Source: Citrus sinensis
Lineage: Eukaryota > Streptophyta > Magnoliopsida > Sapindales > Rutaceae
Assembly (NCBI RefSeq): GCF_022201045.2
Contig: NC_068558.1
Location: 42,489,501-42,553,500 of the forward strand
DNA length: 64,000 bases
Direction of reading: 5' to 3'
A program made the translations under genes and the position numbers. Shown one piece after another: positions 1-64,000 of this stretch. The first letter of the stretch is position 1. Every line of letters begins with the position of its first letter. Below the pieces are notes generated by a model that saw only the letters and a list, made by a program, of their open reading frames with translations, had not been told where the DNA came from and made no database searches.

Positions 1-674
1 CTATAGTTTTAAAGTGGAAAAAATGGGTGGCTTGGCTGCAAAACCTTCACCATCCATCCACTTCACAATATTGAGAATGACAAACACACTAGGCTCTAGG
101 TACTGGAATGCCAGAACTCATAACTTACCCTTTCAATTTATTATATACTATAACCACTTTGAACTATAGAGAACAACCAAATCAACCTCCTACAGTTTCA
201 GATCAGTTAACTTTGTGTGCATTGTTTTAACTTCAAGGACTGAGAATGAAGTTACGGCCAAGATGGTTTTATAGGCTAAATCTGTTTTATGATCAAACAG
301 CAAATGTGTTAATACTGGCCATCCTTTTATGGAAATATATTGTTCATTATGAATCCAAAAAATGAACTTTTACGTTGAAAACAATAGCATAAAGTCATTA
401 TGACATGGGACAAACATTATGGCAATCTGAAATGGGAAGTTTAATTGACAATGAAAACCACTGTTGAAATTGGTATTAATTTTCAAATGGAAGTATGGCG
501 AGGCACAGGTGAACTAGATTAGACTCCATAACTAGTCCTAGGTATCTGTGGTCAATTTATTCCATCCATGTTTAAGTTTTAACACAATCATGAGTGTTAT
601 CCACAATCTCAAGTACAATTGTTCCCTCATTGACAGACACTAAAACCTAGAAGCAAAGGAAAAAGTATTGGCAC

Positions 675-2177
675 CTTGGAGTCCTGCCTTCCACACTGTG
701 TTGGAGTAGGTAAGGCCAGAAACAATGTTGTGCATAACATTGAATGTTAGCTTAAGCTGGAACCGAGATCCCTCCTTCAGAGTAAAAAGGACATGACCAT
801 TCTGATTTTTGTCAATGGGCAAAGGAGTAGTAATTTCCCCAAAGTCATCAGATATTATTCCAATGGAATGGAACTTGACTTCAGGTTCCATTTGGCCTAA
901 GAAAACATAAAATTAACGAAGGAAAGACTAACACGAAGAGTCAAACAAAAATACAAAACCCCATAGGACAAACCATTTAAATCTCCTTCGACGCAACCAA
1001 GCAGCTTCTCCTTCCATCTCCTTAAGCTATCATCATCCTGAAATACAAATTTGAGTTTTGCAATAAATTGGAGCAAACAATGTTATATTCAGTAGAAATT
1101 GGATAGTTATGATTTTAAAAAGATAAATAAGAAAACTCATATTATAATTATTGAAAAATGAGTTCCCATGCTCAATAACCAAAGAGATAGCAATAACAGA
1201 GCTACTCATAATGCAAAACTTGTTAGACATGTATGAGTAAAAGGAGACACAATAGTGAATGCTCTGTTTGGTAGTGAAGTGCTGTGGATTTTAAGCACTC
1301 AGTGAAATTAAAGCCCAGCTGTGAAATAGAAGTTGATAATGTTGGTAAATAAGACTTTTAAAGCTAATAATTTTGATAAATAGTCAGACAAACATGCAAA
1401 ATCACCTCTAACTTCCAAACTATGGTGGCACGGTTGTAATTGTCTATCAAACACTTTATAGTTGTAGCTTAACAGTTCCAGCTGCTAGACAGCAATACGA
1501 AACAAAGCCTCATTTAAGAACCCCATAATCCATATCAAACTAGAAAAAAACTTGACAAATTTAGGTTAATATACACACCATATACGTAATAAACTTGACA
1601 ATTTTAGGTTAATACACACACCATATACTTAGTAAAGAATGAGTAGTTTGCTTGCCGAGGAATTGAGAGGAAAAAATGAAATAGTAGAATTGAGTAAAGG
1701 TTCAATTTTTTCTTTGGGACTATCATAACAGTTTCTAACTGTTCCTACATTTTCTGAGCAACCAAACGGAATATTGAAAATTTGAAATCCCACAAATTTT
1801 TAAGCAGCAGTTAAAGCAAACATAAGAGAATGAGCTGTAATATTCAAAGTCAAATAAAGAACAAAAACAAAAAAAAAAACATACAATCAGAAGCTTTAAA
1901 GAGTAATAGGAGTAAAAAGGAGAAGGCAAAAAACCTTATCTTTCTCAATCTGTTCTTTGAGGGAAACCAAAGGCCCTGGACTAAAGCCAGCAACAACTCC
2001 ATCACCTTCCTTAACATCTTCATCATCATATTCTTCTTCTTCTTCTTCATCAGCTAGCAGAACTTCACTTATTGTCAGTGGTTTCTCAGTCTTCATTTCT
2101 CTTTGCTTATCTTTCTTCTCTTCAGCATTGACAACACCCCTTGATGGCCCTGCTTCTTCCTTCTTCCCGCTCTCCAT
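675..2177 (-). CDS. Rho GDP-dissociation inhibitor (RhoGDI1/SCN1-like), 3' end missing
   Basis: Cytosolic regulator that binds prenylated, GDP-bound ROP/Rac GTPases, extracts them from membranes and blocks nucleotide exchange. In plants it restricts ROP activity during polar growth such as root-hair initiation (family knowledge). Coding exons read on the minus strand: 1935-2177, 974-1037 and 675-896, with phases that join exactly (243, 64 and 222 nt). The start is the ATG at 2177; an in-frame GTG lies just upstream. The N-terminal 80 residues are charged, with an acidic run (DEEEEEEYDDED) typical of plant RhoGDIs. The immunoglobulin-like domain follows, with DDSLRRWKEKLLG, EPEVKF, VLFTLKEGSRFQLK and GLTYSNTVWKAGLQ. 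The donor at 674/673 leaves phase 1; no exon for the C-terminal strands (expected motif near KGMLGxFxPQ) is visible at 1-640, so the last exon should lie left of the window. Confidence 0.92.
1038..1934 (-). other. RhoGDI intron 1 with a tandem duplication
   Basis: An 897-bp AT-rich intron. At about 1548-1633 a unit of about 43 bp (ACTTGACAA, then TTTAGGTTAAT, then ACACACCATATAC) is present twice in direct tandem with a few differences. At about 1255-1500 there is weak inverted similarity (CTGTTTGGTA on one side, TATCAAACAC on the other) that may be an old MITE; this part is uncertain. Confidence 0.5.
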
Positions 2178-3722
2178 CTCTCTTCGCACCGTGCTTAAAA
2201 CAAACCACCAAAAACGGCGTGAACCCTCTTCAAGTTCTGTGCTCTGAACCTAAAATATGTTTACTGTGCAAAAAATTAATATTTAAAGGCTGCCAGTCCT
2301 ACATACACATAATACATAATAATACATATATCGTACACACACACAAAGTGACAAGCTGACAATAGATGCAAGCCCTCTGTATGTTTCACTCTCGCCTCCT
2401 CTATTTATTACAAGAGTGTTTGTTTGCTTTGTTTGTTTGTCATTGTCTTGTCTTAATAACACTCGGTCCAGTGTCGGCGCATGACTGGACATTGGATAAC
2501 AGGTAGTGTAAAACAAAGTTCAAATCTTTATTCCCATTTTCCAACCAAACATGAATAAAATATAATTCTTTTGAAAAAAAGGTTCTGTTTCTTTATGTGC
2601 GGATAAGTCCCTGAGAATTAGGTTATTTTGAATATGTACAATTCTTTTCTTTTATTCTAAGTTTAAAAAATAATAATGATAATACAGATTTAAATATTTT
2701 TTGGACAACAGCAAAAATAAGTATGGTAAATTATTCAAACTGAAGAGAAACTAAATTTAATTTGAAATAAATTACCCAACCTTAAATGTATATATAAGCA
2801 TGATGGAAAATTAGAATCCTAAAAAAATGAACTTGCATTAGTATGGATTAAAAAGTTTATATATTTTATTTATGACAAAATTTAAATTTTTATTTTCCGA
2901 ACAATAGAAAGTGAGTAGTTAAAATTTTTCCTCTTATATCTCTCTTCTGATCCCAACCAAACACGCCTAAGCTCGTATTTAATTGGAAGAAGTAATAAAA
3001 GAGGAAAGAAATGAAAAGGAGAAGAGAAGAAAAGAGCAAAAAAGAAGATCAATTTCATTTTGATTACTTTATTAAATATAAAATTCATCATTTTTTTTTA
3101 CCTCTCTTCCTTTCTTCTCCTCCCCCTCCTTCCTTGTATTTCTTTAGACCAAAATGGGTAAAAGAAGAGAGAAACAAAGAAACCAAAGGGGTAATTTGAA
3201 AATGTCCTAAACTATCGGGGCACTAGTCAAAATAAGAATTTGTTAGTGGAGGTTATTTAATAAAAGGAGTAAAAAAATAATATTTGTGGGGACCACTTGG
3301 CCGGTCAAATCAAACCTCGCTCATCGTGACCCTCAGCGTGAAACATGTTATTATTGTTAATTCTTTTTTTTTTTTTTTGGAAAGGATAATATTATTAATT
3401 TTTTTTTTCCAGAATAAAAAGAATGTACACAAAGTTGGTAAGAAATTAGAAAAAACTGAAGTTACGTACAATAACATCACCATGGAGGTATAACTACGAT
3501 AACAAGATGTCAATTGAATCAACAAATAGAATTTAAACGAAGATACAACATTACTTTCTATCACTTTCTGCTCCGAAAACAAACTGTTCTCCTCATTTGC
3601 TGAGGTTAATGAAGGCAAATGCCTCACTAGTTCCTATATTTGTCAATCCTGTGTAAAATAGTGTAAGAAGAAGAAGAAAAAAAAAATTGAAGGTACCCAA
3701 AAGTTCGCATTGTATGGACTGG
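2178..3722. other. Intergenic region between RhoGDI and NPGR2-like genes
   Basis: Holds the promoter and 5' UTR of the leftward RhoGDI gene and the 3' flank of the leftward NPGR2-like gene. AT-rich, with purine/pyrimidine-rich tracts at 2990-3180 and poly-T runs at 3362-3410. Open frames here are low-complexity or antisense and none looks like a real protein. No TATA box or repeat could be placed with confidence. Confidence 0.5.
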
Positions 3723-6700
3723 TCATCTAAAAGGTTCAACTGGTGCTGTCTCTTCAAGAGAGGCCGCAGCCTCAAAACATTCAGCGGCTTCTAGTTTAGA
3801 TGATTGTGTACCCTGAGATTTATAGAACAGCCCAAGGTTGTACCATGCAGACGAGTTCATTCCATCTAATCGAAGAGCAGCCATCAAAAAGCTTCTGATA
3901 ACTGCATTTGATTGGTCACTGAGCTTTCTAAGAACCACGGCTGTGGATATCAAGCTTGGGACATGAGCAGGATCAATGTTCAAAGCACTTCTAAAAGCTT
4001 TTATGGCTTCTTTGTAGAGACCCTTTTTCTCATAAAGTACACCTGAAATATCAACAAGGTTCAGAATTTGCAACTCTTAACATGCTCCATTATGAGAAAA
4101 TGTTTTATAATTTTGGATAAATTCGACCAACAAAAAGAATTAAATAGTTACGGATGCTCAAGTGTTTTTGACTTGTACTACTTAAAACTAAAAGTAGATA
4201 TACATGGACCAATACTACTGAAACTAAAAGTTGTGGCGTGCGGCTGCCTGGAAGCTCGAGTTTGGTACCGTAGCTTTTCAGTAGACATGAAGACAATAGT
4301 TCTATCTTTCCCATCTAATTGGTGATGTACAAGACAGGATTAATCACAAATCATCGAATCTAAAACATAATTTCTTTCACTGCCTCCTCTCCCTTATTTT
4401 TCAATTTCAAGCAAAAGAATAAATTTGTATTCACTATTGCTACCTATGAAGCGAAGGAGAAATTCTAGAATATCTCTGATGTATTACAACCAATTGATGC
4501 ATGCATGACATGTGTGGTTGAATTTAATATAATCACCACTTCCATAATAGTTTTTCAAAATAAATGCACACATGTCATAGCATCATTTGCTTTTTGTATA
4601 GCTGACATGGTATCTCTGATGTATTTTAGAATTTCTCGAAGCTAAGGGGTATATTTTGTGCAATTTATTCATGGATAATACAGTTTGGTAATACTGCAAA
4701 GAAAGGAACTTTAAATATCTTCCTAGCTTATGGCATTAACAGTTCATGAGACTGGTGAATGAAAGAAAGGTTTAGAAGATATTATAGATCAATAGATAAA
4801 TAAGTTTTACCAGTTGCATGGCATTTTGAAGCAGAGTAAGAACTTATGGCCTCAGATTTAGAAAGACAAATCTCAGCATCATGCCATTGTGACAGGTTTA
4901 TGTAGATAAAAGCCAAGTCAAGCCACACTTCCAATTCCAAACTTCTAGCATGGTTTGCACTGCCCTATCAAAAGTAATACAAAAGGGAAGAAAGTTACAA
5001 TATCTATTGCCTCAAAAACACTCATCATAAATGAGACAAGATTAATCAAAAAAGAAAAAACTCTCAATTTTAGCCATACACGGTACATTGACTGCAATAA
5101 TCACATCTTCAAAGGAAGAGGCCTGTCTATCTATCAAGAGGCCTGTCTATCTATCAGTTTAAAATTTAAACATAATTACCAATACTGAATAAATTACCCA
5201 TAATAGCTCAACTGAAAGCTAATCTTTAACAACAATGTAAACGTACATCCATAACTTACAACTAAACAACCCTCTACAACTGAAAGAGCTAGTTCATTTT
5301 CCGATATTGAGTTCCATAGAAAGACTAGAATTTTATCTGACATACATATTCGCATGTCTCAAAACCCCAAGCTTCTCCCAGACCATTACTCCAACAAGCT
5401 ATCTCCAGAATAATGTCTGGGAATAAGCCTCCTGTTACATTACATGATGCCCTGCCATATCGTTAATGACAAAAACTCTGGGATAAATTCCAAGAATTGT
5501 TCAGGTCTCCTTTTCTAAGGAAACCAATTGGATCCATCTACATGCTCATTTTTCTCAAAAATACGACCTCATGACACATTCGATTCCTAAAATAAAATTC
5601 TGATTAATAATGCAAAAAGCACAGATTATGGATAAATTTATTTAGAGAACCATTCCTAGATATTCTGATTAATAAATCAATCAATAAATAGTAAAGAATT
5701 AGAGAAGAAATGGGCAACTAGGAGATAAGCAAACCTTATAAAACCTCTTATCGGAACTGAATGTTTTAGTCTGAACTTGAAGGGCAGCCAGAAGGTGAGT
5801 ATATGTCTCAACGGCACCCTTTAACTGGCCTTGTACGAGTTGAACCTTTGCCTTAGTTCGCAACAACTCTCCCTGCTCCCATTTTCCAGTCTGATCTAAA
5901 GCAGCATTTAAAATAGTTTCAGCATCCTCATACCGTTTCTGAGCTGATAATATCCGGGCCATCAACAACCATCCTTTCAGATTAGACCCACCTTCTAGCT
6001 TTAGCAGCATCTTGGCATAATAATGTGCAGCATTCAACTTCCTCTGCTCAGCATATTCAAGGCTGAGGCGGTAAAGAATGCTTAGATCTCTCATATTGGT
6101 ACTTCTTGCGGCACTTACCAGCGCCTGGAGTGCCTTAGCCTGTCTGGTAGCTCTGTCAAAATCAGTAATGGCTACTTTGGATTGGGCAGAAAGTGATATA
6201 CCCAACAAACAATTGGCAGTACTTTCCATCTGACCACATCCATCCCCCAAGCACTCAAGGGCCCTTGAAGCAAAAGTTGCCCCTTCCTCTGCAAGATCAG
6301 GGTATTCCCCACAAATCTTTGATGCTATTAATAAAGCTGGAAGACACTTTGGATCCTCACTACCACTCAACAGTGTCCTCAGAAGATTTAAAGCAACCAG
6401 GTCTTCACCTTCCCCATAATAACAGAGAGCTAGAATATGATATCTTTCTTTCCGATTAATTATCCCAGGAAGTAATTCTTCAATTTGCTTAGCTAAAGAA
6501 CTCAAGTCCCCCGCAATAGAAAAAGCAAATGAAAGGTGGTCCAGGATTGATGGATCCCACTCAATTCTTTTGAGAGCAACCTTTCTTAATAGTATCATTA
6601 ACAGAAGTATAGCCTCTTCTATATTGTTTCTAGGTACAAATGAACTGCCCATTTGAGAGCGAAGGTTTGGAGGGCATGTTTCACCTCCACAATACAGCAG

Positions 6701-8849
6701 AAAAATGGCAAACTCTTTCTGAAGCTTTGCAGTAGTTTCTGCATCAAGGTTCCAGCAAGGCAGGAGGGCCCTCCTGTATGACATGATTGTCTCGCGTGGA
6801 GCATCAGCAAGTTTCCACAGTTCTGGAAGCAATTCAACAGCTCTGTTGAGAGTCTCCTGCAATTTACAATCAGCACCAAGGTTTTCAGGAAAGCCTTCTG
6901 CAAATGAAGATTCAACAATGTCCAGAATAACTTTGCAAGATTGAGCAGCTTCTGCAAGAAGGATTGAAAATGTTATTAGATGCAATGATGGTCCAATTTT
7001 GCTGTTTAGCTCAGAAATATTTCCTCTTTTAGTCCTCCACCATATGAGTACTTTTTTCTTTTTGGTGCTGTGCTTGAACTATGACTCCTAGATATTGTGC
7101 AATCTACGTTAAGATCGTAGTAGCATTTTTTGGTGCAACGCTTGGAGAGATGCCAAAGCTAATACAAGTTATTAAAGACTGATTCTACAGTTCGACATCT
7201 TTTAATGTCAAAGTCAGAGTTTATCTATGATACTAAATGCACATATTTAGAATAATAACATAAAAGTAATATATTCCGCAAGAATGAAAAAAAGAAAACA
7301 AACAAGAATTTCACCAAATTGAATTCATGAATGAAACATAACAGCAAAGTAAAAGAACACTTCAATTTTAACTAAATATTTCTATTCTAAGATGCAAAGC
7401 GGTTTATTACATTGCCATGGTAATCACAAAGAACAGTAAAACAAAAATATTAAAAATTAAAAGAAAATGAAAAAATTGTCCTAGCCGGTAGTTAAATACT
7501 AACAATGCTTTACAGGACTAAAAATTAATAATAACAGAGGAATCATGAGCAATTTTATGACAATATTAGTCAAAGGCATGCTCAGCTAAGATAATCAACA
7601 GACCAGAACAGTGTTATGCATAACTAAAACTTAAAACTCCCACACACTTAAAGCAGTACCTTTAAACCTCCCAAGCCCTTGCAAACACTTTGCTTTAAGA
7701 AAGATTGCTTCCAAGAGCAAACTGATAGCATGAATGGACATTGGTGGAGAAGAAAGATTTTGGGAGCGCCTTTTATGCCGTTCTCCCTTCCTATTGGCAA
7801 GTGCTAGAGCAATTTTCATTTTTGGAGTTGCTGCAGCAATATCTATTCCTTCAAAGACATGAAGAGCAGCTTCTATATTTCCCTTCTGATATTCAATCCT
7901 TCCTAACAAAGCCCTAGCTTCCTGCAAAATGCCAACATCTTAGCCATGCAAAGCAGGATATAAAATCATGAAAACCATTCCCAAGTTCAATATGCCTGTT
8001 CCTGCCACTTATTTCAAAATATCAAATGCAGAAACATGTATGCAAATTAATAATCGATAACAGAATATCAAGATTGATAAGGCAAGCAATGAATGGAAAA
8101 ACAATAAACAATAGAACATATGCACAGATCTTCAACAATGTGGGAAAGTTCTAGAGCGTCCATGAGACAATTAATTTGTACTTTCATAGTAAGGTGAACT
8201 AATTCAAGTTATAGGCACCTCAGACTCACGTTCAACTGCATAACAACTATACAGATAAACTCCAGGCAAAAGACGTGATCACTCTTATTATGGCAAATTG
8301 ACAAATTAGAATCCAACTTTAATTATATAATTCTACGATCTTAAAACTAATAACGGATAAGAATCTTTCTCACCATATACTTCCTTATTCAAAGTTTTCC
8401 GATCATTAATCGAGACCTCAAACTGGTTTAAAAGAAGTGATTAAATTCCTTTCCTAAATTTCAAGAGTTATAACTCAGAAACAAAAGGAGAAAAATGGAT
8501 TGATCACAGACTTGATGAAAGAAAGACAAATGGATCATGCAAAGAAGACAAGTAAACACTAAATGGTAGAGAGCTCCAGGAAACCAACCTCATAATTCAA
8601 AGAACTAGTCTCTCGCAGAGACCACTCAGCTTCTTCTATATTGCCAATATCAGGGTGCTTCACAACTTCTCCAGCTTTAGAAGAATAATCACTGGCTGAA
8701 CAATCTTTGGTCCCAATGGATTCAGATGATGGTACCATTTCATCTACTGCTTTTAACTGCTCTCCCGAGCAGATATATTTCATAAACTTCCCGAATTTCA
8801 AACTGATTCTACTTCTCCTCCGTTTACTAATCCTCTTTTCGCTCTTCAT
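3723..8849 (-). CDS. NPGR2-like calmodulin-binding TPR protein (No Pollen Germination Related family)
   Basis: Plant-specific tetratricopeptide protein of the NPG1/NPGR family. NPG1 is a calmodulin-binding protein needed for pollen germination, and the family (including NPGR2) was reported to help anchor a PI4-kinase complex at the plasma membrane (family knowledge). Five coding exons on the minus strand: 8589-8849, 7660-7921, 5735-6951, 4811-4964 and 3723-4042 (261, 262, 1217, 154 and 320 nt). Phases join exactly, giving 737 residues, close to the about 740 usual for NPGR2. Recognisable parts are a basic N-terminus, EEARALLGRIEYQKGNIEA, HVFEGIDIAAATPK, a large central TPR exon, EVWLDLAFIYINLSQWHDA and a terminal TPR ending PVEPFR. 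The start is the ATG at 8849, preceded by an in-frame GTG. A splice acceptor just upstream (TTACAG at about 8857) points to a 5' UTR intron. The gene looks intact. Confidence 0.95.
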
Positions 8850-8854
8850 CACGT

Positions 8855-9600
8855 CCTGTAACCCTCAAAAATCTTTAACCACCACCACCACAACCAACAA
8901 CAACAATTACAACAAATCAAAACCTTAATATAAGATATTCATGTTGTGCATGCACTTTAAAAAAGCTTCAAAATGTTTACCAATTGCCAATGATTCATAA
9001 CCCAAATTCTGACAACGAAATGGGTATCAAATTTCTACAAAATAAAAGGGAAAATAACTAAAAGTTCTGATGAGAAAAGTAAACCTAAATAATAAAAAGT
9101 GAAAAACTGTAGATAATTTAAGCATCAATCCCTAAATTTATCACTCTAAAACCCTGAATAATCAATCAAAACAAAAACCCCATAAACCAATCATCAACCC
9201 CAGTTCAGAACTTTGCTCCAAATTCAGCCAATTTCAGAAATACCTCGCGATTACTAAAAAGCAAAAATAGACGAGAATAAGCAAAAATCCCTGAAACCCA
9301 AAACTTATATCATAATCAATCAAGCATATAAATTATTAAACCAAAAAACAAAAAAAACTCACCTTTTGTTTTTCCAAAAAGAAAAGCAGAAAAAATGAGC
9401 CCACCACACACAAACACCAATACCCATCGCTTCAATTCCCAATTAATTCTTTGAATCAATCAAAGCATCCAAAGCACAAACGCCTCAAGAATCATTCCCC
9501 TTTTTCTTAGTTTTTTTTTTCCCTGTCGAACTTTCCTTTTTATTTTTTAATATCTTTTAAGATTACAGCTTCTTTATTTATTCAACAAGTTTACTTACAA
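8855..9600 (-). other. Probable 5' UTR intron and leader exon of the NPGR2-like gene
   Basis: On the minus strand a good donor (AACAAAAG then GTGAGTTT) lies at 9363/9362 and an acceptor (GGGTTACAG) ends about six bases before the ATG. They would define a roughly 0.5-kb leader intron, with a non-coding exon starting somewhere near 9500-9600. This comes only from splice-site appearance; the transcription start is not determined. Confidence 0.5.
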
Positions 9601-9949
9601 ATACTGTGAGTTTAGAGGGTGAATTATAAAAAGAGAGATAGAATTCGATAATTGAAATGAATCGTAAACGAGAAGATTTTGGAATCAAAAAATGAAATTG
9701 TAGGACGGAGATTACTTTTGCCGAAGAAAACTCTGTTTCTGGGTCCTACTTCAAAAGTAAAAATATTAATTTAATCATCAAATTTTCTTTTTAAGATCTT
9801 ATTTAATTAATTGAATGAGATTAAATTAATCAGATTTGGTGAATTGAATTAGAAAATTAGAATAATGGAAACTTCAAATGAGTTACTTAAAACTAAAATC
9901 TAAAATCTAAAACTATTTATTTAATTTTTTTTCTTTTCAAAAAAAGAAA

Positions 9950-10075
9950 TTTTTTAACCGCGAGGAAACGCTGGCGTTGTAACGGTCATTTATTAACGCG
10001 ACTGAGCGGTTTCTGCTGGCGGCGGTTTCGGCTGGCGGCGAGTCAACTCGTCAAACGATAGCTCCAAAAAGAAAA
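9950..10075. promoter_or_regulatory. GC-rich, CpG-dense island upstream of the NPGR2-like gene
   Basis: About 120 bp with many CG dinucleotides in otherwise very AT-rich DNA. It contains GTAACGGTCA, which resembles the core of mitosis-specific MYB (MSA-type) sites, TTAACGCG, and a near-perfect direct repeat of GGTTTC followed by GCTGGCGGC. It lies about 400-600 bp upstream of the inferred leader exon. Calling it a promoter element is inference. Confidence 0.35.
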
Positions 10076-10240
10076 AGCACCCAATTTTACTTTCTTTTTT
10101 CCTTTTTGTTTTTTAAGTTTTTTAGCTTTATTGTGTTTGATTATATTCGCTTTCTCGATTTGTATGAGCCAAAATGAGTAGGAGGAGGAAGATAAATTAA
10201 TTAAAATATTAAAAATTCACAACTTATTATTTATTTTATG

Positions 10241-10440
10241 AATAATGATATAAGTACAAACTCTTGTATAAATTTATTTTGTATAATATTTTGTACAAAC
10301 TGATGTAGTATAATAAAATTATTTAAATTAAATGTTGGCCCACATGATTTATTTTTATTATTTTATATTTACCAAATAAATTAATGTCACATCAGTTTAT
10401 ACAAGATAAATTTGTACAAGAATTTATGACTATATATCAT
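10241..10440. mobile_element. Small palindromic MITE
   Basis: The left arm (CTTGTATAAATTTA near 10262, then GTACAAACTGATGT) and the right arm (ACATCAGTTTATACAAG, then AAATTTGTACAAGAATTT) are inverted copies around an AT-rich centre. This makes an element of about 200 bp. Target-site duplication and exact ends were not resolved, so the superfamily is unknown. A related half-copy lies near 22585-22650. Confidence 0.6.
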
Positions 10441-10928
10441 CACTCTTATTATATTCATTGACTTACTAGTTAGTTATTTATATCTTTAACTTAATTAAAA
10501 TATGCAATATCATGTCAAATATAGCACGATTCAACTGATTTTATATGCAAGTTTTTTCTTTTCTTTTTTTTTTTAATTGGGGGTCAATTAGTTCAGTTCA
10601 AAAAATACATATTACATTAAAAAAAATTGTAATTGGACTCCTACGGGTGAAGATATAATTAGGTTGTTTTTAAGCTAAACAATTTGGTTATTATATAGAA
10701 AATAAACCCCCCGTGTAACGTGAAACAATAATAATCCTAAACAATGAATCAATTATAATAAGTTTCCAATACCGTTAATTTTGAAACTAGTCATCTTAAT
10801 AATGGATTTCAAATTATTAGATAAAAATTTATGTAGTCCATATGATGGTTGGAACGGATTAATATTATTGGATTATGGCATACAATATGTTGTTTAAAAG
10901 CTTTCAACATAAAGAATAAAGAATTATT

Positions 10929-11407
10929 TGTTGGATTTTTAATCCAGTACTGTTGGATCTTTAATTTAACATTGAACTTAAATGTGAATAATTATGTGTC
11001 GAGAACTGTCATATGAGGTTAAGCCAATAAAAAGTGATCTATTAAAGTTTTTAGTATTATGAGCTTTATCGTATCTAATAGGGTATAGGCTTTTAATGTG
11101 TAAAGACCTAATGTTATTTTAGTTATATGATGGACAAAATTAAGAATAGATAATGACAACATGAAAAAATTATCTAAAAAAGTAGTTATGATCCTTAAGT
11201 CACATGTATTTTTTTATTCTTTCTGAAATCATATCATCAAAAGAGAGAGCCCTAAGAAAATTCTCTAGGATAATGTATAGATATGGAAGGTCAATCACAT
11301 AACCCTAGAGAGTAATTCAGTATTATGTTATTAATTTTTAATGATACAATATGAATGTATTTGAATTATAAGTGATGATTTTCACTAAAAATTTTCTTGT
11401 TCTAACA
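10929..11407. mobile_element. Solo LTR of an LTR retrotransposon (479 bp)
   Basis: A fossil LTR. It begins TGTTGGATTT and ends TTCTAACA (TG...CA termini with short inverted ends). It is flanked on both sides by the 5-bp target-site duplication TTATT (10924-10928 and 11408-11412). No internal region or second LTR is present, so it fits a solo LTR left by LTR-LTR recombination. Length and termini suggest a Ty1/copia-type element, but family and age cannot be fixed without a second LTR. Confidence 0.75.
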
Positions 11408-11976
11408 TTATTGCTAATACTATGAGGGCGGGATTTTGTGGGGGGGGGGGGTGTCAAATCTCGTTTAGTGCTTCAAAAAACACTTTGCAAGGACATATTT
11501 TTATGTTCATAAAAAAAAATTATCATATGTTCACCTTTTATTAAAAAGTTAGTTGTTTGTGTGTGTGTGTGTGTGTTTTTTTTTTTTTTTCTTGAAGGGT
11601 CAAGTATACAAAGGAAGTTAACTCATGCACTAGGCTTGATCGTATGATTTTTAAAACAATTATTAGTTTTATTAACTACATGTATTCGGATACCAAAGAA
11701 ATAATGGCTGAAAGAATCAATTGATGACTTTTGTTGATTCCTCTATAAGCCGGCATCAAGATCACATTAACTTAATCGATTGACTTCCGAAAGTTGCACA
11801 TATCGAGAAAATGTATGGTGTGGAATTGCATGGCTATGTGATTGCTCAATTGCCTGGCATCTTTTTTATATTTGTCGTGCTGAATGTTGATTGAAAGCGA
11901 CTCATCCAAAATTGCAAGCTGCTTTAAATTGATGTCCACTGTTGTTCTCGTTTATAGTAAAATTTATAAATAGGGA

Positions 11977-12400
11977 AAGGTTAACTTTACATTATCACGC
12001 AACAGACATTACGCGAATAAGGATATTTAGATTTGAATAATAAAAGCAGACGGATGAAAATGAAATGAGACATATCAGCATAGAATTTTGAAAAACTAGA
12101 AAAATCTAGTCTTGCCCAATCTCTTCTTAATATTGTCTCTTTTTCTTTTCTTTCTTTAAGTTTATTACCAAATTAAAATTTATGATTAAGGAAGCAAAGG
12201 AAAAAAAAAATTAATTGAGAAGGTGACGGCTACTTGGGGAAAAGTCGATAAAAGAAAGAGAAGAAAGAAAGTTAACTTCTATTAGGCCAGTTTCGTAATG
12301 TTAGATTGCTCATTTCATTTCCGCCCATCCGATTTTATTATTCGAATCTAACGACCCTTATTCACATAATATTTAGTACATGATAATGTAACTTAACCTT
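11977..12400. mobile_element. Fold-back MITE (about 420 bp)
   Basis: Long terminal inverted repeats of about 90 bp. The left arm starts AAGGTTAACTTTACATTATCA and the right arm ends with the inverse of AAGGTTAAGTTACATTATCA. Both arms carry GAATAAGG, TTAGATT(T/C)GAATAATAAAA and GAAATGAAATGAG blocks. The middle has no coding sequence. A clear target-site duplication was not found, so the superfamily stays open. Confidence 0.65.
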
Positions 12401-13682
12401 GACCTATACATACTGGCATAATTGATTATTCTTGTTGGAAGGAGGAAAACGTATTTGATCTTCCAATTGAAGCAACGTCTTAATAGGAGTGGTAAGAAGA
12501 CGACCAAGAATATGTTACATTTATAATCGCTTGAATGTTGAGTATTGCAAAATATAGCATATATGCCTTCAAATTTCAATTTTAAAAAGGAGGAGAAGTA
12601 AATGTTTTCATTTCACATTGGATAAAGATTCAAGTGAACGACTTTTAATCTCTCTATTTTTATGTCTGTATTTCTCAACTGTGACCATGCTCAATCAAAA
12701 TCTTGATTCTACCATTCGCGATGAGATAAAAAATTATTAGTTATTGATATTTACTAACTATTGTGATAGAGGCGGTATATAACTTTGCTTTTCTTTTCTT
12801 TCCTCCCCCATGTTATCGTCCACCCCAATATCCCCACTCCAAATTGCTTGGTGTTACACATGAATGTGTTATTTTGAAGTAATTTAAATGCACTTAAACG
12901 TGAACAACTGAACTTTCTAGAACAATTCCATCATGCTTTTGGGACCCCAATTAAAATGGCGTTTAATGTCAATACACACACACTGACACACACTGCGATA
13001 TTCATATTTTTGAACTTTGTGGGAAACAAAATTGTGGCTCATTAGCCGATGGTATCATGGTCATAGGTGTTGTGTTAGTTAAAACGATGTTTCTAAAAGA
13101 TCACGTGTTTCGTGCTGTTGGTTTGGTGAGCTTTGACCAAGAAGCCGAGGATGATAAAATGCTTAATTGATGATCAATTAATGGCTCAATTGAGTTTTAA
13201 CTGCAGCATAATTCTTACAACTGTAGTTATCATCCAACTACCTTTTTTTTCCTTTTCTTTTTTTTTTTCTTTTATAGTTGATGTTCGTTTAATTAGTGTA
13301 AGTATGTTCAATAGAATTTGGATCTAGCGTTGTGTTGATAATTTTCTGCGAAGCTTGCATTTATAGCAACATACGATCGAGATTTAATTACATTTTTTTT
13401 TATCTAACAACCATCGATTTCAATATTATAAAAGCTCAACACAAATCTCGTATTAATATTGAATTCAAATTCAATCAAAATATTCGTTATGTGCCAGATT
13501 TTACAGATCTAAATATAAAGTTTTATATGAGATTTGATCAACGCATCTTCCATTCAAACCATATAGTTTCTAAATGTAAGGGAGCTTCTAATTAAGTTGG
13601 AAAACTAGATTGTTTTCTTATAAATGCAATTTAAAATTTAATTTTTTTCGAAAAAGAATACAAGTTTTATTTTTTCAGAAGT
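12401..13682. other. Gene-free AT-rich region
   Basis: No convincing gene. Short open frames at 13133-13595 are AT-driven and resemble nothing I recognise. At about 13030-13130 there is a weak tRNA-like pattern (GTGGCTCATTAGCCGATGGT, later AGATCACGTGTTTCG) that could be a decayed SINE, but the boxes are too poor to call. Confidence 0.4.
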
Positions 13683-13738
13683 AAATGACATGTCGTAAAT
13701 GGAATGCATCGATGCATTTCCTTACGCAATGTCATTTA
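13683..13738. repeat. Near-perfect 56-bp palindrome
   Basis: The sequence starting AAATGACATGTCGTAAAT and ending TTACGCAATGTCATTT is almost its own reverse complement. Its centre is GGAATGCATCGATGCATTTCC, with only a few mismatches and no spacer. It could form a cruciform or hairpin. It may be a minimal fold-back element or two facing regulatory half-sites; nothing nearby decides. Confidence 0.7.
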
Positions 13739-14671
13739 CTTTTTATTTTAATAGACGACGTGTCATCTTTTATTTTGGTCCATGTTACCTGTTGTTGGTT
13801 TCTTTCTTGTCTGAATGCAACCGTCTTAAAATTTGAATCCATGGCTTCAAATTTTATTCAACCGCTGATGTTATTGTTATTATTATGAAATTCTGACTTG
13901 ATTTGGGATTTTTTTTTTTTATCAATAGTTTTGCAAGAGGAATGTATTGAAAATGGTGGTGTGTTTTACAAACATCATATTTCAGACTTAGTTTAAATAC
14001 ATCTGTTATGCAAAAATTCTGTATAAATTTATTATCTCTATGTTTTTTTTTTTTTTACAATAATTTGTTATCTCTATTTAAGTCAATTGTTTAATTAACA
14101 AATTTATTTCATGTATATAAACTTTTGTTGCTTCGTGCGTTATTACTCTGGAATTGTGTAAAGGTAACGATTATTGACTAAAGTCAAGATTGGATCGCTT
14201 TTCTCGAAGTTCTAAATCAATTGAGAGTTCTTAATCAACTCGAAAAAAAAATCTAATATTTAATCTTTATTTCATTCATGGACGTTATATATATATATAA
14301 TATTAACTTAGAAGGGCATTGATTTAATATTAACTTAAATCAATTGGGCTCGCAAAAACTATTCGAAATAATTAGAATATAAGAATAAAATAAACGTCAA
14401 AGAGGATTATAAAGGGAAAATGGGTTGTGTTTTTTATACGACATTCAGCAAACGAAAATAAATAAAATTGATGAAACCATGGGGTTAAAATGGGTGAAAT
14501 TGTTTTTAACATATTTGTTTAAATTAAAGACGTTCAATACCAAAAATTTGGGTTTTATGGGTTACTATTTTTATTTCTTATTTTGTTGGAGAAAGCAATT
14601 TAACCAAAAATAAATAAAATAAACAAACGAACAAACAATCCAATCTGTCATGGGGTGGATATAATTATGAT

Positions 14672-15968
14672 TAGGGGTGTTCAGAATCCAATCCGATCCG
14701 CTTAATCCGTCTAATCCGCTCAATCCGGTCCGTTTAAATCCGATCTGTGGATTGGTGGATTGGATATGGATTGAAAATTTAAAAATCCGCAATCGATGGA
14801 TTAGATATGGATTTACTTCTGTAAATCCGCAGAAATCCGTGAATCCGCAAAATATATATATATATATATATATATAATTAATTAAAAAAATTATTATAAA
14901 TTTAATTAAAAAATTATAAATGTGACATTACATTGTTACATAAGTACTATAACATATCTTAGCCATTACCCAATAATAATATAAAATGAAAAATAATTAA
15001 ATAATCAAATATACAAATATAACTTGTAAAAATTGTAAAATAAAATAAAAGCAAAATCACACGCACTAGCAAAAGTAAAGTAACATAACGCCAAGTCACT
15101 AATAATTTGTAAAGTCACCCAAAAATAAAGTAACATGACGTCAAGTCACCAACATTTTGCAAACAAAAAACCCTAAGCTTCCCTGCCGTCACACATATTA
15201 GAAACACTCAATACTGGTTGGATACACTCTCAACACGGATTTGAAGGACATCGGCCATGCGATCCCGGCAAGAGCAAGTCATCTTCTTTCCCAAGTCTAT
15301 CGAGCCACTTCACATTCACTGGTTCCAGCTGAACAATTTCACTATCACTACCTTTAAGATCGCCACCCGTACGGCTTCTCCTGGTTTCCATTGTGGACGG
15401 CTCAATAATCACTACTTTTCGACAGGCGCAACAGCCTTGGTGAAGGATCAGACTGTGTTTGGTTTCCGAAACTTCGCCATTTCAATTAATTGTGGCTTTA
15501 TTCGAACAATTAACCTTGGCGTGTTATATTTTGAAACTTTGAACGTATTATTGTAGCTTTATTTGAATAAGTCTCAATGTGTTATATTTTAAAACTTTCA
15601 ATGTATTATTTTAACTTTATTTAAATAATTAATTCATTTAAAATTTAATTTTAAATTTAATTGGTAGCAAAATTATTTTTATATTAGATTTTTTTTATTT
15701 CATTAGTTGGAGAGAACTAAAAATTTTTAATTCGAAAACAAATGTGTAAAATGGTGGATTGGATATGGATTTAGTCAAATCCGCAGACGTATGGATTGGA
15801 TATGGATTGAGTCAAATCCGTATCCGATCCGCAGATGCATGGATTGGATTTGGATTGAATTTTATCAATCCGTGGATTGGATTGGATTGAAAAATTATAA
15901 TCCGCAAAATCATAGATCGGATATGGATTGATGTTCAATCCGTAAAATCCGATCCGCGAACACCCCTA
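14672..15968. mobile_element. Non-autonomous hAT-type DNA transposon (1.3 kb)
   Basis: Terminal inverted repeats TAGGGGTGTTC and GAACACCCCTA are flanked by the 8-bp target-site duplication ATTATGAT (14664-14671 and 15969-15976), diagnostic of the hAT superfamily. Both subterminal regions are packed with GGATTGGATATGGATT and AATCCGCAG motifs in both orientations, likely transposase-binding sites. The interior is AT-rich except for a more balanced patch at 15170-15500. That patch holds a 60-codon minus-strand frame (15230-15412) that may be a relic of the first exon of the autonomous element. No transposase catalytic region is present. Confidence 0.85.
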
Positions 15969-18200
15969 ATTATGATAGGTGAAGCAATGTAATTTTGTTG
16001 TATCAAAAAGTGAATGCATTTTAAGAAATAATTCTGCTTTAATAAGGGATGTGAATGAATGGGGGTAAGTCTCACCTACTCACAACAATTAGTAGAACCT
16101 TCCATTTATTAACATTTAACACTGTTTAATTTGATTGAGACATTCTTACATTGATTTTATCAAATGTGTTGACTTACGAGTGTAATCAATTTTTATTGTA
16201 CTTACTGTCAATTTTTTTTTCATTGTTACAATTCAAAATTTCAAGTAAAATATTAATTATATAAGCAATGGATTTTTATCGTTCTTCGTTGTCAAGGGTT
16301 TTGTTGGATTAATCAATTCACACTCTTATTTATTAGGTCTGGTTATATTAGAACCATTTTAAGATAGTGTGCGTCTTCATAGACTCACACAATCAAAATT
16401 ATAACGTATTTTTTATTATTTATCACTTTATGTGTATGACTGTAATTTGTGTTTTATTTTATAGCAGCTCTAAGATAGTCATTGCCTTATTTATTTTGTC
16501 ATTCCTTTTTTTTTCTTTTTTTTTTCTCTTTTACCATGAGCTTAATTTGTGTTTGCACCTTTTAAGTTTATGAGAAATGTTAGGTTTTTTTGTTTAGAAA
16601 ACAAATGAGATATTAGACTTCATGTGTAAACCACAAATTTAATAATTCAATACATTTTTTTCATATAAAATGAAGTGAAAAAATTACCAAGTTTCTTCTA
16701 TTAGATCGTATTTTTTTTTCTAAGATAACATTAAAATTCATTTTCTAGAAAGCTTATTGAGGTACCATAATGTTTCATGAGCTACATTTACGTGACAAAA
16801 ACTTATGTAAGTTACAACAACTTAGACAATAACTTAATTATTTAAGTATTTAAGTATCGATTGGTATTAAATTATTAAAACAAAAAGGTATCAATATTAA
16901 AATATGAAGTTTGACGCAATCCAATTGGTAAAATAATTAAAAGTATTCATTTATTTATTTTTTTATTCTTTCTATGATAACAATCTAATAAGACTTTCCA
17001 ACGAAAAGATATCATATTTTTGGGTTAAGAATTTTTAAAATCATTTTACATGTGATTGGATACAAAGAAGACTTTTGGTTACATTAAAGGAAGGGTCATT
17101 CGAGAGAAGTAAACAAATGAGAAAATGATGTATCGAAATTGTGTAGTCACTTTTAATTTCATTTCTACTTGATATTGATCGGCAACAGATGTTAATAAAT
17201 TATGAAGTTATGGCGAAAGTCGGCACCATCACCTAAGATATTTACTAGGCATAATAATAATAATATTTTTATCTAAATCGGGTATCTTATTCTAATTTAA
17301 TTGATTGAATTAGAAATGTCGAGTGGGGAACTCAATTTTATTAATTTTTTTTATTAAATTGTTAAAAAAAATTTGAAAGTTCACCACTCGGCCCTGTGAA
17401 AAATAAGTTTACAAAGAGTTGCTATTGGTTGGTTACAATCCCTGTGCTGGTGTAATCAAGAATGTTGAGGTCCCCTCTTCGAATCCTGTGAAGTTTTTTT
17501 TTTTTTTTAATTATAATTTTGTTACTAGAAGATACGAAATAAGAGTAGTATATGTTCCTATACAACAATTGTGCGTGTGTGTATTCATGGATCCAATATT
17601 TCAATAAATGTTTTATAACATATCAATAAATGCTAGCAATTTCCCCCCCAAAAAAAAAATAATAATAATTAGATCGTAATATGCATATATTAAAAAGGTG
17701 GGGTGAAAAAAAAAACTCAAATTACTTTAATTTTATATTTTTTAACAGTCGAACTCAAATGACCTAGTGAAAAAAGAAAATTTATTTAAAAATTACTCGG
17801 TCAAAATTTTGGGGACAATCCACAATACAATATGATTGTAACATGTTCATAGAACTTAACCATCAAAAAAAAAAAAAAAAAAGCAAGTTTACAAAGGCCT
17901 ATAAAACCACGAAGAAAAGGCAAAATTGATTTTTTAGCAAGTAAATAAATAAACAAAATCGAGCTTAAGTAGGCTAGGAACTGAAATACCTTAAATAGCC
18001 TTACCAATCAATCGGGCTGCTAAACAGGAATCTGATTCACTTATCGCCTTCGGGCTTTGGCAAAACCTCGAAAAGCGATAACCAAAAAAAGGGCCAAAAA
18101 AAAAAAAAAAGTCCAGATAAAAGGGGTACATTCGTAATCACGGCCCTCTCTGGTTATTTCGTAAATCCTCTAAACAATCAGGGGCAATTACTAGATCCTT
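15969..18200. other. Gene-free AT-rich region
   Basis: Flank between the hAT element and the gene at 18.7 kb. It has homopolymer and low-complexity tracts (for example poly-T near 16505-16530, poly-A near 17864-17883) and one possible SINE fragment (listed separately). No convincing coding sequence was seen on either strand. Confidence 0.4.
17415..17512 (+). mobile_element. Possible tRNA-derived SINE fragment
   Basis: Contains TTGGTTGGTTACAATCC, a weak A-box-like stretch. About 50 bp later comes CTCTTCGAATCCTGTG, close to the RNA polymerase III B-box core (TTCGAATCC). A run of 14 T follows directly. The arrangement suits a short tRNA-like SINE, but box A is degenerate and no target-site duplication was identified. 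Confidence 0.35.
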
Positions 18201-18204
18201 CCTC

Positions 18205-18212
18205 TATAAATA
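18205..18212 (+). promoter_or_regulatory. TATA box of the small charged protein gene
   Basis: TATAAATA in the context CCTCTATAAATAAACAC, followed from about 18215 by a long CT-rich stretch of the kind seen in plant 5' leaders. It lies about 450 bp before the chosen ATG at 18665. That spacing implies a long leader or a leader intron; an acceptor-like TTTTCACAG occurs near 18543. Confidence 0.5.
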
Positions 18213-18664
18213 AACACAACTTCTCCTATCTCTTATTCCTTCTAAACTCCTCTCATTCGCTCTCTTTTCTCTCCTTCAATCCTTCTCCCTTGTATTCTCT
18301 ATTTCCTCCATCCAAGTCATAAAATTGCTATCGCCAATCCTCAAATCTCCTCCATTCACAATCCAGATTCTGGTCACTCCTATTTGATCTCTTATTCTCA
18401 CTCTCTTTCTCTTTAAAATAATTAATTTTATTTTTTTATTAATTTCATAATTTGTTTTTGGGTTTTATTTATGCCAATATATTCCCTAGTATTTTCACCT
18501 AGTTTTACCATTTTACCTCCAGCCTTTTTTTGAACTTTTCACAGTTTTACTATTTTTACCGGATAGCATTGTCTCTTTCATTAAACAAAAGAGATATTAT
18601 TTGTTATTTTCTTTTTTTACTTGGTGCTCTGGTGCTGACGTGGCATGCACCCAAAAGGAGGGCC

Positions 18665-19123
18665 ATGAATACCAAAACGATGCGTCTTCCTCCTCGGCGT
18701 GTTTTGACGCCAACTAAGCGCAAGGAGAGAGATGATTTCGACTCGCCCACGCCAGCAAAATTACTGAAGCCGGCTACAACCCAATCACAAGCCGGCTCCG
18801 ATAAAACCGCAGCTCCAGCCGAGCCGGATTCATCCAATCACCTACTGGCCGGGTATTTCGCCCACGAGTACCTCACCATGGGCACCCTCTTCGGACAGCC
18901 TTTCGATCCGGCTCGATCGCAGCCCGTTCTTCCAGTAGATTCCAGGAAGGTCACAAAGGCCGGGAAGAGAGAGGAAGCCGAGCAGAACAAGGGAGCCGAG
19001 CGGAGCAAGGGAGAGGAAAAATATCAAAGGTACGTGGAAGTAGCGAGTTTGCTGAAGAGAGACGGGGCCCACATAGCAGGCATTGTCAACCCAACACAGC
19101 TCGCTCGCTTCCTGCACATGTGA
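18665..19123 (+). CDS. Small plant-specific charged protein, function unknown
   Basis: Single-exon frame of 152 residues. I recognise the pattern from plant proteomes (basic N-terminus MRLPPRRVLTPTKRKE, central LLAGYFAHEYLTMGTLFGQPF, C-terminal PTQLARFLHM) but cannot attach a proven function. There is no signal peptide or membrane segment. The N-terminal 60 residues are basic and Ser/Thr/Pro-rich. The central hydrophobic motif is likely the conserved core. A low-complexity Lys/Glu stretch (about residues 95-125) precedes the C-terminus. The frame stays open upstream to 18530, but that part is AT-rich and lies between the TATA box and this ATG. Methionine at 18665 fits the coding composition better. 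Nuclear location is possible from the basic N-terminus (inference). Confidence 0.75.
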   Translation: MNTKTMRLPPRRVLTPTKRKERDDFDSPTPAKLLKPATTQSQAGSDKTAAPAEPDSSNHLLAGYFAHEYLTMGTLFGQPFDPARSQPVLPVDSRKVTKAGKREEAEQNKGAERSKGEEKYQRYVEVASLLKRDGAHIAGIVNPTQLARFLHM

Positions 19124-20680
19124 TTTGTGTAAATTAAATTAAATTAAATCTAACAAAAGGACGGCTCCTCTCCTCCTCTCATCGTCGTTGCTCAATTACA
19201 AGTGGCAGAATCTCATTGGCCACCATTTCCTCCACTTTAAGAAGCAATTTACGAATGGGGAATTTTGTTTTTAAATTAAAGGGCTGCAAACGACGTCGGA
19301 GGAAGGAGGCAGCGAACGAGTGGGAGCGGGGGAGAGAGAGAAAACTCTTCTCTCTCTAGACAGTCAGGTCATACACTCATACTCATATCACGCAGGCTAA
19401 TTCCCTTGTTTTAAATGATGGGTATGCATGGAAAGAATCACGCATCATATATACATGCATGTAAATGTGATGATGTTTTGTATGAAATCGTTTTTTTTTC
19501 TCTTCTTCTTCTTTTTTCATTTTGGCTATATATCTGTTTATGAACTATGATGTTGAATATGTTTCATGCTCATGAATGCTTATATATGAATACGTACAAT
19601 AAGTGTGATGTTACTTGGACATGGATTCTGATCAGCGGATTTTGATCTCAACAACTAAACAGACGTAAGCTCATAAATGTGTGAGGCAAGATTATTATTC
19701 CCAGTAAAATTAAGCTTAACGAACATAATCATACGTTTTATATTTACATTTACGCTCTTCATTTGTTAATGTTGTGATATGGGAATGGGATATAGTCGAC
19801 GATTACTACTAGATTGGCGAACTTTTTGGGTGTCGTTTTGCTGTAATCGAATTCTTATGATGTTCGATCGAGGGATTCAATTCAAAGTGGATGACATATC
19901 AAATAGTATTTGATAATGTTTTTTTCACTCAATTCCGAAAGAATTCGTGAGATCGACGCAAAAGCAACTGGTTAACCACAAGAGTGAAGTAAAAGAAACT
20001 GTCAATTTCGCATGTTGAGGTATCTGGCTTCTTATTTGGAAGCGCAAAAGCGGTACAACAATTTCAGACGCTTGTCTCTCTATTTTCTCCATATGCTTTG
20101 CATACAATTACTTTCCTAAATTGATTAACCATCACATTCCTAACTTGATTAACCATCACATAAATCAAGTAATTGCAAGATGTTGAGGGGTGAGCAACCT
20201 ATATCAATTTCTTTGACCTCTTACATTCTTTATAATTTGAACTCAATAGTCCGCTAAATAAAACTACTTGAAAAATAGTACTTGACTACTTATGAATACC
20301 AAATAGTATTTAATACTATTTTACTACCTATGGATATCTTAATTTTCTGCCCATGTATTGTAATACATATTGGATGTAACCCATGTATTGTAATACATAT
20401 TGGATGTAATCGGTAAATAAATAAATATTAAATTCTAATAAGATTAAAGTATAATTTATAATTTATATGAAATAAAATGTTTATTTATTCAGTGATTAAT
20501 TAATTTTACTTTAACATAATAGAGTTCTTAAAACAACATAATACATTCACAAGAATCTTAATGGTGTCAAAGGAACGACGCCATATTCTCCAAGTAAATG
20601 GTGCTTATTTATAATTTTGGCATTATACTTTCTTTAACTATTGTATTGCCCTCAAATTTTCTGATCTCATAAAACCCAAA
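19124..20680. other. Intergenic region
   Basis: Directly downstream of the small charged protein gene: 3' UTR, a GA/CT-rich stretch (19320-19365) with a self-complementary GAGAGAGAAAACTCTTCTCTCTC hairpin core, then AT-rich DNA. At 20349-20410 a 31-bp unit (CCCATGTATTGTAATACATA then TTGGATGTAA) is tandemly duplicated. No gene seen. Confidence 0.5.
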
Positions 20681-20689
20681 CAAACACCA

Positions 20690-21720
20690 AAAGATGGAAA
20701 AAAAAAAAAATTAAGTTATGAAACCACAACATCATCGTGAAGATTTCATCTTTAAAGAAGATGTTTCGGCAAGAATGTTGAGGTCTTTGCGTTTGATTGC
20801 TCAAGATTTAAATAAACTTCAAAATATGCAATCATTACACAGAAAGAAGAGATATGGATTTGACAAAAATGTTCGTGACGATGCATGTTATGAGGATAAT
20901 GAGAAAAATGGTGACTTTGCTTCACGTGACAATAGCATTCTTTCCAAAGAGAATATTAATTGGTCATTCACGTCTACAACAAATTCTCCACACAGACATT
21001 GATTTGGGTCAACCGCCGAAATTTGATGACTATATTGATATTGTGTTATGAAGAAAAGGTAGTAGATTATGAAAAAATGTCATTTTTCAGCAACTATGTT
21101 GAAATTCAACATGAACAATACGAGAAAGGTGATGTTAGCAAAATTGTTGATTGAAAAATTTATTTTACACCATTGGAATGATTGGATGGACATCGTTATA
21201 AAAGCTAGAAACTTTAATGTTCGTTGTCTACATCGAAGCTTTGTTATGAAAATTAATCCTTATACACATGAAGATATTCACAACAAGCAAAATTCAAAGA
21301 CGAATTTTTTCCTCTCTGGCGGGAATGATACATAATAAGAAATTAAAGAAATCCTAATTAAATTGAAATATATAATATTTCAGAATATTTTAATTAATTT
21401 TTATTCTAGTTTAAATTTGGTTGCTTATTTAGAATTTATAGTTTAGACATTGCTTATTTGAGTTGTATTTCTAATTTATATATAAGTCTTATTAAAATAG
21501 TTTTATAGTCAAATTAGGATAAGTCTTAGTTAGTTTAAGTAATTGTCTTTTGTAGCTTTTATAAGTAGGCCTTGATTATTTGTTATTTGATTATTTCTTG
21601 GAATAAACTCGAGATTTGAGTTCAATAATATTTTTAATTTTCAAAACTCTACGTGAGTTTTTAAATTTAGCTAATTCTCAACATTTTACGGAATTAACGT
21701 GTCTTAATCCTCTAGCTTCA
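20690..21720 (+). mobile_element. Possible remnant of an LTR retrotransposon 3' end
   Basis: Short open frames at 20718-21335 match nothing I know with confidence. The last ends in SGGNDT, reminiscent of the end of pol in plant Ty3/gypsy elements. AT-rich DNA with LTR-like features follows (TATAAGTAGGCCTTGATTAT, then GAGTTCAATAAT). No paired LTRs or target-site duplication were found. It is broken, and the assignment is weak. Confidence 0.25.
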
Positions 21721-23092
21721 CGATATTCTTTCGAATTATTATGAATTTATATCTTTCCTTTATTCCGGTATTCTAAAGAATTAACAAAATATTTAAACCT
21801 ATAACTTCCACTTCATTGGAGATCAATAATAAAATAATTGTAGTAATTGTAGTAATTTTATTCCATAACTAATAACAATTTTCAACTTTGTGAATTATGT
21901 ATTATTTAATTAAATGAAATGTGAGTGATAATTATTAATGATAATGTTGTTTTGTTTATTGCACTTTTTTAGTTAATTTTCTCAAATTATATATATTTAT
22001 TTAAATATGAATAATAAGTAAATAATAAAAATATTGACAAAAAAATTATGAAACTTCCACAAAATTCATTTAAAATTTTGAAATTCATGTTAAATTCATT
22101 TAAGAGTTGTCTAAATTAATTTAAATATTTGATTAGCATTAGATTTTAGTTATAGTTGAAAAAAATTACAATAGAAAATTTTCATATGCAAATGACAAAT
22201 TCATGATGGACAATACACTATAAAATTCATGATATAAATAAACCGTCATCCAAAATTTCTTGACATAGGTCAAAAAAGGGTCATTGTTTAGCCTTATATT
22301 GGTAGTGTAGATGAAATAAAATAAGATTAAATTAGAAAGCATAGGATTTTTTGGAGCTGGGTTAAATATCTAGTATCGTCTAGTGTTTGGCTGTCTTATT
22401 TTTGGTATAATATATGATTGAATTGGATCTTATATAATTTACATATTATATTAACTAAAAAATAAAATTAACTAAATGTTAAGATGTTACTTTGAATTAA
22501 CTTGTAAAGTTTACAAATATCGTTTTCATAATATTATATTTATAAATTCATATTTAAAATTTTATTATTGTTTGAATAATTTTAGAATCACAAACACTTG
22601 TATAATATATATCTTACACAAATTGATGTGTCATAACATTTGGAACGGTAGAAATCCACGTAAGGATGGTGTTTCTTGAATATTCTCCCATTCAAGAATG
22701 GGATGAAGACAATGTACTATCTAATTTCTTATTGAAGAAAAAGACGAGGATCATATCTCCACTGCAGCATCCCCTCCATTTCTCTGCTTTTAATTGTTGT
22801 TATATATTTTCTGAAATTTCTATCGAAAATATTTAAATTGAATTCAGTATGGATGAAATGAAAAGAAAAGAAAAAAGCCAAATATTTACAAAGTAAGATA
22901 GATAGCAATAATATAAAAACTCGAATGAAATTTGTCATTGCCTCAATTAAATAGAGAAATAACACTTTTTTTTTTTAGGATCGGAGGAGACACAATGCAC
23001 CTTCTAATTAACTACAAATTAAAACATAATACAATCAAAGTCCAATACAGTCTTCCACAAAACATGAGACAATACCCAACATGGCACGAAGA
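21721..23092. other. AT-rich flank downstream of the methylesterase gene
   Basis: No gene. At about 22585-22650 (CACTTGTATAATATATATC, then ACACAAATTGATGTGTCA) there is similarity to one arm of the MITE at 10241-10440, so this is probably a half-copy of that family. The rest is low-complexity A/T. Confidence 0.4.
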
Positions 23093-24236
23093 TTAATTGA
23101 TTGAAGCAGCCAGTTGAACTAGCAAGCCAGAGAGAACAAGCGGGTTGGAGAAAAATGGGCAGTGCTCACTGTCTATATTAAAGATTTGTGATGGGTTGCA
23201 CTTTGCGATCATAGCATCTTGATTTTCTAGCTTAAATAAGTGATCATTCAAGGTCCTTATATACACACGGCGTACCTTGGCAGCATCCGGCGGTCCACCT
23301 TCGAACGGAGCACATGCAAAGACCCTCGCAGGTGCAGGTTTTAAAACCATCGAGGCCAAAGTCGAGTCCTGATAATGTATTTTCGTGTCATTCGTTAGCC
23401 GGGCACCTTTAACGGATTGGGGGCATTAGTAAAAGACCGTTTATGATGATATGGAAATTAAGAACATTACTGGTATAGGAGTAATTGGTTTACAAATTAT
23501 TAATTTTTTAAAATTCTTTTGTTTACCACCTAATTTCGCATCGTAGTAGAAATTATAGGAGACTATAAATCAACTTGACTCTACTATCGTAAACCTTTTA
23601 AACAAAAGAAAGAAAGAATATTTTGATATTCTCAATGCTCACCTCCACAGGACTCATATGATAGTAAAGTTCTCGTTGATATTCCTTTTTCACCATGATG
23701 CTTGTTGGAAATTTATCAGGACCCAACGCATACTCTAGTTCGAACATGTCCGGAGATATCCCGTTTTGCGCTGCACCCTGGTTGATGCTTGCAGGGAAAA
23801 GAACCTTTACGTCTTCAGTACGTCTATCCGACATGTCAGCCGCAACGTAAACAGCCGTATGAATTTTGCCATAACCAAATCTATTAATGGCGTCCGTCAA
23901 GTTCAGACCTCCTATGCTGTGTCCGACCAATATCACCTGAAAATTCAAACAAACCAATAACTAAAAATAAGAACTTAACCCCATTTGAATTACAAAAATC
24001 AATCAAAACAGTAACTCAACCTTTTCATTATGTGGCAAGTTATGCAAGAGGTTGATGAGGGGCTTATTGTATTCCTCCAGAGTGAAGACGGTGTTGGGAT
24101 CAGTTCGATCAATGCCAGCACTCGTCAAATCAAGGCATGTGACTTTGTAGCCTGATGTTTCCAAAAGTGCTCGTACCTTGAACCAGCACCAAGCTCCGTG
24201 ACTTGCTCCGTGAACCATAACAAAGTGTGACATCAT
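23093..24236 (-). CDS. Methylesterase of the alpha/beta-hydrolase MES family (MES17-like)
   Basis: Predicted cytosolic carboxylesterase that removes the methyl group from small plant hormone esters. The closest remembered relative is Arabidopsis MES17, active on methyl-IAA; substrate here is inference. Three minus-strand exons: 24021-24236, 23643-23936 and 23093-23368 (216, 294 and 276 nt), all phase 0, giving 261 residues. Motifs: FVMVHGASHGAWCWFKV (oxyanion side), VILVGHSIGGLNL with nucleophile Ser79, RVYIRTLNDHLF with Asp212, and SEHCPFFSNP with His239. The first donor lies inside the conserved EKV-ILVGHS sequence, as in this family. The start is taken at the first of two adjacent ATGs (24236). 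An in-frame ATG at 24335 would add 33 residues of low similarity. Complete and apparently functional. Confidence 0.9.
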
Positions 24237-24398
24237 GCTGCTATGGATTTTGTTTTCTTTGATTTTCAAATCTTCTGGTTCTGGGTAGAGTCGCCTTTGG
24301 ATTCCACTCCACTGTCTGATTTTATGGAGCAGCATGTTTCGGACAAGATCAAATCCACCACACAATTGGTTGCCGCTGCGCACGAGATAAATGTGGTA

Positions 24399-24512
24399 GG
24401 ATTATCCGCAACTTGTATCCGAGTAATGTGAGGAGTTAATTTAACGTTAGAAGAGATATCATAGTATTTTCTTACTTGTCGGAATGGGATTGGTATGCGT
24501 GGATTCCTTCTA
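24399..24512 (+). repeat. Left copy of a duplicated sequence flanking a 1.66-kb segment
   Basis: GGATTATCCGCAAC, then GAGTAATGTGAGGAGTTAAT, TTAACGT(T/C)AGAA and GATTCC(T/C)(T/C)CTA. It matches 26175-26293 in the same orientation, at roughly 75-80% by eye. It lies just upstream of the methylesterase start and so may include that gene's 5' region. Confidence 0.7.
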
Positions 24513-24719
24513 CAGAGTAATAGAGAGAATTGCATGGGATATAATCCCATTTCCCTCAAAATACCCAAAATATATCTTAAATCATTAAAATTTTTAATTT
24601 TACATATGTATACTTCAAAAAATCAGAGAAAGTATAAAAATAACCTTAATAAAATCATAACAAAACTGAAGTGAATCCCTAAATCACAAAGTCGAGCAAA
24701 ATCAAAAGAAGCAAAAAAT

Positions 24720-25690
24720 AATATTTGACATTTACTCGACTTGTTTAAAAAATTACTCGACTTAATACTTGACTCATTCACATACTTAATCGACTTCCTA
24801 CTTAACTAGATATTCAACTTACTCAATTCTCTTCCTTCACTTTTTACTCGACCGAATGCTCGATTTCTTTAAAAAATAACATAACTTTTACACGATTCAT
24901 TCAAAAAATTTACTCGAATTTTACTTGATTTGTTTTAAATATAGTTCGACTTAATACTTGACTCATTTAATATACTTACTCGACTTGATCAAATGACTTC
25001 TTATTCAACATTATTACTTGACTCTTACTCGACGTATTCAAAAACTTACTTGACGTTTACTCGACTTATTTTTAAAAAATTACTCAATTTTTTCCCGACT
25101 TAATACTCGACTCATTCAATCTACTTACTCAACTTTCTATTCAACTAGATACTTGACTTGCTCAACTTACTTACTTCACTTCTTACTCAATTGAATGTTC
25201 AACTTACCCGACTTTGAACTCGTTTTCTTTAAAAAATAACATAATTGTTACTCGACTTGTTCAAAATATTGGCTCGACTTTTACTCAATTTATTTTAAAA
25301 ATTATTAATACTTGGCTCAATTTATCTTCAAAATTATTAATACTCGACTCATTCAATGTACTTACTCGACTTCATACTCGACTAGATACTCGGCTAGATA
25401 CTCGGCTTACTCATCTCCTTCACTTCTTACTCGACTAAATACTGAACTTAACCGACTCTGTACTCGACCTCTTTAAAAATTACATAACTCTTATTCGTCT
25501 TGTTCTAAAAATTCACTCGACTTTTGCTCAATTTTTTTTTTAAATTACTTCACTTAATACGCGACTCATTTAATATACTTACTCGACTTCCTGCGACCAA
25601 ATACTCAACTTACTCATCTCCTTCATTTTTTACTTGAGTAAATTTTCGACTTCCCTGAATTTATACTTGACTTCTTCCGGGACTGATTTT
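24720..25690. repeat. Minisatellite built on ACTCGACTT motifs
   Basis: About 1 kb in which TACTCGACTT and variants (ACTTGACTC, ACTCAACTT, ATTACTCAA) recur every 10-25 bp. Larger units also repeat: TTAATACTCGACTCATTCAA, then TACTTACTCGACTT, then CTTTAAAAAATAACATAA returns about four times at roughly 200-bp spacing. Composition is unlike the neighbouring DNA. No coding potential. Confidence 0.8.
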
Positions 25691-26174
25691 TCAATCACTC
25701 ATAACTTAAATTGAGTCTCCATTTTATGTAATAGTATGTGTGCAAGCACAAAAATGAATAATGTACAATTAAAACTCATAAATTATTAGCAAATATACTT
25801 GTAATGAAATCAAATCGATCAAACCTTAAGCATACAAAAAGGCTACATTTCAAACATAATTTATCCACCACTTAACAATGCACCTTTTGAACATTTTATT
25901 TTATTTTATCAAAAACCTTGGTATTGGAGGTAAGAAATGAAATGATGAGAGAGAACGGACCGTTAGAAAGGCAAAAATGGTTAGAAGAGAAAACCATGAG
26001 AAAAGAATAGTGAGAGAAAGAAACCATGAGAGGAAGAAAATTGTGTAGATTCATAGTTTTTTTAGGCTATTTTTTACTTTTCCCACCTTCATGAGTCACA
26101 TGTATGCAATAAGGTATATATTTAGTATTTAGAGGCAAATAGGGTATATTAAAATAAAAAACCCTAATAGGTAA
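25691..26174. other. Spacer between minisatellite and right duplicated flank
   Basis: AT-rich DNA with no gene. A purine-rich stretch near 25930-26040 repeats GAGAGAA and AACCATGAGA motifs. It belongs to the segment bounded by the direct copies at 24399-24512 and 26175-26293. Confidence 0.4.
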
Positions 26175-26293
26175 GATTATCCGTAATTTGCAATTGAGTA
26201 ATGTGAGGAGTTAATTTAACGTCAGAAAAAAGATAACATAATATTGTGTTACTTGTTGGAGTGAGAGTGATACGTGTAGATTCCTCCTATCGT
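26175..26293 (+). repeat. Right copy of the duplicated flank
   Basis: Second copy of the block at 24399-24512 (AGATTATCCGTAATTTG, GAGTAATGTGAGGAGTTAAT, GATTCCTCCTA). The copies have diverged, so the duplication is not recent. Confidence 0.7.
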
Positions 26294-26472
26294 AATATTT
26301 ACTTATTTATTTAAGGAGAGGAGTTCGTGTTTTACTTCTTGAATTGCACTCATTTTCTAAGCGAAGAGTGGGAGTGAAATTCTCACTTGGATTGGAGAAG
26401 GTGAGAGTGGAAATTCACTTTCACTTCTTTCATTTTAACCTTCTTTATTAAATATAATATAATTATATTGAT

Positions 26473-26859
26473 GGGAAATTATCATTTTTATACCTTTAGT
26501 TTACTTCATTATCAAAAATACTACAACACTTTGAGGGTGTATCAATCGTCCATTCTAAGTTGACAAAATGTATCAGCTGACCACCAAACCGTTAGTTGCC
26601 ATTTAAGTATGATGACGTCAGAAGGGTAATTTAGTCTTTTCATATGGTATAAGTGATAATTTAAGGGTATACATGTGATAATTTTTAAGGGTAAAATCGT
26701 CAATTCACTGTAATTCTGTTAACTTTCAAATGGCAATTAACGGTTTGGTGGTTGACTGATATATTTTGTCAACTAAGGGTGGACGATTGATACACCCTCA
26801 AAGTGTTATAGTATTTTTGATAACAGAGCAAATATATGGTATATGAATGATAATTTCTC
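26473..26859. mobile_element. Mutator-like MITE with 10-bp target-site duplication (387 bp)
   Basis: Long terminal inverted repeats starting GGGAAATTATCA and ending TGATAATTTCTC. The arms share ACTTTGAGGGTGTATCAATCG, GTTGACAAAAT and CCACCAAACCGTTA(G/A)TTGCCA blocks over about 130 bp. It is flanked by TTATATTGAT at 26463-26472 and 26860-26869. A 9-10-bp duplication and long inverted repeats point to the Mutator (MULE) superfamily. No coding content. Confidence 0.85.
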
Positions 26860-27059
26860 TTATATTGATTGAAATAAAATAATGTTACATTTAAAAAAAT
26901 ATAAAATATCATATTTATTTAAATAATATTGTTATATTATTTAATAATATTATATTTATTAAAATAATAATATTATCTTTATTTAATTTTAATAGTGTTA
27001 TATTTATTTAATATTAATAATTAACAAAAATAAATAGCTAAGTCTAAGAAAATAAGCCT

Positions 27060-27583
27060 GTACAAATGAACTTAATCATCAATGAAGGTGCTCTGTACTG
27101 GAAAAGCTGGGTTTTGTTCACTGGATAAGTTCTCGTAATGAAACGAGCAGAACGAGGTAGTTGTCACTTCGCACTCCCTTTTTATCTTTAATAATTATTG
27201 CACCAATTTGCCGGAACAGCGAATAATTTCTGAAATCCGAACGAATCAACGCATATTCTACTAGCTTTACAGGTTCGTTTTTTGTTACACCCTAGTCGTA
27301 CTTACATAACCTTTTAGTAACAATGATGAAATGATAGTTTAATTATTCTTTTATTTGCTTGCTTACTTATTGGTATATGTTCTTCGTATCGTGTCAGGTC
27401 AACCACTGTAGCAGGCTAGCAGCTAAGCACTTGTCCTTTTGGCCTATTGCTTTGCCACCATTTGAAAGAACAAATGTTAAATTGAATAGCTTTTGTGGGG
27501 TTTCATTCTCTTTTGGAGATTAAAAGCTTAATGGTGTTAGTTTGAGATTGCTGATTGAATTTAAGCTATCTGAAGTAGATAAG
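27060..27583 (+). promoter_or_regulatory. 5' flank and leader of the MRL7/SVR4-like gene
   Basis: Region before the ATG at 27584. A donor-like site (TTTACAG then GTTCGTTT near 27271) and an acceptor-like site (CGTGTCAG near 27398) may mark a leader intron of about 125 bp. No clear TATA box was seen. The transcription start is not determined. Confidence 0.35.
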
Positions 27584-29774
27584 ATGTTTCTTCTTCAAGG
27601 TTTCAGTATTCCAAAATCAGTTTCACCTTTTTGTTCAGTAAATATAATAAACATTGCTCCTAAATTGCTTCCGTTTTCGAATCCAATCTTGCCATCCCTG
27701 GAACAACATAGTCATACTGTCAAGTCTCTTGCTTGCTCTGCTGTTTCAAGAAATTCGGACTCGAAACCTGACCCTGAACCTAGGTCCAAGCCCAAAAGAA
27801 GAAAGAACCCACAAAAGGCAGAACTTTCCCAAACCAAAGATGAAGATAGTGATGGTGATGGAATTTTCCCGAAAACAAAACCGAGAAAGCCAAGGCGGGG
27901 TCATAAGAGTGAAGCAGCTGCTGTTGAAGATTATGTACGTGACTCGCTTGAACGGACCTTGGCAACCATTAAGCAGCAGAACTCTGAAGCTTTCCAGAAT
28001 ACGGAGAGCGTGTTCAAAGACAGGGATGAAGATGTTGTGGATTCTGATACCAGTGATGACGACGACAATGATGATGAGAATGATGATGGTGATGTTGGTA
28101 AAGGGAAAAGAAAAAAGAAGATGGTGGTTGAGGTGGATGATCCTAATTGGCCACTGGATGCTGATGTGGGGTGGGGAATTAGAGCTTCAGAGTATTTTGA
28201 GCAGCATCCAATTAAGAATGTTGTGGGGGAAGATGGCTTTGAAATTGATTGGGAAGGGGAAATTGATGATAGCTGGGTGAAAGAGATCAACTGTTTGGAG
28301 TGGGAGAGCTTTGCTTTTCATCCAAGTCCGCTTGTTGTTCTTGTTTTCGAGAGATATAATCGGTAACTTTCTTATGTTCCACTATTCAGTATAGATTCTG
28401 AAACTTGATGATGGATATGTTTATAATACAGATAGTTAATTTGTTTAGAGACAAATAATTCAACTGGGATATTTATATAAGTACTCTTTATATGAAAATG
28501 GGCCATTATACCTATAAGTGAGTATTGCTTAAAAAGTCAACTGCTGTTCTGCTTGTTGTAAGTTTGCTTAGTACTAGAATTGGTCTAGATTGTATGTCGT
28601 TTTATTGCATAGAACTGTCAATTGGTACTAATGCGCTTTTAAATATTAGAAGTAGTTGCTTATGGACAAATGTGCAATGCATAGTACATAATAGCGAATT
28701 GTCTGTTGCCTTGTGCCTGTGAAGTGCATCTCTTCTCAACTTCAGTTTTATCATCTTGTCCATTTCTGCTGATGAAGGCAAGTAAACTGATTTTCTTGTG
28801 GGTTTCATACTTATGCACAATGTAAAATATATGCAGGAAGTGGACATTTTTTGCATTTAACTTATCCTTTGTATATGCTGTTAATTTTTCTACGTCAAAG
28901 TTATCTCAATTTCCTGTTTGATTCTCGGGAAAAATGAGTGAAAGAGAAGAAAAAGTTCAAGTTTGCTTAAGAAATTATAATCCCTTTAGAATTCCACCAT
29001 TTTCCATTTCTTTTACCATATCTTTCCAAAATGTAAGAGGAGGTTTTCATTTTATAACTTGTGGAATTGCACCATGTCCAGGGCAACTAAGAACTGGAAG
29101 ACTTTGAAAGAACTAGAGAAGGCAATACAGGTGTATTGGAGTGCCAAAGATCGACTGCCTCCTCGGGTACCTTCTGCTTCTCATTTAATAATTTCCCCTG
29201 ATTCTTTAATTTTTTTTCATTACATGTAGTCATTTGTAACTTTGTACCTAGAAATATTTTGACTCTGTGTGAAGTTGCAGTCGAATGGTATGCTTTTGCT
29301 GTCTTCTGTTGAAGGGTCAAATGTATAGAACCTGACCCTCTGTTTGATTGTAAAGGGTCAAATGTATATTTCCTTGGCAACCAATACAGGAGCCTGCTTG
29401 GAAGGATCTTGGATTTCCTCAGATTGATTTCTCTTGTGTAATACTGATCGTGACAGTCTTCAAATTTCTTTGTAACAGGCAGTTAAGATAGACATCAATA
29501 TTGAGAGAGATTTGGCATATGCTCTTAAAGTTAAAGAATGCCCACAAATTTTATTTTTACTGGGAAACAGGATCTTGTACAGGGAAAAAGGTAACATTCA
29601 AGTTTCCCCCCTTTTTAAGTGTATGACAAAGCATGGTTTTTTCTATTGCAATTGACCTTGGTCTTTGCAGAGTTTCGCACAGCTGATGAGTTAGTGCAAA
29701 TGATTGCGCATTTCTACTATAAAGCGAGGAGGCCATCATGGATTGATAAAACAGCTGTCTATCCTCCTTGTTAG
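27584..29774 (+). CDS. MRL7/SVR4-family thioredoxin-like-fold protein, chloroplast
   Basis: Nuclear-encoded chloroplast protein of the MRL7/MRL7-L family (also SVR4/SVR4-like; RCB/NCP). The family is required for chloroplast biogenesis and activity of the plastid-encoded RNA polymerase, linked to phytochrome signalling (family knowledge). Four exons: 27584-28362, 29082-29166, 29479-29590 and 29671-29774 (779, 85, 112 and 104 nt), 359 residues, phases consistent. The N-terminus is Ser/Leu-rich without acidic residues, like a transit peptide. Basic Pro/Lys/Arg clusters follow, then an acidic run (about residues 160-180). After that come [76 protein letters not shown] and [18 protein letters not shown]. 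The Trx-like fold lacks a CxxC motif, as in the family. The start is the ATG at 27584. Which of the two paralogues it is cannot be decided here. Confidence 0.93.
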
Positions 29775-30878
29775 CTCAAAATCTGGTACTCAAACAAGCT
29801 TGCTTAGTATATTAATGTTGTACTCGTTTGCATTTGATTATTTCCTCCACTGTGTTATTTAATTTACCATTTTTCTTAATGTTATTTTGGTAATGTCTTG
29901 TTGAATGTAGTTCCCTTGGGATGTGAGAACCATGGTGCATAATCAAGATTATTTTGATTTAGCAGGGCAAAGCTGTTGAAGCCAAACTTGCTGCTTTTAT
30001 AATGCCGGGATCCACAACTTTGGTTAAGCTATAGAATCCAAATTATCATGCCACGGTGCAGGATAATTGAACCAAATGGATTCTTACTCACTCTTGTTTG
30101 TATGCCACGTGTATGCCTTTGGGACCATAACCTCTTGTATTTTCGGGAGTAGTTGGTTCTTGTTATTGAGGATTCCATATCCTCGGATGATTTTATTGTT
30201 TACATGGTCTGCCGTAGATAATTAGATATGTAAATTATTCTTCTGTTCTTGTCGGCTACTTGCATGCTTAACCAGAAGCTTTATTGATCTGTGGGATGAG
30301 CCCATACACGCAGATTAAGTTATATGGTTTTCTTTTGATCTTCGGCGATCATGTGCAAGTACCAAACTTTTGATATGGTTCAGCTATTATATATTTTGAA
30401 GAATTTCGTGAGTGATTTCTTGCAGGTGACTTGTGGAAATGTCCCAATGGGTCTCCAAATTGGAACCGAACTGCCTTGACTAGTAATTTTCATAACGCGG
30501 ACATAACAATAATAACACGTGGGAAACAAAACCGGGTAATATCTTAAAAAATATTCTTTCGTAACGTTCTGAAATTAGAATAAACGAATAACACGAGGGG
30601 CTCAATGAAATCTTTGCTAGAACAACTTTCATTGAAGAAAAGGGGGTATATTTGCATAAAACTGTGAGATAGGAGGGGTGAAATAACGAAATAACGAAAT
30701 AAAGAAAATAGGAAGAATCTCTGGTTCTCTACCGTCTAGGGTCAATTCTGTCACACTCTTCTTCGTCTGACTTTGATCGCATTCGCATCAGTAAGCAGCC
30801 GCGACAAATTCCCTTTTTTCTCTTCATTGTTAGGGTTTCACGTACATCTATCCAATTCGAATCTTCTCTTCTGAAATA
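29775..30878. other. Intergenic: MRL7-like 3' end and succinyl-CoA ligase promoter
   Basis: Holds the 3' UTR of the MRL7/SVR4-like gene and, nearer 30700-30878, a GC-richer, CT-rich leader of the succinyl-CoA ligase gene. A canonical TATA box is not evident, as usual for housekeeping mitochondrial genes. No other gene seen. Confidence 0.5.
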
Positions 30879-33800
30879 ATGGTGAGAGGATTGTTAAACA
30901 AACTCGTCTCTCGTTCCCTCACCGTCGCCGGCCAATGGCAGCAACAGCAGCTCCGCCGTCTCAACATCCACGAATATCAGGTTCCCTATTTTTCCTTTTG
31001 TTTCTTCTATTACTCTTGTGTTATTATTATTGTTTTTCTCCTTGTTTTTGTTTCCCAAAAACTGGCAACTGCATTTGTGGATCTTTGTACTTGTTGAAAG
31101 GTTTGAAATTTCTTTTGGATTGAATGTGAGGACTGATGGATTTTAGTGTGTGGAAATCAGGGGGCTGAGTTGATGGCCAAATATGGAATCAATGTGCCCA
31201 AAGGACTCGCTGTTGCTTCTGTTGATGAAGTCAAAAAGGCTATTCAGGATGCTTTTCCCGATCATAAGGAGGTGAATTTTGATAAATTTTTCTCTATAAC
31301 TTGAATTTTTTTTTTCTTGATTAAACTAGACCAAGCAACGTTGAGTAATATTGATGTTGAATGTGATGTAGCTGGTGGTTAAGAGCCAAATTTTGGCTGG
31401 TGGGAGAGGCTTGGGTACTTTTAAGTCTGGTCTTAAGGGTGGGGTTCACATCGTTAAGAAAGAAGAAGTTGAAGATTTAGCTGGTAATGGTTATTTTTCT
31501 TTCTATAATAATCCTTTGGAGTTTGATTTGCTTTTTCCTTTTCGTATTTGGTAAAAGTTGAAGATTGATCTTTCCAAATTTATCTTATGTTCTTATTGCT
31601 TGCAGGGAAGATGCTTGGACAGATACTTGTCACCAAACAAACTGGTCCACAAGGCAAAATTGTCAGCAAGGTTGGATATCCTTTTCTATCTATGTAGAAC
31701 CTACATTTAAACTCATTCGTTGCCACTGAGGAGGCATATGCAGTTATAGTATTTGATCTTCTTGGACTCGGATCTATTATATCCTTTTTATTTTAAATAA
31801 AAACTATGACGTTCTTTCGAGTTACTCGATGAACAGTGATTTTACCTCAATAGAAGTAGTTTGATGTTTTCTCTGATCAATTTCTTTCCCCTGCCAGGTT
31901 TATTTGTGTGAAAAGTTGTCACTTGTCAATGAGATGTACTTTGCTATCATGTTGGATCGTAAAACTGCTGGCCCTGTAGGTTTCCCAATATCTCTATTGT
32001 TTTCGATACCTTTAGCCTTTTTTATACAAATTTTCACTGGAGATGATTGTTTCAAAAGTAAAAACACTTATTTATATACTATTTTTCAGATAATAATTGG
32101 TTGCAGCAAGGGAGGAACCAGCATTGAAGACCTTGCTGAGAAATATCCTAACATGATTGTTAAGGTTATTATCCTTCTGTTTTCCTTGGATAATTTAGGA
32201 TGGGCATCAAGGGCAGTCTCTTCTTTTCTTTCTGTTGCTATATCGATATGTAGCTGAGTGTTCGTTTATTTCTTATAGGTGCCTATTGATGTTTTCAATG
32301 GAATCACTGATGAAGATGCTGCTAAGGTTGTTGATGGTTTGGCACCCAAGGTTGCTGATAGAAATGATGCAATTGAACAAGTGAAGAAACTGTATAAACT
32401 CTTTTGTGAGAGTGACTGCACATTATTGGAAGTGAGCATGAATTTCTACATATCTCTAGTGTTACTGATTTGTATGTCTTTTATTGGTTGGGGGGCAAGT
32501 GGAATTGGTAATCCATTTGGTTGGTGGATCTCTCTGTATTGTATTATTATTATTATTATTTTCTCTGGTGGATGTCTTAGTTTGGATATTCTTTTTATTT
32601 TGGGTCAGATCAATCCTCTAGCAGAGACTTCTGGTAAGCAGTTGGTGGCTGCTGATGCTAAGTTGAATTTTGATGATAATGCTGCCTTCCGTCAGAAAGA
32701 GATATTTGCTCTGCGTGACCCAACGCAAGAGGATCCTCGAGAGGTTTGGATAGTTATACAATTTTCTTGATTATGTATGTGAAATGTTTAGTCTTATACT
32801 AGTGATCTAAAAGTACAACCTTAGAGTGGGTGATGGGTTATTCAAAAATGTTAATTTTGTCAATTACAAAGATTCTTTGATCACAGAGCCTGAACCATCT
32901 TGTCATGTATCCCATAGATAAAATCTCTCTCATTCCCAGTACGAAAATGGACAAACTAGCATAGACAAGAGTAGACTCACACAAATGTTTTATGCTTTCT
33001 TTTATCCTGCTTGAGTTGTACATTTTATCTTCTGACAGGTGGCTGCTGCCAAAGCTGATTTAAATTACATTGGCTTGGATGGAGAAATTGGTTGCATGGT
33101 GAATGGTGCAGGATTAGCTATGGCTACAATGGATATAATCAAATTACATGGTGGAACTCCTGCCAATTTCCTGGATGTTGGTGGTAATGCTTCTGAGGGC
33201 CAGGTAATGTTTCTAGACTTTGTTTTCTGTGTGCTAATCATGTCACTGGTCGAATGTGTCAATAGTTTTGAGCCTACTTCAGATTCAAACATCTGGAAGT
33301 GATAACTTTTTGGGTTTCTGTATGTTATCACTGTAATTTATGTTGGTGGTGCCCATTGTGGTAACTTGCTGATGCTGTTATCTACATTTGTGTCTTTGCA
33401 CTTATGCTTATATGTTTGTTGATATCTGACATGCTTAATGATCAACTTGATATATTAATTGGTTTTAAAATTGTAACAGATTCTTACTTGCTTAATCTAT
33501 CACGTGGACAGGTGGTTGAGGCATTTAAAATTTTGACTTCTGATGAGAAAGTCAAAGCAATCTTGGTGAACATATTTGGAGGAATCATGAAATGTGATGT
33601 AATAGCCAGTGGAATTGTCAATGCTGCTAAACAAGTAAGTGCATTAGATTGTTTTGGTTTTCATTCAAATTATTTCTGCCTTTTCAGACTGGTTAGATGA
33701 TGTTGGCAAGGTTCTAGATTCAAATCTCATAATAAGAGAAATTATTATCTGTTAAATTGCCTTCTCTTTAGCACGCCAAATACTTGTCATTTCCTTATCT

Positions 33801-34331
33801 TTTGTTCTGGTATCAATGTATAGATTTTCATTCGCATATCTTTGTAGGTGAATTATCATTTTAGACTAGGCATGAAGAAGAATTGATTAGTTTGTTCAAT
33901 ATTGGTTGAGGTGGCAAAGAATTTGAGTTATGTTCCCCAAGACAAAAATACATGAAAAGGAAAAAAAAATAAAAAAAATTTCTGTACTTTATTACATTGC
34001 TTTGAGTTCAGTTATTCTAGAAGCATTGATTTGATCTGGGCTTGTACTCAAGGTTGCACTCAAAGTACCAGTGGTGGTTCGTCTTGAAGGCACCAATGTT
34101 GACCAGGGAAAGAGGATACTTAAGGTAAATGTGGAATTGGATCTGATTTAAATATTTATGATAAAAATGTAAAAATTTCATTTAGAACTTAAAATGATTA
34201 GAGTAATTTTCTTGATTATTCTAGTTAGATACTCATTATCACTAATGTTGCAGGAAAGTGGTATGACTCTAATAACAGCAGAAGATCTTGATGATGCTGC
34301 TGAGAAAGCAGTTAAAGCTATAGCCAGTTGA
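30879..34331 (+). CDS. Succinate-CoA ligase [ADP-forming] beta subunit, mitochondrial
   Basis: TCA-cycle enzyme: with the alpha subunit it converts succinyl-CoA, ADP and phosphate to succinate, CoA and ATP in the mitochondrial matrix. Twelve exons: 30879-30980, 31161-31271, 31372-31483, 31606-31670, 31898-31975, 32090-32164, 32279-32431, 32609-32743, 33039-33203, 33512-33634, 34053-34124 and 34254-34331. All phases fit, giving 422 residues, the usual plant length. The first about 28 residues ([18 protein letters not shown]) are a basic presequence. [19 protein letters not shown] opens the ATP-grasp domain, followed by [21 protein letters not shown] and [10 protein letters not shown]. The C-terminal CoA-ligase domain carries [24 protein letters not shown] and [16 protein letters not shown]. 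Intact. Confidence 0.97.
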
Positions 34332-34789
34332 AAAAAATCAAATATACAAGTGTACTGCTCCCATTCTTCACAAACTTCAGAATTTTAAAGAATTTTGGTA
34401 AAATTGAGTGCATTGAATCTTTGCTGTTGATAAAAAGCAGGAATGAGGAAACATTCTTCAATTGTCTTTCAAGATTTGACGTTTCATGGTTCTGATTATT
34501 GCGGTGTTTCATAGAGTATTATAAATTTATGACACCTCAATTAAATTTTGTGGTTAGTTTGGTCTCTTGTGCCTGCTTTCTTCCCCTTTACTTGCTTCCA
34601 CTCTTAGAGATGAGCTGTGTCTCGGACATGGTGTCTAGAGCTAATTTATTCAGTCTAATCTCTTCCCAGCAGAGAATGCTGAAAAATAAATAAGAAGATT
34701 TGTTAATTTATTTTTCTTATTTGCTTTACTCATAATGCCTGTTCACAATGATGAAAAGAGAATCAAAGAAGAGCATAATGAACAAAATT
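34332..34789. other. Shared 3' region of convergent genes
   Basis: A 458-bp gap between the stop of the succinyl-CoA ligase gene (plus) and the stop of the alcohol oxidase gene (minus). It must hold both 3' UTRs, so overlapping antisense transcript ends are possible. No open frame or repeat of note. Confidence 0.5.
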
Positions 34790-37700
34790 TTAATTTTCTG
34801 TTGAGCGTATATCTTTTTTCAGTGAGTCTGCAATCTTCTTGGAAATGCAGTAGGATGTGGATTCAATAGTAATCATAGGATTTATGCCAATTGCACTTGG
34901 CAGAACACTGCCATCGCACACAAATAAGCCTTCTGCTTCCCAACTTTCACCATTCTCATCAACCGCACCATCTTCCTCAGTAGCACCCATCCTGCAACTT
35001 CCCATCTGGTGTGCTGAAAAATATACAGACCAGTGCTCCCCCCTCGACGCCATCCCACCTACTACTTCGATAGAACCTATAAACTCCTCGAGATCTTCCT
35101 CCTTGATTCCTTTACATCTAATCCTATGGCCATCACTCCTATATGTGCCCACTTCTTCAGCTCCTGCCGCAATCAAAATTCTTAAAGCTTGTCTCAAACC
35201 AGTTTTAAGATTCTCCTTATCATTCTTACTTAGCCGATACTTAATCTTACCTTCGACCTTAACTTCTCCTGAACCTTGATCTCTGACCAATGCAAAAAGT
35301 TGAGCAATTCTTCCATACCTAAGCATTCTGTCTTTCAATTCACGCCCAGATATCCATGGAAAACTTGCGGCAAAAGAAGCTGGTCCCATTGCTGAAGATT
35401 CTATTATTGCCTGAACTTTGGAGTCTTCTGAAACCACCTTGTGGATCGAAGTGATGATTCCTCCTTCAAAAGTTTTGCCTTTAAGTTCTGAAACATGATC
35501 TGGGATGTATCCCCAAGCCAAAAGAACAGGATGAAGATGAAGGTTTGTGCCAATATTTGAATTCTCCAATCCACTAGAGATCATTAGAGGAGGTGTCAAT
35601 AGAGATCCACAAGCTGAGATTGTTGCCTTAGCCTTGATTTGCAGCTTCCTTGTGACATTCTTATTCAGAGCTGTTGCAGTAACCCCCAAGCATTTTTTAC
35701 TTCTAATACTATCTTTGTTATCCACTAGTATGAATTTCTCAGCTTTGAATCCTGCTAGAATCACGGCACCATTGTCTACGGCATCGACAAGCCAAGTAAC
35801 ATCAGTCCCTTTCTTGTCTCCTGTTCTACAACCATAGTTGCAAGAACCACAATAATGTTCTTCTGGAGTATTTCTTGCAACTGACTCGACTTTTAAACCA
35901 AGATTCTCACATCCTTTCTGTAGAACTTGATTTTGAAATCCTTCCTCAGTACAATGTTCTGTAACACCAATCCTCTTACAGACCTTGTCCATTGCTGCTC
36001 GATAGTCTAAGCTCCCAAAGAGAGGAATCTTATGCTCAACAAACCAGTCCCTGAGAACAGAATCCGGTGTTTCAATGCAGGCAGACCAGTTAACAGCAGA
36101 GCCTCCACCCACCGCTGATCCTGCCAAAACCATAAATTTCCCGTCGAGGGTTGAGAGCAATCCACCAGATTCGTACAGCTCATGCATGGAGGGACCTTCC
36201 AGAGAAGAATAGTCTTCTGCAACAAAATAGTTCCCCTTTTCAAGAACCAGTACTTTCTGCCCAGAGCTTGCAAGAACTGCTGCTGCAACCCCTCCACCGC
36301 AACCAGAACCAACAACTACAACATCACATTTGATCTCAAACAAATTGTGTTCGTGATCGACAGTGACTTGAAGGCCATGATCGACAAGACGTTGAAAAAG
36401 CGAATGGTCATTTTCATTTTCATGCACAGTTTCTACAATTCCCTTTTGAAGAGGTCTCTCCCCTCTGGGTTTGTTGGATGGTTCCCTGGTGTCTACATGA
36501 TACCCAATTGCTTCCCATGCTGGGTTTTCTGATTTTTCATCAGTCTGAAAAATGGTCAAAGTACAAAAATTTATAAATGCTAATGCAACGAAATATAAAA
36601 TATAGGAAATCAAGAATCTGCATAGCCTTGAGAGATGCTCAAATTTTTCACATAAAGAGATATGGGAAGACAATCCACATCATTCTCGATTCACTCCTAA
36701 ACCAAGAATCTGAACTAGAAATCAAGAGATTTTTTTTTTTAACTCCTACATCCCAGTCTCATATTTTAAGGCTGACATAACTTTAGCAATTGAACAATTT
36801 TCCAAAAAAGTGAAAGCAAAGGTAACACTTGTAACAACACGACATTAGTCAAGAAAAAAATTGATCAAATATAGAGGCAAAAAGCCAGGGTCGGTACACT
36901 GAGAACGAAATTAGTTAATGTCATCCTCTCGCCAGGGAAGAAACTGCAGTAATTCATCAAGGTCATTTTTCTTGCTTCCAAAATTATAATTTATTTTCTT
37001 CCCTAGTTGTGTTTGGTTCCTAACTCATTGTTATGTAAGAAAATTTCAGAATATTTACATAACAAAGAATAATTAGAATTGAGAAAGTAAACTTCTAAAA
37101 ACATATTCACCTAACGAACCAAGCTTAAAGTCAACACAATGAAAAGTCAGAAAAGAATACTTTATTATCATTGCTTATCACCTAACATTTTGTATCAATA
37201 CTGACTAATGAACAAAAATTAGATAATTCAAGAAAATAATAATAATGACAAGAAAAGATGAGTGGACTAAAAGCATTACCCTGGCAAAGAAATCGAACAA
37301 GCAAAACATTTTGATCATCACAAACACAATTCGTAGAGGCAGCAAATATCTCTCCCTTGACCATTTCTTGAGAATCTTTTCTCTCTTCTCCAAAGAAATT
37401 TCAGAGAAGTTGTGAATGAAGGGCCAGTTCCAGTCAAAACAAAGATATCCACAGAGCAGTAACGTCCCTAGTCTAAATGAAAGAAGCGTGAGAATTAGAC
37501 GTGCCAAGAACACAGCTTGTGGCTGCCCTCTTTTCACCATCAGCTCTGCTACCTGAAAAGAGAAAAGGGAAAAAGAAAGACTTGTTTTTTAATGCTAAAA
37601 GAAAGAAAAAACAAAAAAAGAAGGATTTGAAAGTAAAAGATAATACCCAAGAAATAAAGAGTGTTACCTCATGAGGGATTGGATGCTGAGAGGCAGAAGC

Positions 37701-37886
37701 TTTGTAGAAGGAAACAATGGCCTGGTTGTGGGAGTGCTGTTTGGTGATGGTTTCCGGAGGCAAGGGAGGGACGAGGGTTTGACAGATGGCAGCGAGTGAT
37801 TCGATCTCAGATGAAGAAAAGCCGTGGCTGTAACTGCTCACTCTTCTTCCCCCTCTCAGCAGAGGATGGCTCTCTCTTCCTTTCAT
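34790..37886 (-). CDS. Long-chain fatty alcohol oxidase (FAO1-like), GMC family
   Basis: FAD-dependent, membrane-bound oxidase that converts long-chain fatty alcohols to aldehydes with release of H2O2, part of omega-oxidation and wax/lipid turnover (family knowledge). Three minus-strand exons: 37668-37886, 37280-37552 and 34790-36544 (219, 273 and 1755 nt), phase 0 joins, 748 residues, matching plant FAOs. N-terminal HPLLRGGRR and Ser/Pro-rich region. Hydrophobic segments near residues 85-112 and 140-162 are likely membrane anchors. The FAD-binding Rossmann motif [20 protein letters not shown] lies near residue 240, and [16 protein letters not shown] follows. The C-terminal GMC part has [10 protein letters not shown] and [19 protein letters not shown]. 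The start is the first ATG of the family-typical N-terminus. Intact. Confidence 0.95.
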
Positions 37887-38344
37887 TGTTTCTTCAACCG
37901 CAGATGATGAAGATGAGTTGACTTCTTTTCCTGGCTCTCTCTTTGATTGTCGCCCTTTATGTTTAATTATCCAAAGAAACCCGCCCTACTTGCCGCCACT
38001 GTAGCTGGATTGGACTCGTGAGCTGTGATAATGGTGCTGCCGACCTTTTAGAGGCCAATTCACGACGTCATCCCCAGTCACCCTACAACTCTTCAATTAC
38101 TTTATTACATTTCCAATTGCTTTGATTAAATCTAGCAGTTAATCTATTTGTTTGTATCCCCATCATGTAAGATAACAAAACCAAAGGGAATCTTACAAAT
38201 CCTTCCTCAAACATAAGTTAAAAGACTTACACCCAAATTAAAGTGATCTGTCATACTTATCTTCTTTACATTTAAAAATGTTACACTTATAATTAACTCC
38301 TTCACCCTAATAATATGAGTTATTCTATAATAAAAAGCCCATAT
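37887..38344. other. Upstream flank of the alcohol oxidase gene
   Basis: Promoter-side DNA of the leftward alcohol oxidase gene. The first about 150 bp are GC-richer and hold the probable 5' UTR. No TATA box could be assigned; the rest is AT-rich without genes. Confidence 0.4.
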
Positions 38345-38353
38345 TATTTATAA

Positions 38354-38790
38354 GGGTTATTATCGTTTCACTACTTTAAAAATTGATAAATATCAAATGA
38401 CTACAAGAAGTATTGTCCTCTGTCATTTTCTTATTATATCTTTCCATAAAAAAGAAATATGTTGGTATTTTGTATTCATTTTTATAAATAGATTACAAAT
38501 TCGTCTTATTAATGATTTCATATTTATATCATAATGTTGGAAATGAAACTTGGATGATCGAATAAATGTGGAAGAGCTGATTTTGTAAATAAGTTTCAAG
38601 TTTTTTTTTTAATCATGAATGGTAAAATTGATATTTTGTTAGTCAATTAACTAGTCAACTAACGGTTGTAACGGAAAAGTAATAAAATGATATTTTTTAT
38701 AAAGATATAGTAGGAAAATGATAGAGAATAATATTTCTTGTAATCATTTAATATTTGTCAATTTTTGAAATAGTAAAACAATAATAACCA
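38354..38790. mobile_element. Mutator-like MITE with 9-bp target-site duplication (437 bp)
   Basis: Inverted arms of about 100 bp. The left starts GGGTTATTATCGTTTC and the right ends with the inverse of TGGTTATTATTGTTTTAC. Shared blocks include AAAAATTGA, AATATCAAATGA and CATTTTC(T/C)TA. Flanked by TATTTATAA at 38345-38353 and 38791-38799. No coding content. It sits about 0.5 kb upstream of the alcohol oxidase start. Confidence 0.8.
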
Positions 38791-38799
38791 TATTTATAA

Positions 38800-39372
38800 T
38801 CAATTTAAGTTATATTACAAACATTAAACATCCATAGAATAAGATATTTTGTTGTGCGTGATATGACAATTTTATTATGACAATTTTATTCTTGATAAGT
38901 TAAGTTAATTACCTAATTTATGTTTTTTAATATAAAATTTTAGCATAAATATAAGCTATTGCTGCATTGAATTTTCTTTTAAAGCCTTATTTCACAATAA
39001 GATAATTAAAATTAAAAAATCGGTGTGCACGGGCGAGCATTAGTAGGATTCTTTGTTTGTAGTGTTAGTTAATTGAATAAGACAGGTAAGACAATTTGAA
39101 ACAAACTTCTTAAACCATTATTAGGTAGGATAAATTCAAAGCTTTTTTTTTTAATTTTAATTAGTAATTTCAAAGCTGGCATGAGTTATTATTATTATTA
39201 TTATTATTTTATTTTATATGGAGGAGAAAGTCGTTGATGAATTATTGGACCAAATTAAGACTAGTTACTGTCGAAGGATTGTCCGGTTCCACAGCTTCGA
39301 AAATAGATTAATTCATTGGCAATTAACTTTCTAAGTAGTGAATCACCCGAATTAATTATGAAAAAAAACAAG
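38800..39372. other. AT-rich intergenic region
   Basis: No gene. Contains a (TTA)n microsatellite at about 39187-39208. The last part serves as promoter of the small secreted protein gene. Confidence 0.5.
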
Positions 39373-39380
39373 TATAAATA
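39373..39380 (+). promoter_or_regulatory. TATA box of the small secreted protein gene
   Basis: TATAAATA in the context AAGTATAAATATACGTGG, 134 bp before the ATG at 39507; a textbook position and sequence. TACGTGG just downstream resembles an ACGT/ABRE-like core. Confidence 0.65.
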
Positions 39381-39506
39381 TACGTGGCCTTGTCGTTCTC
39401 ATCTCCGTCACCTCTGGAATTAATTAATTAATTAAATCCCAAATAGACGGACATACAAGTATAATAAAATAATTAATTAATTTGGAGTGAGAAAAGCTAG
39501 AGAGCC

Positions 39507-39797
39507 ATGGATATCTTAATTTCAAAGAACGCATTGATACTGTCAATGATGGTCATGGCTCTGTATTATGGGGCGAGCACGAGCATGGCTCGTGTGGAAT
39601 TTGGGAAACCACTGTGTCACGATGCCAATAGGAATATAGTTCCATGTGAAGGAGGAGGAGCAGCAGCACCACCACCACCACAACCCGTGCACACAAGTGT
39701 TGGAGAGCCCATGTGTCGGGACGCCAACATGAACATAGTTCCATGTGCAGGAACTGGAGCCGGAGCCGGAACCGGAGCACCACCTCCCCAAGTCTGA
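39507..39797 (+). CDS. Small secreted protein with a duplicated Cys motif, unknown function
   Basis: Single exon, 96 residues. Residues 1-28 form a clear signal peptide (hydrophobic ALILSMMVMALYYG, then small residues before MARVEF), so the product is probably secreted. The mature part has two copies of one motif, GKPLCHDANRNIVPC and GEPMCRDANMNIVPC. They are separated by an Ala/Pro-rich linker (GGGAAAPPPPQPV) and followed by a Gly/Ala/Pro tail. Each repeat has two cysteines nine residues apart. I do not recognise a named family; a peptide precursor or cell-wall protein is possible. A TATA box lies 134 bp upstream and no splice sites are needed. Confidence 0.75.
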   Translation: MDILISKNALILSMMVMALYYGASTSMARVEFGKPLCHDANRNIVPCEGGGAAAPPPPQPVHTSVGEPMCRDANMNIVPCAGTGAGAGTGAPPPQV

Positions 39798-41394
39798 GAA
39801 CCGGCTAGCGGTGTTGGGACACCAGGCCATGCATGTTCACAAGCAAAAAGATCCATCTCCATGGGCATGGCTCTCTATCTATCGTCTATTATACTTCGTC
39901 CCTACCTACGTACAACAATCACTACTACTTGATGAGTTGATGGGGGGGAATTTTTCTTTTTTTCATGTCCACTAAAAATATTGTTATGATTTATTTTATT
40001 CCTTTTTCTTTCTTTTAAATTTTTTTTTTCTTTTTCAATCTCTTTCCCTAGCTAATTAATCTATTTTTCAATCTACTCTCAATTAAAGGAAGTAATTTGA
40101 TAAATCACACAAAGATATATAATATTCTCTTAGAGAAAAGAACACACTAAATTAAATTAAAGAATTGAATTACAACTTTTAATGCTCCGCATGCAATATT
40201 GACTCCTTGACTAGGAGTGAAGATTTTATGCTTCTTCTGTAGTAAACATCAGTCTTGTCCTTTTTGTAACTATTATTTTGCTTGAAGTAATGATAAATGG
40301 CTCTGTGGTGTTGCTTGGCTAGCCGTTAATATCACCTACAATCACCCGAATTTGAGTAAATAATAAGAGATAATAGTTGGTTTTTAGTGAATGATATTCC
40401 ACATCTCGTCTAAACTTTTTGTGGAAAAAAAAAAAGAGAGAGAAATTGTAGGGATATTTTAGATAAAAATAAAATTAGAAATTGAATTTTCACCACCTTC
40501 ATTTCGTCATTTTTTTTTCTTTTCACTTAGAAGTATTTTTTTTTTCTTTTCAATAAAATTAGAAAATTGGTTGCTCTAATTCTGAATAGAAGATCTTTTA
40601 TTAACAGACTACCCTCAGCTCTCATTGTCTGAGGTCTTATGTTGCTGAGGAAATGTGTGAGTTGTGAATGATGAGCTTAGAAGTAACGATCACCCTTAGA
40701 CAAACAAGAGACATTTTGGGTGGGCTTAGAAGTAATGATCACCATCGCTTAGAAGTAATGATGATGATGATGATGAAGAATGCGTATGCAAAAACAAAAT
40801 GGATAATTTTGTTAATAAAAGATCTTCCATACCAAAAACAAAATTATGACGATGAAGAATGCGTATGCAAAGCTCAAAACGGATATCCCACATTGCTTCA
40901 AAAAGATTATCTTACAAGTGGTTCGGATCGTCACACATTCACTTCTCTGTCTAAAATCTAAGACATTAGACAATTCTATTACTTACCATAGCTAATTTTA
41001 CTGCTCGTACGCGATCTTGTAATAATTGCATTGTAGATGATAAAATATAATTACATGGTACTTTTTTTATATTCTAAAATATATTTTTGAAAAATTTATT
41101 GATTCTGTATGGGTCGGACAGGGTATTTTTTTTCTCAATAATAGACTACAGTGGACGAATCTCATGAGATTTTTGCCGGCTGTAGGGAGAAATTATATAA
41201 ATTTTGTCTCAAATTGTATCCTAATAGATGTGATATGTGATTTGTCATTTATTGAGTATTTGATTTTTTTTATAATTTTCAAATGAATTAATTGTATTAT
41301 TCTATTGGTTAATTAATGAATATTATATTATTTGAAATAAAATTTCGGGATAAAAATTTTAATTGTTACAATAAGCCCTTTACTAAGTGACTAA
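39798..41394. other. Intergenic region before the PCS cluster
   Basis: 3' flank of the small secreted protein gene and 3' flank of PCS copy 1. At 40673-40880 the motifs CTTAGAAGTAA(C/T)GATCACC and GATGAAGAATGCGTATGCAAA each occur twice, so a short local duplication is present. An open frame of 97 codons at 40668-40961 lies over these repeats and looks accidental. Confidence 0.45.
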
Positions 41395-44300
41395 TTAACC
41401 AGAGAGTGACGGTCCACGGAGATCGATCGTGAGAAAATGAAGCTGTCGTCTCAAATGCAAGACCTGAAACAATGATAAAAAGGAAAGTACTCACTCAAAT
41501 TGCAAGCATAACAAGTCTAATCAGATCATATAAATCAGATGCAACATATATATGACTTCTTGAATATTAACCACATCACCCTAAGGACCTTCCCGAGTGG
41601 TTCTAAAGTAAGTTTTGGTCAAAATATAATCTCTAAGGATCAGACAACGATGGATAATGGAAAAAGGATTTAAAAAAATAAAAAAAAATTAATTACCTCC
41701 AGTTGAAGCGGAGTAGGGAGATTGTCAATTGATGTAAGATGATTAAATTGAGCAAGTAGCTTTTCTTGTTTAATTCCGGCCCATGTACGTTGAGGCAGTG
41801 CCAATACAAGTAGTGTCAGAATGCCGGCTGTTGAAGGATGCAGCAAATTTCCCGATTGACTGGTTAAAGATGAAGGAACCAACAACATGTCAATACCTTG
41901 ATCAATGCCATTTGTTCTTGTTTTCCCAGAAACCAATGTCATAGGCTTTGCACCGTCAGCTTTTGCAAGTGTCAGATTTGTTTCCTTACGGCAGGTTTGA
42001 TCTAACAAACTCGGTTTCATAGGAAATACTGAATTTTCATTGAAACCCAAAGATACGAGACTTTTGCATGAGCAGATTTCAGAAGCCAGCCATCTATTAA
42101 GATGCTTGAATAGTTCAGTTCCTTCAATTATTTTCAATACTTCTTCCTGAAAATATACCAAACACACAGTATAAATACCAGAAAATTTGAAAATTATATA
42201 AAACCTGGAAAATTAAACAAGCCTTACTTTCTCTATTTTACTTGAGAAAACACCAGCATCTTCTTGTCTCCAGAACTCTGCAACACACTTGATGAAGTCT
42301 TTTAAATCAACGGGCGCGGAATTGAATAGAACAGAGAGTATATTCTCAACACCCTTTAAATCCTTCAATTTCATTCGGGGGGGAACATCTTCTGTCAAGT
42401 ATTTGGCAACCTTTTTCAGATCCTCGTGTCCACTACTGTGCATTAGAGAACTAACGAATGCTTTGTGCGACCTTGAGATAACCATGAACCTGGAAAAAAA
42501 GCATTAATCTTATTTAGTTCTGACAAATTATTATATATCTTATTAACATTTATTACAATATAAATAAGATTTTATAAGCCAATAGAAAATTAAGATTACC
42601 CCCTATGCTGTCCTGTTGACTCGTCAGTCGTATCCATGGCTTCCCAAAGAAGTGTAAGAGGCATCCAATGGGGAGGATACTTGAATCGAGCAACATCCAA
42701 AATAAGAACCATGTCCCTTCCAGCATGATAGCCCCCAATTGGTGAATAATGACCATTTCCGTTCTGCATTTTTACTTTCAGTCAAACTTTTGTAAACATG
42801 AGAAAATGTTTGACCCTAATTATTCCTATTATTATTAATTTTACGGCATGTCACAGCGATTACAGAGATTAAGCTTGGCTCATAATTAAACCTGCTCTCC
42901 ATCCCCTCGATAAGGAATGAATCAGATCATCAAAACCCCCCAAAACTCAGCTTTAGTTTATGAGCTGTTAAAACACAGCTAATCAAATTCGCGGGCCATA
43001 ACTAACGACCTAACGGAACTTTTGACTTCATAAAAGTAGAGGTGTCAAAAATACCCGCCCGGTCCAAACCCGGACCGTACCCGGGCGTTGTGGACCGGGT
43101 ATGAAGCCGGGTCGGTCTTGGGCATCACTTGATAAACTCGGAACTCGGATTTTATTAAAAAAATATTATAAAATATATATTATTTTAAATATTTATATTT
43201 TGTTGACTAATTTATTATACATATATAAAGTTTTAAACACTTAAAGTTTATATTTTCATGTCAAATTTTATTGCAATAAATTTGAAACTTATAAAATTAC
43301 CAAAAAATATAAAATATATACACATATAATATTAAAAAATATAAAATTCGGGTACCCAGATTAAAACCTGGCCCGGACCCGGACCGGTTGCATCCGGGTA
43401 GGGTCCGGTCATTGCAATACTCGGACCCGGCCTGGAGTTTTGCCATCCCTACATAAAAGCTTAAGTAAGTCACGTGATTTACGTGTGCATTCGCAGGCTT
43501 ATTTATAAAGCAACACACTAACCGTGTCTTGGATTCACCATCACGAGGAGAGATTTTATAATACTTCTGTTGTATTATATTTATTTAATGCATATATAAT
43601 ATGTCTACATTTGTTTTAAATAATAATTATATAATTAATTTTTATATTTAATTCATACAAACATGTCATATATGCATTAACTGGGTGCAGCTTAACAAAG
43701 AATTCTAGAATCTCTCCTTCACTACAGATTAGATAGAGAGATTCTAAGAGTACATGTTTTGTATTATACCCACTTAATATATGTTTGATATGTCTGTATT
43801 TATTTTAAAAAATAACTATGTAATTGGTAATTATACTTAATTTATGCATACATGTCATACATGCATTAGGTGAATGTGATCTAATAGAGCTACTCTAAAA
43901 TTTTTCCTTTGTGAGAGATTAGATGGAGAGATTTTAGAGTACCTCTATTATATTACACCCGCTTAATACATATAGAACGTGTGCATTTATTTTAAAACAT
44001 CATCATGAAGTATATATTGTACCTGTTTAAAAACTGGTCTATGATATGAGGTGATCACATGATGAGAATCCTCTGATGAGGAGGCAGAAGAAATAACATG
44101 TCTACGAAAATCATCAATGGAGCTTTCGTTCGTCCTAAAAGCTTCGACGTTAGCTCCATTACAGTAAGCGGAATATGCAACTTTAGCAAATGAAATTCCC
44201 TCATCTTTAATCTTGCTCAAAGGTTCACAGCAATCCAACATCGTGTCATCAAACCATCTCCAAGGCCCTGTCCCTGTAGAGTTAAGAGTATATACAAGAT

Positions 44301-44731
44301 AATTAATCCTACATATATGTTTGTTTTAAGTAACCAAATTCTGATTAGTGAGTTATTTTGTGATCAATTTACGTACCTTTCCATGTTCTCCCGGGATCAA
44401 TGGCAAGGGCATTGAAAACCATGGCAAGGCTTGCAACTCCGCAGTAATTAATCTCTGACTGAGTCTGGTAGTATGATATCAACTTAAAAAATCCTTCCAT
44501 AGTCGCTCCTTCCAATGCTTCAGTAAACAATTGCTTCAAAATGAATAAAATTTGGCAACACACATCATTAGTTTGAGATAGTTTAAAAAAAATTTGAATT
44601 CCTGCGTGCAACTAATAAAAGGACTTATGCTGTTGGATTAATTTACTAACCTTGCCTTGTGGGGAAGCAAACTCAATCGCCGGAGGAGAAAGAGCACCTC
44701 TGTAATAAAGCCCTTCAAGTTCCTTTGGCAT
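41395..44731 (-). CDS. Phytochelatin synthase copy 1 (divergent; intron loss and reduced C-terminal cysteines)
   Basis: Gamma-glutamylcysteine dipeptidyl transpeptidase (EC 2.3.2.15), which makes phytochelatins from glutathione in the cytosol for Cd/As detoxification. Seven minus-strand exons: 44651-44731, 44377-44533, 44023-44267, 42600-42763, 42228-42489, 41697-42146 and 41395-41463, 475 residues, phases consistent. Catalytic triad Cys58 (INYCGVAS), His166 ([12 protein letters not shown]) and Asp184 ([13 protein letters not shown]) is present. Compared with its neighbours, the exons for SRSHKAF and SGHEDLKK are fused with no intron. A GTAAGG donor at 42227 ends that exon six codons early. 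The C-terminal half lacks the CQG and CDFDQSNC cysteines. The exon 2 acceptor (TTTTGAAG) is weak. Intron 42764-44022 carries a hAT MITE and tandem repeats. It may be active with altered regulation, or decaying. Confidence 0.85.
43037..43451. mobile_element. hAT-type MITE inside an intron of PCS copy 1 (415 bp)
   Basis: Begins TAGAGGTGTCAAAA and ends TTTTGCCATCCCTA, with 8-bp target-site duplication CATAAAAG at 43029-43036 and 43452-43459. Subterminal parts are rich in ACCCGG/CCGGGT motifs in both orientations and the centre is almost pure A/T. The 8-bp duplication and TA-GGTGTC-type ends place it in hAT. No coding content. Confidence 0.85.
43540..43985. repeat. Tandem repeat of about 195 bp in PCS copy 1 intron
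   Basis: Two full units plus a partial third, each starting AGAGATT(T/C)TA, then TATTATA, (T/C)(T/C)TAAT, ATGTCTACATTTGTTTTAAA-like and ACATGTCATA(T/C)ATGCATTA, and closing with AGATTAGAT. Units are diverged (roughly 75-80% by eye). Related motifs (AATTCTAGAAT, CTCTGATGTATT, ACATGTCAT) occur in the NPGR2-like gene intron at 4455-4650, so this is a dispersed family. Confidence 0.65.
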
Positions 44732-44854
44732 TTTCAGTATGCTAATGCTTTGAATGAACTGATCTAATTATTATTGAGAGTTTATTTAGGGAGATTAATT
44801 AACTGTAATTATTGGAGCACGATGTTTGATACTCCGCCTAGCCTTGACTGCTGC

Positions 44855-44864
44855 TATTTATATA
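44855..44864 (-). promoter_or_regulatory. TATA box of PCS copy 1
   Basis: On the minus strand TATATAAATA in the context GTGTATATAAATAGCAG, about 125 bp upstream of the ATG at 44731, a normal plant spacing. Confidence 0.6.
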
Positions 44865-45094
44865 CACTTGTGTAAGTAGTAGGATAGTGGACGTGTGGCT
44901 AGCTTTCAGAAATCACAGCAGCACGTTTTAATTTTTCGATCTTTACAGCACTACTGTTAGATTTTTTTTGTTTTTTGTTTTTTCAATTGGTCTGTTTTTA
45001 ATGGAGTCAACATTCTGTGGCCATAGTTATGCCGACAATGTGAGAATCGCTGTCACATTTCACGTGGTCGATGAACAATAAGCACGAGGGATGC

Positions 45095-45215
45095 ACACAC
45101 ACACATATATAGATATATATTGAGGCAAATGCTAAGTTACAATTATTGTAACTTACATCTCTTATGTGAACCACACACATATATATAGATATATATTGAG
45201 GCAAATCTCTCCTTT
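45095..45215. repeat. Direct repeat pair around a short perfect palindrome
   Basis: ACACACACATATATAGATAT followed by ATATTGAGGCAAAT occurs at about 45097-45131 and again near 45172-45207. Between them lies AGTTACAATTATTGTAACT (about 45134-45152), a perfect inverted repeat around one central base. Confidence 0.7.
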
Positions 45216-45590
45216 TATTGAACATTGAAGACAAGATATATAGCAGCACATTTGGCCGATGATATAATCCTCGCACATTAATTCCTAGTAGATAAATTAA
45301 AAACTTGTCTAGCCATTAAGAAAACTCAAATAATCTTGCCAGTATTAAACTTTACTTTTTTCCATAGATAGAAATTTTCCTTCTCAAGAAGTTAATTGAT
45401 TTAATCTCATGATTTTGTTTTTAATTCAATGATATTATCTAATGAAACAAGAGTTTCACACGATTGACCAGTTTGCAGTCCGTTTTTTAAGTAGAATTGA
45501 AACAAATGCTTCTCAAAAAAAAAAAAAAAAATTGAAACAGATGGGTTATATGGGAATTGGATAACAAATTTTATTTAATCTAAAGTCAAA
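45208..45590. repeat. Non-coding sequence shared with the last intron of PCS copy 3
   Basis: Blocks such as CTCC(T/-)TTTATTGAACATTGAAGA, AGCACATTTGGC, GATATAATC(C/T)TC, GATTGACCAGT and AATTGAAACAGAT occur in the same order and orientation at about 58365-58690 within the last intron of PCS copy 3. This stretch lies upstream of PCS copy 1. No PCS exon is recognisable next to it. Confidence 0.6.
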
Positions 45591-47337
45591 ATGACCCCTA
45601 AAAGAACCAAAAATGCCCACTCACTTTAATGACAGTCATTCTGTTTCTTCCTTCGCTGTATCAAACAAGTTTTATGAAAATACTTGTACTAAATTGCGTT
45701 GTTGATGCCAGGAGACTTTATCAGAACCGGTACTACTATTACTGCTGCTGCAAAAGAACCAAAAATGCTTTGTGTGAAACAAATAACTAATAGTACAAGG
45801 ACACCACGAATGATTGTGGTTATATATTTCAGTTTATATTCTTTAATCTCTGCGTTTTCTTTTCTTTTCTTTTCTTTAATCATATGAATACTTCGTCCCA
45901 ATCTACACAATCGCTCAACTTGATTGGGTAATTTTTTATTGTATCCACTAAAAGTGCTTTGCAATCGAAATATTGATATGATTAATTTGATTTTTTTTAA
46001 AATATCTTTCCCTGCGGAATTCATCCATAGTTTCCACTCTTAATTAAATGAAATAATTACACAAAGTATTGTATATTTTTTAAATTTAATCAGAAATTAA
46101 TTTCTAATCTCTAAGTGAAAGAAACACGCTGAATTTAAAGAACCGTATAATATTACTAAAGAATTGAAATAAGTAAGACTGAGTTACACATTTTTAAGAA
46201 AAAATGCTAGATAAAGAGAAAGCTGAGAGAACACTGAAAGAAAAAAAAGAAGAAAATAGTAGAGAGAGGAGTGGGCAGAGAGAGAGAGAGAACTAATTTC
46301 TCTCGGTGTTCTCTCAACTTTCTCTCTCCGTAACACCACTCCAATTTTAATTATGCTATAAATGTTGCCAAGTCATGCATGCAATTGTTGAGTAATTGCA
46401 TGAGACAGCTAGCATGCAATTGTTGAGAGATAGCTAGCATCCAAACTTTGATTACAACTGCATAATAAAGTTGGCACCAATTATCAAGTTTGCCAATTTG
46501 GTAAATTGAAGCCAAATTGTGGTAGGTGAGCAATACTCCCTATGAATAGAAGTGTCATTTTTTATTTGTTAGTAAAATTATCTTTAAATCTTTACCCATG
46601 AACGTAAGGTTTATGTGAAACCACGTAAATTATTGTGTATTATTTTCTTTGTATTTGTTTATCATCACATTTATATTTCTCTAGAAGTCACGATCACTTG
46701 AATGTTAGTAATTGCTCAACTTGCACTTCTATAACAATAAATTGTATTGGTTGAGACATATCCGAAGTTAATTGCCTTATCCAAAAAAAAAAAGAAAAAA
46801 GAAAAAATGAATTGAACTGATCCTAAATAGTGGATTTTTTACTTTTGTTAGGGGTGGAGCTATATACACTATATATTTACTTTGAACACTCACATTTTAA
46901 TATTTGTTTATATTATTAAATTAACCTTAATATAATTTACTATTAAGGACAATTTTAATAAAATATAGTATAACAAATTTTTATCCAATGTCATATTTTA
47001 TCCACAGGAAACCTCATCAACAATGAAGAATTGAATCAATATTCACATGGAAACGTTGTCCATGAAACGTATGGAGTTAAAGAAAATCAAATTAGTTGAT
47101 AATATTTTTTTTTCCTTTCAGTTACTAGTTGCTTTATTTTTTTTAATTTTTAGGTTAAATCAATTTATAATTTTATTATATTTATAGTTAAATTTTTTTA
47201 ATAAAAATTACAAATCTAGCAAATAATATTATCAATACCGCGGTTACAAATATTTAATTAACTGATTAAATTATGAAATTAAAGCTTTTAGCTGAAAGTG
47301 AACGTTACAGATTTGAATGAAATTAGTTATAGACGAT
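45591..47337. other. Gene-free AT-rich region
   Basis: Intergenic DNA between the PCS-intron-like block and the solo LTR. It contains a fold-back MITE relative at 46206-46333 (listed separately). No supported coding sequence; open frames are short and AT-driven. Confidence 0.4.
46206..46333. mobile_element. Fold-back MITE related to the element at 62 kb
   Basis: Starts TGCTAGAT, then AGCTGAGAGAACACTGAAAG. The right arm is CTCTCGGTGTTCTCTCAACT, its inverse, separated by a GA-rich stretch. Terminus and CTCTCGG/GAGAGAA arm motifs match the nested element at 61713-62244, so both belong to one family. The right end is incomplete. Confidence 0.55.
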
Positions 47338-47342
47338 ATTAC

Positions 47343-49038
47343 TGTTGGGGAAAAATTAGGTTTTTAAATTTTTTTTTATAAAACATTTTGAAGATCGCTC
47401 TCATATAATATATAAGAATACGTAATCTAGAAATCATACCTTGAAAGTCCGAGTTGGCTTTCTCTGCTGAAATAATTTAGGCTCCTAGATAACGATCCGC
47501 CACCACCACTCCTTTTAGATCACGATCCGTCACCACCACGCTTGTTAGATCACGAACTGTCACCAATGATCTTCCAGGTTATGACTCAGGTTCGATCTGC
47601 ACTTGACGTGTGGGCGCCTTTATCACTACCAAAACAACTAGCACGAGAAAATTTTTCTCTCAACAGCAGAGAGAAAAATCTTTTTCTCTGATCGGTATAA
47701 AGTGGCTGCTCTTTTTTCTTTAGAGAAAATAAGCATTTTATATCACCATTTAGTGAAAACCCTATGCTCCAAATAATCAAAAAACAAAACCCACGATATT
47801 TGCTTTTTCAATAGGGGACCCACCTTTTAAAATAACATAAGGCCCCTTACACAAAAGTTAATTAAATGGAGCCTCCCACTAGAGAAAATAAGCATTTTAT
47901 ATCACCATTTAGTGAAAACCCTATGCTCCAAATAATCAAAAAACAAAACCCACGATATTTGCATTTTCAATAGGGGGCCCACCTTGTAAAATAACATAAG
48001 GCCCCTTACACAAAAGTTAATTAAATGGAGCCTCCCACTAAATGATATATTTAGGCTTTTGACCCAAATAGTTAGTTATTTTACTTATTAGTCCAGTAGT
48101 AGTGCAGTCAATTAAATGAGCTAACCTGGGGATCATTTGGGAACATACAATAGTGGCTACAATAATTAGGCCTGTAATTAAACTAGCTCAATTATTTAAT
48201 TCCAAATCTACTCTACTAAAAGATTAGAACCGACTTCCATAATTGTATGCTCGAATAATAATTCGTCCCAAGCCACATTGATTTCTTTACTGCACAATTC
48301 TTTGTACCACATCGTTAATTAAATTGATATCTCAACTGTCCAATCAATTTAATAACATCTTATTCTTTGATCCTTACTGGTTTTCTCTAATAATTATTTT
48401 CAACATACTAAATATGTTGACACACTCTGGCCAGAGAATTCTATGATCAAGTGCCGAAAACTCATCAAGAGATATGTTATACAAATTCTATATTGTTAAT
48501 CAATAACTCCAATACTCATAATTGTTCCCACCAAGATACCGGGTAATCTTGACCACAAGGATGTGTCGTGCCCATTGGTAACTCAAATGGAATAGCAATT
48601 ACAATCATGAAATCATAATTAACTCAAGATTAAGATTACAATAAAATCAATGCCTATGAGATTTAATAAGTCTGACAGTTATTACAAAGTTAATTAAATC
48701 TCATATGTGATCCTGTTCAATGTAGTCGTATTACATCAATAAATTCATACATGATTAAGACAAATCATTCAATGAATTTATTACAGTCTATACCTAAATA
48801 AAGTGTCCAACCTTATTTATTAACTGCGAACTAAATTTATTTAATCATAAGATAATTTGTATTTATATCTTCTGTGAATCCACATGGTGATCACATAAAT
48901 ACATATAATATGATTAAATGGACTTTAATAAAAATATTAATGCAATTAAGATATTACTCATTTATTTTATTAATCAGAAAAATTATTTATTACAATTAAA
49001 TAAACACATATACTTTTAAAGAACATATTTTCCCAACA
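47343..49038. mobile_element. Solo LTR of an LTR retrotransposon (1.7 kb)
   Basis: Fossil LTR with TGTTGGGGAAAA at one end and TTTTCCCAACA at the other, flanked by the exact 5-bp target-site duplication ATTAC (47338-47342 and 49039-49043). No gag, pol or second LTR lies inside or beside it, so it reads as a solo LTR. Family is probably Ty1/copia-type but not proven. It holds an internal tandem duplication (listed separately). Age cannot be estimated without a partner LTR; the intact target duplication argues against great age. Confidence 0.8.
47722..48039. repeat. 159-bp tandem duplication inside the solo LTR
   Basis: Unit 47722-47880 (AGAGAAAATAAGCATTTTAT ... GGAGCCTCCCACT) is repeated at 47881-48039 with only about three differences, so the duplication is recent relative to most repeats in this window. 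Confidence 0.9.
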
Positions 49039-49043
49039 ATTAC

Positions 49044-50125
49044 CATCACAGAAATAGCTATAAATTGGTGGTGGCTTCTCTTCATTTCAAGAGATAACAA
49101 CAACTTCACACACAATCACAAAACGATTTTCCTCCCTTGACGTTTTCTGTGTCTATGAGTTAAAGCATTTTGAAAGTTCGCGGGAGGAAATTCGGTCGTG
49201 CGCCTCAATTGTTTCATACATGTTGTATCTTGGGAAACATATATACGCCATCTAATTCTAAAGCATCCAACAATATGTGGCAGATTTATTCTAAGGAAAT
49301 TGTCCGGTATAGGCCTCAGTTTTTATGATATTATATTGTCTATAGTTTATGATTAGTTACTGTGTGCTATAATTTAATTTACTGTTTAGCTCTATTTCAG
49401 TTTTGTTGTACTCGCAATATTGTATATTTTTAATAATAAATAATATAAATTGATTGATATATTTTTAATTTTACTTAATGACAGAAATTGAAAATTTAAT
49501 AGAAGGGGTAAACTAGTCCAAATAAAAATAATCCATCGCTTTCCCCTTAGAATTCCATGACCATGTTTAATCAAAGAATGAATAAATTAATATTTTCTCT
49601 CCACTCTACTTCTTTTCTTTCTCCTCTTCTCTTTTATACTCTTCTCCTCTCCTTTCATTTCTTCAAATGAAACAATCAAATACCACCTAAAATTTAAAAT
49701 ATATCATATATTGACAGTACCACCACTTTCAAATTAAAATATTTTCAAACTTCCCAAATTTTGATTGAACATTCCTACCAACGCAACATGCTATGTTTCT
49801 CTCATGGTCTACACGTCATTACTTTATTTATTTTTTTTATTTTTTCTCCAACTGATGTGGCCAGCAAGCTATCGCTGGAAGTTGACTTTCCTTAGAAGCC
49901 AGCGGCACTGGAGCCATGAATCTTTGTCATTAATAGCCGCTTTCAGGATTAAAAAAAACTGAAGAAATCATTTTCATACGTAAGTTGACAACTTTTTTTT
50001 TTTAATTATTTATTCATTCATTGATTAAAGCTTAAAGCTCAGATCAAGTGGTAGCATTAATTCTCTAAGATCGATCGAGGTCGTCGATCTGTCTACTTTA
50101 CTTCTTTCAGTCGCCTAGCCGGGCC
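49044..50125. other. Intergenic region upstream of the SPX-RING gene
   Basis: AT-rich promoter-side DNA for the gene starting at 50126. No TATA box could be chosen with confidence. CT-rich stretch near 49595-49665. Open frames here are short and unsupported. Confidence 0.4.
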
Positions 50126-52669
50126 ATGAAGTTCTGCAAGAAATATGAAGAGTACATGCAACAAAAAGAGCAGAAACTACCTGAAGTTGCTTGCAAGAAG
50201 CTAAAGAACATATTGAAGAAGTGCGGGCTAGCTTTTCAATCTCAGAAAGACCCTGAATCTAATTCCAGTGCTGATGGAGTTGTTCAAATTAAAATTACCA
50301 GCTGCCACAATCATTGTCCTGGTATGTGTATCTCACAAACATTAATTAACAATCTGATTATGCAATATAATTTGCTGAATCAATAGTATGTGGTTTGATC
50401 TTAATTTATTAGAAATTCACAATCTAATTCATAGTCTATTATCTGTTGAAATTTACTTGATTATTGCTTTAATTTCTTAATGCTCAACACACAAGCTCAT
50501 TCATAATTATATATGATCGCTTATTAATTTTACATCTGTCTTTTTTAATTTTTAATTTCACATACTAGTTAATTTCTTGAGTATCCACTTCCTTGGATTT
50601 TTTTAAAATCTTTCTCGTATATGTTTAAATTAATTCATATCAAATTATCAATGTGCAGTGTGCGATGGAGCCTTCTTCCCTTCGCTTGTGAATGACATGT
50701 CGGCTGTTGTAAGCTACTTCAATGAGCGTGCAAAGGAATTGATTGAGCTTCATCAGGCTGCTGGTTTAAAGAAGTACTTTCTCTGGATTAAAGGAAAAAT
50801 GCAAGGGGGAGGCACCCATGTTTCCAGCTTAATTGAAGAAGGCAAAGAATTAGTTATCTATGCACTAATCAATGCCATTATGATTCAGAAATTACTCAAG
50901 AAATATGATAAAGTTAGTGTTAATTGTTGGTTTATTAATTATATTATAGTTTATTTATTTGTTATAAATCCTCTATTTCTTATTCAATATTGTAATAGAT
51001 CATTTAATTTTGTGGGATATATATTGTAGATTCATCATTGCTGTAAGCAAGGGCCGGCCTTCAAATCACAAGCTCAAAGTATGCAAATTGAAATCCTGCA
51101 GTCACCATGGCTGCGCGAGCTTATGGCACTGCACATCAATTTAAGGGAAACCAATGTCAGTTCAAGCACCACTGAGGCCATTTCATCCGAAGGCTACAGG
51201 CTAACATTTAACGACGACAAAGTATCACTCTCTTGTCAGCTCTTTGATTCCATCAGGCTTGATATTGAGTTGACTTGTCCTGTATGCCTGGTAAGTAATT
51301 GATTAATTAATTCTTTTCTTAAATCCGAGTAAATAGATAACAACAGGGATTTTTTGAAGTAATTGCTGAGCAATAGAAAAAGGTAGGTGCTATATATATC
51401 TCAACCAAACCCATCGTATGTTAAGCTTTTGATTACTGTTAATTGTAATATATATCGGTAGTGTATTTCAATTTAAAACACGAAAAAAAAAAGAAAAGAA
51501 GGGGTAGGGTAGTACCATTGATTGTACAAAGCACTAAACATGTCCTTTTATGTACAGATGCTCTGAAGGAAAAAGAAACGAAAAATTTTAATTTAATGCA
51601 CTTGTGGGTTATGGCCTTTAATATAAACCTATAAGGTGTGCAAAATTTTATTATGGTAACAGGAGACGGTGTTCGATCCGGTTTCTCTGACATGTGGTCA
51701 TATATTGTGCAAAATGTGTGCTTGCTCTGCTGCCTCAGTCTCCATTGTTGATGGACTCAAGCTAGCAGATCCTAGAGAAAAATGCCCTCTATGTCGAAAG
51801 GTAATTTCTCTTTAATTAATATTGCTAGTTTTCTTGAACTAGCTTCTTTGTTCGATTTGTTTAATTTTGAGCTAAATACACTATCAGAGACCATTTTTCA
51901 TGGAAAAATGAAAAAAGTTCTCTGCGGCATTAATTTAGTCATTAACAACTCAAATTTGTAGAAAAAACAAGTGATTAAACTCAATTTTAGGGTATGAGTT
52001 TTGGCCCCCACCAGGCAGTTATTTTATTCCCTATCTTAAAAATTTGGAGTGGGGTAGATATCCCCAAATATGAGTCGGGGTAGATTCTTGAACTATACTA
52101 TAGATTGTAATATATTTGTACACCATATTAATTTTTTTTTTCAAAAACTCTCTCTAAATTGTATTAATTTGATTCCAGGCAGGAGTATACCAAGGAGCTA
52201 TACACTTGACAGAGCTCGGTATTCTGTTAAGTCGAAGGTTTGTTTATATATGCATATCAACTATTTTTAATTGGAGATAAGTACCTACAAAATCGACATG
52301 CAAAATTTATATATAGTAACACTATCTCCAGCATATGATTTTAATTTGCGAGAGAGGTATGTAGGTAAGTGCTTTTTTGCAACAACTCTCCCAATACATA
52401 ATTATTAGAAAGCATAGAGAAGTGTTTATTATAGACTCTTCTTGAACTTAAAAGAAATTTTAGCCAAGGTTTGTAATCTTTTCTTTAATAGGGGTTGCCT
52501 TCAGGCTTCAGTGTTTATGCTGTTTCTCCAAATTTATCTAATTAATGGTTGTTATATAAACAGCTGCCGAGAGTATTGGGAGAAGCGGCTTCAGATCGAA
52601 AGAGTGGAGAGGGTTAAGCAGGCAAAGGAGTATTGGGAGAATCAATGTCGGGCTTTCATGGGAATTTAA
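50126..52669 (+). CDS. SPX-RING E3 ubiquitin ligase (NLA/BAH1-like)
   Basis: Ubiquitin ligase of the NLA/BAH1 family. Family members ubiquitinate PHT1 phosphate transporters (and nitrate transporters) at the plasma membrane and influence salicylate-linked immunity. Six exons: 50126-50321, 50659-50912, 51030-51290, 51663-51800, 52179-52237 and 52564-52669, phases consistent, 337 residues, the usual size for the NLA2/BAH1-like branch. The N-terminal SPX domain starts [13 protein letters not shown], with Lys-rich [14 protein letters not shown] helical middle follows ([20 protein letters not shown]). The RING is at about residues 233-285: [24 protein letters not shown] and CPLCRKAG. The C-terminal helix [20 protein letters not shown] is typical. 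It lies between PCS copies 1 and 2 without being part of their duplication. Confidence 0.93.
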
Positions 52670-54797
52670 ATAGCCAAATTACGTACTTAAAATAGTATTT
52701 GATTATGCTATTAGATTGCATGAAATTCATAATTCATAATTTTAAGTTAAAAATTAAAAATAACCTGGCCATAAATTAATTTATGTCAAGCCATGAAATC
52801 CTTCAGGTTCCCTGTCTCCGTAAGGAAGACTATCATTTTTCCCCCCTCAAAGAAAATAATATCTTAATTATCATTTTTTGCCCCATAGATTTCATATTTT
52901 TCGGTTGTCCTTAGACAACACATAATGTTACAAAATGCCCATTTCACGTCATTGAAAGAGGGATTCCACTTTTTGCTAATAACATTTTGATGTCAAAGTA
53001 CAGGAAGACTTTCCTCATGATGTTAGACCAATTTAATTTTATTATGATGAGAAGGTTATAATTTAGTGGAGTTTTAGTTGTAAATATTTTTGTTTTCACT
53101 TAGTTATCTTTAATGCGAGTAATATAAAAGTAAATATATTAATAATTAATTAATGGAGCTTGTCTATTTTAAATGAAGTGGATGAGGAGAATGGAAGAGT
53201 CATTGCATAATTAAGTAATCAGATTCAATAACTTCACTATACTAACTGAACGGATATCAATATTTTCCTCAATCATCCAAATGAGTAACAAGTCATGTAT
53301 GCTTTAACTTAAAAAAAAAAAAATCATTGTGCGATTAGACAAGAAGAGAAAGGAGATGATCCTGAAGATAATAGCACATAAATACAAGTTTGAGAAGTTA
53401 GAAATATTTTAGCTTTAATACGAAGGTGTACACACTAACAATTTATTATCTACCCGCAAGTTCAAATATTTTGTAACAACTCTAAAACATAAATTATTAT
53501 CTTAGACAACTTTTAAAATATACTTTATTTCATGTTAGAATTTAATAAAACTTTTTACAATATATAAAGAATTATTATTACGTAGAGGTAAGTTACTTAA
53601 AATGGGATTTAAAAAATTTATAACTTATCATAATATAAGCTTAAACTTATTTATAATTGGCCTAAGTTAGCCGAAATTTTTGACAACTACATGAAAATTA
53701 TTCCAATATAGAGTAACAACTATAAAAAGAATTTACAGTATGTTGGTGCTTAGGGTTTTTGACTTTTGAGTTACCTTCCTCCTTGCACATGCATTATGTC
53801 GGTGTGTGCTTCAAATTTTAATTAATCAATGCAAATGTTAAGCTCAAAGCTTTGCTCATTGTGCAAATTCATTATTGTTTCCTCGAAATCGATGGATTAG
53901 TTTTAGGGCCGTGTGCTTAAAAGAAACGAATCACTCCTCCCAAAAAAGGCCAAAGTTAAATTTCTGTGAGGGTCGTATGCATCTTATAAATTACGTAAGG
54001 TAACATAAACCCTTAATTAAGTTCTTAGATCAATTGCTCCTAATCAATCAATGTTCTTGCTGGATATCTTTATATTAAAATATTTGAAAATACGTAACGA
54101 ACTATATTTAAGAGATTAATAATGTGGGCTTGCAGAGAGAAAATATTTAGAACCTTGAGTAATTAATAAAAGATACAATCACAAGTTTTTTTTTATATAA
54201 ATTGATGTATAATAATATAACTAGTGGTGGTGGTAATATTACGTTTCGAATATTTGAAGTATGAATATTTCAAAAATCAGGAAAAAAAAAAAAATTACCC
54301 TATAGAGTCTTTAAGCTTGGAGTTCTAGTTTAACTAAAAATATTATAGCGAATCACACTGCCTCCCTGTAAGGTTAAAAGGAAATTCCACAACTTACCTA
54401 CGCGCATGGCCACTTTTGTGATCTTTCCTCTTTTAGCCGTCACCTTTAGGCTTTGATTGAGACTGAATACCGATTCCCCCTCCTTAAAGAAAGGAGAATA
54501 AATTCTCTTGTTCGTTCAATGGACGAATTAAAGTTCCGTTCTTTGCCAATATATATATATAAAGAGAAAATAATAGTCATGGCATTGAGGGTGGGCGTGG
54601 CATAAATGAGAGTATGCTCTTGATTGTAATCATGATAATGATATAGACAGCACTCACTTAAACACGAGCTCTTAATAAATACATGAGAAAAGATCAATAA
54701 TAACAGTAAAGCCTTAGAGAACTTGAATAAAGTATACCAAACGCCTAAACTAAACTACAAAGCTTCTTCATGGCTAGAAAAGATTAAAAACAGGGCA
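52670..54797. other. Intergenic region before PCS copy 2
   Basis: 3' flank of the SPX-RING gene, AT-rich middle with no gene, then the promoter side of PCS copy 2. A TATA-like run ATATATATATATAAAG lies at about 54549-54564. An in-frame ATG at 54723 precedes the chosen PCS start. No mobile element with clear ends was found. Confidence 0.45.
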
Positions 54798-56994
54798 ATG
54801 GCAGGACTTTATAGAAGAGCTCTTCCCTCTCCGCCGGCAATTGAGTTCGCTTCTCCTCAAGGCAAGGTAATTAGTAAGTTAAAACACCAACCTCGTCCTC
54901 ATTTTCTTTGTTCAATAATTTCTTATTGTTCAATGAATTTGCAGCAACTCTTTACAGAAGCACTCGGAGAAGGGACCATGGAAGGATTTTTCAAGTTGAT
55001 ATCATACTATCAAACTCAGTCAGAGCCTGCGTATTGTGGACTTGCTACTCTTGCTGTGATCTTGAATGCCCTCGCTATTGATCCTGGAAGAACATGGAAA
55101 GGTAATTATAATTAATCTATTAGCCTCCATCTTATACATATATTGTGAAATTGGTTACTTTCGAGCCAATTAAATTAAAGAAAATGATTGGATCTTAATT
55201 TTATTTTTTTTTATTTTTTTTAACACTTAACGACTTGCAGGCCCTTGGAGATGGTTTGATGATACAATGTTAGATTGCTGTAAGCCTTTAAGTAAGATCA
55301 AAGCTGAGGGAATTACATTTGGCAAAGTTGCTTGTTTGGCTTATTGTAATGGAGCCAAAGTCGAAGCTTTTAGGACCAACGAAAGTTCCATTGATGATTT
55401 TCGCAGACATGTCATTTCCTGTGCTTCTTCGGAGGATTGTCATGTCATTTCTTCATATCATAGAGGAGTTTTCAAACAGGTATAACGCTAATTAGCTTGT
55501 TTGCTTGTTTGTGAACTTTTCTGATTACCACTGAAACGATGATAAAAAATTTCGTTTTCTTATTGGATTGCAGACTGGAAGTGGTCACTTTTCACCAATT
55601 GGAGGCTACCATGCAAGAAAGGATTTGGTTCTTACATTGGATGTTGCTCGGTTCAAATATCCTCCCCATTGGGTTCCTCTTACACTTCTTTGGGAGGCCA
55701 TGGACACTATTGACAAAGCAACTGGACATCCTAGAGGGTCTTTCCTATGATAATAGAATTAGGCGAATCTTATTTCATGTAATTAGATACCAAAGGCACT
55801 ATGTTCAACTATAATTTTGTTATTAACTAAGCTTTTAACTCTTATTTCAGGTTCATGATTATATCGAGGTTTCACAAAGCACCATCTGTTCTTTATACTG
55901 TGGTATAACTCTTACTGGCGGTTCTCACTTATAAGCGAAAAATTATTATGGTCTCTGAACTTGTTTTTGTGGGTTCTTTGCAGAGCTGTAGACATGAGGG
56001 TTGGAGCAAGGTTGCCAAGTACTTAACAGAAGATGTTCTACACCGACTGAAAATGAACGACGTAAAAGATGTTGAGAATTTACTCTCTGTTGTATTTAAA
56101 TCAGCACCTGTTGATTTAAAAGAGTTTATCAAGTGGGTTGCAGAGGCTAGGAGACAAGATGATGCCGGTGTTAGCTTAAGTGAAGAAGAGAAAGCAAGGC
56201 TTATCATTAAGGTTTCTATTGTCTTCATAGAATCTGTTAGACAAAAAAATATATATATATTGCAATTGTTTTCTTTATGCCTTGAGTTTGGTATTACAGG
56301 AAGAGGTATTGAAACAGATTCAAGAGACTGAAATATTCGAGCGTATCAACAGATGGCTGGCTTCTGAAATTTCAGTGTGCGAAGGTTATAAACAAACATT
56401 ACCTAAAATAGCAGCTAATGTTCGTTGCCAAGGAGCACAAATGTTAGCTGGACAACTCAGCTCGTTAGATGAAACCTGCTGCAAGGAAACAAATGTAACA
56501 CCTGTAAAAGCCGATGGTGTGAAGCCTGTGACATTGGTTTCGGGAAAAATAACATCTAATGGCGTTGAACAAGGAATTGACATGCTTGTTCCTTCATCTC
56601 AAACGGAGCCAAGAAATATTCTGTGTGATTTCGATCAAAGTAACTGCAAAGGAATGCATCCTTCTACAGCCGATATCTTGACAGTAATTCTATTGGCCCT
56701 GCCACAACATACATGGTCTGGGATTAAAGAAGAGAAGCTACTTACACAACTGAATCGTTGTGTATCAATTGAAAATATCCCTTCTTTGCTTCAACAGGAG
56801 GTATATTTGTTTTCTGCTTAGTTCTTAATCCATTACTGTCTATATATCATAATCAACTTAGGCCAATGCCAATAAACCTGACAGGAAATTGATCTTGGTC
56901 TGAATTTGATTGCGTAATTGTACAGGTCCTGCATTTAAGACGGCAGCTTCATTTCCTTACTATCGATCTCCACGAACCGTCAGCCTCTGGTTAG
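54798..56994 (+). CDS. Phytochelatin synthase copy 2
   Basis: Same enzyme family as copies 1, 3 and 4. Eight exons: 54798-54866, 54945-55101, 55241-55479, 55574-55737, 55851-55902, 55984-56211, 56300-56800 and 56926-56994, total 1479 nt, 492 residues, all phases consistent. Start taken at [20 protein letters not shown], the family-typical N-terminus; an in-frame ATG at 54723 would add 25 residues. Catalytic residues Cys54 ([10 protein letters not shown]), His160 ([12 protein letters not shown]) and Asp178 ([12 protein letters not shown]). The C-terminal half keeps RCQGAQM, ETCCKET and [14 protein letters not shown], likely metal-responsive cysteines. The last exon encodes [20 protein letters not shown] and then Ser-Gly, differing from the canonical RRCQEN end of copy 4. 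It is the only plus-strand copy, convergent with copy 3. Confidence 0.94.
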
Positions 56995-57877
56995 TTTCTT
57001 CTTGGCGGTGTCTTAAGCCAAGTTTTGGCTTTCACAATGTAGGTATAGTATTATTGTTATTAGAACTAAGACGTGCTGAATGAAAAATAATTACAGTCTG
57101 ATAGAAAAGGTATGAAAATTAGTTGGCTGGTCTACTGGGCATAAGGAGTGTGATTTACTCGAAGGAACCGGAGAATAATTTTGAATACAATTCTCAAATA
57201 TAACGGCACTCTCATTGTTCGTTGGCTGCTTGTGGCTACATTACGTCCAACAGATGGCAGCAGTCCCTTGTAACAATGAAGTGAATTTTCTCACATTTCA
57301 ATTGTAAAAATTACTTTCTGATGTATGTTTGATTATGCAGTTAGATAGTCTTGTGACTATAGGTTAGTTTTAAAAATATTTAGTCCAAGTTGTTCTGTTT
57401 CCATTTGATATTTTCTCCATCTATCATGTATCACCGCGCAGCAGTGTGCTCGGATAAAATTATTTAAGTTCGACTCCGATAACAGCAGAATAAGCTAATG
57501 AGTTATGGATTAAGAAAAATGATATGGAATAAGAATTGGAACTTGAGACAAAACAAGCAGGCGAGCTCTAACAAGAAGCGTTACAATCAGAAAAAGTCCA
57601 TACGGTAATTACTTATTCCATTGAAATTCAGATGTCTAAGATAAGAAGCAAGAAACAAACAATATTAATTATTTTGTTTTGTCAAAGGTTGAGTATTCTT
57701 TCAAAAAATAAAAAGTTGAGGATTACAGTTATACTGGAGCTCTTCACTTAATTATATCCATCTCCGTGGTCAAAATACTTTACCATTTGTTTTTATTAAA
57801 ATCTCATGGTTTCTATCACCCCCATGAATGCCAAAGATTGGAATGTTACCTTCATCAAGAAGAAATTAAGGAGAAGG
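56995..57877. other. Shared 3' region of convergent PCS copies 2 and 3
   Basis: An 883-bp gap between the stop codons of copy 2 (plus) and copy 3 (minus). It must hold both 3' UTRs; no open frame or repeat of note. Opposed transcript ends of similar sequence could pair, which makes small-RNA production conceivable (inference). Confidence 0.5.
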
Positions 57878-60800
57878 TCAAAGAGCACTGAGATCGGTCA
57901 TTAGGAAATGGAGCTGCCAGCGCAAATGCTGGACCTGTAATAGCCATGAAAAGTACACTCAGGAATCTTCAAGTATAGTATATTTGACTGAATTAGTAAC
58001 AATGCTGATATTCTAATAAATTATTAAGTTGTCAGCCTAGGCAATCAGAAAACTCAAATGCAGAACAAGTCTGATGAAACTACGAATCAAAAAACCATGC
58101 GCATCAGATAGGGAATGTGGGATTTAAAGCATTGACCAACCAGGTTGCTTTATTCAACTTCTAAATCTGATGTGAACTAATTCAGTAACTCCACCGAACC
58201 CAAATTAACTCTGTTGACCAAAATTTCAAAATCAAAACCGGTTAATACCAATAAACCTGACTGAGTCGATTATTGACTAGCACTAGTATTGGCTAGCACC
58301 AAACTAGTGCTAAGAATGAAAAACTACTTCCCCAAGTACAAAACTTAGTTAGGAAATCTCTCCTTCTGTTGAACACTGAAGATGAGAGAGCTTTTATGCA
58401 ATTTGCTAAACAGTAGCACATTTGGCAGAGAATATAATCTTCCACATTTCAACATAAACTCATGAAGACTGACGTATTGAAGAAAATTCATAGTAATCTT
58501 ACAATTATCACATCTTCCATATAACGTTTCCGTCTCAAAATGTCAGTTGGCTTTATTGCTTTTAATTTTCAATGGTTTTGTCTATTGAAGTCTCATTTGA
58601 CACTGTCTCCTGGTGATTGACCAGTAAGGCGATCCATTTTACAAGTTAGCAATGGGTTAGAATTGAAACGGATAGGTTGGAAAACAAACCTTTACGAAAT
58701 TATAACTTCAGTATAATATTCAACTAAAAGAATGACTATAAACGAAAAAACAAAGACAATCTTTTCCATAGAATATAAAAGAACACTGGAAAAGGAGACG
58801 GAGATCGGATAACTGACAAACAACTAAGGAGAAAAATGTATTACTTCCTGTTGAAGCAGAGAGGGGAGTTTGTCAACTGATGCAAGGTGATTGAATTGCA
58901 TGCGGAGCTCCTCTTCTTTAATGCCAGACCATGTATGTTGTGGCAAGGCCAACAAAAGTACCGTCAGAACGTCTGCCGTAGAAGGATGCATCCCTTTGCA
59001 ATTACTTTGATCAAAATCACACAAATTACTCAGCTCAGTTATAGAGGAAGGAACCAGTGTTTCAATCTCTTTTTCGATGCCATCTGTAGTTACAGTCCCT
59101 GAAACCACTGTCATAGCCTTTTCATCATCGACTTTTAGAAGTGTCACATTGGTTTGCCTACAGCATGTTCCTTCTGATGAACTGAGTTTTCCCATGAAGA
59201 GTTCTGCTCCTTGGCAACAAATATCCGCAGCTAGTTCGGGTAATGTTTCTTTCAAGCCCCAAGAGGTGACACCTTTACAAAGTGAAATTTTAGAAGCTGA
59301 CCACTTGGCCACATACTTGAAAAGTTCAGTTTCTCGTGTTTGTTTCAATACCTCTTCCTGAAATGCCAAACATTGAAACGTCAAGATCAGAATTCTACAT
59401 CAGTTGTTTGTCTATCAAATAAATAATAAATAAATAAGAAATGGAAGAAAATCACTGAAATGACATGAAAATTCACCATTTTCAAGCGGAAAAAAAATAA
59501 AAACAGGTTCATAGGAAAGGGAGAAGGCAAAAGAGAGGGGAGCAGGAATAAGAAAAAAGCTAGAGAAAACCTTCATAACCAGCCTTCCTTTCTCCTCTTC
59601 ACTTAAGATCATACTCCCATCCTCTTGTCTCCGAACCTCTGCAACCCACTTAATGAACTCTTTTAAGTCAGCAGGTGCTGATTTAAATATAACAGATAGT
59701 AAATTCTCAACACTCTTCACATCATCAGATTTTAACCGAAGGGGAACATCTTCAGTTAAGTACTTTGCAACCTTGTTCCAGCCCTCATGTCTACAGCTCT
59801 GCAGACAGACAATAATGATGAGGGAGCAAATTAGAATATCTTCCCATCACAAGCAAGAAAAAGGTACATTCAAGAAAATAGTGGTATCCGTAAATGCCAC
59901 CATGAAAAGCAAACAACTTTTTTCATCGTGTAGCTGATTGATCAACTGTTTTATTTTACCGTCCATTATATTTATTTCAACATCTTACTTACCTTTTGAT
60001 CTCAAGAAACTCCTTTAAGAAAGGTGCATATGCATATACATGAGAATAATTTAATAATGATTCATATCCTCAGGTTCTCTACATAGGCCAAATATGATTA
60101 GCTCTATTTGAACCATGCTTACATGCTACAGTGGCCCATATGGAGGGAAAAGAAAACATGATAAAGAAATTTCCATTCTCAAGTTAGAGAAAACTTCTAA
60201 TAAGAACAGTACCACAGTATAGAGAATGGATGGTGCTTTGGGAATCCTTGAGACAGTCATGAATCTGAAAACAGAATAAAAGCATAATCAAGAATATGTG
60301 TGAGTCAAATATGCATAATACTGTGGTGTCTTTTGAGAAATCAAAAGCTGGAAACCTTATTACAATAGAATAAGTCTATTCGATAGATAACTCACTGAAC
60401 AAATGATACCCTGATACAATAAGGAAAACTCACAGTAGAATAGATTACCCCCTACGATGTCCTGTTGCATTATCAATAGTATCCATGGCCTCCCAAAGTA
60501 GTGTAAGAGGAACCCAATGGGGTGGATATTTGAAACGAGCAACATCCAAAATAAGAACCATGTCCTTTCCAGCATGATAGCCTCCGATCGGTGAAAAATG
60601 ACCAGTTCCAGTCTGCAATCAGACAAGACAGTGAATTTTTCAAATGACTCTTAGTATATTTAAGTAGAAGAAACTTTTGTATCTTCAGTATTGAGATCAA
60701 GAAATATCACAAATAATCAGATTGCGAATTATAACACACAGAACAACTACACGAGGCCAATAGGAATAAGCTATAAATTTGAATTACACCTGCTTAAAAA

Positions 60801-61445
60801 CTCCTCTATGGTATGAGGTGATGACATGGGAATCCTCTGAAGAAGTAGAGGAAATTACTTGTCTGCGAAACTCATCAATGGAGCTTTCATTTGTCCTAAA
60901 AGCTTCGACATTAGCTCCATTACAAAAAGCCAAACATGAAACTTTACCAAATGTAATTCCCTCGTCCTTAATCTTGCTTAAAGGCTCACAGCAATCTAAC
61001 ATTGTATCATCAAACCATCTCCAAGGCCCTGGAAATTAATTCCAATATATCAAAATGTTTCTTTTAAGTAACTAAAGTGGAAATCTGCTTAAGAGTTTTA
61101 AAACAATTACCTTTCCAGGTTCTTCCAGGATCAATAGCGAGGGCATTCAGGACGACAGCGAGGCTGGCAAGACCGCAGTATGCTGGCTCAGATTGAGTCT
61201 GGTAGTATGATATCAATTTAAAAAATCCTTCCATGGTCCCTCCTTCAAGTGCTTCTGTGAACAATTTCTGCAACAAAAAAAAAAAAAAAGGATTGGAAGT
61301 TTTTAGTTGAATTAAATGCATGCAACAGAGAGAGAGAGAGAGAGAGCAAGTAATTGATTATAGTAATTACCTTGCCTTGAGGACAAGCGAACTCAATTGC
61401 AGGAGGAGAGGGAAGAACTCTTCTGTAAACCCCTGCCACTGCCAT
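57878..61445 (-). CDS. Phytochelatin synthase copy 3
   Basis: Eight minus-strand exons: 61371-61445, 61111-61267, 60790-61028, 60449-60612, 60213-60264, 59571-59798, 58845-59357 and 57878-57934, total 1485 nt, 494 residues. Exon lengths two to six equal those of copy 2. Start [20 protein letters not shown]. Triad Cys56 ([10 protein letters not shown]), His162 ([12 protein letters not shown]) and Asp180 ([12 protein letters not shown]), the same numbering as I recall for Arabidopsis PCS1. The C-terminal half is Cys-rich ([29 protein letters not shown]). The last exon is short and divergent, encoding [18 protein letters not shown]. The last intron (57935-58844) is long and shares sequence with DNA upstream of copy 1. 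It looks functional. Confidence 0.94.
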
Positions 61446-61712
61446 TTTTCTTTTTTGATTTTTAATTTTACTTTACTTTTCCAGCTAAGGCTTGCAAAAC
61501 CATTCAGTTAAATGTTGATCAATGGCCTCATGGATGGAGCCAAAGGAGAATCCATGTTAGAAATGATGAGTGAGCCCGCGCCGTCATCGCGTCAGACAAG
61601 AAAAATGAACTAATGCAATCACGATATCAGTCAACGTCCAAATACGTTTTCTTTTTCCCTTCCTTCGAAAGTAAGAAAAAGGGAAAAAAATGACTGTTAA
61701 AGGGTTGGAAAA
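61446..61712. other. Upstream flank of PCS copy 3
   Basis: Probable promoter and 5' UTR of the leftward PCS copy 3. No clear TATA box. A CG-containing patch (GAGCCCGCGCCGTCATCGCG) lies at about 61574. No gene. Confidence 0.4.
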
Positions 61713-62244
61713 TGCTTGTCAGCGAGAATGCTGAGAGTAGGGATGGCAATTTTTTTCGATCGTTTGGGAATGGAATTTGGATATAGTTTTGTTTTAATAA
61801 AAAATTAGGGATGGAATTGAGATTTTTTTTATCCTAATTATATATGCGGGACAGGAGTGGGATTGATAAATTCCATCCCATCTCGTTTCATTACCAATTA
61901 AGAATGAAATTTTTTTTAATTAGGATGGAATCTCGTAAGATCTTATCTCTTTTGGGATGGGATTGGAATATATTTTTGTCTTAAAAAAATATAAGGACGA
62001 GATTGAGATATTTTTTCATCTCATTTATATATACAAGATGAGAATGGGATTGGTAAATCTCATCCCATCCCGTCCCATTGCCAACCCTAGCTGAGAGAAT
62101 GCCGAGAGAAACGGCATACAGTAATGTCGTTTCTCTCGGCGCCACCCCCCACCACGTGAACTTTTGCCCCTTTTTGTGCTAGAGAAACGGCATTACTGTA
62201 TGACGTTTCTCTCGGCATTCTCTCGGCGTTCTTGACATCTAGCA
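61713..62244. mobile_element. Fold-back MITE split by a nested hAT MITE
   Basis: Arms built on GAGAGAATGCCGAGAGAAAC, CGGCATACAGTAATG and the inverse CATTACTGTATGACGTTTCTC, TCGGCATTCTCTCGGCG, making a strong hairpin around a GC-rich loop (CGCCACCCCCCACCACGTG). The left arm is interrupted by the hAT MITE at 61738-62089, whose 8-bp target duplication GCTGAGAG is arm sequence. Without the insert the element is about 175 bp. Its terminus TGCTAGAT (inverse at 62237-62244) matches the relative at 46206. Confidence 0.75.
61738..62089. mobile_element. hAT-type MITE nested in a fold-back MITE (352 bp)
   Basis: Begins TAGGGATGGCAAT and ends ATTGCCAACCCTA, flanked by GCTGAGAG at 61730-61737 and 62090-62097, an 8-bp hAT duplication. 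Subterminal GGGATGG/CATCCCATCCC motifs recur in both orientations. No coding content. It inserted after the fold-back element had. Confidence 0.85.
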
Positions 62245-63553
62245 CTCCTAGCAGATGCTACTAAAGTCTAAAGTGTTATATCCAGGTCAGCGAAATACTT
62301 GCACCGATCTATTTTGGATTATTATTGAAGTGTGAAGTCTATTATTATTAAAATAAGACTTCAAAATTTGTCATCTATCCAGAAATTGTAATCAAGCAGT
62401 CGATACTCTGGCTAAATTTCCTCTTAGTTGGAGCCACTCTCTTGTGCGGGCGGAGGATATTTACAACACTTGGCCTATTTTCTTTAAGTTATTTCTTGGA
62501 ATAATAAGTATCTATTTTTTTTAAAAGAAAAAAAAAACTGTGACATATACTTCTAACGAGAGGGTATCTGATAATAAATTTTCAATAATTAATTAAAATA
62601 AAAAATACTTGGATAAAATTCTTTTACAAAAAAGATAATATGTTAGAACTTCAGTGTGATGATTGTACAGATTATATCATATTTTCAATAAAATTCATAG
62701 GGATTTATGTGATTATCCCTCAACTTTAGGGATTACAATTTACAGCAATTAAGGTTGTCATTTTTAAATGTAAAAATAATTGTCATTTACTTACAAAAAA
62801 AAAATTTGTTATAGTTCAAAAAAACTATTAAACCATTTAATTTAATAACAATAACCGCAAAATTATTAAATTATATGATTTAATAATATAATATAATTAT
62901 AGTATTAAACTGTATAGTTTGATAACTTTCTCAAACTTAATAAAATTTAGGATCGTAAACTAGATCTATGATATATATTTACGTGGAATTTACTCGAATA
63001 CTAATAAATAAAGGTGAAAGCAAAGATTGATCACATCATGTTCATATTCTACACCTGCTCTTGTTAGTAGATGTACCCCCGCACGAGATAAACCCAACCC
63101 AAACCCGGCATGCGAACTCTCGGGTCTTTATCTGTTGCGGGAAAGTGTTTTAGGTCAGGTTCCGATCCTTCGGGTTCACTCAAAAAAAAAAATAATAACC
63201 AGCTTGGACCCAGGTTTTGTCATCCCCAGTATTCCGCTCTGAACAACACAGTTAATCCTCAGAACACAACTGTAGCCTCTGCATTATGGGATTTTGATCC
63301 CTGAAGGGTGCCTCTTACCTCTTCATGGTTAGGTTTTGATCTCTGGAAAGTAGCTTTCCGTCATTGACCAAGTCATTTGAACCCTGGGGAGACAGCATTT
63401 GCTTCTGCAGGAAGGAACAACCTAAAGAAGGGAAATAAATGGCCTTTGTGCAGTGCATATCTAAGATTTTCACACATTCAGAGCACAAGATAAATTGCCT
63501 TCTTTGATGGCAAAGCAACAGTTACTACATTAAAATTTAGATATAAGAGGGAG
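62245..63553. other. Intergenic region between PCS copies 3 and 4
   Basis: AT-rich DNA with an RNase H-like fragment (62362-62490) and, at about 63085-63185, ACCCAACCCAAACCCGGCAT-type and CGGGT motifs like the ends of a degraded hAT MITE. Otherwise no genes seen. Confidence 0.45.
62362..62490 (+). pseudogene. Fragment of a LINE/RNase H-type domain
   Basis: One frame reads FKICHLSRNCNQAVDTLAKF, then PLSWSHSLVRAEDIY and NTWPIFF. The HxSRNxNxAxDxLAK pattern matches the C-terminal end of plant RNase H-like domains found in non-LTR retrotransposons and related genes. Only this end is present, with no surrounding reverse transcriptase, so it is a dead fragment. Confidence 0.5.
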
Positions 63554-64000
63554 CTAAATGCTTAGTGCAGCAAGATCCTCATCTACCTTATTCTCTTGGC
63601 ATCTCCTAAGGATGTGGAGTTGACGTCGCAGGTGCAAAACCTGCCAAAATTCATATTTCACAATGAGAAATCTTGCATGTTGATATTAGAGAATTAGAGG
63701 TCACATAGCCAACAGTAATGAACTTATTGCACCCATCTGACCCACAACAAAGATGAAAGCTCCGTTCTGATACCACAATGTTTATACTCTTAAGACTTAA
63801 CATACTTCACAATGCAGATTGACAAGTTCCTTCCATTCATCTTTTATACAATTACAATACCACTAACAGAATATCCAGAGTCAACATTTGAAATGCAAAA
63901 GAATAGAGAATTTTTTTTTTTTCAAAAGGATAATGTATTTACCTCTTCTTGAAGCAGTGTAGGAAGATTTTCTGTTGTAACAAGGCCAAGAATTTGTCGT
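63554..64000 (-). CDS. Phytochelatin synthase copy 4, 3' end only (runs off the window)
   Basis: Two minus-strand exons are visible: 63943-64000 (continuing beyond the edge), encoding RQILGLVTTENLPTLLQEE, and 63554-63640, encoding [20 protein letters not shown], then EDLAALSI and a stop. The join is phase 0, as in the other copies. This C-terminus (RRCQEN, then acidic DEDLAA) matches the end I recall for canonical plant PCS1 proteins better than copies 1-3, so copy 4 may be the ancestral-type gene. The rest of the gene, including the catalytic half, lies to the right of the window. Confidence 0.88.

Follow-up and report, generated by a model that had tools for sequence, protein, structure and literature searches.

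A tandem cluster of phytochelatin synthase genes with one D1-type copy and three diverged D2-like copies

Phytochelatin synthase genes and their surroundings

The window considered here, the whole 64,000-nucleotide stretch of DNA that was analysed, carries three phytochelatin synthase (PCS) genes together with the 3′ part of another between positions 41395 and 64000, in the strand order -, +, -, -. This arrangement had been proposed in an initial annotation and is confirmed by our exon-level gene models, which were assembled exon by exon with GT-AG borders and checked via translation. The four genes, referred to as copies A to D, are built as follows.

44731..41395, minus strand: PCS copy A (D2-like), 7 exons, 475 aa
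44731-44651, 44533-44377, 44267-44023, 42763-42600, minus strand: copy A, exons 1-4
42489-42228 (exons 5 and 6 fused, intron absent), 42146-41697, 41463-41395, minus strand: copy A, last three exons
42147..42227, minus strand: copy A intron with shifted donor AAA|GTAAGG (42227), in frame
54798..56994, plus strand: PCS copy B (D2-like), 8 exons, 492 aa
54798-54866, 54945-55101, 55241-55479, 55574-55737, plus strand: copy B, exons 1-4
55851-55902, 55984-56211, 56300-56800, 56926-56994, plus strand: copy B, exons 5-8
61445..57878, minus strand: PCS copy C (D2-like), 8 exons, 494 aa
61445-61371, 61267-61111, 61028-60790, 60612-60449, minus strand: copy C, exons 1-4
60264-60213, 59798-59571, 59357-58845, 57934-57878, minus strand: copy C, exons 5-8
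63999..63554, minus strand: 3′ end of PCS copy D, with the D1-type tail RRCQENKVDEDLAALSI, 47 residues visible
63999-63943 (cut at the window edge), 63640-63554, minus strand: copy D exons

Copies B and C have eight exons each, the same count as the SrPCS gene of Sesbania with its 8 exons and 7 introns (PMC2812823); the last exon of C is a weak match at 57934-57878, 0.9 kb past exon 7. Copy A has only seven exons because its fifth and sixth are fused. Three copies had been called complete; copy A is so only if the new donor at 42227 is used. This donor replaced one at 42218, which had given an earlier model of 478 aa.

In a Pfam search, both PF05023 and PF09328 were present in all three full copies. 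Five of the six domain matches have E values from 2e-84 to 1e-107, those of the catalytic domain PF05023 ranging from 2e-84 to 2e-89, and the weakest is PF09328 in copy A (E 6.1e-58); for A, these values refer to the earlier 478-aa model rather than the final one of 475 aa. The PF05023 part of copy D lies outside the window. A sequence search of the PDB with copy C (last exon omitted, E up to 0.001) returned cyanobacterial Alr0975 only, over the catalytic half. A tblastn search of the window with the three full copies (E up to 10) revealed no further PCS copy; just two matches fell outside the four genes, with E values of 8.1 and 3.7. No Rfam match at gathering thresholds occurs within the window.

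Other features of the neighbourhood are the following.

3723-7078, minus strand: TPR protein
31877-33700, plus strand: succinyl-CoA ligase beta gene, in pieces
34790-36679, minus strand: GMC oxidoreductase, presumably of the long-chain alcohol oxidase type
39507-39797, plus strand: small ORF with a signal-like start and two GxPxCxDANxNIVPC repeats separated by a proline-rich stretch, no Pfam match
43548-44000: diverged direct repeats (about 73-74%) around AATCTCTCCATCTAATCT-like sequence, in the third intron of copy A
47721-48038: 159-base unit in two tandem copies, 98% identical
50069..52669, plus strand: open frames between A and B, not PCS, with a sub-threshold SPX match (Pfam, E 0.37)
62093-62225: repeated palindromic GAGAAACGGCAT...CGTTTCTC units between C and D, perhaps a small fold-back mobile element

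We take the open frames at 50069-52669 to resemble an NLA/BAH1-type SPX-RING ubiquitin ligase. Ligases of this type regulate phosphate transporters that carry arsenate too.

Catalytic residues, regulatory cysteines and D1/D2 placement

Residue numbers given here follow a working AtPCS1 sequence; its length of 485 and the placement of its triad and cavity residues at the published numbers support this sequence without proving every letter. On this numbering, the triad Cys56/His162/Asp180 is retained in all three full copies, as are Thr49 and Arg183. Moreover, the eight residues proposed to line the second-substrate cavity of AtPCS1 (Gln50, Glu52, Tyr55, Arg152, Gln157, Phe184, Lys185 and Tyr186; PMC3855540) are identical throughout A, B and C. 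Together with the PF05023 matches, these observations bear out the earlier statement that the catalytic N-terminal half and its triad are conserved in the complete copies. Copy A does show several odd changes near the active site, at positions 53, 54, 153, 158 and 163.

The regulatory half is where the copies part. In PCS of the liverwort Marchantia (MpPCS), the most conserved C-terminal cysteines are Cys231 and two twin pairs (PMC7586750). Copy C keeps all three of these sites. Copy B has Arg-Cys at the first twin-cysteine pair, so that one of the two is lost. In copy A the first pair is missing, falling inside a 13-residue in-frame gap, the second pair reads Cys-Arg, and Cys231 is replaced by Ser; A is also without a 10-residue stretch in which B and C have two more cysteines (CDFDQSNC). 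The C-half cysteine counts are 4 in A, 8 in B and 8 in C. With respect to the claim that C-terminal cysteine content differs in every copy, this is so for A, whereas B and C have the same number at places that only partly differ.

The consequences of losing these cysteines have been described for the Marchantia enzyme (PMC7586750). When the first pair was lost, total phytochelatin (PC) production in vitro rose with Cd and with Zn; loss of the second pair increased it with Cd only and lowered PC3 and PC4; loss of Cys231 left the protein unstable. In yeast, the first-pair mutant was more tolerant yet made less PC than wild type, for which the authors had no explanation. The twin-cysteine mutants are credited to AtPCS1 in PMC12157960; they were made in Marchantia PCS (PMC7586750).

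In terms of ancestry, a survey with a PCS tree of 136 genomes argues that the PCS genes of eudicots go back to an ancient tandem duplication into D1 and D2, for which it gives three differences: position 47 (Tyr in D2, Phe in D1), position 270 (as printed, Leu in D2 and mainly Pro or Ala in D1, a tendency described as "nearly exclusively") and the stretch at AtPCS1 471-478 (PMC11879510). Copies A, B and C all have Tyr at position 47 and all lack the 471-478 stretch, both being the D2 state. Copy D carries CQENKVDE matching AtPCS1 471-478, the D1 state; its exon for position 47 falls past the edge of the window. At position 270, A, B and C all have Ala in place of the Leu printed for D2, which is D1-like as printed. 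AtPCS1, a D1 protein, itself has Leu at position 270 in the sequence used here, and for this reason the printed clade labels or the numbering used here may be at fault. Because position 270 disagrees, D2 membership of A, B and C is likely rather than proven. Overall, we regard D as a likely D1 gene and A, B and C as likely D2 paralogues, and the locus is a nuclear one, from a eudicot judged by its PCS type. As a separate observation, the D1/D2 residues printed for position 270 in PMC11879510 do not fit the AtPCS1 sequence used here.

The last exons fall into two types, one in D and another common to A, B and C in diverged form. The initial annotation had the last exon differing in every copy; this holds for the sequence of the exon but not for its type, since A, B and C have homologous last exons and D alone differs in type. 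Its view that the number of copies is unusual was not borne out, as the mean is 2.5 PCS genes per angiosperm genome and the D1/D2 tandem pair is a known arrangement (PMC11879510).

Age of the copies, selection and the state of copy A

Across 459 shared codons, pairwise dS is 0.61 for A-B, 0.73 for A-C and 0.64 for B-C, and the corresponding omega values are 0.31, 0.29 and 0.20. These values mark the three copies as old and as generally subject to purifying selection. Assembly duplication, which the initial annotation had named as a threat to its reading, was checked and rejected on this divergence: copies separated by a dS of 0.6-0.7 are not assembly duplicates. The opposite gene orientations, and DNA matches between the copies that reach only 63-88% identity and lie mainly over exons, with some running through short introns, speak equally against haplotype copies, and we assign either origin a negligible probability.

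As had been claimed, the regulatory halves have diversified in a copy-specific manner; they also changed faster than the catalytic halves, with omega of 0.27-0.47 versus 0.11-0.19 and the higher value in the regulatory half for all three pairs. Branch estimates (N half first, then C half, each with its bootstrap interval) are 0.24 (0.13-0.43) and 0.54 (0.31-1.06) for A, 0.10 (0.05-0.20) and 0.34 (0.15-1.25) for B, and 0.12 (0.05-0.32) and 0.24 (0.15-0.37) for C; for exons 7-8 of A alone, omega is 0.53 (0.27-1.43). In the N half, A has a higher omega than both B and C in just 84% of bootstraps, and in the C half in 74%; relaxation on the A branch is therefore likely rather than firm. Taken together, the A branch has a constrained catalytic half and a regulatory half that is probably relaxed. 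In an alignment that includes AtPCS1, the changes in copy A at positions conserved elsewhere amount to 32 of 104 in the C half and 19 of 151 in the N half; the figures are 7 of 79 and 6 of 138 for B, and 9 of 81 and 4 of 136 for C.

Trees rooted on AtPCS1 place A with C in the N half (ultrafast bootstrap 86), with B in the C half (95) and with B for the whole protein (85). The conflict between the halves may reflect an old exchange between copies (gene conversion), with few sites bearing on it: either grouping is backed by 1-7 sites, and A-C and B-C are tied at 3 in the N half.

The splicing of copy A merits separate consideration. Its donor homologous to that of B and C (42204) sits behind an in-frame TAA, with a stop after residue 307, and the new donor AAA|GTAAGG at 42227 keeps the frame. 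On a rough matrix of splice-site frequencies, the new donor of A reaches 2.5, its homologous donor 1.6, and the donors of B and C 1.0 and 0.9. Another GT at 42178 (score 2.6) was rejected, as it lies behind the stop and its intron would be just 32 bases. Exons 7-8 of A contain no stop and no frameshift, only in-frame indels. In a neutral simulation starting from exons 7-8 of B (3000 runs), 1.33%, 0.43% and 0.10% of runs were stop-free at 0.2, 0.3 and 0.4 substitutions per site; dS on the A branch is 0.30 in exons 7-8 and 0.35 overall. Since these exons are open, and rarely stay so under neutrality, copy A has probably been coding for most of its history. Recent decay may nevertheless have set in.

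Predicted metal response and relation to known systems

The role of the C-terminal half of PCS is debated, activator, stabiliser and brake all having been proposed. The arrangement described above is, in our judgement, probably best explained by an ancient tandem pair that has been kept, with one D1 gene (D) and one D2 gene that multiplied locally, with inversion, into three old copies differing in C-half restraint. Copies A, B and C would make phytochelatins from glutathione through the usual transpeptidase with its Cys-His-Asp triad, for which metal-glutathione complexes serve as second substrate. The difference between them would lie in the degree of restraint that the C-terminal half imposes under excess metal. 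Restraint by excess Cd and Zn is predicted to weaken from C to B to A, because the cysteine sites are all present in C, one cysteine of the first pair is lost in B, and both pairs and the structural cysteine are lost in A. Two steps here are inferred: an effect of such losses on metal response like that seen in the Marchantia and Arabidopsis enzymes, and expression of every copy. The brake model is tentative even in Marchantia, given the lower PC content of the yeast first-pair mutant and the lower PC3 and PC4 of the second-pair mutant.

A further prediction concerns arsenic. A, B and C may respond to As(III) more strongly than D, because they lack the tail carried by D, which in AtPCS1 holds back As(III) activation. 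According to PMC7586750 and PMC9917255, AtPCS1 cut back by its last 10 residues showed increased As(III)-dependent synthesis, and the D2 copies of apple and Medicago have an As response much above that of the D1 copies (PMC11879510).

In its boldest form, the graded loss of restraint would make A, B and C a natural stepwise dismantling of the twin-cysteine brake (both pairs in C, a single one in B and none in A), giving activity ceilings under excess Cd and Zn that are low, middle and high, and with an unbraked A kept by selection; so complete a version is unlikely, in our view. The main rival of graded loss is that copy A is in early decay, its regulatory half degenerating and its splicing maybe broken, with the function left to B, C and D. 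The missing intron and the in-frame TAA ahead of the homologous donor are in keeping with decay, as are the loss of all three conserved cysteine sites, the number of changed conserved positions in both halves (above B and C) and the raised omega of the C half and of exons 7-8. The N-half omega of 0.24, the retention of every catalytic residue checked, the availability of a new in-frame donor and the persistence of exons 7-8 without frameshift or stop (0.10-1.33% of neutral runs being stop-free) all run counter to it. We consider decay of A a serious prospect that still falls well short of probable, and graded loss of restraint fits better.

It is also conceivable that A acts as a short PCS with 307 residues and hardly any C-terminal half, produced through the old donor or by intron retention. 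Use of the homologous donor, with its score of 1.6, would give precisely this stop, and a Sesbania PCS splice form said to be without the C domain still gave yeast Cd tolerance (PMC2812823). As AtPCS1 truncated at its C terminus reportedly loses activation by Zn and keeps that by Cd (PMC12157960), such an enzyme might be mainly Cd-responsive. The still open exons 7-8, with in-frame indels only, suggest instead that this part of A was translated for most of the time, and a short A strikes us as improbable. No more persuasive is the reading offered in the initial annotation, that the copies are sensors tuned to different metals, here by positive selection, and we hold it to be improbable to the same degree. 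Differences in metal response between PCS paralogues do occur elsewhere (PMC11879510), and the regulatory halves evolve faster than the catalytic halves in all three pairs; relaxed constraint yields the same pattern, however, and no omega point estimate exceeds 1 in any branch or part, although the C-half bootstrap intervals reach 1.06 (A) and 1.25 (B). The striking feature is the loss of conserved cysteines, entire in A and in part in B, which would fit a brake weakened by degrees better than a set of sensors.

Paralogues with a common catalytic half and with two, one or no twin-cysteine pairs would provide a natural test of the brake without designed mutants. Beyond this, PCS activity bears on the movement of Cd and As into shoots and grain.

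With respect to known enzymes, A, B and C share with AtPCS1 the order of the domains and every residue examined in the active site and the second-substrate cavity. Copy D has the AtPCS1-type tail, whereas A, B and C are without the tail stretch, and copy A, unlike AtPCS1, lacks both twin-cysteine pairs and Cys231. In relation to the MpPCS twin-cysteine mutants (PMC7586750), A and B carry natural losses at the very sites mutated; unlike those mutants, A, B and C differ by many other changes, and A is also without the structural cysteine. Since loss of Cys231 destabilised MpPCS, copy A may simply be unstable. Lotus japonicus likewise has three paralogues in one genome (LjPCS1/2/3), and the C-terminal halves of LjPCS1 and LjPCS3 differ (PMC11879510).

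A cluster with three D2 copies was not described in the titles and abstract openings of the literature searched, in which a Citrus paper mentions PCS just in the title of a reference; the supplementary table of PMC11879510 may list such genomes. The cluster is of a known kind, with more D2-like copies than the D1/D2 pairs compared here. In D1/D2 pairs such as MtPCS1/MtPCS2 (Medtr7g097190/Medtr7g097200) and those of apple, the two tail types adjoin, as they do here; the catalytic triad is likewise kept, and the D2-like copies likewise have Tyr47 and no 471-478 stretch (PMC11879510). What sets the present locus apart from the published pairs is the presence of three D2-like copies that do not all point the same way and of which A and B are separated by another gene, and the fact that these copies differ from one another in conserved cysteines.
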